Part shown: piece by piece, positions 1 through 64,000 of the stretch
Layout: each line of letters opens with the position of its first letter
Numbering within the stretch: position 1 is the first letter of the stretch
Translations under genes and position numbers: made by a program
NCBI GenBank assembly: GCA_009733575.1
Contig: ML769528.1
Location: 62,001 to 126,000, forward strand
Source: Gymnopus androsaceus JB14
Taxonomy: Eukaryota; Basidiomycota; Agaricomycetes; Agaricales; Omphalotaceae
Reading direction: 5' to 3'
DNA: 64,000 nucleotides
Notes under the pieces: model-generated
Database searches by the model: none
What the model saw: the letters and a program-made list of their open reading frames with translations, nothing else
What the model was told of the DNA's origin: nothing

Positions 1-1515
1 AAGAGGAGGTTGGAAAAGTTCATTAGCTCATCCTGGAATAATCGTTCAGCAATCTGAATACGTGCAGGAGAAAAAAAAATAGACATACCTCGCTGGGATG
101 GGGCCTCCCTTGACAGGAATAGTTGATTTTCAACTCTTCCAGACCCTGAAGCTTGGTAGCCACCGCATACATGATATCCATATCCCAGCCCTCCATACCA
201 ATCTCAAGACACCGAAGCCTCGAAAGAAACGCGTTATCGAGCAGACGAAAGGCCGTTATACCATTGACATGGTTATATGGATGATCCAAAATCACTTGAT
301 CCAGCTTCGGGCACGACTGCTGCAACGTCGAAATGAGAAATACTTCATGACCAGTGTATTTCTTCAGCTCTGGTGACAAAAGCCCGTGCCCGTAATGGAT
401 AGGTACTCCATGGGCGCCACTGGGAACAGTGATATCAGGGATATACCCTACGATAGCAAGATGCTTCAAGGAAGGTGCGCAGTACAAAAGTAACAATGCA
501 AGAGAGGTGCGTAGCGGATAATGATGAGGTTGCGCCCAGTCATGATAAGCGACCTTGAGATCTAGCTCCAAACATGGAAAGGACGATTCGTTTAGTAGCC
601 TGGACTCGGACAACCAGATGGCTATGTCTTCGGTCCAATCGATACATAAACTCTGCAGTTGGGGAGACATTGGCATGAGATGGAACATGGCAGGATAGAT
701 CTTCCATTTCGCGGTTGGAGGACTGGCACCGCTTCCTGACTCGGGAGATTAAACTTAAGCAGTAGGGGCTCCAGCGTCAGGAAACGAGTTCAAGTCGAAG
801 TACTGTGTAGTACCGGAAATATTGCCCCTGATGATCAGTTCGACGAGAGCGTATTTTTCTTCGTCATTTTCTGACGTCCAAGCTGCATCATCGTCAGATT
901 CGAAGCTCCGAATGAAGACCGAAGGCATCATGCAGCCCTCCACGGTGAAGGAACGCAGCCCCCTTAACTGAGAGAGAAGATGGTAGACGTCATCAGTGAG
1001 ACCGCATCCTCTGAACGCAAGACTTTTCAAGTTCTCAAATGACAGGATTCGGTCTCGAACGTCGGGAAATAGGTCCTTGCGCACTCTAGAGGGAAAAGTG
1101 GGAGAAGCCACAGTAGGATGATGGTCATTGGGAAATTCGTTCGAGGCTGAACTTAACGCTCGGAAGGAGGCTGATGCTGAGGTTCTGGAGCAAACTGAGC
1201 AGGTTCGGTCGACTGCAGGTTTGAGACTAGGATGCTGAACTTTATGATTCTATGCCACTATTAGTCGGAGGAAGCTCCAACGACTACCGATCTCGGGGAT
1301 GTCGTTAGGTTTAGGGTGGCAGAGCTACCATGCTTTTCCCAGAATGGCTCTCGGTTCAAAAAGTCGAAGGGGCTAGAAATCTGGACCTGTCGGTAGAGCA
1401 AGCGGATAGAGCAAGCATAAAAGGTTTTGAATACCAGCGCAACATGAAGCAGATCGGATGAACGGTGAAGATGGCTGAAAACTTCGATCAGAAGATCCAA
1501 AGGAAGTGCCTTCAA
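1..1515 (-). CDS. F-box/LRR-like protein, 3' end outside window
   Basis: The first exon (1515 to about 1270) begins with an F-box: LPLDLLIEVFSHL, then a leucine-rich helix and LLYRQVQI, the usual agaric F-box layout. F-box proteins bind Skp1 and choose substrates for SCF ubiquitin ligases. Downstream segments at 1111-755 and 690-89 are rich in leucine-spaced repeats (for example LKSLAFRGCGL, LRCLEIGMEG), which fit a C-terminal LRR region. A clean intron (33-88; GTATGT donor, CCAG acceptor) joins the last full segment to an exon running off the left edge. The junctions near 1112-1270 and 690-757 are not resolved: 757-755 and 751-749 are in-frame TAA codons, so either a weak-donor intron lies there or the gene is damaged. 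F-box family confidence is good; intactness is uncertain. Confidence 0.6.
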
Positions 1516-2518
1516 ACGAAGAGAGCTGGTAAGATACCGTCGATTATTACCATTCTGGATAGTCGTGGAACGAAAGAAAGATGAAAGGAACCGCGCGCGT
1601 CATTAACAATAGGTTATTGTCAATGCACGTGGCTGATAGAGAGTGCCCACAGCTTTGACCTTGTCTCGCTGAAGACTACAGTTTTCTGTCACTGTCAGCT
1701 GCTCAACTAACCATGGACCATCGACGAAAACTTGTACTCGCGCTTTCGACAGTCTGAATAAATTTCAAATGACGGCTCAGAGGCCTAAGGCCTCAGCTTC
1801 CTTCGCACAAGCGAACCAATAGTCGAAGCAGATTGCTCTAAACAGAGTGTATAGGTTAGAATCGAGGAAGAATCTTAGTAAAGAACAGAACGCACCAGTC
1901 TCGACTACTTGATTGCTCTCGTATCAAATCCCTCGTTCCCCAAGGCCCACAAACGCTCCCAAATCTCCCTCTTCTGGGTCATATTTGGGTGGTGGGGAGG
2001 GAAATAGTAGGAAAAACTTCGCTAGAGGTAGAGCCACCCGTGCAAGCAACAAACTCGGTCTAGCGAATGTAGTCGGACACATTGGCAGTGGACGTTCAAG
2101 CTTCATTGCTGGTGAAGTGTCCTTGGTAGGCGTAGCGGTTGAGTTGCTGTTGGTAGACATCTAAGCCTTGTTACAGGCAGTTCAAGCCGCATCGCCGCTG
2201 TCTCCATCTGTTGGGTTGAAGTTGAACTCGAGGTCAAAGTAAAGTCCCTGTCTCTGTTGATGCGCGCGCGGTTCCAAAAGCAGCAACGGAGGTAGTGGTA
2301 GTAAGTACTCTACTACGCGGAAGATGAGGATGTGGATGAGGAAGCAGAGCCAGAGTCGGAAGCAGGGCATGATCCAAAGGAAGACCAATCACAGGCAACA
2401 GGCAATGATGAAGGTAGGACCGGCGTACTAAGAGTCGTTAAGCCCAATACAATGCAAAGCTATCACAAAACTCACCTCGGCTGTGAATTTGATGGAATAA
2501 ATAACACTTTTTGTATCA
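1516..2518. other. Intergenic, no supported gene
   Basis: This is the upstream region of the F-box gene. The overlapping open frames at 1913-2164 on both strands share no recognisable motif and look like chance frames. Confidence 0.4.
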
Positions 2519-2793
2519 GACACACTGCATGCAGTGACTCATAAGTTTTCTCAACAAAGGGAAAACTTATGGAAAACAGCCAAAATGCGCTGAAAACAGA
2601 AGTTTCGGAACTAATGAAAGATTTTATACAAAACTTATGGAAATAAACTCCCTATTTTGGTAGTTTATTTTCATAAGTTTTTCATAAAATCTTTTCATAA
2701 GTTCAGAAACTTCTGTTTTAAGCCTTTTCCGAGTGTTTTCCATAAGTTCTTGATTTGCTCGCTTGACTTATACATTGCTGCATGCAGTGACAA
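2519..2793. mobile_element. Foldback MITE-like inverted repeat
   Basis: A long imperfect palindrome is centred near 2655. Inner arms are nearly perfect (ATAAACT at the left of the centre against AGTTTAT at the right, continuing into TTCCATAAGTTTT-like arms). The outer arms carry matching GCATGCAGTGA motifs at 2526-2536 and 2780-2790. No coding capacity is present. The structure is that of a miniature foldback DNA transposon; the target duplication could not be fixed. Confidence 0.6.
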
Positions 2794-2899
2794 GCCACAA
2801 TCGCTAGCACTGAGGCATATTGGCATGTAGCTGTCAATGATTCAGTCCTTCCTCGGCAAGCATGCATGAGTTTGACCACATCAAACAGCAATCCCTGAG

Positions 2900-3745
2900 T
2901 CCTTTCCATGCCCAATAACCCTTTCAACCCTCTGTTAAGTCTGTGCGACCCGGAGTGGAGTGGCCGAGATATCGGACAGAATTGCTCCGGAAAGATTCCG
3001 GGTTGGACCTTGCGAGTGATGGGACTCGGTGAAGCTATTGGCAACACCCTTGACACGCCGTAAGGTGTCCCGAGAGGAATATAGTAAGGCAAAGTCTAAG
3101 CTAAGCTAAGACAGTAGAACCAAAGGCGTAGCCGAGGTTCAACCGAGATCACGTGGCTGTGTCGGCTTAGTAACCTGAATCTCGCTCAATTGGTCAAGGA
3201 AGGACTCGGAATGAGTACAAGGCCAGACTAAGTTGATTTTGGAGCTAAGGTTACTATACAAGTTTGTACTACTTAAATACTGCCAATGGGGCCGATGGTC
3301 CGGGGCCGGACCGGACCCTCGGTAAGTAAAACAATAAAGTAATTCAGTACCAAAAGACAATAGTGAAGCGAAAGACAATAAAACAATAACAGGCATAAAA
3401 CAATAGTGTGGGAATAGTTCCCGAGACTGGACCGGAGTTATACCAAGGTTATGCCCAGATGATCGACCGAGATATGCCGAGATAATCGGTCATAATACAC
3501 CGGAAACCTCGGCCGAGTGTCTGGAGTACCGGAAATGGTGTAGATTGACCAATATTGGTGAAGTGGTCAAAAGTCCGGAGTAACCGAACCGATGCAATGG
3601 CCGGAGTTGCCAAGCCGATGTGATGGCCGGACTAGCCGAGCCAATACGGTGGCCGGAGTTGCCGAGTTGGTAACCGGTTGGTTAGATATAGAATAGGGTC
3701 TGAGGGCTCGGTTGGTAATTCGGTAGGCATGGCTGTAACACCCTC
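2900..3745. repeat. CCGGA/CGAG-rich degenerate repeat tract
   Basis: Short units such as GGCCGGAGTTGCCGAG, ACCGGA and GCCGAG recur irregularly, most densely at 3590-3680. It has no open frame of note. It may be the remnant of an LTR or another old repeat, but no second copy is present in the window to define its ends. Confidence 0.35.
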
Positions 3746-5395
3746 AAAGTAGCATTTGATTCTGTGACCAGACCAAACGTCGTTTGAATTGCGAGGAAAG
3801 CACCGGAGGTAGATACAGGAGCATGATAGTCTGCAGGGGAGCTCTGCTGAGCAGTCTTGGTACAGATTCAGCCAGAAACGCGATGGTCATTGGACTCTGG
3901 AGCAAGAGAAGTGCATGCTAATTACAGCGCCCACACAGATCTATGGTCGTAGGTCCATTCTACGGTGACGGCTAGGGACTGCTGAGGTTTAGGAAAAGGG
4001 CAGTTGACGGAATATGGGGAAGGGAGTGCTGATGAAGGAGGAAGGGTTCAGACTCGCGCAGGGAGATGGTGGTTTGAGAAAGAGAAACGGGCACTAGCCT
4101 TAGCGCCCTACGTTAAGCACCCACGGTGGTCACCCACCAATCTTCTGCTCATTCCGACGTCCAATATACTGGAAACGCTCCTTTGAGGCAGTTGAATGCC
4201 AACTGTTAAATGCGTTGAAGAATTGCCAAAATTACATTGAAGTAATTCCCCCTTCTAGATCTTCTGATCAACCAATGGAATCCGGCGGAATCAATCTTTT
4301 TCTTCAAGCAGCGGAGGCTTGCGACCTCCTCACGCATAACGAGGTATTCGACCTTGCTTCTGGTGATCGTGAAAAATGCGCCATCTTTGCAAAATCTCAC
4401 TGGGGCGAGATGATGTCCAATTGAAAACCTGATTAAGATTGCGCATCGGAGCTTTTCTCTGATCCTGGCTTCCTTCTTCTCCGTGAGGTTGTAGCGGAGT
4501 ACTACCAGGAAATGGTACCCAAAATCACAGAGATCCCTGTTTTAACTCGGTGGTACCTTCTGACTGCAGAAATCAAGTAAGTGAATCTATATTACTCAGC
4601 TGCAAAGTACTTAATTGCTTCTATAGTGGCGACGCCCTCAAGAGTTTGGAAAGACTGTGAATTGGGACGCCAACTGTATTACACAGTTCTTGTGCTTCCT
4701 CACCATCCACCAGTAAATGCCCATGGACTCTTCTCAAATACCTCTGCACCTTATCCTTTATAACCGGCTAGAATATGACAAAAGTTCAGTACCATTGCTG
4801 GTCAACACCCTGGGTACCATAACCACGAATCACATGTAGCCAGTGGTCAATGGCGCTGGTGTTGGTCAATGTGGTTACTTGTGTCGAGCATCCTTTTGCT
4901 GACAGTCTACAGATCTTAGATATAAGACAATCTGCTTCTGTCCCGAGCATCCCTACTTGAATTTCATAGCTCTGCGTCATCCTTCAAAGTGATCTTCAAG
5001 CCTTCCACAAGCTATGCATTTATTTTCGCGCTCAGTTCTGTCCCAGTTATGCCAGTTGTCACGGATTTTGTCTGAGTCATTCCCAACCAACAGGCATTTT
5101 CAGTCGCAGTACACATTGCGGTAATCAATGATGTAACGGAATTGATTCTTATCTGTAAGTCATTTGGCAGTTCCTTGTCTTTTCGCTGGACCATGCTGTG
5201 CTGGATTTATTCTTCTCCCTTTCTTTCCTTCTCTCCCTTTCTTTCCTTTGTTCTTTGCTTTCTCTGCTCTTCTTTATTCCTCTGGAGCTAAGACTCTCCG
5301 CCTTCATCACCTTGTGCTTGAAGGACTTTTTTTTAGGTTCTGTCTTGGGCTTGAAATTAATTTGCATTCGTTTTCTGGTGTCATGTGCGATCCGG
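3746..5395. other. Intergenic, no supported gene
   Basis: A plus-strand frame at 4215-4424 is open but unrecognised. A pyrimidine-rich CTTTCTTT tract lies at 5207-5275. Nothing else is supported. Confidence 0.35.
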
Positions 5396-5408
5396 TATTG
5401 AACTCTTT

Positions 5409-5991
5409 ATTGTTGGACTTTATTTTTCTACGAAATGTTTTCTTCCTTATTACTACCGTTCAACTGGGATGTGCTGCACTAACAACTAGTCCCAGTTCCA
5501 CATTCCGCATTCCTAGTCCATCATCAAGTTTGGAGGTGAAACGAGGGACGAAAGGATTTGATATTCCGAAGATGCAATTCGGAAGCTCTGTGTAGATGAG
5601 ATGGAGTGAGCAGAGAATTGGTTTGGGTGATAACTCGGATTGTGCGTACCTGTTCAGATAATATCGAAACTACCGTATCTCATACTCTTTTTCAGACTAT
5701 ACTCTGTCCCTATCCAACTTAGACCCATCGTCGCGATTGTCAAATCGGCAGTAGTGACCTTTGGGTTACCTCAAACTCGCATACCCCTCCTGTGGGAGTC
5801 GCATTGCACCATCCTACTCAACTACAACCTCATCCTTCAATTACGGCAACTCCACAACTGGCACCAGTGTTACTGGTCCTATTGGATTCGATAGCACTAC
5901 ATTCGCCAGGATTGCTATCATGAACCAAGCCTTCACCGCTGTTGACAGTCTGCTGCCAGCATTAGTTGAAGCCAAGGGTATGTTTCCATGA
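5409..5991 (+). pseudogene. Aspartic protease-like (family A1) relic
   Basis: The reading frame at 5409-5595 gives a hydrophobic leader followed by a Ser/Pro-rich, propeptide-like stretch ending SLEVKRGTKGF. A second segment (about 5785-5991) reads YGNSTTGTSVTGPIGFD and then IAIMNQAFTAVDS, resembling the strands after the first catalytic loop of pepsin-like fungal proteases. The DTG catalytic motif is not found between them, and stops separate the pieces. I infer a decayed secreted peptidase gene; the family assignment rests on motif resemblance only. Confidence 0.4.
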
Positions 5992-7071
5992 GTGTTTCCC
6001 GCCTTCTCTGCGCTTTTGATCTTTTTGATCTTTTTGTTTGTTTCTTGATTTCTTTTTTGCTTTGAGATTGTACGCCGGGATTCGAGATAGGTATCTACAT
6101 TGTACACTTCAAGCTTCAAGTCCCGTCCATCCGTATTACAGGTTATAATTTTCGGTGCTTTTTTCGATACTGTTCCCATTAAACCAATGATTATCCTGAA
6201 TTGAAAAGCTTTGAACAAAGCAGTGAAATCAGCAGGTGATGGATCTCTACTGCAATGATAGCTTCGGAGGCTGAAAGTGTTGACATTGGGGCAAATGTGC
6301 TCCAGTTGACGTTCTAAATAGACTCGGAGAAAAGAAAAATGGGCTGGTTATCACTATGCTCTGCATCCCATATATTTTGTCTTCTGAAAACCTTCAACTG
6401 GCATCTTAAAATGATTCCACCGTGAATTAATTGGTCTCCGACAGCACCTGTGTACTCTTGCGCTTTTCAATCTGTGCTTAAGGTTATCTACGTATGGTGA
6501 ATGAAGCAATAGACAATTAGACACATTCTTTGTGCATTCTTTTCATGCCCTGGGAGAACATTCACCTAAATGAGGGTTAATGCGACTCACCAATAATACC
6601 TCTTAGTTGGATTTGCTTTGTCTAGAGAGCAATTGGCCCTTTCTTCACTCCTCTTGGCTTACGCGTTACATTCACGGATTTGGCCGCCATTGTGTTAACC
6701 CGGCTTGATATCACTTGTGGGTTGCACAGCTTCCACCCTCTTTCGCTCCTACACAGTACTGCACTTCTCGAGTATTGTTTGTCTGCCAACACATTTACAC
6801 AAGTTGAGTATATCCTCTGTCAACTCTTACTGATCATGATTGAATTGACCAACCACCCAATGTAATGCAGATTTTTCACGTCGTGTTGTTGAATAGTGTC
6901 CTCATACTGCCAGTCGTAGGGCGTGGATGGGCCTGCTTCTGGATTTTGCCTCTTAAGCTCAACAGAATGTCAATGCTTCCGGGTCAGTTTAGGGGGGTTA
7001 GTCCCACACTTTTTGATATTTCCGTCTATAGCATTAAAAATTGAATGTGGGCCCATATCTCACTATTTCAC
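5992..7071. other. Intergenic, no supported gene
   Basis: Short frames only, none with a recognisable motif. Confidence 0.35.
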
Positions 7072-7270
7072 AGTAGTTTATTAACCCTTAATTTCTCCTA
7101 AATCAATATAAATTGTCATAATAATAAAAGCTAACTGCAAACCAGAACTTGAACATCATATCCCACTTATCCTAAAGTTGATTAACCCTCAATCTCTTCT
7201 AAATAAATTCCAAAGTTTATTAACCTCCTAAATCAATCCCCAGTTTTATTAAGCCTCAACTGCTCCTAAA
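7072..7270. repeat. AT-rich degenerate tandem repeat
   Basis: Four diverged units of the type TTATTAACCCTCAATCTCTC followed by TAAATCAAT occur here, starting near 7077, 7180, 7217 and 7246. The units are unevenly spaced and imperfect. Confidence 0.5.
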
Positions 7271-7600
7271 TAAAAATTGGAAAAAAAAAAATAATAATTA
7301 ACCTTGTCAACTTTATTATTAACAACAAATAAAACTAAATCAATAATAACAATAAAAGCTAACTCCAAAAATAAGATTAAAATAAAAAAACAGCACTTAA
7401 AAATCATATACCTCTTCTTCTTCAAAAAAAAAAAAGAAAACATACCCTTCAGACAAAAGAAAAAAAAATTCAAAAAGAGAAGAAACAAAGTTAAAGACCA
7501 TATATATATATAAAATTTAGAAAAAAGTTCTTTCCACAAAAAATCAACTTTAGAGAACAAACAAGAAAAAAGCTAACTGTGAAATAAAAATAACTCATTG
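7271..7600. repeat. A-rich low-complexity tract
   Basis: The plus strand is strongly A-rich with many A runs and a TA run near 7501. The frames seen on both strands are composition artefacts. Confidence 0.6.
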
Positions 7601-8796
7601 CACTCTGCATATTCTTTCCTTTGGTCCTTTCCTTTTTATTTTTTTATTTTTTAAGGTTGATATGAGAAAGCAATTGATCCAGACTCAAAGATGTTCTTAT
7701 CAGCTACTGTGCTGCAAGCTTGATTTAATGCAGCTTGGGATCTTGTATTGTGGCTGTGCTGAGCTAGATAATATACAATTCAGCTTTATAAAAAAGAATA
7801 GAAGTTGATTGCAGAGAACTTATGTGGTCTCAATTGTCTAAGAACTGCAACCTTGGAGAAACCGGCTATCCTCAACTTAGTAAAGGATCAAAGCACAGCA
7901 TTTTAGTCAGAAGCATCCATAAAATGAGTATTGACATGATGCCTTGACCACATTCTCCACTTTCTCCTTGAATTCTATCTGCAGAGGGTTTTACTGGAAG
8001 TGCAGCCATAAATAGGGCTCTTTACTGTATCTGTAGCCTACAATATAAAGTGCAGTGACTATTTATACCATATCAGATTTTTGGTCTTGAGACTATACTG
8101 TATCTGGTATGGTAATTCCTGTATTTATATAGCAATACATCTGTACTACAGAGGCTGGCTACAGAGAAAGTTTCTATAAAACTGTTATATTTAAAATAAT
8201 CATTAAGCTACATACACTACATTTCAGTCTTTAATATAGTGTAGTGTACTAGTTACTTGTGCTTAATTTTATACTTCCAATCTTCAGGTGTTGGATAAAG
8301 ATTGACCCAGTCACACCATGTGACAGCTACGTTATCCATGTCTGTGTAGGATTCTTGAGGGTAATTATCCTGACTTCATACAAAAATATTTACTGGACTT
8401 TCAGAGTGGCAATTGTACCTCTTACAGGTGCATTATATGAATAGACATTGTGGCATCCCAACAAGTCTTTAACCATGGTGTGTAGTGTGTGTTTTATGGC
8501 ATGCTGATTTGACTCACTTTGTCTAGACTACTTGTGCCTCTGATGGGAAAGTTATTGTCTGGGATGTGTTAGGAGAAGAACCTTCAATAATACTAGGATT
8601 AGTGGTAGGGATGCAGGTGTGTTTTTGAGCCATTTCTTGAGTGCTCTATATACTCATGTCTTTTGTGGATTAGAGTGGATCCGGTATATAATACTCAATT
8701 CTTTGTCTACTGTACAGTTCCAACAGCCCTAGCTCTTCCCGAGAATTGCAGCAGCCAATTCACATACCATGGGTGCAAGTTCATGCATGTAGATAG
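7601..8796. other. Intergenic, no supported gene
   Basis: AT-rich sequence with no convincing frame. It is the flank beyond the copia LTR. Confidence 0.35.
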
Positions 8797-9113
8797 TGTT
8801 GTGCAGCATATAAGCTAGGAGGCACAGTGACTAGCACTCACCAAGTGGTTAAGCTTGTAGAGCAGATAGAGAGAGGTAAAAGACTAGTAGAAGTTGTTAT
8901 CATTAGCAGTACTACTAGAGTCCTTATATATTGTAGTACTGTATTTGTTATATATATAGTAGTATCCTTCTAGTATATTATATGTGCACGACCTGTGATA
9001 TTATCCATAAAGCTACTTACTAAGATACTACTGAGGCTGAGTAAGACTACCTCAGTAATGACTGATAGCATCATATGACCAAGATGATGAGTGATATCAT
9101 CATACGTTCAACA
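8797..9113 (-). repeat. Ty1/copia 3' LTR (317 bp)
   Basis: Read on the minus strand the segment starts TGTTGAACG and ends GCACAACA, giving matching TGTTG/CAACA ends. It is immediately preceded on that strand by the polypurine tract GAGGGGGATT, and upstream of that lies copia RNase H coding sequence. Order and strand therefore agree with a 3' LTR. No 5' LTR is found in the window. Confidence 0.75.
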
Positions 9114-9122
9114 ATCCCCCTC
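9114..9122 (-). promoter_or_regulatory. Copia polypurine tract
   Basis: A GAGGGGGATT purine run directly abuts the LTR and is the expected plus-strand primer site. Confidence 0.6.
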
Positions 9123-9202
9123 GCTGAGGTCGTGGAGGTAGAATTCCTCATGTGCTTAAGAAAGCATATGAATCTCACCTGAGATCCAGTCTCTTGCAAA
9201 CT

Positions 9203-9750
9203 TTATTTAAAGTCAGCAACAAATTCAATGCCAAGTTGATCTTGGCAACATTTGAATTTAACCCAAGCAAGATTCTTAGTTAAAAGATCCACAACATTTT
9301 GATCCGTTGGAATATAGTAAGGGATTACAAGTCCTGACTCGGTAGTTTCCCTGATATGGTGATATCTGACATCAATATGTTTGGTCCGACAATCTTGAGC
9401 CTGATTATTGGCCATAAAGATCGAACCCATGTTATCACTAAGAAGTGGGAATCCAGTCAGTGGGAATCTGATTTCCTCAAGTAAATTGAGGATCCACCTG
9501 ATTTGTCTGCAACAGTCACTTAAAGCCATATATTTGGCTTTGGTGGAAGACAAAGCAACTGTCTTCTGGAGATATGAAGTCCAGGACACAATTCCCTTGG
9601 CCAGTTTGAGAATATATCCAGTTTGGGACCAACGTGTATCTTGATCTGATGTATGATCAGAATCTGAGTTGGCATAGAAGCCTTCTCCAGAGTTCCCATC
9701 ATAGATAAGAAAATATTCGGCAGTACCTATAAGGTAGTGAATAATATAAT
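9203..9750 (-). pseudogene. Ty1/copia Pol fragment, RNase H end
   Basis: The frame at 9589-9203 contains VALSSTKAKYMALS, then SDNMGSIFMANN, RTKHIDVRYHHIRE and DLLTKNL. These are the ordered C-terminal RNase H motifs of Ty1/copia polyproteins, including the aspartate of the SDN box. The same frame can be followed upstream to about 9650, and related sequence to about 9750. RT, integrase and gag are absent, so this is a 5'-truncated copy. It belongs with the LTR at 8797-9113. Confidence 0.8.
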
Positions 9751-11021
9751 AAGCCTTGTTCAGATGTGGCTATGTTAACCCTCTGCCTTAGTATATCAAA
9801 GGGCTAGATGCAGAAGTAGCAGCTGAGTCATGTAAAAGTAGTAGAGATTGTAGCTGGCATTATGAGATCATAACTTGCTGATTCCACATCATTAGTGGGT
9901 GATTCCACTTCAGAATGAAGAGAGCTTCAAGATGATATACACATGTCCATGGTTTGGAGCTGATCTGAGTCCTACAGGTCCAATTTCCTCAGAACCACTA
10001 TTTTAGACAGTCACAATGCACGGCTCATTCTGGGTACTGCATTGCCACATTAATGTACTTTGTGAGCTGATTACACTCCATACTCACCGTGGCAACATTT
10101 TTCATCTCATAACTTGGGTACCCCTACCACTCCATCTCTCACAAATACCCAAATAAGGAAATTTCAAAACCATGAGAAAATCCTTCCTTTTAAAATTAAT
10201 TCCCATGCATATGACCCTTCTCTTTCACTTGGTATAAAGAACCATCCTATTCCAACCAAACCCCCCAAAACGTAGTCAGTGCTCCAATGACTTGAATTGA
10301 TGTGACTTTGCTTCAACTTTGGTTTGAGCTTAGACTCAATTCAATCAATGTGCATAATGAAGGCTATGGCTTGGCTCAGTCATGGCTTGAGTTGATGTTG
10401 TTATTGTATATATCTAAAGTCAACTATTCCAAAATGTATAATGTTCGTAATGCATAGCTTTGAGCTGTCTCCCCAGTCAGGAGGTGAAGGAATACTGTAT
10501 CATTTCAATCACTTCATTGGTCACAGGTCACAGAGGTACCTAATGAAACAAAATGTCATGGCTTGTCCCCTGTCACATTGGGCCCTTAAAAAATTTCTTG
10601 AACTTTCAAACAGAAGTGTTTCTTGCCCCACAATGCTCATCTCCACTATGTTTTTTCTAGCTACAAACTATCTACCAGCAACCTATGACCTTTCTGCTAT
10701 CCCCTTTGCCCATAGAATTATTTTATTTCTTTTTCCTCCAACTCAAATTCAATTACTCCACAGTCCTGCTGCTCAAGATGACAGGCATTGATCATTAATT
10801 CCAATATAAGTCTTGTACTACCCATATTATGCCACTGTCAATCTACTGCTTTTCCTTCCCCTTTTTATCCTTTGGAGCACCCTTTTCCTTCCCACTACCT
10901 TTTTGACTGCTACCCTTGTCAGAAGAATAACTACCATGCCTCCAAAATGTATTTGAGCTATAAAGCAAGTTAGCATACCATACTTGTCCACTCTAACAAG
11001 TTTTTGATGGCCCAGCTGTTT
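9751..11021. other. Intergenic, no supported gene
   Basis: A plus-strand frame (10441-10791) has no recognisable features. The minus-strand sequence at 10830-11021 may hold the Lys-rich tail of the DDE_1 transposase relic. Confidence 0.35.
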
Positions 11022-11173
11022 GACCTCCCTGCTCAACATCTGCTCCGAGTCCTTGATGCTCATCTGCATCATTCTGCTCAGCCATGCCGACAAACTTCAG
11101 CCCATTACTGGTAGCCAGTTGAGAGAAGACAATATTTTCAATGAGGAAATCAACAGGAACTTCAATATAATCC
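11022..11173 (-). pseudogene. DDE_1 (pogo-like) transposase, C-terminal piece
   Basis: On the minus strand the bases from 11173 downward read in frame as YIEVPVDFLIENIVFSQLA and continue to a stop near 11022. The codon phase matches the transposase piece at 17772-18515 when the LTR element and one copy of its AATCC target duplication are removed. This is the distal end of that gene, cut off by the retrotransposon. Confidence 0.7.
11169..11173. repeat. Target-site duplication AATCC, left
   Basis: AATCC here is repeated exactly at 17772-17776, directly outside the other LTR. Confidence 0.9.
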
Positions 11174-12523
11174 TGTTAGGAAGCGTTGCGCTTCCTAACG
11201 AGTCCAAACAAGGCCAGGACGCGTGCACGGGGTACGCCCCGGATAACCGACGGCAAATAGCCTGCCGGTTAACGGCACCGCCCAAATTATGACTCTTTCT
11301 CTCATACCTCCACGATCCCCCTTCCCATCCTCCAAATTCCGACGTTCTCGGTCGTTCAACCCCAACCGCTAGCCCAAAATGTCCTAACGACGTTACTACG
11401 CGGAATTCCCCAGCATTTCCTCCGAAAATTCCCTCGACAATATTCTTCATTTATTCCTCTTTTCGAATCTCGGTCAACTACGATCCTCGGACCAATAACT
11501 CCTCCACAACATCTAGCAGAGACGCCTCTTATTTGAAGGACTTCAACGGCGACGTTACCCTCCTTTGGGATAAATACAACCGTTGTCAAGCCACAGCCGC
11601 GACTATGGGCTGACTGCTTAATGTCTCGTTTCGTCATTCACTCCTATACGCGAACAGATACACCGAGAACGAGTTCCTTTCCACGACGACTCGAGTCGTC
11701 GTCATCATCGTCGTCGCTACCCTACTAATCGTTATTCCTTCGAACTATCGCTCTCGAATACCCCGGTCACTTCATTAAACCCCTCTATCACGACTGCCCA
11801 CTATCGCCCATCGTTTATTCTACGGACATCTCACTTTACAATTTACTGTCGACTCTCGCGTACGTTTATTTTCATATATTACGGTTATCGCGACGTATCG
11901 ATCCTCACGACACGTCGCACTATTCCCTTTTTGAGAGACAGTCCGTGCAAATACTGCGCGGACTGCGGCCCAGTCGTAAGCACAGGTCGCGCAGCTCGTT
12001 CCACTGCGCAACTACGCCTACGCAGGTCGACAAGATTGTTTAGGATATATTATTTACTATCCGATACACTATATAAGCTGGGGACCTTGCCTGTAAGGTC
12101 CCCAGATCAGTTATTTTGTCAATCAATCGGTTTTTCTTCTCTCTTTACGCTCTCTCTCTCTCTCCTCTCTCTTATCTCTACCAATCCCCTTAACCCTTAA
12201 CGTTAAATCATTGAACTTCGTTCGCATTCAATCTAAGCTTTAATATAAGCTTTAACCTTTCAACCTGCCTACTACAAACTATAGTTGAGCCCACCTGCTC
12301 CTATTAAACACCCATAATAATTATCATTATTATAAAAACTCACCATACTCTCTCATCTCTTAAAGCATCTTAAACACACCTTTGTGGTCTACTTGCACAT
12401 ATCTGCCCAGCGGTTTTCCGTTAGCGCTCGTTCCGAGTCCAATCAAACTCCCTCCAAACTGTTAAAACGGTCCAACAATCCCATTTCTCAATTTTCGAGA
12501 AGCAAACGCGACACATCCTAACA
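11174..12523 (+). repeat. 5' LTR of gypsy element 1 (1350 bp)
   Basis: It begins TGTTAGG and ends CCTAACA. The start forms a hairpin (GTTAGGAAGCG and CGCTTCCTAAC with a 3-nt loop). A TATATAAG box lies at 12070-12077, followed by an 11-bp perfect hairpin. CT-rich and CGTCGTC runs occur inside. The open frames within the LTR are not genes. Confidence 0.92.
12068..12105 (+). promoter_or_regulatory. LTR promoter TATA box and start-site hairpin
   Basis: ACTATATAAG is followed directly by CTGGGGACCTT, a 6-nt loop and AAGGTCCCCAG (12078-12105). The same arrangement is in the 3' LTR at 17313-17350. The stem covers the region where transcription should start, so it would lie at or just before the RNA 5' end. 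Confidence 0.6.
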
Positions 12524-12552
12524 TAATAACTGATCTCCTCCCGCCTCCAGTT

Positions 12553-13590
12553 ATGTCTACGCAGACCACAACGGAGACTGAGACTCAGTCAAACAGTCAA
12601 CCCCATGCACAATCAGTGCCAAATTCCCCTATACATCATGTATACACACCACAAGGTCATTGGCGTATGAATTCCAATGAACCCTCTAGTCCAGCAGGGT
12701 TTAATACCCCTGGACAACCCTTAGGATCAATGCCTAATCGAGATCCACCACCACACATAAATCAACAATGATCGGTCAGTGGTCCAACTAATGTACCAAG
12801 GCCTGTACGATCACCTCACGGATGGGCAATCCAACCAATTCGAAATCCACCTAATTCACCCAGTATACCCACATACAATCCTGAACGTATGTTGGCTGCA
12901 GAGCTGCACAATGCAATTATTGCTGGGGAAAACCAAGCGGGTAACCCGTTTGACCCTCTACCTGCATACCACAGGGAATCTGATTCTCAACCACTTCAAT
13001 CTAGTATGATCAGAGATATACCAGATATCCCTACTCGACAATCACCCCCTGCATATAATTCATCCCCACGTGCAAACTCAGTACCAATATCCTTACCCGA
13101 ATCTGTTTCTGATATTCAGGACCAATCTATTAATAGACAACAGACTCTGTCTGGACCAGGATACTTGGGTCCAGCAAATGCAGAGTCTACACCTTGGTTT
13201 GGTCGTGTCCGGAATCGAAGACCAGATACTGAGGATCCCAGGGGTTATGAAACAGAAACAGATGTTGATGAGTCTATACTCCTAAGGTCCATGGGGGTTA
13301 TGGATCCTGCAATGGAAAGAAGACGTCGTCGAATAACCCAGGAAGAAGAAAATCAAAGGGTAGTATTGGAACTTGCAGAAAAATGCCGTGAGTTAGCATT
13401 AAACCTAGGATTGGAGGATAATGACGATGAACCAATGGAATATTGGATTCATATAATTCGACAATTGGATGGTATGACTGGCCGACAAGTACCTGCTGCA
13501 GTGCTGCGAGCAGTGTCTCAACCCTCAATCCAACAACAGTTCTTCTCTATTATTAGACAAGTCGAAAGTGGAACAATCCAACACTTGGTA
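12553..13590 (+). pseudogene. Gag-like region of gypsy element 1
   Basis: One frame runs from ATG 12553 through a single in-frame TGA (12769-12771) to about 13590. The N-terminal part is Gln/Ser/Pro-rich; the later part has a helical segment (EEENQRVVLELAEKCREL). There is no CCHC zinc knuckle, so the C-terminal part of Gag is missing, together with everything up to integrase. A CGA codon in place of the TGA would restore the frame. Calling it Gag rests on position. Confidence 0.6.
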
Positions 13591-13595
13591 CCACC

Positions 13596-14956
13596 CCGAT
13601 ATACGTCTCGAAATTTTGCAAACACATCACGATCACAAACTTTGAGGCCACCCTGGTGTTCACAAAACAATCCAACTCATATCACGTACTTACTTTTGGC
13701 CTGGAATCCATCGCGATGTTGAACGGTACATACGTTCATGTCACGAATGTCGATGCACAAAATCTGTCCGAAAGAAAGCCATGGGATATTTAAAACCACT
13801 TCCAATTGGAGAACGACCATGGAGCTCACTATCCATGGATCATATTGTGGCACTACCAGAATCAAATGGTTCTGATGCCATCCTGGTAGTTGTGTGCAGA
13901 CTAACAAAACAAGCCATTTTCATTGCTTGCAATACCACCGATACATCTGCCACACTCGCCAAACACTTTATCCGACATGTGTTCTCTAAACATGGAATTC
14001 CCGCAGATATCATTTCGGATCGAGGTTCAACTTTTGTCTCGGTATTTTGGCAATCCCTCTGCAAGAACTTGGGTATCAAGTCAAACCTTTCAACCGCATA
14101 CCACCCAGAAACTGATGGACAAACCGAACGTACTAATCAAACCCTTGAACAGTACTTACGATTGTTCGTGAATTACGATCAGAATGATTGGGAGGAGATG
14201 CTTCCCTTAGCCGAGTTTGTTTATAACAACTCCCCAAATAGAGCTACAGGGGTGTCCCCATTCTTTGCCAACAAAGGATATAATCCTCGACTATCAATTT
14301 CATTAGACAAGGTCCCAAATCATGCAGCACATTTAGTTGCTGAAGACTTGAATAAACTGCATGAGCACCTGAAGGACCAAATCAGGAAGGCCAACTTGGA
14401 ATCAGAACGACATGCTAATAAACGACGGGAGAAAACACCAAACTGGGTTCCAGGGCAGAAGGTCTGGTTAAGCACAGAAAACATTCGTACTAAACGACAA
14501 ATGCGAAAACTTGACTGGAAGCGATTGGGCCCATTCGAGATTTCCGAGAAAATCTCCTCCCATGCATATCGTTTAAAGTTGCCCCAATACCTAAAGGGCA
14601 TTCACAACGTTTTTCATGTCTCATTGCTACAACTCGATGTTCCTGATGAGTTCCCCAACCGCAAACCCTCACCGCCTCCACCTGTTGAAATCGAGGGTGA
14701 CAACATTTACGTTGTTGAACAGATACTCAATTCCCGAAGGAGGGGAAAAGGCATCCAATTCCTCGTCCGATGGCAGGGATATGGCCCAGAGGACAATACT
14801 TGGGAAACTCTATCAAATTTACCTGGTGCCCTACAACTAGTTCAAGAATTTCAACTTAATCACCCAAATAAACCGCATGCAACCAAAGCAGCAATGGATT
14901 GTTTAGAACAATACTCACAAGAGGGGATCTGGAAGACAGATCACATTAAAGAGTAA
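13596..14956 (+). pseudogene. Integrase with C-terminal chromodomain
   Basis: The frame opens in the HHCC zinc domain (HHDHKL, then GHPGVHKT, and later CHEC), with one TGA at 13643-13645 where CGA would fit. The catalytic core shows SMDHIV (first Asp), ISDRGSTF (second Asp) and TNQTLEQYLR (Glu). The GPF/Y-type region is followed by a chromodomain (YVVEQILNSRR, FLVRWQGYG, TWETLSNL). Chromodomains direct chromovirus integration toward marked chromatin. From ATG 13781 the frame is open to its stop (391 codons). A deletion has joined the Gag region directly to this domain. Confidence 0.85.
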
Positions 14957-15140
14957 TCTCAACGAACCATTTTCATCTCAATAAGTTGAACAAAAAAGAT
15001 TATTTTAATTAAAAGAAATAAGTAATCTACAACATGCGGCGAAACAGTGATAAAAAAGAAATTAGTACTGCAAACCATTACATTGTAAAGATAGAGTAAC
15101 GAAGGAAGAGGAGGAAGAGAAACGGAACAAAACAGTAACA

Positions 15141-16153
15141 CTAGGTAGAGTCACTACCATCGTAACCCTCGGAGTCGTTGAGCTTGCTGGAACGATGGCG
15201 GCTTCTGTGACGACGTTGGGCACGAGGACATCGGGAACGTCGGTTCCTGTTACGACGAACAAGATGGGGACAGCGACGACCAGGGACGTGATGTTCGTGA
15301 CACCTTTGACAGTAGCGCTCTTCGAAATTGGAAGAGCTACCCGGAACATTCTGGGTCCAGCTGCTACTGTTCGGGTTCCTGGTGTATCTGCCAAGCAGGG
15401 TCAGTACGGGGTTCAAAAAAGAAAAGGGTTTGCGACGTACAGCCAAGGGAGAGGTGCAAGAAGCGAGTCGAGAGTAGGTACAGGAGGATCGTTGGCATAC
15501 CGACGAACCAACGTCTCGTCAGCGTCGCGAGGTCCGCGTATGGCATCGCTGGCAGAGAAAACGCGAAAGGCGTCAGTCTGACCCGCGATAACCAGCCCTT
15601 CCATATCGTTCATCAACAATACAATATCGTCGTGACCCTGGGCCAACGCCGTTTGTCGGTTTCGAAGGAGTGTTGCCTCCATAGCACGAAAAAGTTCGCA
15701 AAGGAGACGGGTAAGATGGCCGTTGACGGCAGAGGCGAGAAGACGAACGACGTTGTTGGAGAGGGAGTGGAGGTCGTCGAGCTGTTGCTCGATAATGAAT
15801 CCCGACATCGTGTTATCTACTGGAATGGGTTAGAAGAATCCAAACAACAAAGGTCATCACTCACCACATTCCGCAACACCCAAACTCCGTTGTAATTGAC
15901 GTATAACGTTCACCAGTCGTCGAATACACTGGCATCGCTCGCATTCTGTACCAGGGGCACAGGCAGAACAGACTGTAAAAAAGGACGGATCGCTAGAAAT
16001 AAGGATAACGTTAGAACGACTCGAGAAAACAAGAAACGAGACGAACGGATAAGGGTCAGATCTGGAGGAAGGATTCTCGTGAGAGTAGTACGAAGGAGGG
16101 GAATTTGCTGCCAAGGAGGGCATGGAATCAGAAGAAGGAATGCGGGAGGGCAT
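15141..16153 (-). CDS. Antisense spliced gene inside gypsy element 1
   Basis: Between integrase and the 3' LTR, opposite to the element, exon 1 runs 16153-15865 and ends in a Cys cluster (CSACAPGTECERCQC) plus a short helix. A 45-nt intron (15820-15864) has GTGAGT, TTCTAAC and CAG. Splicing keeps the frame into exon 2 (15819 to about 15414), a helical region (DDLHSLSNNVVRLLASAV). At a T6 run near 15411-15420 the frame shifts. The next frame, to 15141, ends in an Arg-rich tail with a possible zinc knuckle (CQRCHEHHVPGRRC). The T-run may mark a mutation, a missed intron or frameshifting. I recognise no family; the product may bind nucleic acid. Confidence 0.55.
15820..15864 (-). other. Intron in the antisense gene
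   Basis: It has a GTGAGT donor, a CTAAC branch point 11 nt before the acceptor and a CAG acceptor. Unspliced, exon 1 ends at a TGA two codons later; spliced, the frame continues for more than 130 codons. Confidence 0.65.
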
Positions 16154-16403
16154 TTTGTGAGGAATACCTGGACAATAACCCTCCCTATATACCTTTAGGA
16201 TTGACGGTGTTGAACGCCATAAATCCCCTGATTCGACTACGGGACCGACGACGAAGAATGTTTGAAAATTATTAAAATTTTCAAAACATCCGAACGTTCA
16301 TCGCTCGACGCCAGCTTCCCGCTATCCCAAAAAAGGCCATAACGGAGGGACCGAGTTCTTGCTGAACGAACGAGCGACGAGGGAAGGACGGAAGGTCGAA
16401 CCT

Positions 16404-16417
16404 GAAGGAGGGGGTAA
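16404..16417 (+). promoter_or_regulatory. Polypurine tract of gypsy element 1
   Basis: GAAGGAGGGGGTAA directly precedes the 3' LTR. The same GAGGGGGTAA string precedes the 3' LTR of gypsy element 2. Confidence 0.75.
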
Positions 16418-17771
16418 TGTTAGGAAGCGTCGCGCTTCCTAACGAGTCCAAACAAGGCCAGGACGCGTGCACGGGGTACGCCCCGGATAACCGACAGCAA
16501 ATAGCCTGCCGGTTAACGGCACCGCCCAAATTATGACTCTTTCTCTCATACCTCCACGATCCCCCTTCCCATCCTCCAAATTCCGACGTTCTCGGTCGTT
16601 CAACCCCAACCGCTAGCCCAAAATGTCCTAACGACGTTACTACGCGGAATTCCCCAGCATTTCCTCCGAAAATTCCCTCGACAATATTCTTCATTTATTC
16701 CTCTTTTCGAATCTCGGTCAACTACGATCCTCGGACGAATAACTCCTCCCACAACATCTAGCAGAGACGCCTCTTATTTGAAGGACTTCAACGGCGACGT
16801 TACCCTCCTTTGGGATAAATACAACCGTTGTCAAGCCACAGCCACGACTATGGGCTGACTGCTTAATGTCTCGTTTCGTCATTCACTCCTATACGCGAAC
16901 AGATACACCGAGAACGAGTTCCTTTCCACGACGACTCGAGTCGTCGTCATCATCGTCGTCGCTACCCTACTAATCGTTATTCCTTCGAACTATCGCTCTC
17001 GAATACCCCGGTCACTTCATTAAACCCCTCTATCACGACTGCCCACTATCGCCCATCGTTTATTCTACGGACATCTCACTTTACAATTTACTGTCGACTC
17101 TCGCGTATGTTTATTTTCATATATTACGGTTATCGCGACGTATCGATCCTCACGACACGTCGCACTATTCCCTTTTTGAGAGACAGTCCGTGCAAATACT
17201 GCGCGGACTGCGGCCCAGTCGTAAGCACAGGTCGCGCAGCTCGTTCCACTGCGCAACTACGCCTACGCAGGTCGACAAGATTGTTTAGGATATATTATTT
17301 ACTATCCGATACACTATATAAGCTGGGGACCTTGCCTGTAAGGTCCCCAGATCAGTTATTTTGTCAATCAATCAATCGGTTTTTCTTCTCTCTTACGCTC
17401 TCTCTCTCTCTCCTCTCTCTTATCTCTACCAATCCCCTTAACCCTTAACGTTAAATCATTGAACTTCGTTTGCATTCAATCTAAGCTTTAATATAAGCTT
17501 TAACCTTTCAACCTGCCTACTACAAACTATAGTTGAGCCCACCTGCTCCTATTAAACACCCATAATAATTATCATTATTATAAAAACTCACCATACTCTC
17601 TCATCTCTTAAAGCATCTTAAACACACCTTTGTGGTCTACTTGCACATATCTGCCCAGCGGTTTTCCGTTAGCGCTCGTTCCGAGTCCAATCAAACTCCC
17701 TCCAAACTGTTAAAACGGTCCAACAATCCTGTTTCTCAATTTTCGAGAAGCAAACGCGACACATCCTAACA
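16418..17771 (+). repeat. 3' LTR of gypsy element 1 (1354 bp)
   Basis: It is collinear with the 5' LTR. Seven of the eight substitutions are explained by transitions at a CpG; one site reads CA in one LTR and TG in the other, as if both decayed from CG. One C/G transversion and three small indels complete the differences. Confidence 0.92.
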
Positions 17772-17776
17772 AATCC
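17772..17776. repeat. Target-site duplication AATCC, right
   Basis: Exact match to 11169-11173. Confidence 0.9.
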
Positions 17777-18515
17777 AAGGAATAGTTCTCTGGGTCAACA
17801 ATATCTTCTGGGAAGGTTTGGGTTTCAGCAGGAGGAGTGGGTGAATTTGAATTCTCAGTGAGTTCTTTACAGAGTTTTGGGTAGGTCTCTTTTAACAAGT
17901 GAAGTTTCTCTTGAGTAGAAGCACTAGTCAATGTTTTGTAGGAAAGGTCTAGGTCATTAGCATGATAGTTTTCAAATGTCTAGTGGATGCAACCTTAGTG
18001 AGCTCATGCTTTTTGCATGTATAAAGTCATTAAACTGTCCTTGGGGACCAGGTCTGGCTTGTTAATTGCAATGTGTGCATTATAAAGCCACTGCACACTG
18101 CCATTTTGAAGAGTTGAGAGCTTGAGATGTGGTCATTTATAGTAAGTGCACCTTTTTTTGCCTTGATTTGAGAAAGAAAGTTGCTGACCACATCTTCATG
18201 ATAGGACCATTTTGTAGAGAGTTTGAACAGTCACTGCATACCTACATCACATGGCTGAGCAACACCTGTGCAGCCTCTGGGGATGTAGTTGAGCAGAATA
18301 TTGGGGTGATTTTCTTGCATCCAAGTGCGAAAGTATTTGGAACGCTGTACTGCCCACATATCAATTGACCAGAGAGTTCTTAGGTTTGTGGGTAAACCAA
18401 GCTTTTTCTTATGTTCCTCAATATATGGAACAAGGATATCATTCATGTAATGATGCATTGTTTCATGATTCAACCAGTAGGTGTCTTTAATGGAGAACAC
18501 AAACTTGATACCCAC
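17772..18515 (-). pseudogene. DDE_1 (pogo-like) transposase, central piece
   Basis: The minus-strand frame 18515-18231 reads FVFSIKDTYWLN, ILVPYIEEHKKKLGLP, LWSIDMWAVQRS and LLNYIPRGCTGVAQPCDVG. These are the ordered motifs of the DDE_1 domain around the second catalytic Asp and the following conserved P-G-C-T-G/Q-P-D-V block. Frame-shifted downstream sequence (HIAINKPDLV, then ASTQEKLHLLKETYP) continues the typical C-terminal half to the LTR insertion point. The N-terminal half is missing: at 18516 the sequence turns into a pyrimidine-rich repeat. It is a dead, truncated transposase. Confidence 0.8.
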
Positions 18516-18759
18516 TCCTCTCTTACTCTCCCTTACTCCCCCCTACTCTCCCCTACCAACTCCTGTCTTACTCTCCCCTACCCTCCCTCTCCTCTCCTAC
18601 CCTCCCTCCCCTCTCCTACTCTCCCCTACCTTACTTTCTCCTACTCCCGCTATTCTACTCTACCCTATCCTACCCTGCCTACCCTCCCCCATCTCCCCTA
18701 ACCTACTCTTCCCTACCCTATCCTACCCTGCATACCCTCCCCTACCTTCCCCTACCCTC
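18516..18759. repeat. CTACCCT/CTCCCCT low-complexity tract
   Basis: About 240 bp on the plus strand are almost pure C, T and A, with irregular CCCTACC and CTCCCCTA units. Related sequence resumes after the next retroelement (25377-25440), so gypsy element 2 inserted into this tract. Confidence 0.75.
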
Positions 18760-19217
18760 TGTTACGAACGTTCTTATCTTATCAGACACATAGTATTATC
18801 CTTTATCATTTTTCCTTTATTTACTCTTGTATATCTAACATAAGCGCACGCTTGTTTAGACGCACGGCTATACTAATTAGATTCTGTCAATCAGAGTATG
18901 ATCGTTTCCGATCATAACACATGCTAGCATGTCCATACTTGTACAATCGACTTATCATTACTTATTGTCGTTTACCTGTTGTCTTTTATTGTTTCATGCA
19001 TTGTTACCACACGGACAGGGTACAGGGTATAGGGCTTAGGGTTTGTACTTTAGTATATAAGTAGTTGTAACTGTAGCTTAGTCCTTAGCTTCAATCTTGT
19101 CAATATCTCCTAGTTCTCAATATCATCTTCTTCTCTTTTCCTCATCGTTCTTGTCTTTGCTTAAGTCAGAAGTCGTGACGCCTGGTACCTCGTGTTGTGG
19201 GGAACTAGTCGCTGACA
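18760..19217 (+). repeat. 5' LTR of gypsy element 2 (458 bp)
   Basis: TG...CA ends. A TATATAAG box at 19053-19060 is followed by a CT-rich stretch. No obvious tRNA primer-binding site (TGG...) follows the LTR. Confidence 0.9.
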
Positions 19218-19843
19218 GAAGATTGAAGCTACTCTCTTCCACTTGTCACAGATTGTTGCTCGTTGTTGATACTGGTCAACAGTACTCTTCGACATCGTTG
19301 TGAATTCTTGCTACTCGAGATTTCACGTTTTGTATTCCACGCTACGCAATCATAATTCTCTCATCCCGCACACTACGCTCACCGTTCTATCAATCTTTTG
19401 CCTTACAGATCTTTGCACCCAATTAGACTTATAGACACCTATAGTACAACACGAGTAACGTTGAGTCCGACTCGTAGTACTGGTAGTCGAAAGCTTTTGA
19501 CTGATAACCAATCTTCGGAGAGGGGTCATAGCGCACGGAACGTTGCTCCATTCCTAGTCGGAGAGCCGTGTTAAGTCAGCAAGACAAGTGCAAAGACTGT
19601 TTGTGAACACTCTTCACACGACCTTTACGCATTTGCGTTATATTCATCTTATCACATTCCTATTCCTTCACCTTTCTAATTTCTTTTATTTCCTCTTCAT
19701 CATTTTATTCCGAGAGTTGTTGATCACATTCACCTCTCACTATTCTGGATCGTACGACTTATCGAGCTTGTAATTCCAAACCTCCCACTCCATCCGATCA
19801 AACCACTACACCTACTACCCTTACACCACCAACACTAACCACC
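19218..19843 (+). other. Leader of gypsy element 2
   Basis: Untranslated sequence between the LTR and the gag ATG. The short frames within it are not supported as genes. Confidence 0.6.
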
Positions 19844-20977
19844 ATGTCTCAACAAGGACAATCCCGCTCTTCATCTCCCCTCCAAAATGACCCCTAAAGA
19901 CATCCCGAACTCCGAGACTCATACATACCATCCATTCCCCAACCCGATCCTAACGTGTCACAACACGCTCCACCATCTCAATTTGATGAGATGATAAGCT
20001 TCCTCCGTGATAGAGGATTTGAGATCATTGCACCAGGAGAAGAACCCAGAGAACTTCGAACCGATCCACCCACCCCTTCAGTTTCCATTACTGGAAAATC
20101 TCTCTTGAAGGAACCGCCGATGTTTAAAGGCGAGAAAGAGAGTTACCAGGAGTGGAAGAGAAAACTCAGCATGTGGCTGAGTGACAAAAAGAACAAGGTC
20201 CGAACCGATACAGAACGGATCAACATTGCTCTCTCCTATATGGAAGGAGAGAAAGTATGAGACTGGGTAGAGAATTACTACCAATGGGAGTATAATTACG
20301 CCAGACTACGCTGGAACTCGACGTGGGTCGAGTTTATTGCTGTACTCGATGAAAGATATCTGGATACGGCAAGACATGCCGATGCCAGAGAAAAGTTTGA
20401 GAGAGCTCGTCAAGGAAAAGACGAGACAGTTTCAACGTTCTTTGAATGTTTCGAAGTACTGGTCAATACGGCACAGTACAACAAGGATGCACCACATGTT
20501 CTACAGAAAATAGAACGCGCGGTGAGCAAACCAATTATCGATAGTATCTATAGCGTCGGTAATCTTCCAACTACCTTCCAAGGTTGGAAGGTAAGAACTG
20601 TCGAACTCGACAACCTTTGGTGCCGAAGAAACGAAGCAACCAGAAATTGGGGCTTTGGAAACACAAACTCGTGGCACTCCACCCCGAAAACCACTCCTCA
20701 AACACAGGTGCAGGCACCTAAAGCAACTCCACAGACACCACAACCTCATTGACAAGATGGCACTGGTGTCACCTATGGAGGAAGTGGCCAACCAATGGAG
20801 CTAGATCGAGGCCGGGCACGAGGTCCATTCAAGTGTTCCGGGTGTGGACAACCCGGACATATGAAGAAGGACTGCCCGAATAAGAGAGAAACGATACGCC
20901 AGGCGTTTACAACGTTGAACGAGGAAGATCAGGCAGAACTCGGGAAGCTCTGGGGTTTTGTGAAATCTCAACAGTGA
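19844..20977 (+). pseudogene. Gag of gypsy element 2
   Basis: A single frame runs from ATG 19844 to TGA 20975-20977 with three internal stops: TAA 19895, TGA 20258 and TGA 20750. The capsid-like part contains EPPMFKGEKESYQEWKRKL, and later LDERYLD and KFERARQGKDETVSTFFE, typical of Ty3/gypsy Gag. A CCHC zinc knuckle, CSGCGQPGHMKKDC, lies at about 20833-20875. Gag forms the virus-like particle and binds the genomic RNA. Both TGA stops become Arg if read as CGA. Confidence 0.85.
20953..20959 (+). promoter_or_regulatory. Candidate -1 frameshift heptamer GGGTTTT
   Basis: In the gag frame this reads TGG GGT TTT, so it has the X XXY YYZ form. A -1 slip here enters the pol frame, which is open from 20884. 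It lies 15 nt before the gag stop. Confidence 0.45.
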
Positions 20978-23900
20978 ACACAGGTCCTGTTGAGTCTCAG
21001 TCAGTTCCGGACATGGACAGCTCTATATATGTAGATAGTGGTATTTCGTACACGATAAATACACCTGAATCTACTCCCATTTTGCCATCTCCAAAAAAGA
21101 CTGAAAACCCTGTAAAGTTCACTCTGAATTCTTCAGAATGGTTGGTTAATTGTATACGGACATCAAATGACTCTCGAGCGATCGGAGAATTACGGACTTG
21201 GGTCCCTAATAACCAACGACGAGAAATATTGGATCAAACGGTAACGGAAATAAGGAAATTGTCAGTACCAGATGCAATTGAAGCAGTCAATAACTTCAAA
21301 CGTAAACATTTCATAAGAGGTACAAAGGGCAAGGACCTTAAACTATTGGTTATAATCGAAGACATCACAAAAGGCAATCAAATAGAAGCGGATGCTCTTT
21401 TAGATTGCGGAGCAACCGGATCATGTATCAATAAAAAATTTGTAGAAAAACATAATATTCCGATCCGAAAACTCCCAATCAAAATTGCCGTATACAATGC
21501 TGATGGTACTTTAAACGCCGGCGGATCAATCGAAGCAATGGCAGAAGTTCGTTTAGTTATCGGAGACCATGTGGAAAGAATAGAATTTGGAGTTACCAAC
21601 CTGGGAAACACTGATATCTTCATTGGTCTCGATTGGCTTAGAGAACATAATCCTAGTATAGATTGGACAAACTCTACCATTACATTCGACCATTGTCCTA
21701 CTTGTTGCGGGTATATACCTTGGTGGCTAAATCCAGAAGAAGGAGCCTCCCTCAATTGTTTAGAAAAAGAGGAGAGACTCTTTATATTTGATTGGGAAGG
21801 TTATGTCAAAGATCACGGACATATACGTGCCATGTCAGAACCCTCTACAGCAGATCAATACGTTAAAGAACACCCTACCGTATTCAACAAACAAGGATTT
21901 GACGAACTTCCTAAACAACGACCATGGGATCATGCCATTGAACTTACACCTGGTTCTAACCCTGTCGACTGCAAAGTCTACCCTCTGAATCTAGACGAAC
22001 AAAAAGCATTGGATGAGTTTCTAGAAGAAAACTTACAATCAGGACGCATTCGTCCATCAAATTCTCCAATGGCTTCACCATTCTTCTTTGTCAAGAAAAA
22101 GGATGGCGCTCTACGACCGGTTCAAGATTATAGGAAACTCAACGACATGACGATTAAAAACCGTTATCCACTTCCTCTAATCCAAGAACTAATTGATAAG
22201 CTTAAAGACACCAAGGTTTTTACAAAGATGGACATTCGATGGGGATACAACAATATTCGGATCAAGGATGGTGATGAATGGAAAGCCGCATTTAGAACTA
22301 ATCGAGGACTGTTCGAACCAACGGTCATGTTCTTTGGTCTCACAAACTCTCCCGCAACATTCCAAGCATTCATGAATCACATCCTGAAACGTCTCATTGA
22401 TGAAGGACACGTAATTGTATATATGGACGATATTCTTGTATTCACGAACACCATTGAAGAACATCGTCGCATTGTACATGAAGTCCTTAAAATCCTTGAA
22501 GAGAACGGTCTGTATCTAAAACCGGAAAAATGTACATTCGAATCACCTCATGTTGACTATCTTGGAATTATTGTCGGAAATGGACAAGTGAAAATGGACC
22601 CAAAGAAAGTCGAAGCAGTCAAAGACTGGCCAATCCCAAAGAAGAAACGAGACATACAATCCTTTTTAGGATTTTGTAACTTCTTTAGACGCTTCATTCG
22701 AGGGTTCAGTCACGTTGCCAGACCGCTTAGCAAACTCACCGGAAACGCAGAATGGTCATGGGGTCCTGAAGAGTTTCAAGCGTTCGAAACTCTAAAAACA
22801 AGAATCGCCGAAGACGTTACACTAGTAATTGCTTTAGACAATGGGAAATTCCGAGTAGAAGCCGATTCATCCGACTTTGCCAATGGCGCTGTACTATCCC
22901 AACAGGTTGATGGAAAATGGAGACCAATAGCCTTTAGATCCCGCTCCCTTAATGACGTTGAACGTAACTACGAGATCTACGATAAAGAAATGATGGCAAT
23001 CATGGATTCATTATCGGAATGGCGCCAATATCTTATGGGCGCTCGAGAACCATTTGAAATATGGACTGATCACCAAAATCTCCAGTACTTCCGTAAACCC
23101 CAGAAACTCAATCGACGACAAGCACGTTGGGTTACGGAACTATCCGAGTACGAATTTGTCCTTCATCACAAGCCGGGAACTTCTATGGGAAAAGCAGACG
23201 CTTTGTCAAGGATGACAAACCTTGAGACGGGGGTGAATGACAACAAAGACATTGTTGTTCTTAAACCAGAATTTTTCATCAATATAATCCGAGAAACTGA
23301 GAGTCCAGAAGACGCCATAATTGAAAAAATCAAAAAATATGTCAATAACATGGACAAAGCAGTCGTAGAAGCTCTAAACGGAAAAGACAAGTACTGGGTT
23401 AATGAACACGATGGAATTATTACGTGGAAAAATCGCATCTATGTCCCAAAGAACCGAGAATTACGAGGAGAAATCATACAAAAACACCACGACTCAATCC
23501 TCGGAGGACATCCGGGTCAATACAAAACGTGGGAATTAGTCACTCGTGATTACTGGTGGCCAGGAATGGGAAACGACATCCGAATGTACATAAAAGGATG
23601 TGAGAAGTGCCAAGCCACAAAAATTCATTGAAGTAAACCTGTCGGACATCTCAACCCTCATAATGTACCGTCTGGACCCTGGGAATTCGTAGGAGTAGAC
23701 CTGATTGGGAAACTACCAGAAGCAGGAGGATTCGACGCCATTGTCGTATTCGCTGATCACTATACAAAGCGAATTAGACTTTTTCCCACTCATATGTCAT
23801 TAACGTCAGAAGGCATGGCACGAATGTATAGAAAAAAAATCTTCCCTATTCATGGACTTTTCCAAAAGATTGTACATGATCGAGGTCCACAATTCCATTC

Positions 23901-24918
23901 AGGTTTTATGAAAGAACTTTACAAACAACTCGGAATCGAAGCAAACTTTACGACGGCATATCATCCTCAGACTAATGGACAAACTGAAAGAACAAACCAG
24001 GAAACCGAACACTATCTTCGTTTGTTCATTAATTACCATCAGTCAGATTGGCACGAATGGTTACCCACAGCCGAGTTTGCATACAACGATCGAGTACACT
24101 CCGCTACGAAAGTTACTCCCTTCTTTGCCGATATGGGTCGTCATCCCTATAAAGGCACTGCACCGAAAGAAAAGTCCTCTAATCCCTCAGCCCAAGAGTT
24201 TGCCGATAGTATGAAGAAAGTACGAGACAAAGTAGGATCAGCGCTAAAGAAAGCGGCTGAAGACATGACTCACTACTATGACAAAAATCATAACGAGTCA
24301 AGAGAATACAAAATCGGAGACAAGGTGTGGCTCGAAGGAATAAACATTACGACAAGTTGTCCAATGAAAAAGTTGGATGACAAACGTTTTGAACCTTTCG
24401 AAGTATTAGAGAAAGTTGGCCGTAGTTCATACAAACTCAAAATCCCAAAAACATGGAGGAACGTTCATAACGTTTTTAACGAAGTTCTCCTCACGCCATA
24501 TTATCCTCCACAATTTCCAAAACAACCCCGAAATACCAATCCACCTCCCGTAGAAATCGAAGGAGAAGAACCAGAATATGAAGTCGAAGAAATAGTCGAT
24601 TCGAAGGAAAATAAAAGAAGCAAGAAGGTGTCGTACAAAGTCAAATGGAAAGGGTATGGACCACATGAAATGACATGGGAACCAGTATCAAATCTCGACA
24701 AAGCAAAGGATGCTATTAAGGATTTCCATAATAAAAATCCTTCCAAACCACGCTCAAAAGACATCCGAAAACTTGAAATACCCATGGCATTATTTCCCAA
24801 ACACCTTTTTCGCCCCATTCCTGAATCATTAACGACACCCGTTCCAACTTCTATACCAACCGAATCCATGACTGCAAAGCTCGCGCGATGTGGAAATCGC
24901 GTCCTAAAGAGGGGGTAA
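20962..24918 (+). pseudogene. Pol of gypsy element 2: PR-RT-RNase H-IN-chromodomain
   Basis: The pol frame is -1 relative to gag and open from 20884. Protease: LLDCGATGS (Cys in place of the usual Ser or Thr after the catalytic Asp). RT: SPFFFVKKKDG, RYPLPLI, and the catalytic YMDD at about 22420-22431. RNase H: FRVEADSSD and WTDHQNL. Integrase: HHCC finger (GGHPGQYKT, CEKCQ), then GVDLIG, VHDRGPQF and ERTNQETEHYLR for D, D and E. A chromodomain (YEVEEIVDS, YKVKWKGYG, TWEPVSNL) ends the protein. One TGA at 23629-23631, just after the HHCC domain, breaks it. The final TAA (24916-24918) abuts the 3' LTR. Confidence 0.9.
24906..24918 (+). promoter_or_regulatory. Polypurine tract of gypsy element 2
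   Basis: AAAGAGGGGGTAA directly precedes the 3' LTR and overlaps the last codons and the stop of pol. Confidence 0.75.
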
Positions 24919-25376
24919 TGTTACGAACGTTCTTATCTTATCAGACACATAGTATTATCCTTTATCATTTTTCCTTTATTTACTCTTGTATATCTAATAT
25001 AAGCGCGCGCTTGTTTAGACGCGCGGCTATACTAATTAGATTCTGTCAATCAGAGTATGATTGTTTCCGATCATAACACATGCTAGCATGTCCATACTTG
25101 TACGATCGACTTATCATTACTTATTGTCGTTTACCTGTTGTCTTTTATTGTTTCACGCATTGTTACCACACGGACAGGGTACAGGGTATAGGGCTTAGGG
25201 TTTGTACTTTAGTATATAAGTAGTTGTAACTGTAGCTTAGTCCTTAGCTTCAATCTCGTCAATATCTCCTAGTTCTCAATATCATCTTCTTCTCTTTTCC
25301 TCATTGTTCTTGTCTTTGCTTAAGTCAGAAGTCGTGACGCCTGGTACCTCGTGTTGTGGGGAACTAGTTGCTGACA
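24919..25376 (+). repeat. 3' LTR of gypsy element 2 (458 bp)
   Basis: Same length as the 5' LTR. All nine differences are transitions; eight are at CpG sites and one is CpA to TpA. Confidence 0.9.
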
Positions 25377-26348
25377 CCATCCTCTAGCCTACATCTTTTC
25401 AGCCCTAGTCCATCCCCTACTAAGCCCTATAATCCCTAAGTGCGGCATTATCCAACATTACTATCAAGTCAAGATGTACCAATTTGCAATTTACCCAAAA
25501 TTTACCAAAAGGTTTTTCTGACAAGAATAAGGCCAGGAGGCTGGAAGTACTGGAGTTAATTGTTTTACAATACCTTGAGCGTGAAGATGATCTGTTAGAA
25601 CCTGGTCCTGCAGGCTCAATAACAATATGTAATATGTAACAAAGTCTATATAATACTCTGTGCTTAACATCAGGGTCACCGTGTGTAGTTGATGGCAACA
25701 ACAGAGGCTTAGGTCACTGAATAGAGTTCAGGCAGAGGTCATCAAGTGTCAACAATGACTTTGAAAATGAGTAGCGCAACAGGCAAAAGCCCAAAGGTTA
25801 ACCAGATAAAAACTAGAATTTGTAAGCTGGGGCTTCACAGTGAAATAGCTACAGTATTTATACTGTTCCAGTGTTTGTACATGTTATGGCACTGTGTAAG
25901 TTATGTAACTGGGTAATGTCACCTGATGCCCAAGATCCCCGGGGTTAATCTGAGGTTAATCTATGTTTAAGTAATGAGTAAGATATAGCTGAGATATGTA
26001 TGTAAAATGGAAGAAAAATAGTGGGCATGGTTATGACCACTGGGTATGGGTCATAACATGATCCACAAGTAGAAGGAGCTTAAGAGGCTGCAATTACGGA
26101 TTCAGACACAGATATGGAGTGGAGAATTTTGGTTACAGTAATCCATAGCTGGTATAATAGTATATTCCTTCACTCTGAAGGCAAATAGTGAGAGTGAAAG
26201 CTGAACATCATGGTGAGAGTAAAGAAATTCGCCATGTAAGTACGTATTAGTCTCCGCGGGTACAAATAAGATCAGACCGCCAATAAGCGCCATTATAGCA
26301 TTGATTGATAGTCACTCTCTGTGACTTGTCACTCTTGCTTCAACTTCC
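25377..26348. other. Intergenic, no supported gene
   Basis: The first 60 bp continue the pyrimidine-rich tract interrupted by gypsy element 2. Minus-strand frames at 25420-25701 are unrecognised. Confidence 0.35.
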
Positions 26349-26655
26349 ATGGCTCCCACCACTCTTCACCATGTTCAGCACGCTCTATTTAACCTTCAAA
26401 AATTATACACTACCAGAAACAATGAAGATAAGATTGTGAGCGAAAAAGTACTGGAAGAACTGGCGAAAGGTATGCTTCTACATGTTATGATATGGCTATC
26501 AGCATTGACAGTGCCTATGCCATAGACATTGTGAGAAATCTACAACAGTTGGAACACTTCCCTTACTTGTTGCTTACCGACTTGGACGAGCTTCTTGATC
26601 TGACATTCAGTGTGTATCACTTTTTGGAAACTGTTGAACCTTTGTGTTCAAGTTA
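26349..26655 (+). pseudogene. Small hypothetical gene relic
   Basis: ATG 26349 opens a frame beginning MAPTTLHHVQHALFNLQK and continuing to KVLEELAKG. After a one-base shift near 26485 the frame continues as AISIDSAYAIDIVRNLQQL and LLLTDLDELLDLTF to a stop near 26655. The amphipathic, Leu-rich composition looks coding, but I recognise no family. Confidence 0.3.
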
Positions 26656-27747
26656 GTATGGATATAGGAAAACTCACTAACAACTCCCAACCTCACCAAT
26701 CATCATTGGGAAGCTGCTTTGGGCAGCAGGCTTGAAATGTCCTTGTCTCTTTTATGTGTGTTCTGATGCAGTGACTCTTGTTGGAATTCACAGAAAATCT
26801 ATTTTAACCACATTACAACATACTTATGAATTTATGATATCACAGGAGATATTTGCGCATACACCCACAGTATCCATGCATATACTCACAGTAGCCACTT
26901 GACTGTATGCATAGTAGTCACAGATATTCACGTAGTGCCCACTTTCCTGTTATATGCACAATGACATAGTCATTCTTACAGGTATAAATACAGTATGTAG
27001 TTACTCGTGTACCTTACCTGTTTGCCTCAGGGCCCAGTTGAGGTCAAACGGCTACACAATCATTAAACTCCATTTTTTATTTCTAACAACTCTTGTACAT
27101 ATGTATTTTGTAGCACCTGCCTGTATTATAAACCCTACTTGCATGTACATGAAAAAACTACCTCTACCACCCTTTAGAGCTCACCTACCCATTTATTTAT
27201 CTACCTGCTGCCACTTATTTTCTGAATATGCGTTTCTACGTGACACTTGTGCTCTTGCTTTCAAGTGTCATGGCCTTTCTGATAAGAATGTAAGCCTTCC
27301 CTTTCCCGATGCTCACCTACATGTACATGGTCTTACCTACTATGTTGTAGCAACCAACACAAGCATCTGATAGGTGCAGAAGTTGTTGTCAATGCGAGAG
27401 GCTGCGGGAGAGATGTTGGATGCCTTATTGAAGTTGCCCCTCGTCCTAGACCATCCTAGACCATGTTTCCTCCGGCACTGTGTGTTCCTGAGAAATGAGA
27501 GTGGGCAGTTACAGTCATGTATTGAACTATTTCATGCACTAACAACAACATCAACATTCAATGGAGTTACACACAACTCTATACAGATATATATAAGGTC
27601 CATTATCCTTCCACCCACACTTCAAATTCATTAAACGGAGTCCCAATCATCACTTCCAATACCTGACTTTCAGCATCATATTCACACATCCTGTTTCCAA
27701 CTGACTAGCCCAACTCGGTGGCTACAGACACACCCTTCAGTGCCTGA
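26656..27747. other. Intergenic, no supported gene
   Basis: Plus-strand frames at 26954-27370 and 27374-27634 are open but lack recognisable motifs and coding-like composition. Confidence 0.35.
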
Positions 27748-28882
27748 TTAACACCCCGAGATTTTCACGTCCATGATATTCACTCCAAGGTCAAACCCAA
27801 AAGTCCCGTTAATGTTGAGAGTTCCATTCCAATACTGAAATGTCACAGTAGTCGTCCCATTCGTTTTCTCCAATAAAACACCATCATCAACATAAAGTTG
27901 CCCCGAAGCATTGCCGCTGGAGCAAGGGGCAACAACCAGCTCAAAGTCTGTCTGGCGCAGCTCCGTGGTCGTCATAGTCCCGTTTACGCGCAGTGGCAAG
28001 ATGGACCCCCCAATGATATACACTGGGATCTCCATAAAGTCCATGTCATTGAGCGTCACGTTTGAGCCTGCACCGATAATGGGTGCGAGTGTTTGAAAGT
28101 CGTAGAACATGTCATTAGGCATGATTGATGTCGAGTTCTCTTCGGTGACTGGGGATATGAAGATGGAAGGACCAAAGAGAAATTGGAGGTCGATGGGGTA
28201 GGTAGATGTCTCTTTGGGGTACTTGTACCATAAGGGCTGGATAATGGGGCCTCCATCAAGGCTAGCTTGATGAAGAGAGGTGTACAGATAGTCCATGAGA
28301 CGGTACCTGCAGTAAATGGTAAGTGGATAGTATGAAAAAAATTATTGAAACTACAAACCGCATATCAAGAACATTCTTCGCTGCTTGAGCAACAACGAGC
28401 CAGCGGTAAAACTCTTGGCTGATACTCCCATCGTTGTTGTGCTATAATTCCAGAAGTAAGTGAATGTCCAACAATGCCCAAATACATAGAAACACCATCC
28501 ACATTCCTCATGAAAGGATAGAAACCGCCAACATCGCCCATCCAGTGGTACAAAGTGTGCTTGTTGTATTATCCGCATATCCACAAATGTCGCTTCCCAC
28601 CATAGGGATCTGATACACTCCAGCCTTTAACATACCAACAATACTGATCCGGTAATCGTGCCACAAGCTATAGCCATTTCCCGACATGAGCTCCGGCTCC
28701 AGCAAATGTAGTGATGATGAGAGTACATAGACTGGGGCATCTGACAAGCATAGCGGTGCGTGTTGCGGCGGACATCGTACTCGACAAGCATAGCGGCGCG
28801 TGTTGCGACGGACATCATAGTACCAAAGAGATTATGGACATCGTACTCGGCAAGCCCGTTGGCGTGTGTGGCATTGCTCTAG
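27748..28882 (-). pseudogene. Glycoside hydrolase family 31 (alpha-glucosidase) relic
   Basis: Reading the minus strand gives the GH31 series in order: [85 protein letters not shown], and the intact last exon (28306-27748) with DGGPIIQPLWYKYP and FLFGPSIFISPV. A frame-preserving 52-nt intron lies at 28307-28358, and another probably at about 28440-28490. These enzymes hydrolyse terminal alpha-glucosyl bonds, usually after secretion. The gene is broken by a 40-bp tandem duplication (about 28743-28824), frameshifts near 28530 and 28660, and loss of the 5' part including the nucleophile region. Confidence 0.8.
28743..28824. repeat. 40-bp tandem duplication in the GH31 relic
   Basis: GACAAGCATAGCGGTGCGTG at about 28744 recurs 40 bp later with a few changes, extending through GCGGACATCRTA. 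Because 40 is not a multiple of three, it shifts the GH31 frame. Confidence 0.65.
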
Positions 28883-30855
28883 AAGACATTAAAGCAAGAG
28901 TAGAACTTAAAAAAAATCGCTGGAAAGTAAAGGAAGTGTGTTTACTCGCAAAGAGGCGGAGTGAGCAAGTTGACCTGGTAATCTCGCTTTTCCAAAGTAG
29001 AGGAAGACCTTATATCAGACTGGTTGCCAAAAATAGGAGTGTTGGGATCTGGAGGCGGCGTTGATCTGCCTTGTGGTAAATCCATTCTGAATTCAACCAG
29101 CGCAAGCGCACGATAAGCTGTTTTTGTTTTATTTCGCGCAAGAGGTAATAAGAAGAGAAACAGATTTATATTTGAGAAATGTTATATTGAAATAAGAGAG
29201 TTTCTGGTAAGGAGTAGAAGGGTCAGAACATGAATAAACTCTAGGCAAATTCAGAACTTACAGTAACGGCGCCGTATTGTGCTCCCTTACGCTTTAAATC
29301 CTTTCGCTATCTTACGATTCCCGTTCCGTTCTACTTCTTCTCCCAAATCCTTCATCAAAGGTGGTATGCCCAGCCTCCAGAAGAGGATGACGACATTCAA
29401 TTAGAAGAACGAAAGAAAAAACCAACAAAGGATGATACTTACCGCAAACAATCAACGCATGTTCCCAACCAAATCAACGCCTGCGTCTATGAATGGAGAG
29501 GTCTGGGAGGAGAGGGAACAAGGGAGTCTGGGCCCAAATTTGGGTTCGGGGTAAGGATATGCCATGGGTAGCGAAGATGTGCACCAGCACACGCTGTTGC
29601 TATTAATGGAAACAGCAGAGGAGGCGGTGTAAAGAGCATGGAAGAAGGGGAAGAGGTGGAGGAAGAGCTTGGTCAGAACAGACAAGGAAGAGTCGAAGAA
29701 ATGGGCACTCACACCCACAGCAAACGGAGCCTGCCTCTAGTCCCCTGCTAATCTTACCTTCGTATCCTGCCTCTCAGCTCTCCCCGGAGAATTTAAACGC
29801 AGATTTACAGAGCGTAGCTCTACGGCAGCCCAAATCCGGGTCCAAGAGGATTGAAAGGGCCGTATACAGCGTCGGCGGCGAGGAAGGTGCTTGAGATGAG
29901 CACGGAGGCTGCAGAAGGGAGGATAGAAGCGACACAGTTAGTGGAGGAATGAGGAAATGCAGTGAGAGGGGGACAGAAAAGGGAAAAGGAAGAGAAAAGA
30001 ACGAAACCCACTCACAAACAGAATCGCCGTCTCCGTTTCCCATTCCACGCCCTCCATTCCAAAGTCGCGATAGACGTCATCGTCAAGGCGTAAAGCCTAA
30101 GAAAGGTGGATTAGGCAATCCCTGTTATTCCAAATCAAACTAAACAAGTCCGACTTGTACACAGGGCGACTTGCTCCTAGCTTATTCAAAAGCCAAATAA
30201 ACTTTTGAACATTCCGAGGAATTCCTGTAGGCCTACAACATGCAACCTGGGACAGTGATGACGACGTTGAGAAGAAAGAGAAGGGACGATGACAGCCAAA
30301 GCTACCCGTCTTTGAACGTCGTGAAGCAGTCGTCCAAGGCAGAACAACGGGTGAAATTATCCAACCGTAAAGACAAGGTCGTATCATACAAAAACCCTCG
30401 GAGGCTGCATATCCGGAAGAACTCGAAGAAAGTCCAATATAGACGAGGCAGATGGATGGGATATCAGAAGCATGAGTGTCTGTTAGACATGACGGTGGGG
30501 GTGGTACTCCCGTATGCCTGGTATAGTCCAGGATCTACCAATGAAAATCAGATGGACGTACATCAAAATAGAGACATTCACATACCAGTTACTCAACTAG
30601 ATGTTTTGCAGTCAGTATCCCCGATTCCCGGATACTCTTTTCTGCCTATCTAGAACGCTCGAAACCCAATTATTCCTTCCCTAATTTCCATAAGCACTCA
30701 TATCCCCCCTCTCTCTCAATTCCTTTCAACTTTTATTGAATTAATCTGAGGCAAATTCGGATATTTGGGTGGGGTCAATGAAATTATAGACGACAATTTG
30801 AAAGCATCAGATCGGATGGTGTGGTGGTTGAAGGAGAGAATGGACAGTAACATGA
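28883..30855. other. Intergenic, no supported gene
   Basis: Further 5' GH31 sequence may exist up to about 29000 but is too decayed to follow. Minus-strand frames at 29452-30043 and a plus-strand frame at 30240-30653 have no recognisable domain. Confidence 0.35.
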
Positions 30856-31275
30856 TAAGCTTTGTTAAACACAGGGGGGTCAATTAAACTTTTCGTTAAA
30901 CAGTTTAACAGCACTAAGTACAATACATAATAAACCTGATTGAACCCATACGCTGTCCCCAATCAAATAATGAGTTTAACCGCGTTGAACACGGTTTTGA
31001 ACCACCAATCCATTAATCTCCCTGTCACTAACCCAGCTGTTAAACACCGTTAAACCGCTGTTCAACAACGTTGAACATCTTTTCAAACGAAACAAGACCT
31101 AAGTACACCAAGTCGTTAAACGTTGTTTAACGAGTTTAAACCAGAAAACGCACCAAAAAATTGTGTCATGTTTTGTGTAGTACTTGGTAGTTAAACTATG
31201 TTAACAGTTAAACAAGCAACCGTTAAATGGGTTAAACTGGGACACCAGATACAGTGCCCATTAAACCAGTTAATT
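30856..31275. repeat. Left TIR and subterminal GTTTAAC array
   Basis: The TIR spans about 30856-30911. Motifs follow at about 30993 (GAGTTTAACCGCGTTGAAC), 31051 (CTGTTAAACACCGTTAAACC), 31075, 31113, 31190-31210, 31221 and 31260. Many pairs are palindromic. Confidence 0.65.
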
Positions 31276-31399
31276 TGGTGAATCGGAATTAAAAGATAAG
31301 ATTATGAGTGACAGGAAAGACGAGCATAGTTATAAAGGAACCGAGAGGGAGTAAACATATGGAGACGAAGCATAGGCAGCAAAAAAAATGATAACAAAA

Positions 31400-33764
31400 T
31401 TATATCCTTCTACTCTTCTTACGCTTCTTGTTGGGTGGCTGCTCAACACCGGCGTTCTCCTCCATTCCTCTGGCATCTACGTCCTTATTGGCAGGCCGTC
31501 CGCGTTTCCTGCCGCGCGCCCCACCAACATCATCACTTGTCGTAGCACTGCTTTCAACAGACACTGCTCCCGGGACAGGTTCCAGCCTGTATGTCCAAAA
31601 CTTGGATGACTTCTTGCCCGTGACAATGACTTCTGTACTAGAGGGACCCGCTTCGTTAGAACTACTAGCTGCCATTCGACGACCCCTGGTACTTCTGCGT
31701 GGAGGCACTGCAACACCATTTCCGACTGGTTCGTTTGAAGCGCCGGTTTCATCATTGGTCGATGAAGGTCCCGGAGTAACTGACCTAGCAAGAAAAGGAG
31801 CTCGCCCTTCACCTGCTGATGACAAAGTAATAGGAGTGGGAGTGGGAGCTCGAGCTGGAAGGGGAGCAGGAGCAATAGGAGCAGGAGGAGGGGGAATCAG
31901 CGCTGGAGCAGGAGTAGGAGCTTGAGCTGGAAGAGGAGCAGGAACAATGGGAGCAGGAGGAGGAGGAATCGGCGCTGGAGCAGGAGTGGGAGCTCGAGCT
32001 GGAAGAGGTGCAGGAGCAATGGAAGCAGGAGGAGGAGGTATCGGCGCTGGAGCGGGATTGGGAGCTCAAGCTGGAAGAGGTGCAGGAGCAATGGGAGCAT
32101 GAGCAGGAAGATGAGCAGGAGCAGGATCATCCGCTGAAGTCAATGTCCTGGGAGTAGAAGCAGGAATGGCGCTTCCTGAAGTCGAAGTACTGGGAACAGG
32201 AGCAGGGGCAGGAACAACTTCACCTCCTGGAGTCGATGTGCTGGGAATAACAGCAGGAGCGACAACTCGTTCGCGTCCTGAAGTCGAAGCAGTCGCAGGA
32301 GGAGGGATAGAAGCGCGAGGAGGCTGAACAACTGGTTCACGTTCAGCGAAACGAAAGCCGGATCCCTCTTCTTCTTGGAAATATTCAGCCAAGGTGACTA
32401 TATTCGCCCCAGAGATTGTTTGAGGGTCGACCAGTGCGACAGGCAAGTGGAACTTTTGCTCGTCGTAGAAGGATCGGGGATCTTCCTTGATTTCATCCCA
32501 AGGTATCTCGCTGCCGTATTGCTTGCCTAAATAACCTATCAATACAATCCACAAAATTTCATTCCAAGTAGACTCACCCCAAATTTTACCCAAAAAGTCT
32601 TTGACCAGTGTTTGAATTTCCTTCCCTTTCAACTCAGCGAGCTCGACGTCTGGAAAGAGCGCAAAGCCGTCGTCGTCGTACAAGAAAATGTACCCCTTTG
32701 GGTCGACAGGCAACGCATCAGCCGCCCAGTTATGGAACGGTTTCACGTAGAGCTTGAGAAATTCGTTTTCGCCAATGGTCTCTGCAGCAAAATCTAGGCC
32801 ACTGGTTCCCATCGAGAAGCTGGTATAACCGTCAGTTGGCAATAGTCAGGCTGTGTCTCTAATAACTTACTGTCTCGTATGCACCTGCTGCTCTGTGTTA
32901 CGATAAGAATAAACCACCAGGGCTTCCACCGGTCCTACACGGCCTGATGTTGCGAGCGCTTTGAACAAAGCCGGCAAAGCTGTTTGAAACCTGCTTTGAT
33001 TGCTAGATATATGGTCCGTAAGTTTCACGAGTATAGCACTAGAAAAAAGTTCACCTACCCAGCAACGTCGACCTGTTTCGCCTCTTCGTTCCATTGATTT
33101 CGTTTTTCCTCCGTCAACCCGTCCCACATACCCTTCACCACAGTCTGGTAATTTTCACCCTGGTCGACCCGTTGCTGGATATCGTCCGCTAGCTGGACCT
33201 TGAAATATTCCCGACCTGTAGTGGCAGCACGGAGTTCTCGAATACTCTCGATAATCTTGATCGCATCCTCATGCGAAACCACGATGCCACTGCCAGGACG
33301 GACCTTCTTCAACTTGTGGTGGTAGTGGTTCTGGAAGACGCGGTTGATGGCCTATAAACAAAGCAACGTCAGTTGTCATAGCGGATTCACCACGAAGTCA
33401 AACTTACAGTCAAATCACTCTTCCTCCTCCCATTAGTCAGTCGGATATTCTGAAACGGTGCCGTCCCATGTTTGATTAATGCCAGGATAGCTTCCGAAGT
33501 GTCTTTCCTCCATTTGTTAACGACGGAACTGCCAACGAAATTGGAGTCATGTTTGTTGACTTGCTTCTCAAATTCTTTGATATAGTTTCGTTTTATTAGC
33601 TCGACTACCCGCGGGTGGATATCCGTACTCTCTCCCTTCTTTGCAGCTGATTCACGAACGGTACCAGCTTGCGCAGGAGCAGCAGGAGCTCGCGCAGGAG
33701 CAGCAGGAGGTGTGTCGGGGGTGTATGCAGGAGGAGGTGTGTTAGAAGGCTCGATGTTGGGCAT
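31400..33764 (-). pseudogene. Element gene A: large Pro/Ala-rich hypothetical protein
   Basis: Four exons: 33764-33408, 33351-33059, 33002-32871 and 32819-31400; introns of 51-56 nt have GTAAGT or GTAGGT donors and keep the frame. A further 51-nt in-frame intron (GTGAGT...TTTAG) probably lies near 32520-32570. The N-terminal part is Ala/Pro-rich, then helical (KKVRPGSGIVVSHEDAIKII; GMWDGLTEEKRNQWNEEAK, slightly HMG-like). The C-terminal part is a Pro/Ala repeat and a basic tail (PPNKKRKKSRRI). A single TGA (32068-32066) interrupts it where sibling repeat units have CGA. I recall similar multicopy proteins in mushrooms, but the function is unknown. Confidence 0.6.
31829..32110. repeat. 72-bp tandem repeat, about 3.9 copies
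   Basis: Units starting near 31836, 31908, 31980 and 32052 encode a 24-residue Pro/Ala block (APAPIPPPPA and PLPARAPTPA types) on the minus strand. The frame is kept through all copies. Confidence 0.75.
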
Positions 33765-34341
33765 TGTGGCAAAGTGGGATGAAAAAAAGCGGGTCGTAAA
33801 GTGACAGTGGATATGACATGGCTGCTTTTATACCTTTCAGGCCACATGAGGGACAATAGATACAGAATCTCACCTGCTTTGATCAAAGGCCACCAAAGGA
33901 CAATAGTTGCCTGCTGGTCTAACCTTGGGCCTGCTGGTCCAACCTTGGCCAGCAATTCCGGGCGTCATCTAATGAAAAGGAAAACAGTAGTCAAGTAGAC
34001 TACAGAGCCTTCAGCTTGCGCTGAAGGAGCAGATCACCAGAAAGCAATCCCAGGAAAAGCTATGGGTCTATGATGAGGAATAGGCGAAAGAGAAAGTAAT
34101 TCTCAGTAAGCACCGACGGAGTCAAAATGATTTTAAGCGCCAGAACTCGGCTGGGCTCGCGGCATTACTAATGCGCTGTAAATTTCTCCAAGTACTTCTT
34201 ATCCTTCCAGACTCGATCCTGCGAATCCTTCTACATTATTGACCTATTATCGACCATTTCTTGTGGTTGTTTACTCTTTGATTTCTGTCATTGAGTTCCG
34301 GTGTTTAGATATCTTGTACTTGGACTAATCGCGAAGCCGCC
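33765..34341. promoter_or_regulatory. Divergent promoter region between genes A and B
   Basis: 577 bp separate the divergent start codons of element genes A and B, so a shared upstream region is likely. No defined operator was identified. Confidence 0.35.
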
Positions 34342-36695
34342 ATGAGGTACGTACTTTGCGACGGTTCATGTTCGAGTATGGATGACTTACCACCTACCAG
34401 CCTACCTATGACTAAAGAGAATCTGCTCAAAAACAGGAAGAAACGTGAAGATGGTGTGTTATCGTTTTTATACTTTTGTTATTGCTTTCGCTGACTTTGC
34501 CAACAGGCCAGAGCTCGACTATGTGTAAGCTGTGAAATGTGTTTTACCATTCTCGAGCTGACCTTCATCTTGCAGTCACATTGCCCTCAGGCTTGGTTGA
34601 ACTCCCTGATAGCGTACTGAAGCTCCATAGTTTCCTCAGTGAGCTGTCCTTTTCGGATGGAGTCTGTGGAACCTTCCTCCCTCACACCAAAGAGTACATA
34701 ACGTCTCCCAATTGCAAATACATCCCTTCACCTCCAATGGGCTCGATGCGAGATTTGTATTGTCGATCCGATGCTCGTTACGGTGACGACGATCCCGTTT
34801 GTTGGCCTCAGCCCTTTAACCCGAACTATCCCTGGTACTCTGCAATTACCAGGAAGCCTACGAATTTCACCTCCCTTGCTGATGACATATTGTGGCTCGA
34901 TCTACGGGACAGTGATCTCACATACACTGTTGAAGGAGAAAAGCGCAAGGAAGGTGTTGTGAAGAAAGAGCTGACCAATGAGTTGGAGTCTCAGATCGCC
35001 CCTCTCAAGCGTCGAACGCTCGCATGGCACCAGACCAATTGAGATGAACTCAAGCTCAGGTTCGTGAAGGAACATACAGACACCATTGACCTGTGCCTCA
35101 CTCGTCTGAAAACGGTGTCTGCTTCGATCAGAGTCCAGCAACTTGCTCTCACCGAACTTCAATGTGGTCTACTCAGTGTTCAGGCTCTTTTAGATTATAC
35201 AGACTTTGAATCTCGTAGTATCACCTCGGATGCACCTCTTTCATTCAAAGGCAACAAAATGGGAGCTTTTGTTTGGAATGATAGGGACGCTCGCTTGTTA
35301 TATCACGCAGGCCTTCCTGTGTTTTTCATACGCCCTTGGATTGAATTTGACCGTCAGATTATTGAAGTCTTCACCTTGTTGCAGCAACCCCGGCTGCCTC
35401 AAGTTCAGATGGCCCCAGCCGACCCTCCTTACCACACTATAATGATGGGTCAGGCTGGTTCCGATAGCAAATTCGCCGCCATTCGTCAGGCATCGATTCA
35501 ATGTTTCGACGTCGTATCTCCTTTTCAAAACCTCCACGTACCTGGTGGATATACCTCATCTTTTGAACTCGGTAAAGGGAAGATCATGGCTCCAGCTTCA
35601 TCTCCACCGAGTCATATACAGCAGCCTTCCTCCTCCCAGACTCACGGTAACAAGCACTCTAAAAGTCATTTCCACCATAGTCAGGCATCCAGGTCCCAAA
35701 AAGGTCGTAAACCTGGCATGAATCGTGCGTTTCTGTTTTTATTTATCATTACTCCTGTCTAATCTCTTTGATATATAGCTCCAACGATGCAACGTGATAC
35801 ATTTGCCGACCTGCCTAAGGATGAACCTTTGGTCCCGCCTGCCATTACTGCCTGGAAGGATGTCAATAAAACTATCGACCAGAATGGTGTTCTGCCAGGT
35901 AAAAGGTCGCTTACTGTTCCCGACCCTGGGCTGTTTTTTGGACTTCAGCACCAGAATCGACAGTCATCGTATCTCTTCATGTGGCAGCATTTCAGAAATG
36001 CATGGCTTACTGCCTTGGAAGGCGGTCGCTCACCTCTGACAGTTGAACTTTGGCGCAAGATTCTCGCCTATGAATACCTTCAGCCGATTGAGCCAGGGCA
36101 GGTGATTTCCCCAAAAATGCAGGCCACCCTTGAAGCTACAAAGATTGTCGAGGATGTAATTTGTGCGTACGACTCACGTATGCTCCTCATGCCAGCGCCT
36201 TTCACGGCCACTTTCGACCCATCCACTGCTCGCAAGCTCATTCGCGAGTTATGCATGATTAATTTCCGCGCAGAACTCATATATGTTGATCAAGTCCTCG
36301 ATACAAGCAAACCTGTGCCACAACGAACTTTGACCATGGCCGAGTTTGACGCTGCGTGTGCCCAGCATCGACGCGACCGCATCACCCTCATGAATGGGGT
36401 ATTTTTGTATCATAATCTTGTTCCACATCCAGACGATGATCTTGGGATAGCTGCAGTGGACTGGAGCGACCGCTATAATGCGCTCAAGCACTTCTGGGCC
36501 TTGCTGAATACGTGGCCGTTGTCGAAACCGGCGATGTGGCGACGCGGCATGGACATGGATCTCAGTCACAAACGGTTTGGAACGAGAGAGGGGGCACAGT
36601 GGGAAAGGATGCTTGCAGAGTATTACATTCGAAGTGTTTTCAGTGTATTGAAGCATCCTCCTTCGCTCCCTCGTCGATTAGTGCTGGCACCTTGA
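34342..36695 (+). pseudogene. Element gene B: large hypothetical protein
   Basis: Five exons fit one frame: 34342-34346, 34401-34453, 34507-34524, 34576-35724 and 35779-36695, with good donors and acceptors, including a 5-nt first exon after GCCGCC. Visible blocks are YPWYSAITRKPTNFTSLADD, a coiled region, AFVWNDRDARLLYHAGLPVF, then VPDPGLFFGL and YLFMWQHFRNAWL. I recall proteins with a similar AxVxDxxTAxxLYxAGLPVY block and an LPDPxLFxxxQ block as expanded hypothetical families in Agaricomycetes. No catalytic motif is evident. One TGA (35040-35042) interrupts exon 4 where CGA would fit. Otherwise it is well preserved. Confidence 0.6.
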
Positions 36696-36979
36696 TTGTG
36701 ATTGCTCCTGTATGTTTATTTCAACTTTTTGTACATATGAAATGCTTCTATGATTGTTATCTACATGTACATACTAGACTTGTACTAATTGAAGTCTTTT
36801 TTATTGCTTTTTTACACTTGTTGCTGAATACGCTTTGACCTTGTGGATCAAGATTTGTCCGACAATTGATTTTGAGCAGATCGGTCCGAGTCGCTCACAG
36901 GTCTTGTCTGAAGGACGTATCAAGTTGAAACATACAGTAAATACACACGAAGTACATTAGAAATAAATAAGTAAAATAT
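36696..36979. other. Convergent 3' region between genes B and C
   Basis: Short intergenic stretch between the stop codons of two convergent genes; nothing else is seen. Confidence 0.4.
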
Positions 36980-39408
36980 TCAATGTTCTAGAACGGTAGT
37001 TGCAAGACTATTAATCGTTGCGACCATGTCCGCGATGTATATGCTATCCTTCTCAGCAGCTTCCCTCCGATGCCTACCAATGACGTCCGATAAGATCTCC
37101 CCCTCTGGTAATTCCTGCAAGCTGCAGCTCTTCACCACCTTGTTGCACTGATCGTGTAGCCGCCTGTACAAAGTAGCTTGCCTTCGTGCATACGCAACAT
37201 GTCCAAAAGACTAATTGTGCCCATCGTTGTCGGTCAATGGACAAGCAGCAGACTTGGACCAGGCGGCTTCCATAGTTTGACAGCCACGACGATAGTTGAA
37301 TAGTTCGGCGTGAATGGTTTCGCATACTTCACGCCACCGTTCATCTTCAGCTTTCTTGCGGAAATATTCGATTTGGTCACCTGTTGAAAAGTTAGTTCGT
37401 TCGTTTTGAGATTGGAAAAGTGAACGAACATTCTTCTTCAAACTCGGAGAGGTTTTGGCCCTGTCCACTCACACCAAACATAAGTCTCTTGGTCCAGATC
37501 CAGCCGTTGGGCTTGGTTTCTGGTTCCTTGCCCTTGGTGACATTGTTTCGTTGTGCTTTCCCTGCAAGCATATGAGTAAAATCGATGTTCAATCTGCAGT
37601 GAAGACTCACGTCTTTGTCGACGGGTGCCCTGTGTACTAGCCATCATCGGCTCATCAACCACCATTTCATCGCCTTCATCTATGCCTTCTTCCTCCTCCT
37701 CATCGTCCTGTTCTGCAAGCATGGTGTAAAGAGCACCATCCGTTTCCCGCAAATCACCGAGCGCTCGCGGATGCACCGTGGAGTATCGATAAGTATCGGA
37801 AAGTGACATGGCGGGGAGCTCCTCGGGTTGAGCACCTCCAAGATCCAGTAGAGCCTTGCGAACTCTGTTATAGTCAGCGATACAGGAGTCCCGCTCCACC
37901 TCAATCCTCTTCAGCTTCAACTGGGACTGAGTGTTGGCATTGGTGCCTCGTTCCTGCTTCTTTTGGTCGTGGGTGATTGAGTAGCTTTTGGCAGCGTTCT
38001 GAACGGACTGGATATAATCGTAAAGTTCCCCTTCACGCATTTTGCACTCGAGAGCTGCGAGATGCCCGAGATCACGAGCTTGGCGATGGGCAGGAGTCAT
38101 ATTGGACGGCAGTAAGAGGTTCTCATCTTCAGGTTTGACCTCATCATTCTTGTCGTAGATAGTGACCAGCATATCCTCGATTGCTGGTATGATTGACTTC
38201 TGCGTGTCCCGGTATACTGAGATTTTCTCGGTGAGAGCTTTCCGTTGTTTCGCAATATCCTTCTTGACCGTTTCGGTTTGGTTGAGGGTGAGTTTACCGC
38301 GAATTCGTTGTCTACATTAAGAACAGGTTCACATTAATCCACAAACGATCAAGCTGACCACATACTGTTCATGTTGAATAGCTAAGCCCTGTTGAATCAA
38401 ATACAACTCCATGTTCCCTGCATCTCCATCCGCAAACGAGGTCGCGTTGTTGAGTAGTAGCTGTTGATAGATCTTCTCCTGCGAAGGTACTGTAACAGAA
38501 CATGTTGAATACAACGACGTCACAATAAAGTGAAATGGAATACCTTTAGAATGGTGTTGGTAAATTCCTTGGATGATACCGTTCGAGTAACGCTTGGCTC
38601 GCTGGGCCTTCTCCTCCCATGAAGCAGCCCTGTCTCGATAGGTGATACAGGCCGATATAAAGGCTCTGTGCTTTCGACGAGAAAGCAAAACAGCGTCCTT
38701 GTAGAGCCTGAGGAACAGCTGGGGCATTTCGACATTTTTACGGAAATTGTTGTAGGTGTCTTTGCAAACGGAAGACCCTTTGGAGCAGGGGAGTTGGATG
38801 GTATACGTGTTGTTTTCGAGATAGGATATGTCAACTTTGAGAAAGAACCCATCGGTTTGCCACACTTTCGCCCAGTGAAAAGGATGATGGTAGTGGTCTC
38901 GAATGAAACACTTCTCACAGGTGGCCTCATAGTCGTAGCACTCATCGCATGCGATCAGGCGATACAATCCAGAGCCACATTTGCAGAGTTCGTTGACTTT
39001 GGCGCAGGCCTCGGCAGCTATCAAATGGAATTGTAACTTCGGAAGGTTTTCCATAAATTCTGCCATGCTTTCTGCAGTCTATAAGTTTAAGCAAGTGAGC
39101 CGTGGAAAGCTTGAATCAACGAAGAAACACACCTGTGTCATTTGCTTCTTCTTTTCTTCAACCTTTGCCTGCTCTTCTTTCTCCTCCTCCTCTTCGGAAT
39201 CCGGTTCCTGTTCGACGGCGTGCCCTGGCATTGGTTGTGCGGAGGTTGATGGTTGTGCAGAAGTAGACGATTCTGCTAATCGCAATTTGCGGGGCAACTC
39301 AGAAAGTGGTCGAGATGGAGCACCGAAACAATGAGAGTTATCAACCAGCACAGGTCGTTTCAGAGCTTCTCGAGCTGCTCAGTCTATTTCTCTCTTGCAT
39401 TTCGACAT
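36980..39408 (-). pseudogene. Element gene C: CxC2/KDZ transposase-like, no catalytic core
   Basis: Exons: 39408-39133, 39078-38544, 38489-38367, 38311-37611, 37561-37430, 37380 to about 37240, and a last piece to 36980. Introns are 49-55 nt with clean borders; the last junction is unresolved. After an acidic N-terminus, a Cys cluster reads CKCGSGLYR, CDECYDYEATCEKC and HHPFHWAKVWQ, like the CxC2 domain of KDZ transposases. The second half (LLLPSN, LECKMREGE, NTQSQL, YNRVRKALLDLG, NGWIWTKR, then YFRKKAEDERWRE) follows the helical C-terminus of KDZ proteins. The several hundred catalytic residues expected between them are absent. Codon 10 is TGA (39381-39379), a likely CGA decay. KDZ kinship is from recall. 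Confidence 0.6.
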
Positions 39409-39814
39409 GACTGGACAAGAATTAGCGTAACGAATGAAATAATAATGGTCCACGCACCTAGGCCGAGGATGTTGAATTGAAGGAATGGTTCACAGAAATG
39501 AACAGTGACTGACAAGCATCAGAGCACAAGTACCACATGCGTGATACAACCGAGACAGGACAAAGAATAGGAGAACAAAAAGATCGAAGGCTTAAGCGCC
39601 CAGGTCAGACCGTGTTATCACGTTTAAGCGCCCAGTCCACATTTGAACGCTACAGGAACGCTAGTCGAAACGAAAACCTCAGTTCAGAGTACATGAAGAT
39701 CTAAATTTGTTGACATTGTTCGACGTAAAAAGCGTAATAAACTATATAAAAGACCGATGACAATACATGAAATACTAGATACTAATTAGTTTCTCCTCTA
39801 AATAAGCATCATGT
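39409..39814. other. Intergenic between genes C and D
   Basis: About 400 bp upstream of gene C; no further feature seen. Confidence 0.35.
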
Positions 39815-40671
39815 TTACTGCTCTTCACCATCCTCCTCATCCAAATGCCCTTCATCATCCTCCTCATCCAAATGCCCTTCATGGTCGGGGTGATCACTGT
39901 CATAGATCGGGGGACTCCCAATGCGCGACATGCTAGAAGGTCTAGTGGCCAGCCACTTGTTGACAGTAGTAGTATCGAGGATATCGTCGCTAGCATCGCT
40001 GGGGGTAACCGAGCCATCCCGAGTGCTACCAATATCATCATTGGCGGCGTTGTTAGCGTGGGGAGGGTTCACTGTGGACCATTTCAGTACGATCTATGTT
40101 GGTGAATAAAGGAATGAACTCACCAGTAGCAAACATGCGCCGATATTCAGAATCTGTAAGCTCGTTGCGTGTGATTGCAGTTCTTAGCTCCGGAATCATC
40201 TCCTTCAAGACGCCCTCCATGTCGATGATAACACCTTCGAGGATCACACTTCGCAGGGGCCATTGATCCAGCCTGCGCGAAAGGTCCAGAAGACAACGCT
40301 TGAGAGCCTTCAGGACAAGTATAAGCGTGGGGTCGACGTGAAAGACCTTGACATATAACGGGAAAAGGTCTAGAAAAAGTAGAATGAACATGAGTATGAA
40401 CGGAAAGAACAAGCTTGGCAGACGTACCGTGGCCCGTATGAGTACGTATGGGAGGCAGAGGTTGTTTACGAAGTATAGCCAGAAGGGTAGGTATACGTTC
40501 ATGAATAATGGGATCCAAGTTGTCGACAATGGCACGAATATGGGGTATGTCGTTTATGTAGGTGTCGGGCATATCAATGACTGCTTCGGTGATTTCTTCG
40601 ACGACAGAGAGAACTTTATCGAGATATCTGCTTGCCTTTGAGTAGGTCGCGAGAACAAGAGTGTTTGACAT
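39815..40671 (-). CDS. Element gene D: small helical, acidic-tailed protein
   Basis: Three exons (40671-40428, 40369-40124, 40071-39815) are joined by introns of 58 and 52 nt (GTACGT...CTAG; GTGAGT...CACAG), both keeping the frame. No internal stop. The first two exons are helical (SRYLDKVLSVVEEITEAVID; LILVLKALKRCLLDLSRRLD). The C-terminus is Ser/Asp-rich with a duplicated acidic unit (EGHLDEED, twice). Not recognised. Confidence 0.5.
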
Positions 40672-41372
40672 ATTGAGAGATCGCAGTTTGGGGGCAGGAC
40701 CAGTAAGGGTTGACGCGTTTTTAAAGGGCTAGGCGGACAAAAGAGAGAGGTCGGGCCGCATATACCGTATGAGGATCTAAAATACAATGAGTGGTCAAAG
40801 CTATACAAAAAAGAAAAGACCACCATACCTGCAAGCGGTCAATCCATAGCCACAAGAAGTGAGCAAGTCGGGAAAGCACCAGCAACAAGAAGTTACCAGC
40901 GACGGAGAGGATGTGCGTCCCCTCCAAAATTAAAGCAGAAATAAGCCATGGAAGTAGGAAGATCAGTGGAACAAGTCCCGGCCGAAGCCCGAAGTTCAAC
41001 TATGTGTCAGATGCCGCATGCTTGTCACGCGGCATCAAGCAAACGGCATCAACGGAAACTCATCTTCGCTTCTGCTTCCACCGTCGTTGTTGCACGTACT
41101 TGTCCCATTCCGACTGAGATTCACGCAAGTGGATCTCTTACTATGACTCCAGTCATAGTAATGCAGCTTCTGCTGCTGTTTTTCTTCCAGACGTTACTTC
41201 TCTTGGATGATTACCGACGGTAAGTGCTGCGAGTCGCATCTGGGGAAAATGACTAACTCTTGCACATCCATGACATTCAAGACTTCAAGAATCATCGAAT
41301 ACATGACTATCTGGCACCAGGCCTAGGGTAATTATATCGCCGTACATCTGCTCTAACAACCACTGAAGCTAC
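40672..41372. other. Intergenic between genes D and E
   Basis: A minus-strand frame (40999-40721) is hydrophobic but overlaps no recognisable family and may be chance. Confidence 0.35.
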
Positions 41373-41873
41373 TTAATTAGATTCCTCGGAATTTTCAACT
41401 CTGTTGCACTCGAAAACCACCCGACCTTCTAATACACTATTAGGAGTGGGTTCGGCCTCCCACGCCTGGATTCTACGCTGTAGAGGTCTGTACAACCCCT
41501 GCATAGCGAACAAGAGAGACCAGTCTAAGTCCTCTTGCTCGCAAAGGATGGCAAGGTGATTACAAGCCTCTATCAAGGCGTCCTGTCGGTCTTTCGCGGT
41601 GCAGCGGCACGGTCCTGCGTTGGAGAAACCTGCTCTGGAAGAAGGACCTGCGTTGGATGGAGATTTGAGAGCGGAAGATGAGATCTTCGTGGACTTCGAG
41701 CATTTTAGACGCAAGGGAGCTTCCTCACTAGGCAGGAATCCAGAGTCTTCGGGATCATCTGCACACTTCATTCGTTTTGGAGCTGGTGACCCACTCTCTT
41801 GTTCAAGCTTGCGTTTCAACTGCATGGAGGAACGACGAGGTGGCTGAGGAGTTTGTGGGTTAGGAGAAGACAT
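41373..41873 (-). CDS. Element gene E: 166-aa basic/Ser-rich protein
   Basis: A single open frame with ATG at 41873 and stop at 41373. The N-terminus is Ser/Pro and Lys/Arg-rich with a possible nuclear signal (PAPKRMK). A C-R-C motif (GPCRCTAKDRQDALIEAC) precedes a helical C-terminal half. It lies in the same direction as genes D and F. Not recognised. Confidence 0.45.
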   Translation of the reverse strand: MSSPNPQTPQPPRRSSMQLKRKLEQESGSPAPKRMKCADDPEDSGFLPSEEAPLRLKCSKSTKISSSALKSPSNAGPSSRAGFSNAGPCRCTAKDRQDALIEACNHLAILCEQEDLDWSLLFAMQGLYRPLQRRIQAWEAEPTPNSVLEGRVVFECNRVENSEESN

Positions 41874-42122
41874 GGCGTTGAGCGGGTGTACTGTTGTTGT
41901 GCTTGGAATTTTTTTTATCGACGGACGAGTGAGTTTTTATACGTCTTCTTGTTTTTGTGTGTGGCTCAAGCTAATTGGCCTCAGGTACTTTTCTTATTGT
42001 CTGGCTCATTTGTTCGATTTATTGTGGTGAAGGTCAAAGCGGGAAAAGCTTCGGAGCAAATTAGCGAAAGACAAAATGCTATAATTCTACAGATTTATGC
42101 GACAGAGTTCTACATTGTCAAA

Positions 42123-43206
42123 TTAACAATTATTATATATGGTTTGGGCCAGTGCTCGGAGTTTCGGGCCAAGAATAGTGTCCTGCATCCCATCACTGTT
42201 CGCAGCTTCCTCCAATTCATCACAGGCGTGAGACAAATACACCATCCACCTCGAGTTGGAGTCCACGACTTTAGTGGGACAGGCCAAAGCAGGCGTCTCC
42301 CCAAGCGAAGAGGGTCCTGCCACAGGTGTAACAGACTCCCTGCGAGAGATCTTGGAGAAAATTGGTTTACTGGGGCCCTCCACGAATTCGACCTCATCAT
42401 CATCGTCGTCAGTGGCGAGCGGGACAGGCTGAAATGCAATAACTTTGGAAGAACCTTCTGAGACCCTCCTTTGCTTCGAATTGACCTCATCATCATCATC
42501 ATCGATGGCGAGCGGGAAAGGCTGAGGGGTGATAACTTTGGAAGAACCTTCCGAGACCCTCCTTTGCTTCGAAGGAGTGGTGGGGTCAGCGGAATCCCTC
42601 TTGCGTTTGGAGCAACGGGAGGAGGAAGGAGTGCCTCCGGATTGCGCCAAAAAAGTCGTGATTTCTCCGTCAAGTGCAAGAAGCTGCCCAGCAGCATCTT
42701 CGAAGTGCGGGATGCACTCCTTCATGGCTCGCAGCTTGGTGATCTCATTGGTCGACATGAGCCATCGACAGAATCGCTGGAAACACTCTTGTCTTTTGTC
42801 GTCGGACATTGGAAACACGGGATGTTCTTTTGCGCTTCCGCAGCCTTTGTAGTTGCAAAGACGCTGATAGACATAGTCAGTAGCGTGGTGCAGGTAGAAT
42901 TGCAGGACTTACAGAGATGCTCAGCTTTGCGAAGTCGGTCGGATGATCCCGACCCATGCAAACACCCACTATGTGCTTGTATGAACTCTTTTTCGTAGGA
43001 TCCAGACATTTCGTAAAGTCTTCCAATGCCTTATAGCGATTGATTTCCTTCAGAAAAGTAATGACAATGCCCATCAGACCCTGCTGCATTGGGCTTTGGC
43101 AGTTGAAGAAAGAGGGAATAGTGCCAGAGTAAGTTGGATGGAGGGTGTACGGAGAGGGCTTCTGGGGAGAGCATTTGGTGGCTTTGGTTTTAGCAGGAGA
43201 CGACAT
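42123..43206 (-). CDS. Element gene F: internally repeated nuclear-type protein
   Basis: Two exons, 43206-42913 and 42863-42123, join across a 49-nt intron (GTAAGT...ATCAG) in frame. The start MSSPAKTKATK resembles that of gene E (MSSPNPQTPQ). The first half is basic, then a helical block (GLMGIVITFLKEINRYKALE). The second half contains two copies of a 31-residue unit (SKQRRVSEGSSKVI followed by a DDDDDEV run), with putative nuclear signals (SKRKRD). No stops interrupt it. Function unknown. Confidence 0.5.
42415..42600. repeat. 93-bp tandem duplication within gene F
   Basis: GCGAGCGGGA at 42415 and again at 42508 starts two closely similar units with TTTGGAAGAACCTTC and GAGACCCTCCTTTGCTTCGA. 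It preserves the frame. Confidence 0.7.
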
Positions 43207-43770
43207 CGTTTGAGTGGGTGGGACCGTTTGAGAGGAGGGTTTTTGTACTCTGGGAGGCCAAAGCAAAATTGAGCACCAGGTGTCATGCCACTTGGTCAGC
43301 CAGCCTTATTGTCCGATGTGGCCAGCAGCGATATGGCGAAAACTATTGTTCAGGTCAAAGCTGGGAAAACATTCTTGGAAGGGAGATTAGTTGCTGAATT
43401 GAACGCGGGAGCAGTGATTGGTATGCACGTTGGCGTTGCACCACAGTGGAGGGATTGGTGGAATTATTCGTGGTCGTCATTGTTGTATTTGGAATATTGT
43501 AGGCGGAATCGCTCATATCGATTCAAAGGGCTTCCGTTCCTGACATACGAAGAGTGAATCAGGCCCGTAATCGTACGAGTGATCACCTTGGTTTGGATGC
43601 ACAGGTAAGTTTTCTTTTCGCAAACGGACTTGTACATTCACTTGATGCCAGTTCTGGACGTAGATAAGTTCGGTATCCATATATACAGCTTTGACCATCC
43701 CTTTTTATTATTGTTTTCCTTGTTTCGGCGCACTCGGCAGGGTCTTATCTGGCCCTTATTGTTCCCACTG

Positions 43771-44187
43771 TATATATAACGGGGTGGGTCACCATTCCCC
43801 CATTTTGTCTTTCTCTCTCGCTTTTGACTTCCTCTCGCTCCAACTTTGTAAGTCCTCCAATTGCTTTAGACGTTTTCACTAAAATCAAATCTAATCTAGT
43901 ACTACGACAAATGCCTACAAGCCAGTTGCATAAGTCTCCTCAAGGTCCGACTCCATCTTCTAATGTTGGTAGTAAGAAGGGTGGCAACGAAGCTTCACCA
44001 AAAATGGCCAGGTTTGACAGCAAGGAAACTACTTGGTATGTCGAATGTCTCAAATTTACCATCTATTGGCTCATGATTCATTAGTATCGTTGACCAGAAA
44101 TTTGAGTGCGGTTTGTCGTTTAATGCGCACAGTCACCAGAGTGTCTGCCCATACGACTGGAGTTTTCAAGCGCGAAGCCGTTCTTAA
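43771..44187 (+). CDS. Element gene G: small Ser-rich/Cys protein
   Basis: A TATATATAA box (43771) is followed by a likely 5'-UTR intron (GTAAGT at 43850; CTAG just before 43901) and ATG 43911. Exon 1 (43911-44035) encodes MPTSQLHKSPQG and a Lys/Ser-rich stretch. A 49-nt intron (GTATGT...TTAG) leads in frame to exon 2 (44085-44187), reading IVDQKFECGLSFNAHSHQSV, about 75 aa in all. It lies close to the right end of the TIR element. Family unknown; the 3' end is uncertain. Confidence 0.35.
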
Positions 44188-44321
44188 GGGCTTTCTGGGT
44201 AGGGTTCTTCACAGTGAGTCTTTTTCTTGCTAATGAATTTTGCGCTCTCTGATTACAGCTCAGGTATAACTTAGTTGTCACTCTGGCCATATAATACTAT
44301 ATTTTTTTATCAATTGAATCT

Positions 44322-44834
44322 CACGCGACGCATTTATGTTTACCATTGGGATTCTCGAGCATGCAGTTTAACATATTAAACTGTTGAACAAAGGCACGCG
44401 ACGCATTTATTTTATCATTGAGAATCTGGAGCATGCGGTTTAACGCGTTAAAATCACAGTTAAACAAATGATCTGAGAACATAGAGGGGCGATTGGATGG
44501 AATGGTTCAACGCGTTCAAAGCGCGTTGAACGCGTTAAACGGCCTGTTGACATGATTAGTAGCGTCTTCAAATAGTTCGTGTTGAACGCATTGAATGAGG
44601 TTCAACGGCCTCTCCAGTATGCTTACAGTCAAGCAGCATTGAACGTGTTTAACACGTTTAACGTACTCATGAGTAAATCAGCAATTTGTTCAGATCAGTT
44701 GCGTTGAACGCGTTTAACGAGATTTAACAGGATCAGATGTAAACTATATTTGCTCTAAATAGATGGTACAAATAGGTAGCGTTTAACTGTTAAACGAAAA
44801 GTTTACTTGACCCCCTCCTGTTTAACAAGGCTAA
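44322..44834. repeat. Right TIR and subterminal GTTTAAC array
   Basis: Dense GTTTAACGCGTTAAA, TTCAACGCG, GTTGAACGCGTTAAAC and ACGTGTTTAACACG motifs run to the TIR at about 44779-44834. A 50-bp direct repeat (CGCGACGCATTTAT...GCATGC) occurs at about 44325 and 44397. Confidence 0.65.
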
Positions 44835-45351
44835 TGGTGTTTTATGAATGGAGCACTGGTTGGAGTGCCTAGTCATCGAATCGTCGAACCTAAGCTCTCT
44901 CGTGCGCGCGTCATCCAGGGTCTGGACTGGAAGCGTTGTCGATAACTGCTGCACGACATTGAACGTTTTGAAGCAGACGGAGGTTCTGGAACGTTCCGAA
45001 GACTTCCCAGGGATAGGCCTATGTAGCAGCACCATTCGCGGACAGGATGCAGCTGTCTAAACTTGAGACGGAGACCATGAGCAGTTGGCGCAGGAAGATG
45101 GTAAGGGGAAGGAAAGTAGATTTAAGCATAATAGCAGCGCAAATAGTCCACAGATTACCTAGCACATCTCCTGCTGCTACCTAGTGCAGTGGACCTACTG
45201 GACCAACTCTTCCCCCAGAGTTTCAAGTCAATGTTGCGCACTGGCGAGATCCCAGATATGTCAAACCTCGAAAATATTCTATGGATTTGGATTAAACATC
45301 CAGGACTTCCTCAATCACCACCAAAGGCATCAGCTGCCTCGACCACCTCCA

Positions 45352-45615
45352 ATGGCAGCGCAACCGGAACTTTGGCAGTACATCGCGGACCAGGTCATAG
45401 AAGACCTGTCCAACGCTTGTGAATTTGATCTTCGGCTTGTGCTGCCTGTTTCTACAGAATACAATTGTATGCTTTCCCTCTATGATTCGCACACAATTAC
45501 AGTCACAAAGCTGGATGACGAAGAGCAGGATGTTATTCGGATTATGAGGGAAAGACTAGGGAATGTCTTGACCAACCAGAAGGCACGGTGGCTCTTTAGT
45601 TATATTGAATTCTAG
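45352..45615 (+). CDS. Small hypothetical protein
   Basis: ATG 45352 opens MAAQPELWQYIADQVIEDL and continues through VTKLDDEEQDVIRIM to TAG at 45613-45615 (87 codons). The frame is also open upstream to 45184, and a second frame there (DLLDQLFPQSFKSML) may be an earlier exon. The composition looks coding; the family is unknown. It lies just outside the 14-kb TIR element. Confidence 0.35.
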   Translation: MAAQPELWQYIADQVIEDLSNACEFDLRLVLPVSTEYNCMLSLYDSHTITVTKLDDEEQDVIRIMRERLGNVLTNQKARWLFSYIEF

Positions 45616-47657
45616 ATATAGGTGAGTTGCCTTCCTTGAGATTATGCCATTACTGAAGTAAACTTTTTTCAGCCTCTTCTAGCATTGACTCGATCTTCGA
45701 TCCCTACACTATGGTTGCCAACACAAACAAAGTTTCATTTTCGCTTGCTGTGGTGCTGTAGCTCGGTGATGGTTCTCTTGGACTTTGTTTACTGTAACAC
45801 GCAGAAGCACACCACGATTTGGTGCAGCTGCTAGAAGGCACCAATTACCCATTACAGTTAATAATCATACAACGACTCCGAGAGAGGGAAAACTGAATTA
45901 AACGAAAAACAGAGGCTGAAATACAATTAGTCTGAAGGAAATACCGTAACCTCGCTTCCCAAGAAAAATTTGCGCTAAAGGGAGACCTCTTTCTTCTTAT
46001 CCAACTAAACTTTTCTGGTATCCATGTTCTGACCTGCAAGCTCAAAGATGAAAACGAGAACATTAGCTTTCAACCAATGAGTAAACCGACTGGTCAACCA
46101 TTATTTATTTAAGCAAATGCAGTCAGTCCTGTTTTCACTGTTATAACAAGCTGCTCGAACTGCGATGGCGACTGCAGATGGTATTTCCCCAATTACCTTC
46201 ACATATCCTCAAGCAATAGCAGACACAGATGGATACCCATGTCTAGAACAACGAGCGTGCACAACGGGAGTCCAGGTATCGGTATCCCCACTACCCCAAA
46301 CCCACAATTGACAATGCTTTGTTCTAGAACCCTCCTCTCTATGGCCATGCCGGTGTAGTCGGATGTGTTTTCAGAAACAGGATTGGCGAATTCCGAGTTG
46401 TAGGGTTTGTCCTCCAAAAATTGCTGAAGGGATGGCTTAGGTTTATATACTTGTAGAAGTCGACAGGTTGCTAATGAGCAACTCGAGCCAAATTTTGGCC
46501 CAGGTAGTAACTGAATGCCGCAATAAATGGGAGCTCTGGCTTACCTCGCAAGCGAGTCCTCCAGCCCCCGATCTCGGACTGCTTTGCAGCTCCAGTCTCG
46601 GTAAGCTGTTGTTTGTAGATCCTCAGCAATGACAATACATTATTATACAATTTATATTCGGTTTTTAGATTGTGAAAGACGTATTCATAAACAGTCTGAT
46701 ATATATACGAGTTACTGAGAATCCAAAGGGTCACTGCCCGACTCGGAGCTGCAGCTTTCGCCCTCCAGAGAAAAATGAGTATTAAGTCCCTGCTTCATTT
46801 GAGCACGTGGAGTCTACTTCCCACAACGCATCCAGGGATTCACTGTCGCTGAAGATGCAAAAGAGGGAGCTGAAGACAGGAAATTGTTGAAGGGGGGTTA
46901 GCCTGAATGATCTCTTCATCAGCATTGTCATTGCTCCAAGCGGAGCCGAGCATTTCTTCTACTAGTGCATACGAAGACAACAATCTGGCATCTCCACCAT
47001 GATTGCAATGCCATTCCAAATCCTATTTGTCGAAACAAAAATTGCACAGAACATCACCATTGCTTCCACTGCCTCTACCCTTCATCCTCTTTGGCTCACA
47101 AATGGACTCCAAAGGCATTGGAAAGTATTTGTACAGGTACAGGCTTATAGCCAGGACACTCTCGAGCATTATACCAAATGGCGTAAGGTGCGGAATGCAT
47201 TCAGAGGAGCAGAAAAAGGTCATATACTATGGGAGTAAAATCGAATTCACCAAAGAGAATATGTAGCTTGTAACTGACAAATGTATACCGGATGCCAAAA
47301 TGCTAGCCTATAATTGGAACACGATCAAGCGCCCGCAAGTCAACACCATGTTACTCCACGACTAGCCGGCATTTCCTGTGGAATCCACACGTCTCTTCCT
47401 TCTTTCCATGGCAGCCTCAATGAATGCAATTAATGCCATATATAATGACCCATCGGTACGTGCCCAATTGCCTGCCCTATATATATACATACATAACCTG
47501 TCCTTCAAGGTTGTCGTTATTCTTCAGGCCGCTGCCCAGTCTCCCAAAGCCAGCCGTACTTGCGTGAGGATTTTAATGAGCAATATTGAGATCACGCGGA
47601 TAAGTGACCAACAGCCAATCAGATCATTTCAAACATGAGAATCCTCACTCCAGGACG
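45616..47657. other. Intergenic, no supported gene
   Basis: Frames on both strands (for example 46199-46417 and 46999-47266) show no recognisable motif. Confidence 0.35.
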
Positions 47658-47762
47658 GCTGGAATAACTGTTACGGCATGCGGCTGCCGACTGCGCCAAA
47701 AAAAATTTAAGCGCTTGTTTTTGGCAGTACTCGGCACCAGATGCCGTAACAGTTATTCCAGC
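47658..47762. mobile_element. Foldback element with 22-bp perfect arms
   Basis: GCTGGAATAACTGTTACGGC plus AT (47658-47679) is repeated exactly in inverse at 47741-47762. The 61-nt centre itself folds (CCAAAAA against TTTTTGG; TGCCGA against TCGGCA). Confidence 0.6.
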
Positions 47763-47893
47763 TCCGCGATAAGCTAGCAAGGCGCGCTTATCAGAGGATA
47801 AGCTGAGCACGGCGAGAGACTCGGCATCTAGGCGCTCAGTCGTCTTGATCCTGACTCTCATCGCTGCCAATTTTACATTGGTTTTTTGAGTCT
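47763..47893. repeat. 131-bp dispersed repeat R1, copy 1
   Basis: Recurs at 48773-48903 with only one difference noted. It contains GATAAGC/GCTTATC inverted motifs. Its first 24 bp recur alone at 60331. Confidence 0.8.
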
Positions 47894-48127
47894 TTCCTCG
47901 GTGAGCCTCTATCGCTCAGTTCCTTGCATCACCCGATGCAATCAAGACAAGCCCAGAGGGGATGCTGGCCATGTCAGGGCTACATATAGCCCTCATGAAG
48001 GAACCTGTCGTTGCAGGTCTCGTCGGGCTCACTAGCCCAATAAGAGAATCTTTTTGATTCTGGACTGCAGTCCTTCTTTGTTTCCCACCGAATCGCGGGA
48101 GCTTCCTCGGCATAAGGTCTCGTTCTC

Positions 48128-48490
48128 TTTGCAAGCTCTATTCTCACCGCTGGTTGGTGGGTTTTCACTTTATTTTATTTTATTATTTTGTTTTATCTTT
48201 TTTATTTTATTTTTTATTTATTTATTTCTTGGCTCGGACCAACTGGTTCGCAGCTCTATCCTTACCGCTGGTTGGTGGTATTGTTTTTTTTCATCGCTTG
48301 GACCAACTGGTTCGCAGCTCTATCCTTACCGCTGGTTAGTGGTATTGTTTTTTTCATCGCTCGGACCAACTGGTCCGCAGCTCTATCCTTACCGCTGGTT
48401 GGTGGTATTGTTTTTATTATTTTTATCCTTTTTATTCTTTGCTTGGACCAACTGGTTTGCAGCTCTATTCTCACTACTGGTTGATGGTAC
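48128..48490. repeat. Minisatellite, units of about 64 bp
   Basis: Units begin GGACCAACTGG at 48236, 48300, 48363 and 48445, with a partial unit before. Each holds ACCAACTGG and CCGCTGGTTGGT, which can pair. T-rich runs vary in length. Confidence 0.8.
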
Positions 48491-48667
48491 TAATCTTCAT
48501 TTTATTAATGGTCCTCTCAAAATAGCTTCAACCATCTATCCAGAGCATCACTCTGTCTAGGTGTTGGTCCCGTGTTCCCTTTCCGTCTTCTCTCCTCCTT
48601 GTGCTCTCGGGTTGGAGCTCTGCTCTGGTTGGGACTGTGAGCACTCGGAGTCCACGGGCGGGAATGC

Positions 48668-48773
48668 GGGCCAAGCCCCAGCCAAACCACAATTCTATGT
48701 ATGTATGGGAACATGCAACTCGTATGATTCCCATACCTCTCCTCTACACTGAATGGAGTGCACCCAGCTTATT
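48668..48773. repeat. 106-bp dispersed repeat R2, copy 1
   Basis: Recurs at 49062-49167. It contains a hairpin (GTATGGGAA...TTCCCATAC). Copy 1 directly abuts copy 2 of R1. Confidence 0.8.
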
Positions 48774-48903
48774 CCGCGATAAGCTAGCAAGGCGCGCTTA
48801 TCAGAGGATAAGCTGAGCACGGCGAGAGACTCGGCATCTAGGCACTCAGTCGTCTTGATCCTGACTCTCATCGCTGCCAATTTTACATTGGTTTTTTGAG
48901 TCT
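48773..48903. repeat. 131-bp dispersed repeat R1, copy 2
   Basis: Nearly identical to 47763-47893. Confidence 0.8.
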
Positions 48904-49061
48904 CCCAACCCACCCATCCCATGTTGATGTCAGGGCACAATCCAGTAGTGTAGCCTGTTGTCCTTTCCTATCTGTGGAAAGTCCCACTCTAGTAAATATT
49001 TCCAGCGTCTCTGACGTTCCGGTCTTAGCCAGCGTGTGGTTGTTTTTTTGCCCACCCACGT

Positions 49062-49167
49062 GGGCCAAGCCCCAGCCAAACCACAATTCTATGTATGTAT
49101 GGGAACATACAACTCGTATGATTCCCATACCTCTCCTCTACACTGAATGGAGTGCACCCAGCTTATC
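49062..49167. repeat. 106-bp dispersed repeat R2, copy 2
   Basis: Nearly identical to 48668-48773 (GCAACTCG against ACAACTCG is the difference noted). Confidence 0.8.
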
Positions 49168-49257
49168 CCTCTACGAGGAGTATTCAAACTTCGTTTGATC
49201 ACGTGCTTCAGCCATACTCCTCGTAGCGGGGATGGCTTTGGGAGCCTGGCCGCTGCC

Positions 49258-50412
49258 ATGACTCGGGTCAAAAACAATATTCAAATGGCCCAATCTCAGT
49301 CCTCTATTGAATCACGACTTTATCCATTAATAGATGGTATCGTGCACGATTTATGTGCTATTGCTAAGCCCATGGAAAACAACAGTCCCCTCCAACTACA
49401 GTGTCATCCTCAATCATTGTTTTCTGGAGAAGGAGGTGACACCTCTCAGATCCCTGACTGTGCAGCTTGTATCTGGGACCCCATAGCCTGTACCATGTGG
49501 CCAGCATTCTGGTTTGAAGCTAAACCCTTACCAGCTGCGAGTTGGTTAACCTCCAAGGCAGCAGCCTGGCTCGCTATGTCGGTTTTCGAACAGAGTATAC
49601 CCCAGCTCCGAAATCAGGCCGCCCATGCCTTTGCAACCTTCAAAGATCGACCTACCACATACCATGTGTTTTTGCTGGTAGGTATCTTTTGGTCTATGTT
49701 GATCATAGACAAAGATCGTTAAGCAAAGGCAAAAGACCATACTGAGAAGATGGTGAAGGCTGCTGAGCAGGAACAGGAGAATATTGCGGCAACTTTGAAA
49801 GAACAGAAGCAGGGCAGCCAGTCGGATCCATTAACTCCACCCCAAAAGCGACGACGAATTGCAAAATCAACGGATATCCACGACTCGGATATTACAACTA
49901 CCATCGACATCGACATTCCCGACCATCTACTTCCCGAGCTTATATACTTCAATGAACTCCTTGTGCTCAAAGAATCTGCCGAGAAGTATAACCCCGCCTT
50001 TTTACATGCGATTTTGTCTGCCATGGATAAAAATCGCTTTGTAATACAGCCTTCGTGGTTAACTTTGCCTGATAATCATGAATATAGCCGCTCAGAGGTA
50101 TGTATGTCCTGTTCATTGTTATGAGACCAAGCTCACCTCCTTAGAAACATGCAGAGGGTCTAGAAAATTTACGACAGGCGTACACAAAACGTATTAAGGA
50201 GGATCTTGACAGTCATCGGATGGAGCTCATTTTTGATCTCTACTCCCCGCCTCAGGACTTGAAAGATAAGCCATATCATCCCTCTTCATCTAAAAGCCAA
50301 GATGTGGATCGCAGTCCATATCCCAGCCGGAGCTCGATGAAGTCTGTGTTTAACTCCCCCACGTCAAACCAGCTAGGTGGCTGCTTGGACTCTGAGGAGG
50401 ACTGCAGTGAGT
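49258..50412 (+). pseudogene. Hypothetical protein, one internal stop
   Basis: A single frame from ATG 49258 continues through TAA 49720-49722 to a GTATGT donor at about 50100, and joins in frame after CTCCTTAG to an exon ending at 50412. Blocks include SRLYPLIDGIVHDLCA, MWPAFWFEAKPLP and LRNQAAHAFATF followed by a hydrophobic stretch. Then come a basic segment (PPQKRRRIAK) and an acidic helical C-terminus. The PxFWFEAK box recalls the E-x-K of restriction-like nuclease folds, but that is a weak guess. CAA would restore the TAA. Unknown function. Confidence 0.45.
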
Positions 50413-50981
50413 AGGTGAGTGTGTCCGCTTGAGTCTCAAAATCACTGGCATCAATATTTACCTCTGTAACTTTCCAGGCACGTTATTGGCATGCATTTTA
50501 CTCTCTAGATTTTCTCTCTCGCGAAATCATTTCGGACAGGCAAAATATATATGGTGGTGCACCGGCCCACCGGTGACGGTGGAAGTTTCCCGTCTGCTTT
50601 CATTTGCAAATTTTCAAGGATTCTGCACGTACCTCGACTGCTTTCTTTTGCTCTCCTTTGCATCCACTCGCTTTTTCCATAAGCTTCTGCACATACCTCG
50701 ATTGCTTTCCTTTGCTCTCATTTGTATCCGCTCGCTTTTTCCAGTATGCCAACTTTGCAAGCTTTATTGATACCATTACTGTTGTACTTGTATATCCTTG
50801 CTCTACTGTATCATAAAATGAATAGATACGATATTAAAACTTTCCACAGAACAACGCGATATGTAATGCGCGTTTCACAGGCGCTTAGTACGTGTCAACT
50901 TTATTGCCTGTAATTATACGGGAGTGATGAATCGTAAAAGTTAGCTCAAAACATACCGTCTGGAACGAATTCTAAGCCACC
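50413..50981. other. Intergenic, no supported gene
   Basis: Contains short internal repeats (GCACRTACCTCGAYTGCTTT, three related copies at about 50617-50720) but no supported gene. Confidence 0.4.
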
Positions 50982-51854
50982 TCATATTCCTCCTGTTCTT
51001 TCTCTTTCGTAAGATCGTTGTCTAAGGCGATATCCATCGGATCGTCTCCTTTTGGCCTGAAGTCCTGTATCTCCGCTATCGTGAGCAGAAGCAGGAGGCT
51101 CTGCTAGCGTTTCCGCATGCGTAGAGCTCAGATCTACCTCGACGGCCATGGCCGTATCTTCAGTACCAGCGTGTACGGCATTGAGTACTGCAGAAGACGT
51201 CAAAGGCTCGGAGCCATCAGCGGTAAACGCTGCTGGAGGAGCAGAGGAAGGTCCATAGGACCGGACCTAGAAGCTAGTTCTTGAGAGGCGATGGCGGCCC
51301 CAGGAGCAGTGGAAGGGTTTTTGGAGGAAAATTTCAAGAAGGGCACGTTTACCATGCAAGAGGATCCAGGATAAGTGGAGGAGGATGGAGGAGACTTCGG
51401 AGACCCTTCAGGAGCGACAGGATGTGGTGTCGCACCTGTACCTAATGATTGCAGAAATGCAGGAGCATTTCCCACCGTAAGATTCGAGCCGGCTACTGGG
51501 AAAGATGCAGAGGGCTCAGGAGCGGTGCCCTTTGGTCCAGGAGACGTAGAAGAGGGTTCTGGAAGCAGAGAATGCGACCCGGAAGGCGGTCCAACTGTTG
51601 CAGGGAGTAGGAGTCAACACTGTTTCAGTTGGAAGGTTGGAGCTGGGATCAATGGGATTGGGAGGTGGTCGTGGAGGTGCCAATCTCTGGAAATCGATGT
51701 TGTCACGGTTAGGATCGTTGGGAGAAGGGTGGACAGGTTTGTATGTTGTAAATCTTAAGATAATTGAAATGCTTGTGAGATTCGGCGGGACATGCGCAAG
51801 ACATCCTTCTGTCATCGCGACACTTTGGAATGACATTTTACCTGTGTTATTCAA
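50982..51854 (-). pseudogene. Degenerate Ser/Pro-rich protein gene
   Basis: Three minus-strand frames join into one Ser/Pro-rich protein if two frameshifts (near 51610 and 51260) are allowed. Start region MSFQSVAMTEG; middle RLAPPRPPPNPIDPSSN, then EGSPKSPPSSSTYPGSS; end QAKRRRSDGYRLRQRSYERE and a stop at 50982. Composition continues smoothly across the breaks. No domain is recognised. Confidence 0.4.
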
Positions 51855-53009
51855 TTAGCGTTATTAGAAGAAATGTTTAACGACGCACCTTCAAATGTGA
51901 CCATATGTCTTTCGAGGGATACATCTTACCATGTGCCTCCGGATTGCTTTCACGATAAGGAAAACAACAGTAAGGGTTGTTGCAGACACTATAAGAAATG
52001 GTCAGTACAAAATAGATGTATATAAAGGTCTTCTTTGGCGGTATTTCCATCCATGTAAAATAGGCCAAAATTGCATCAAATATCAGTAAAAAGATTAACA
52101 TTTATTGTAGACAGCGGTGGCAACGCTTGAAAGCGTTGATTGAACCTTGAGGAAAGTCGAGTTGGTAGGAAGACAGAAAGATAAGTGCCGGAACAGGACT
52201 ACATAATTACTTGACGCGCTGGGTGCTAAGTAATTCCGCATTCAGTAAATGTTACCGAATGTGTAAAAGACTATTCTCCTGCTAGTGGCACTATGTGCTA
52301 TCACATAAGCTGTATTTCCAAAAAATGATACACACAAAATATAGGTAGATTTCAGCTCCAGCGATACGCAAAGATCGATATGTACAACTAGCAGTTCATG
52401 GATGGTATACTATCATTTTGTTCGAGACATTTGAAAGAAAGCAAGGCGCCACCCAATGGCGCAGACTGACTCAGGAAGGAAGGAAGTTTATTATGCGGCA
52501 CGGTCCCTAGACAGGAACACTGGCTCCGGGGCATAAACGACGCAGCACGAGTCGCTGTTCCCAGGCCTGGAGAACAACTTATTCGACTGCTAAATAAATC
52601 ACAGTAAACAAGACATCCCGGATGTATAGAGAAAACTCACCAAAAAATCCCCCATTTCGACATTATCGTTGTGAGTGTTGGTTTCGATTTCTTGCTTGAT
52701 TTTTAGAAAAAGAGTCATGTTTTTGATAAGTACTACACTTGAGAATCATTGGCAATAGACAGGAAAACTGACTGTATGATGTGGCATGTTAGGAGTAAGA
52801 ATCGTATTACTGGAGCTTGCACTTCTAGCCCATTGAATATCAGTGAAGGTCAGATTGGAGATGAACGAGCTGCAGGGAGGATGGTTCAATGCGAACGGAC
52901 AGTAGCCAACGTACCATTTAACATTACGACCGATGAGACCATACCATCTTCCATGAGCGAGAGGTCATACCAAATCTTCATAAAGTAAAAGCATCAGAGC
53001 AGAACCGCG
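51855..53009. other. Intergenic, no supported gene
   Basis: No recognisable frame. AT-rich, with a short plus-strand frame at 52749-52988. Confidence 0.35.
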
Positions 53010-53410
53010 TTAGAACGAAAAACGCTGGTGTTCAACAGCAATACCGGTAGCGTAGTATATCTTCCCCTGCTTGACCGAGCGTATAATGGCACCCTGCGAC
53101 TGGTCAATATTAATCGTCTCCACACTATGAAGATCCAGTTTAGGTGGAACTTCTAACGTCCATACTTCTGCACCTCCCCAACCTCCATGAATATCATTTA
53201 CTCGACCATTGTCAGTAAATGGAGGAAAGGTGACGAATCAGAGTCGTCTTTTTTCGTGCTCTTGGGGTCTCGTTAGGAAAGGGAACCATGAATTTTTAAG
53301 CTACGCACCTGAAGACCTAAATTGAAGAACGACGTGAGCAAAGAACATTAATATCAAAAAAGAAAGACTAACCCTATTTGACTAAAACGAGTTGGATCGT
53401 TTTCGGACAT
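53010..53410 (-). pseudogene. Small hypothetical gene with an 8-nt microexon
   Basis: Exon 1 (53410-53374, MSENDPTRFSQIG) is followed by a 57-nt intron, an 8-nt exon (53316-53309) and a second intron whose acceptor is probably near 53258. The last exon reads FPPFTDNGRVNDIHGGWGG and continues through VETINIDQSQGAIIRSVKQG to the stop at 53010. One TGA at 53240-53238 interrupts it where CGA would fit. I recognise no family. Confidence 0.4.
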
Positions 53411-53956
53411 ATTTAAGTATCAATTACTCTTTCACACGAACTACCTCATTCCTAACCCCTGATCCATGCTCGTTCCCCCCTGCCCCATCTTCCTCCTCCT
53501 TCACCTCATGATTTCCGTCTCGAATTTGGACAGTCGTCCCGGCCGAGAATTGCCGCGACTCAACCATGAAAATTCCGTGAACGAGAATGGTGCTGCCGCA
53601 ATGTTAATAACGCTCAAAATACTAACGACCTGGACCGCTCCTCGACCCATACTTGCGCACGGACTACATCCGATATGCATACTCAAACTAGGTGTGCAAG
53701 ATTTGGCAAGGATATTGTGAAGACGAGAGCTGTCGGAGCTGATGCTTGAAGATGAGAGATGGAAAGTATTTGCGTGAGGGTGAGGAGTGGGATATACTCT
53801 AATCTGCGGTCTCAGGTTGGGAGGTATTCCTTCGGAACGGAGGACTCTCGTTAGACTATATACAGTATATATATGAAGTACTATGCTTTGCGTAGACTCG
53901 ACAACATTAGATAGGCGCTCACTTGAGATGGGCACCACATTTCTTAGCTCTTTTCC
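53411..53956. other. Intergenic, no supported gene
   Basis: Overlapping frames on both strands at 53466-53938, with no motif. Confidence 0.35.
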
Positions 53957-54501
53957 TTAGCTAAAATACGTGTTCTTCTGGTGAATACTGCCCTCACAAT
54001 TCAAGGCGAGCTCATGTTGTTGAGTTACAAGATTTCCATCCGTTTCATTGCCTGATAATGCTGCTTCTTGTAGAAGAAAAAAAACTCGTCTCATGACGCG
54101 CACCCAAGCATCTGCAAGGGCATCCGGATCTGATAGCACAACGAAGGCAAGCCTGAATGAACCCAGCTGCTGTCCTAGGTTCGGAATGTACGCCAAATCT
54201 TGACGCAAGTTCTCCGCGACCAAGCAGTACATTCGATCAATGTAAGACCTCAGCGAGTTCCGTTACGGGTTTTCGGGGTGGCCTTGTTCAAGGTTGATGC
54301 AGCTGTGATCAAATCCTTCTGCTGTACGGCGTCGAGTACGTAGTACTGCCACAATTTGAGCTCTTTCACAAGCGTTTGGGGGGCCCTCATCAGAGCATTA
54401 ACATCTCCTTGAGAACGAACAACAAACGGAGACAGAGAGCTAGAGAATTCAACCATACAATTATCGAGCTCGAGCACAGGAGTAAGATGAAGGGGACTCA
54501 C
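53957..54501 (-). pseudogene. Glycogen debranching enzyme fragment
   Basis: The frame 54501-54250 reads SPLHLTPVLELDNCMVEFSS, then TLVKELKLWQYYVLDAVQQK. This fits the segment of eukaryotic debranching enzymes (AGL/Gdb1) with HLxPxxxLD and LKLWEFxxxDV. The next frame (54232-53957) continues with SDPDALADAWVRVM and QQHELALNC, matching the following helical part. The enzyme has about 1500 residues and two catalytic domains; only about 180 are here and they are frameshifted. It is a stray fragment rather than a gene. Confidence 0.5.
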
Positions 54502-54967
54502 GGGGCTAAAACCTATATCAAAACAATCAGCGATTCAGGATGATCTGCCAGCCAATCGCTCGCGGTGTGGTTCAAATTTTAAACGAGAGAAATGATGATG
54601 GAAAGCAGGTCGAAGAAGAACAGACAGAACATTGGTGGGGTGAATTGAAGATCGTAACGGTACAGATGCAAGCAATGAATGACGACCAGATATAATACAA
54701 AAAATCCCAAGGCTCTGCCTCCAGTTGTCCATGTTCAAAGATTGCGTTATGACCTATGCTCAAGCAAATACGGTTGGCACTTTGATGAACGATCAATGGT
54801 GATTCTCTGAACTAAAGATGGTACTTTGTATCAAACAAGATCGGTGCACTATAGTAGATATCCCAGCCAGATAAATTGGCTATGGCGTGCGCTTCAATAA
54901 ACTTAACAGATAAAATCAGGTAAAACCAAACTAGCCATATAATGCGCAATGTCCTAAAAATAATGAA
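54502..54967. other. Intergenic, no supported gene
   Basis: Short frames only. Confidence 0.35.
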
Positions 54968-57386
54968 TCACGGCTCGCTCTCATACTTGGGCCTCTTCCC
55001 GCCGCCGCTGTCCTCTCCTAAATCACCAGACAGCTGACGCTTGGGAGCCTGAGCATAAACCAGATTGCCTTCCCACTGAACACCTTGCTTGATATCCTCC
55101 ATCCGATCCCGGACCTCTGCATACAGATTCGTGAAGAATCCCTTTCCTATCTCGGGCCAGTCTAATTCCACTGTTCTGTGCTTTTCCGTAAGTAGGCGTC
55201 CCCAGGAAAAAACTCGACTCCATCCCCCCTTATATTCATCTGCCGCGGCCATATAAACCTCTGCAACGACACCTGGTTCATCACAAACGAGAAGCTTTTG
55301 GCGCTTTTCAACCCCGCCGAGGAAGATGTCGCAGAAGGAACGATGATGCTTAGTAAATTGCTCTGTGGATGGAGGCGAAGATTGAGGCCATTTAGTAGCG
55401 AGGATGAAGATTAAGATCCAATAGAGTGATTCCAAGTCATGCAAGTAGTTGTATTGAAAGCAAACAGGACGGATGAGAGAGTCAAGATTGCTCAAATCTG
55501 CGGAAGGTCTGAAGGCGTATCGATGCTGCTCGACTTCAATGGCCATGAAGTATAAGGTACCCTATGTAATAGTGGAGTGAAAAAAATGATGCTCTACGAG
55601 TGAAATGACTTACTGTCTTAACATCAGGATCTGAGTGAGATGTAGATACAGACTGAGGTTCAAGGATCTTGGCATACTCAAGATCATTGACCTTGGCCTT
55701 GTTGCCTCGAATCAAGATGTTTCCCGTACTGATATCTCTGTGAACAACACCTGCCGAATGCATATACGACAATGCTAAACAAGAGCTGAGCATAAGAAAA
55801 GAAAAAGAAAACAGAAGCCTCACCGGTCGCTGATTTGGAAAGGGCCATCAAAATAGAAGACCATTCTTTTTTCTCCTCTAAAGTCTCGCCAGCATATTCA
55901 GATAAAGTCCTGCAGTGGACTTTGTTTTTGTAGTGAGAGCGTGCCGTTAACTTTGCTATTTCATTTGTAGTAGCTCGACGATGATCGCGCTCTGTAACTG
56001 ACTCAGTAAGCTGGGACTGTGGAATACTAGAGTGCGGAGGACGATCATATGCGCGTGATTCGGGGTGAGACAGATGAAACCAATTAAAGTTTTGGGTAAG
56101 CGTGTGTCTACGAAGGAAGTTCGATGAATTGTCATCGACTAGATTGCCTGGATTTTGTGTAGAGGGTACTTGAATCCTTTCACAAGCTTCAATGACAACG
56201 AAATAGTCATCAAAGTCATCTATCTTCAGGTCGGGGACAGAGTTTACCGCCTGGAGGTTGGTTTTAATGTATGTCCGCATTTCTAGGTCGGTGCGAGCGT
56301 CTTCCGGGATCCAGAAATCCTTGAGAACTTTGATTTCCAGTTCGAATTCTCCCTTCGTGAGATCCGTGACACGTCGTACCTGAAAAATTCGAGGGGCACG
56401 ACCAAGAAGGTATTTCGCCTTCTGAACACTCATTGCGGCAACGGTGATATATTGCTCGTCCTGTATGGCGAAAACGTACCGCGGACCTGCTACACGTCTC
56501 ACCGTTGGATCATATCCCAGCTCCACTCGACTGGCCAAGCCGAGTGCAAGGGCGAAGTGGATAATCTCCCGGAAATTCTAAACCGAGAGATCAGACTTGG
56601 AGATAAACGTAGGGAATTATCAGTAGCATACCTTGTGCAGGTGCACTTTTTCGGTCACGAAGACATGCGAACGAGAAAAGTACCAGAACCGGGTGTCATA
56701 ATGCTCGACGGTCAAGCCAAACATGAATCGACGTAAAGGGTCGGCACCAAGGATGTGATTAGCGTTCGATACAACTTTTTTGACGTCCTGCATAGGCGAA
56801 TCTTTAGGTACAGATAAGCGTATCAAATGAGTTCACTCACATCGTCGATATCCTCTAATGCATTGTTTTTCTTGAACTCCCCAGTCATCACGACATCACA
56901 TTCGTATTCTTTATTGTTGTCTGCATTGACTGCCGTGGTTTCGGTGACTAGACCATTGATATCGGCTTTGTACGAAGCATGGTCTCCTTCAGACTCTAGT
57001 TTAGAATCAGGTTTACTGGAGAACCGGATAGGACCGTTTTGATCAACTACTTTCTGCAAATATTTCGCTAAGGGCGCATAAAAGTCGTTTTCTGTCTTCT
57101 TGCTGTCATCCTCCTCGAACCGCATACCACACCATCCGTCATCTCTCAAATCTCCCGCATTTCTGAGGGTATCACAGGCCGTATTCAAGGCATTGTCTTC
57201 GACTTTGGGAAGAACGGCGTCCTTGTAGAAGTCGAAAGTGACTTCCGGTATGGCCTGGATGTCCTCAATCGTCTCCTGTCGCACGACGTCGAGCCGGGTT
57301 TCTGGACCAGAAATAGTACGACGAATCAGTCTAGGAGTATCCGGTACTTCGAGTATGCTAGGCAGATCGATGCTGAGCTCGTTCAT
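54968..57386 (-). CDS. FunK1-type protein kinase
   Basis: Five exons fit without a stop: 57386-56841, 56787-56632, 56577-55824, 55776-55614 and 55561-54968. The introns of 47-54 nt all have good borders (for example GTGAGT...CAG and GTAAGT...ATAG). The total is about 735 codons, the usual FunK1 size. The N-terminal half carries the family's conserved region, including LYxxTRFWYFSRSH-like HYDTRFWYFSRSH. The kinase core has the catalytic loop VVHRDISTGNIL, then DLEYAK in the DFG position. The last exon contains GTLYFMAIEV and HDLESLYWIL. FunK1 kinases are fungal-specific and strongly expanded in mushrooms; their targets are not known. A basic tail (GGGKRPKY) ends the protein. No decay is visible. 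Confidence 0.85.
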
Positions 57387-57572
57387 AAACGCGATTGGTA
57401 TTTACTGAGGCGAGGAAGAAAGAAGCCGATCGCGGTTGGTGGTGGTGGTGATCGTTCAGTTCAGAACAAGTGTTACGCCGGCGGTCCGTTTCTTATTCAG
57501 AATTCTCATTCTCAAGCTTCCAAAAATTAAAGTGTCTCTAAGATTCAGACCAGCGTATCTCAAGAGAAGATT

Positions 57573-57592
57573 TTGGCCCGAATTCGGGCCAA
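57573..57592. promoter_or_regulatory. 20-bp perfect palindrome upstream of FunK1
   Basis: TTGGCCCGAATTCGGGCCAA lies 187 bp upstream of the kinase start codon. Perfect dyads of this length suit a dimeric regulator or a cruciform; function is unproven. Confidence 0.4.
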
Positions 57593-57689
57593 TAGAACGA
57601 GGATCGACCTGAATTCATGCCAAACGATGTCTGCCGCAATGAAGACAGATTCTCAAGGACTTGTGAACCACGGCTCACAAGTTCCTGAT

Positions 57690-57912
57690 GCTAACTGGAT
57701 GAATCCAGTCAACGTTTTACTGGACGAGTCCAGTAAATGCAGAATTCCAGCGTTAAGAAAGACAGAGCGTATACGGATAGAAAAGACGTAGCGCTTAATG
57801 TGATAAAGTTGATCCCGCTTCGAGCGCTAGCGCCTAACTCTCTTCTCAACTATCATCAAGACCGCGAACAACCTCAGCCCCTGCCCTTTACTGGACTCGT
57901 CCAGTAGAGTTT
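57690..57912. repeat. Three CTGGA(N4)TCCAG dyads
   Basis: CTGGATGAATCCAG at about 57695, TACTGGACGAGTCCAGTA at about 57719 and TACTGGACTCGTCCAGTA at about 57889. The last two are inverted copies of each other. Confidence 0.5.
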
Positions 57913-60330
57913 GGAGCGCTAACTAACTGGCACTCGTCCGTCCACGCTGCAAACGGTCGTCAAGTCCGGTCTTTTCCCAACTCATAATGCCCAAGTACGT
58001 GTCTTTCAGCGTACAGAACATTGAACAGTGGGCGTAAGTTTTTCAGGTTCCTGATCCGAGGAAGAATTCGAGACTAATGACATCTTTTTCATAGAATCGA
58101 CCTCGCATGGGATATCATCGCAAGGTTTGGACCCATGCACAAAGACCTCCCTGTGGCGTTCTTCTCGGGATTTCTCAAAAGTAGCATTAAATGAGGGTAA
58201 ACATTGGTATGTCCTTACGTTCTGTCTCTTCTCTTCCAGCTGACAACCTCTCTTCAGCTCCCTCCTCCGTGCACGCCTCGATTCCCTTTCAACGCCGTAC
58301 GGCTCTCTCCCCGTCCACGCCTCCCTCTGGGAATCTGCCTCCCATACCTCCGCTTCCCTCCTCTTCCGTCTCGCAATCATCTTTGCTTCTGTAGGGAGCG
58401 GCAGGACTTTCTTAGGGGGCAATTTTATTTGGTTCGGTATGTTGATTCGCTATTCTTTGAGATTACCAAGTAAACAATAACTATTTAGATGGCAAGTCGT
58501 TCAGGAAATCGGGCAACGTTCTCTTCTGTAAACAATTCTCGAGGAAGCGGACGATATCACGCCCATAGTCGAGTCGACCTCTTCTGAACTCCCAGCTTGT
58601 GCTGCTCTCCTACACCACACGCTAACGGAAACCGCAGTTCTTCACTGTGCCCTCTCCTCTAACCCTCCTCTTACATCTTCGAATCCCATATCTGGTCCCT
58701 TTCCTGTACCCGTCCCAACGAACCAGGCAACGACTCAGGCTCCCCCAACTTGCCGTGTTACGAACCAAAAACAGGAAAGGTTTTGTTCCTCCCTGGCGCT
58801 GTGGAGACGTTTTCTTCACCGCGTCTGCAGCTTTATGGCCGTTGATGCAGTTGATTCAGGGTTCCGCTCATGATGGACGATGTTGCTATTGAGGACGAGA
58901 CTGCAGAAGTACGGCAATCACCGTCAAGCCACCTTCCTTTACGACCGTCACGACCTCTAGCCCTTTCGCTCCCCTTCTCCCTGTTGTAGGTTGTCAATGA
59001 CCGTCGTCGACTCAGTTGGCCGGATGCACCATGTTATTGGTTCTGAGTACGTTCCATCCCTTCTTAACTATTATCTTGAGTAAATTGATGACCGTTAGCT
59101 AGATATCGCATCTGAAGCCTCAGTAATCCAACAGCTTCGACTTTCGTGGATCCAACGACGAAGAGCTAGAGGCCAATGAAGCCTCAAATCCACTCTTATT
59201 CCAACGCTATCCATCTGAGCACGCCATACTATCTGCCTCTGGACGTTCTTGTGGAATACTACGATTACCAACTCCCCCAGCCAACAATTTCTGCCTTTGA
59301 AATGTTCATTTAAGGCACCTCTTCGGTATCGCCTTCCACGGCTTTTCTTCGACTCTCATCAGTAATATCTCCACCGGAACCACCTTCCTGACCTCCCAAG
59401 CTTGATCCTCTTCGCCCGACCCTGGATCCGTTTCTCGAGATTGCCGGCACACGTATTCCACTTGTACGTGCCAGGTCGGGAACGTCGAATCAAAATCTCG
59501 AGCTGTTGTATGAACTACACGCCACTTCTCTCCTTCCAACTACCACCGTCCAATTGATCAAATCAAGCCATTTCCTTTACCGCCAATTACGACAATACGA
59601 TTTGGATTACGTGGGTTAGCATGAGGGAACAGATGGATGTAGGGAGGAAAGCGACGGTCGACGGCTGGAAGATCTTCATGCGGCTAGTAACCGGGAATTC
59701 GAGAGAAGGGATATCCGTGCAGAACCCTGGGTTGCACACATTATACTGCATGACATCGATTTATTCCTTCCGTTCTATCGACTGACGCGCTCTGCTCAGG
59801 ACAACGATGGAGCCAGAGCAAGAGACCAGAGCGTGTTGAACCCTAAGCTGCTTTTCGACATTAGAGCGTATTTGCAGCCGTCTTTGTCTCGACGAAAACG
59901 TGACCAATTGTAGCGGACTTCTCGTCGCCGTCTCGAAAACACGTTTGGCGAATTCCCGGGGTGCAAATACGCTCTACTCCACATCTCATGCTCAGCGTTC
60001 ACTTTACCGAGCACCATCAAACGATCGTGCGCCCTTGGAACGTCCAACGCTTCTTTCTTTACCAGTTCTACGACCTTGACCTCTTGCCTCTTTGCCTGCC
60101 TTTCTCCCTACCTTCTCCGAGTCAGGTGGGAGAAGATACTCCGCACGGTATGACTACGGTACGATACGCTTTGGCTTTCCCTTTACGAGCGCACTGTTTC
60201 TGTTTTTCCGTTTCGCTTACTAAGTCGATCGTATGATCGACTTACATACCTAGTTGTCGACTTGGATTCGGGTCATTCTTTCTATACAATTAGCTTCGGC
60301 TGTATACACATTCAGACCACTATAATAGTC
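57913..60330. other. Intergenic, no supported gene
   Basis: Several frames (for example 58422-58006 minus, Arg/Glu-rich, starting MPPKKVLPLP) are open but unrecognised. At 59590-60000 repeated fragments such as GCGTATTTGCA and its inverse are visible. No gene is claimed. Confidence 0.35.
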
Positions 60331-60354
60331 CCGCGATAAGCTAGCAAGGCGCGC
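60331..60354. repeat. 24-bp fragment of dispersed repeat R1
   Basis: CCGCGATAAGCTAGCAAGGC plus GCGC matches the start of the R1 copies at 47764 and 48774. Confidence 0.6.
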
Positions 60355-60554
60355 GCATCGCTTTTCAGAGGACATTGTCTTTATTCAGGCTACTTCAAAA
60401 TAATTTATATTTATTTGGGAATGAAGCAATGGATGAATAGTATTTACTTGATGTCCGGTCAAAGTTGAAACCGATTCTAGGCCAATTCAGAAATTCAGAC
60501 TTCAGAATCGCCGTAGAATCAAAACCTGAATCAAGCGCTTTGACCGTACCTATT

Positions 60555-61722
60555 ATGCCGACTCTCACGCCTCCCAGAAGCAGAGATTGGTACTCTCCTA
60601 CCAATCTCTCCATCATGTTCGACGACTTTAACAACAACTTTGGTGTGTCATTCCTCAGTTATTTACTGTTTTCTTCTCACAAGCATTAGGCGGGTATAGC
60701 ACACCAGTAATCCAAACCGCAACTTGTGATCATGATGTCAGATTTCAGGATCCTGACCGTAAAGATGAGCTCGGGTCGACTACAGCAAAGCCGAAGACAA
60801 ACGAGGGAAAAACGAAAGCAAACGCTCCGTTACACTTCTCGAACTTGAATGCTGAACAGGCAGAAGAACTGAGGGAACAGTTTGAAAAGTGCCTTTGGGT
60901 GCGAGAGACCGAAAACGACGCATTAATGCGTGTCAAAAAAGAGCAGTGTGGCACCAGTCTTTCCAGTAAGCTAAACATCTTCCTCTTGGTTGTTTTCTAA
61001 TTGTTTTACTAGCTCTCAAACCGATAAATGCCCAGTTAACTCCGGCTGGTTCGGGAACAGGTTCCGCCCTTCGTCTCCTCATGCACGAAGCTGTCAACGA
61101 AGAGAAATCACAGCTTGAGCAAGAAGTGCTGAAATGGCGGCAGCAGCTCGAAGAGATGCAAAAGGTCCTCGAAGAAAAGGAACAAAGAGGTGCGTTGTGG
61201 TTGTCTTTTTGCTCTCAAATATATCGCTGATTCATGGATCGTAGTCGATGAATTAAATTATGAGCTCCAGGCGACAAAGCACAACTACCAGACGCTGCTG
61301 GATGAGTGGGCAGTTCAACGACCTCGCTTGCAGGTCATTCGACTCTACGAGGAGTTTACACATCTATATGTCACAGGGATCGAGTCGCAACCTGGGCTAT
61401 ATGGTGATGACTGGAAATTTAGATGTGTATTTACCTATGGCGGAGAAAAGTTTCTGACAGGTCCCACAGACAGTCAGTGTCGGTCTTGTCTTTCTCACCT
61501 ATATTCCTGAATATTCTCATAGGCCTGTCCTTCACCTTAGCTACTCATTCGGAGAAGGTAGAGAACGATGAATCCCAAAGAATGATGCACTATGAACCCG
61601 TCCAGTTAGACGAGATGACTACCAGGTCATTGGGGCATCTTGATCGTCCATTTTTTTTTGAACGAGATCAATTACCCTTATTCCTTGGCTCAATCTACAA
61701 TACCTTAGAAGAAGCTTCATAG
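60555..61722 (+). CDS. Monopolin Csm1/Pcs1-like kinetochore protein
   Basis: Five exons (60555-60642, 60690-60965, 61013-61189, 61245-61472, 61523-61722) join in frame over introns of 47-55 nt, giving about 320 residues. After a short N-terminal part come a heptad-like coiled coil (EEKSQLEQEVLKWRQQLEEM) and a globular end: RLYEEFTHLYVTGIE, then SLSFTLATHSEK, YEPVQLDE and ERDQLPLFLGSIYNTLEE. This is the arrangement of the Csm1/Pcs1 family, which dimerises through the coiled coil and clamps microtubule attachment sites at kinetochores. The N-terminus is short for the family; the frame is open upstream to 60465, so the start may be earlier. No stops. Confidence 0.65.
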
Positions 61723-62092
61723 ACTGACGGAGGCAACAAGGATACAGACATGATCATATATGGATTTTGTACTGCACATAGTAACAGAAGTAAAGTTAGA
61801 GTTTGGGATTTTGAAGGGTGTCGTCTGATGACAATGACATTGTGAACCGGGAGAAATGAGCTAAGTCTGGACGGCTTCTCTTTTGTGTTTGTGAGCAAAA
61901 GAGGTGCTTTTCAAAAGGTTACTGCAGCTGGAATCGGACTGGAATGATTTCTTCCTCACCTCTCCCTTCATCTCTCGCCAACGTTCAAACTCAACATTCA
62001 GTGTTCTTTTTTTCAGCCGCGAGGTCACAACTTGAAGAGGCGCTATACAAATATAAGCGCTCTCAATCTCAAACCACCACCAGTCCGAACAT

Positions 62093-62126
62093 GGATTTAT
62101 TGGGCGTTCAACGCCTAATAAATCCA
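62093..62126. repeat. 34-bp near-perfect palindrome
   Basis: GGATTTATTGGGCGTT is followed directly by CAACGCCTAATAAATCC. One mismatch separates the arms. Confidence 0.6.
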
Positions 62127-62927
62127 GTAGTTTCTTTCGTCTACTCGCCTCGTACTCACCTACCAATGCACGTTCTGCACTCGTCTCATTATCATCCGGT
62201 GACTACCTGGCAAAATAGAACGCCAGAGGAATGCCCAGTTCAAGGAACTGCATTCCCGAGCCGTTCAAGAAAGCTCGAGAAAATTAGAATGCTTGCAGAT
62301 GCTCGTAAAAAGTATCTTTTGGATATTGTTCTCGAGTTATGTTCTGGATTTTCACCTAATTGTCTGCTTCACTGACAGTTTAGCTGTAGTCAGAAAGTGT
62401 GTGAGGTTGGCGCAGGACCCGGAGTTGAAGGTTTATTGGGGAGTGTGGGCTGACACACGAAAAGGTTACAAAATTCTGCTCGGCAGAATTGTGACCTAAT
62501 ACAGAACAATTTAGGAAAGGTTTTGATTGAGTTGAATATTTGACTGAAAAAATCTTATTCATGCAAATATATAAATTACCTAAGAAGTTCTAATTCAGGC
62601 CAGGTTTCAAGTCTAAAAAAAGTGCGACCAAATAATAAGGTATCATGTTCAGTGAAATTTGTACTAAATGTTTGCGTTTTGATATCCAAAACAACTCAAA
62701 TGAATCATTGTATTTTCGAAAATACAAAAAGTATTGTGAATGTTAAGTATTCAATATAGCATAAAAGTCCATTGAAATGGGAGCATTCATCAGCTTGTTC
62801 AGTTATTAGAAAAAGGTAGCTAAATTATGAACTATCAGTGTCATCGAAAGAACGCTCCTGCGTCACCAGGGAGACGCAAGCATCAGCAAAACCTGTATGT
62901 TGCCAGAGCAGTTGGAGCATTGAATTG

Positions 62928-62974
62928 GTGCTCTGGAGTGCTCTGGAGTGCTCTGGCGTGCTCTGACTGCTCTG
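62928..62974. repeat. 10-bp tandem repeat GTGCTCTGGA
   Basis: Four consecutive TGCTCTGGAG-type units, the last two diverged, followed by GCTCTGAC. Confidence 0.7.
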
Positions 62975-63136
62975 ACAGCCTCGGAGCAGTCCAAGCTGTC
63001 AGAACTGTCAGACTTGGAGCTGATTTGGAATGATGGGCTGATTAGCGGAATGATTTCTTGAAAAGTATTTATAAATTTTCGACCACGACATAAGAGTAGT
63101 ATAGAAACAAAACACTGGTACAGAATGATCCATCGC

Positions 63137-63182
63137 TTAGTCTACTACTACTAGTAGTAATACTATTATAGACTATAGGCTC
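63137..63182. repeat. Short palindrome after the Plavaka-type stop
   Basis: TTAGTCTACTACTACTAGTA and its inverse (TACTATTATAGACTA) fold on each other just 3' of the gene. Either a transposon end structure or a 3' processing signal is possible. Confidence 0.35.
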
Positions 63183-63184
63183 TA

Positions 63185-64000
63185 CTAGCACGGTGAAGTA
63201 AGACAAGGATCACCTTTATCAAGGGCATAGTACATCTCTTTGTTAAATTCCTTGTTTAAGAGAAACTGTTTACTGTAATAGAAACTTGTACATTCCGTTA
63301 AAGCTGGATTTGCTGGCCCAACGATGTAAGGAACAACATTTGCTATTGAACGAAATTGGGAAAGAGGAATTATGTCCCCTAGAGGGGTGCCGTTGCTTCT
63401 AGTTGCTCTTTGAAGCATGTAGCATCCACTGGGATAATCGGGATTATGAGGAGGCCAAGCCTGATAGGTAGGAAGGTGTTGATAATGAGGAGGAGGAGGT
63501 GGTTGATTTACAACAATGAAGCGTTCACAGTAAGCCAAGAATTTATGCGTTCCCCTATGGGGTAGGCAAGGCTTCTTTGGTTGTCGTACGGTGAAGATGA
63601 ATTTGATCACTAAAATGCAATGGCCTCATAAGATACTTTTCAGTCAATCAAGAGAGATACAAGGAAGAGAGATAGTAATACCTTCAAGAGAACTTCTTGG
63701 CCATAGAAACTTGGGGTCAACATTGACAATAGTGCAGTCCTGCCTTCCGTACTTCCATAATTTATCTGGAGGCTGAGCATAGATGGTATGACTGTCAGTA
63801 ACTAGGTCAAGGTCGTAGTAGGTTTTTGTTTGAATCCTAACTCTGGACCAGACTTTAACCTGATGGAAAGGAAGTAAGGATTCAGGATTCCCAGAACGTC
63901 TTCCTCCTACTGTAAAAGATGTTACCCCGCGTTCAACCCTGTCCAGGTAGTCCCTCAAAGCACCTCTGAGATCTGGGATGCAGAAAGCGACTGCTATATC
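63185..64000 (-). CDS. Plavaka-type transposase, C-terminal end (partial)
   Basis: The frame enters from the right edge, with a visible segment from 63958: FHQVKVWSRVRIQ, DSHTIYAQPPDK, and then a 72-nt intron (63610-63681, GTATTA...TTTAG) kept in phase. The last exon reads FLAYCERFIVV, TPLGDIIPLSQFRSIANVVP and KQFLLNKEFNKEMYYAL, with the stop at 63185. I know this ordered set (VWxxVRIQ, QPPxxxxxGxxD, GDIIPLxxIRxxVxLVP, FxLNxFxDKExFxAL) as the C-terminal part of Plavaka-group CACTA-like transposases in Agaricomycetes. The catalytic region lies outside the window. No stop interrupts the visible part. Confidence 0.7.

Follow-up and report, generated by a model that had tools for sequence, protein, structure and literature searches.

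The 14,001-bp unit at positions 30845-44845 of the window (the whole 64-kb stretch of DNA analysed) is almost certainly a copy, with an internal deletion, of a DNA transposon family in the KDZ superfamily. Judged from its sequence, it is an internal-deletion derivative of a family whose mobility enzyme is known (KDZ), and this family is a variant that falls inside the KDZ superfamily as already known, having both the KDZ domain and a CxC zinc cluster (in the C211 gene model; the core is also in C118 and C104). The initial annotation described a large non-autonomous element with terminal inverted repeats, which it is, since the KDZ core is deleted and the ends are kept; the further suggestion that it belongs to an undescribed system is contradicted by three sister copies, C118, C104 and C211, which have the same ends and carry the KDZ core within them.

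Boundaries and terminal repeats

Comparison with other copies sets the ends of the complete transposon, which begins with CAGTAAC and finishes with GTTTTAT, slightly outward of the inverted-arm limits first proposed. The inverted ends reported earlier are real: 61-nt arms (30849-30909 and 44781-44841) are 84% complementary and form the single inverted pair of at least 25 nt within 29000-47000. The predicted target duplication was also found, and it is a perfect 7-bp repeat that can be read directly beside these boundaries. The terminal features are as follows:

30838-30844, no strand: left target-site duplication GAATGGA, the same as 44846-44852; a single copy with one mismatch is present at the C409 empty site
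30845-30909, + strand: left terminal inverted repeat, CAGTAAC end; its arm 30849-30909 pairs with 44781-44841
44781-44845, - strand: right terminal inverted repeat, ATAAAAC end (GTTTTAT on the + strand), placed by arm pairing and the genome end pattern
44846-44852, no strand: right target-site duplication GAATGGA, matching the left one
30845-31344, no strand: left subterminal array, 14 GTTNAAC sites from 30864 to 31237
44346-44845, no strand: right subterminal array, 16 GTTNAAC sites from 44366 to 44826

The palindromic motif whose subterminal clusters had been noted earlier is best described as GTTNAAC, and the clusters stand out clearly, with 14 and 16 sites in the first and last 500 bp of the element (shuffle means 0.69 and 0.23) versus 0.12 per 500 bp inside it, none in its 300-bp flanks and two or fewer in every 500-bp bin of the rest of the window. 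Both ends are enriched in all of the 14 copies that were fetched. The interiors of C114 and C525 hold more sites, at 1.51 and 0.93 per 500 bp. The sites are presumably binding sites for the transposase, and such terminal clusters may be a new feature of a KDZ element, judged on a limited literature check.

Related copies in the host genome

The left (CAGTAAC) end pattern occurs at 34 places in the host genome and the right (ATAAAAC) pattern at 25, and the control, a reversed pattern for the left end, gave 0 for each. These ends form 21 paired copies of 1.5-16.7 kb, which bears out the expectation of other copies with the same ends, and every facing pair (21/21) is mixed, one CAGTAA... end with one ATAAAA... 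end; C221 was left out of the pair counts as its second end departed from the pattern, and 17 single ends have no partner. A perfect 7-bp target duplication flanks 14 of the 21 copies and a 6/7 match flanks 3 more, two have an 8-bp-like duplication (C237, 8/8; C60, 6/8), and two have none. C211 lacks a target duplication, and that of C104 is AAACTCC.

The 16.7-kb sister C104 is colinear with the window copy, with nine aligned pieces that follow one another as in the window and cover about 11.2 of the 14.0 kb at 70-82% identity, and the interior of the window copy is common to C118 and C104. The C211 gene model matches Pfam KDZ (PF18758) at 1.6e-38 and CxC2 at 2.2e-24. The host genome holds at least 161 KDZ transposase matches, and a KDZ core detectable by tblastn is missing from 11 of the 14 fetched copies, of which the window copy keeps the flanking parts and the other 10 have no KDZ match at all. 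None of the three copies with the core appears fully intact: the C104 KDZ gene has frame-disturbing differences relative to C211, the C211 gene lacks its C-terminal part, and C118 is broken by ~3 kb of N, around which its sequence is rearranged.

A related empty site with a single GAATGGA-like sequence is present on another contig, C409, in the same genome, 95.3% identical over 600 bp to the joined flanks of the window copy, and it is a diverged related sequence rather than an established allele. Of the 14 copies tested, 4, the window copy among them, have joined flanks that match an unoccupied place; this number is a minimum, since 40 of the 173 candidates were scored.

The KDZ transposase remnant

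The initial annotation saw no catalytic core and supposed that the mobility enzyme might be one of the unknown genes. The first statement is correct, in that neither Pfam, in the window ORFs scanned, nor tblastn, which finds only core-flanking residues, detects a KDZ core in the window copy; the enzyme is instead encoded by a KDZ gene that is internally deleted here. Sequence comparison identifies the gene at ~37.1-39.4 kb as what is left of a KDZ transposase gene, and the relevant features are:

37130-39378 (approximate), - strand: KDZ transposase remnant, BT96DRAFT_997514, 586 aa, with a CxC2-type zinc-cluster half and a C-terminal part and without the KDZ core
38759-38760, no strand: joint where 1,363 bp present in the C118 copy have been deleted

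The loss is clean: the deletion joins the zinc-cluster half in frame with the C-terminal part, and one ORF (38329-39078) stays open across the joint. A query with the C118 core matches the window only in the last 40 of its 190 residues, past the deletion. The remnant retains CxC2-homologous sequence (tblastn, 55% over 110 columns), and this part gives no Pfam match in the window ORFs scanned. The element thus appears to have no transposase because 1,363 bp containing the KDZ core have been removed from this copy.

Putative accessory genes

The other genes of the element are listed below with, for four of them, the number of the ten closest KDZ loci that have the gene within 12 kb:

31400-33762, - strand: G1, BT96DRAFT_997512, 668 aa; 8 loci
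34536-36695, + strand: G2, start undefined; 6 loci
40053-40728, - strand: possible G4, an uncertain model from ORFs; C104 has similar sequence
41373-41936, - strand: G5; 5 loci
42123-43305, - strand: G6; 7 loci

G1, G2, G5 and G6 are thus each near 5-8 of these ten loci, by a 12-kb limit that was chosen after the positions were seen (at C784 and C98 the distance from G1 to KDZ is 11.6 kb); after overlapping or adjoining rows were merged, those entered were 15/16 for G1, 14/18 for G2, 9/11 for G5 and 17/20 for G6. Neither G1 nor G2 has a Pfam family above cut-off. The C-terminal GRKRGRPANK of G1 resembles the AT-hook consensus; Pfam makes no such call. G2 of the window copy has an in-frame stop at 35040-35042.

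The dN/dS ratio of G2 versus the C104 copy is 0.19-0.33. Values for an N-terminal G1 segment (1.24 versus C104 and 1.05 versus C118, its stop codons having been set aside), G6a (0.71 versus C104 and 1.23 versus C118), G2c (0.61 versus C118) and the C-terminal KDZ part (1.41 versus C118) count against a reading of these as conserved genes; the C118 ratios are noisy because that copy is so close to the window copy. One control ORF gave 0.32 versus C118, and the off-frame control X40093, which may be a real exon, gave 0.28 versus C104. The four KDZ-associated accessory genes may be a second new feature, by the same limited literature check.

Relationship to known transposons

According to the available part of Kojima 2025 (PMC12730594), Kyakuja elements of Agaricomycetes have a KDZ transposase, 7-bp target duplications and a 5' CA end, and two Laccaria Kyakuja families end in CA..TG, lack terminal inverted repeats and carry a TET/JBP gene. 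The family described here resembles them in its transposase, mushroom host, 7-bp duplication and 5' CA, and differs in its CA..AT ends and 61-nt, 84% inverted repeats, a comparison of descriptions rather than of phylogeny. It also differs from TET-carrying fungal transposons, as no Tet_JBP match lies over cut-off in the whole host genome (one sub-threshold match is on another contig). The same source gives 8-bp target duplications for Zisupton and Dileera, members of the same transposase superfamily, whereas here 7 bp is found in 14/21 copies (17/21 with one mismatch) and 8 bp in 2/21. The available part of PMC12810828 describes Cryptococcus neoformans KDZ1, KDZ2 and KDZ3 as 9.2-11 kb long with inverted repeats of 139-241 bp, a CxC1 cluster and target duplications 8 bp or 4-8 bp long. 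They too are large, have terminal inverted repeats and encode a transposase that combines KDZ with a zinc cluster, but this is CxC1 where ours is CxC2, the repeats are longer and the duplication lengths differ, and that part of the description mentions no subterminal arrays.

The CAC..GTG ends and 2-3 bp duplication of CACTA/EnSpm do not match the CAGTAAC..TTTTAT ends and 7 bp found here. No hAT family was among the Pfam matches in the ORFs scanned, which cover part of the exons. The Ac/Ds transposase of maize is a hAT enzyme. Ac/Ds, as far as PMC3260210 is available, includes many shorter copies, internal deletions among them, that have their ends and subterminal repeats in common, and in these respects it resembles the present family; its repeats are 11 bp long, unlike ours. 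The rust hAT7 families have a 7-bp duplication (PMC12730594, available part), so 7 bp alone is compatible with hAT.

Proposed mechanism and alternatives

We propose that the KDZ transposase of a sister copy, through its zinc-cluster part and RNase-H-like core, would recognise the terminal repeats and GTTNAAC palindromes, bring the two unlike ends together, cut the element out and insert it where the target is cut with a 7-bp stagger. The window copy is unable to make the catalytic core, keeps its ends and arrays, which would act in cis, and would be mobile only with active transposase supplied in trans. Rather than being the cutting enzyme, G1, G2, G5 and G6 probably serve as accessory factors of the same family, in DNA binding, in regulation or in the choice of target. 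A more elaborate version, which we put forward tentatively and think rather less likely than not to hold, is that the elements of this KDZ clade are multi-component instead of single-transposase transposons, in which KDZ would act together with the co-inherited G1 (with its AT-hook-like tail), G2, G5 and G6, and these proteins would organise the GTTNAAC arrays at two ends that differ in function.

Could G1, G2, G5 or G6 instead be the recombinase of an undescribed transposon class, with KDZ a passenger? These genes do recur with this KDZ clade, and they have no Pfam family above cut-off where scanned, but with the core present in sisters that share the same ends we consider this very improbable. 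The thought that two independent short repeats flank ordinary genes by chance, which the initial annotation named as the finding that would overturn it, might draw on the short 1.5-2.4 kb copies and the 17 unpaired ends; it is refuted by the common ends, target duplications, empty sites and colinear 16.7-kb sister, both end types recurring face to face in 21 pairs around an interior shared with C118 and C104, and its probability is negligible. Deletion-derived repressors of transposons are known, for example KP of the P element, and the in-frame fusion of the CxC2 half to the C-terminal part, without the core, might similarly bind the ends and repress the family. The frame open across the joint and the 586-aa protein predicted by NCBI agree with such a role; however, the joint is found in one copy among the 14 fetched, and retention of frame is an unremarkable one-in-three outcome, so that we judge it unlikely.

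Read as one copy alone, the internally deleted KDZ element appears "transposase-less", and comparison with its family explains why. Among KDZ transposases only Zisupton is well characterised as a transposon, according to the available part of PMC12730594. In this family the two unlike ends are defined and the duplication has a fixed length, and there are empty sites, arrays of candidate binding sites and a conserved set of accessory genes; DNA recognition by a KDZ transposase is therefore directly testable.

The window element, its ends and its relatives

The window element is an insertion with a 7-bp target duplication and two unlike ends that has internally lost its catalytic core. The positions needed here are:

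30845–44845: the window element, 14,001 bp, from CAGTAAC (the CAGT end) to GTTTTAT (the ATAA end, written on the + strand)
~37.1–39.4 kb (−): remnant KDZ transposase gene within it (NCBI BT96DRAFT_997514)
38759/38760: deletion joint in that gene
30544–30844 and 44853–45152: DNA flanking the element
12772–14956 (+): long ORF outside the element
20884–24918 (+): second long ORF outside the element, open save for one stop

The inverted ends reported in the initial annotation are real (an inverted pair was found in the sequence), and lining up other copies extended them to the boundaries listed; a target duplication was also looked for, and GAATGGA is present directly outside both ends. The window is part of contig C146, one of 934 in the 83.3 Mb host assembly. 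In this assembly, with two or fewer mismatches allowed, the CAGT-end pattern occurs in 34 places and the ATAA-end pattern in 25, and the reversed-pattern controls for both in none. Other copies with the same ends were indeed found: 21 facing pairs, counted only if less than 20 kb apart, span 1,504 to 16,661 bp and every one combines a CAGT end with an ATAA end, while 17 ends are left single. The 7-bp duplication is perfect in 14 of the 21 pairs and matches at 6 of 7 positions in three (C174, C324 and C307); two pairs have what looks like an 8-bp duplication (C237, 8/8; C60, 6/8), and no duplication was found in C211 or the longer C37 copy.

Searching the genome with joined flanks gave unoccupied-site matches running through the junction for 4 of 14 copies (window, C37b, C174 and C155), which is a lower bound because 40 of 173 candidates were scored. 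The window's unoccupied site, on C409, is 95.3% identical over 600 bp and has a single copy of GAATGGA with one mismatch; the C155 match sits within a local repeat. The DNA flanking the window element is itself repeated, the unoccupied copy on C409 being 95% identical to it. Match spacing at C155:96393–96822, adjoining the 2-kb copy, indicates tandem repetition with a ~110-bp period. By eye, the two long ORFs outside the element look like the part of gypsy-type LTR retrotransposons that encodes reverse transcriptase, RNase H, integrase and a chromodomain.

The window element carries 14 and 16 GTTNAAC sites in the 500 bp at its two ends (shuffle means 0.69 and 0.23) and 0.12 per 500 bp in its interior. 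Across the 14 fetched copies, the window's included, there are 6–17 sites at the CAGT end and 3–18 at the ATAA end (shuffle means 0.13–0.69), and interior density is 0–1.51 per 500 bp. The motif is absent from the flanks (up to 300 bp) of 13 of the 14 copies, the exception being C324 with one site in each flank. Comparable arrays in other transposon families suggest that these are putative binding sites; our literature search pairing KDZ or Kyakuja with subterminal terms found no paper.

The KDZ transposase

Matches to the Pfam KDZ model number at least 161 in the genome, and the C118 copy contains one of these. The C104 copy, 16,661 bp long, free of N and flanked by the duplication AAACTCC, aligns colinearly with the window element in nine same-order pieces covering ~11.2 of 14.0 kb at 70–82% identity, and the stretch that holds its KDZ core is missing from the window element; relative to C118, the window lacks 1,363 bp at the clean joint. 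A C118-core query matched the window only over 40 residues beyond this deletion, and a spliced C211 gene model matches Pfam KDZ (1.6e-38) and CxC2 (2.2e-24). The earlier statement that no catalytic core is present stands, as the core is deleted. The two remaining transposase parts persist as one gene, for which NCBI predicts a 586-aa protein fusing them. By tblastn, three of the 14 copies (C104, C118 and C211) contain the core, the window copy has the flanking KDZ parts only, and the other ten have no KDZ match. No copy was established as intact: the C104 gene has frame-disturbing differences relative to C211, the C-terminal part is missing from C211, and a run of ~3 kb of N interrupts C118.

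Accessory genes

One exon or ORF of each of four accessory genes inside the window element, G1, G2, G5 and G6, served as a query of the genome, and the ten closest KDZ loci were taken from a search with the C118 core. Within 12 kb of these loci, a limit chosen after the positions were seen, G1 was found at 8, G2 at 6, G5 at 5 and G6 at 7, and at least one of them at 9 of the 10, where chance predicts 0.003–0.005 per locus and gene. By inspection, no other KDZ match among those listed has an accessory gene match 12 kb or less away. At two related KDZ loci (C104:121310–131980 and C285:69264–85331) the genes are reordered and reoriented around KDZ relative to the window, with the set still together. 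In Rhodocollybia butyracea, KDZ and G1 proteins come from contigs of equal size (210833), as do KDZ and G2 proteins (78088); linkage, at whatever distance within the contig, is therefore likely there for both pairs.

We compared 23 window segments with the C104 copy. The dN/dS values are 0.22–0.37 for four KDZ parts, 0.19–0.33 for three G2 parts, 1.24, 0.43 and 0.54 for G1, 0.56 and 0.37 for G4 (a possible accessory gene whose model is uncertain) and 0.54 for G5; G6 has 0.71 and 0.40. For the eight remaining ORFs, intended as controls, the values are 0.28, 0.70, 0.86, 0.87, 0.99, 1.05 and 1.36, with one yielding no result; the one at 0.28 (39818–40093) may be a real exon. Because of these values KDZ and G2 appear to be under selection, and G1, G4, G5 and G6 less clearly so. 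No Pfam family scored above its cut-off in the accessory gene sequences scanned, and no convincing relative was found among solved structures. The G2 structure model is mostly helical and has no clear fold match. G1 ends in GRKRGRPANK, which we take to resemble an AT-hook, a motif for which it has no Pfam match.

Relationship to known KDZ elements and proposed mechanism

By the transposase of its sister copies the family is a member of the KDZ superfamily, within which it may or may not belong to Kyakuja. In the published accounts, two Laccaria Kyakuja families have 7-bp duplications and CA..TG ends without inverted repeats, Zisupton and one Dileera element have 8-bp duplications (Kojima 2025, PMC12730594), and Cryptococcus KDZ1-3 have inverted repeats of 139–241 bp and 8-bp or 4–8-bp duplications (PMC12810828). 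As so described, Laccaria Kyakuja shares with our family a KDZ superfamily transposase and the 7-bp duplication; however, our family has inverted repeats and CA..AT ends. The whole host genome, with all its KDZ matches, has no Tet_JBP match over the cut-off and differs in this from the published TET-carrying Kyakuja families.

The window element would be moved by cut-and-paste, with a KDZ transposase supplied in trans. The zinc cluster of that transposase would recognise the GTTNAAC arrays, and the accessory proteins may possibly recognise them as well.
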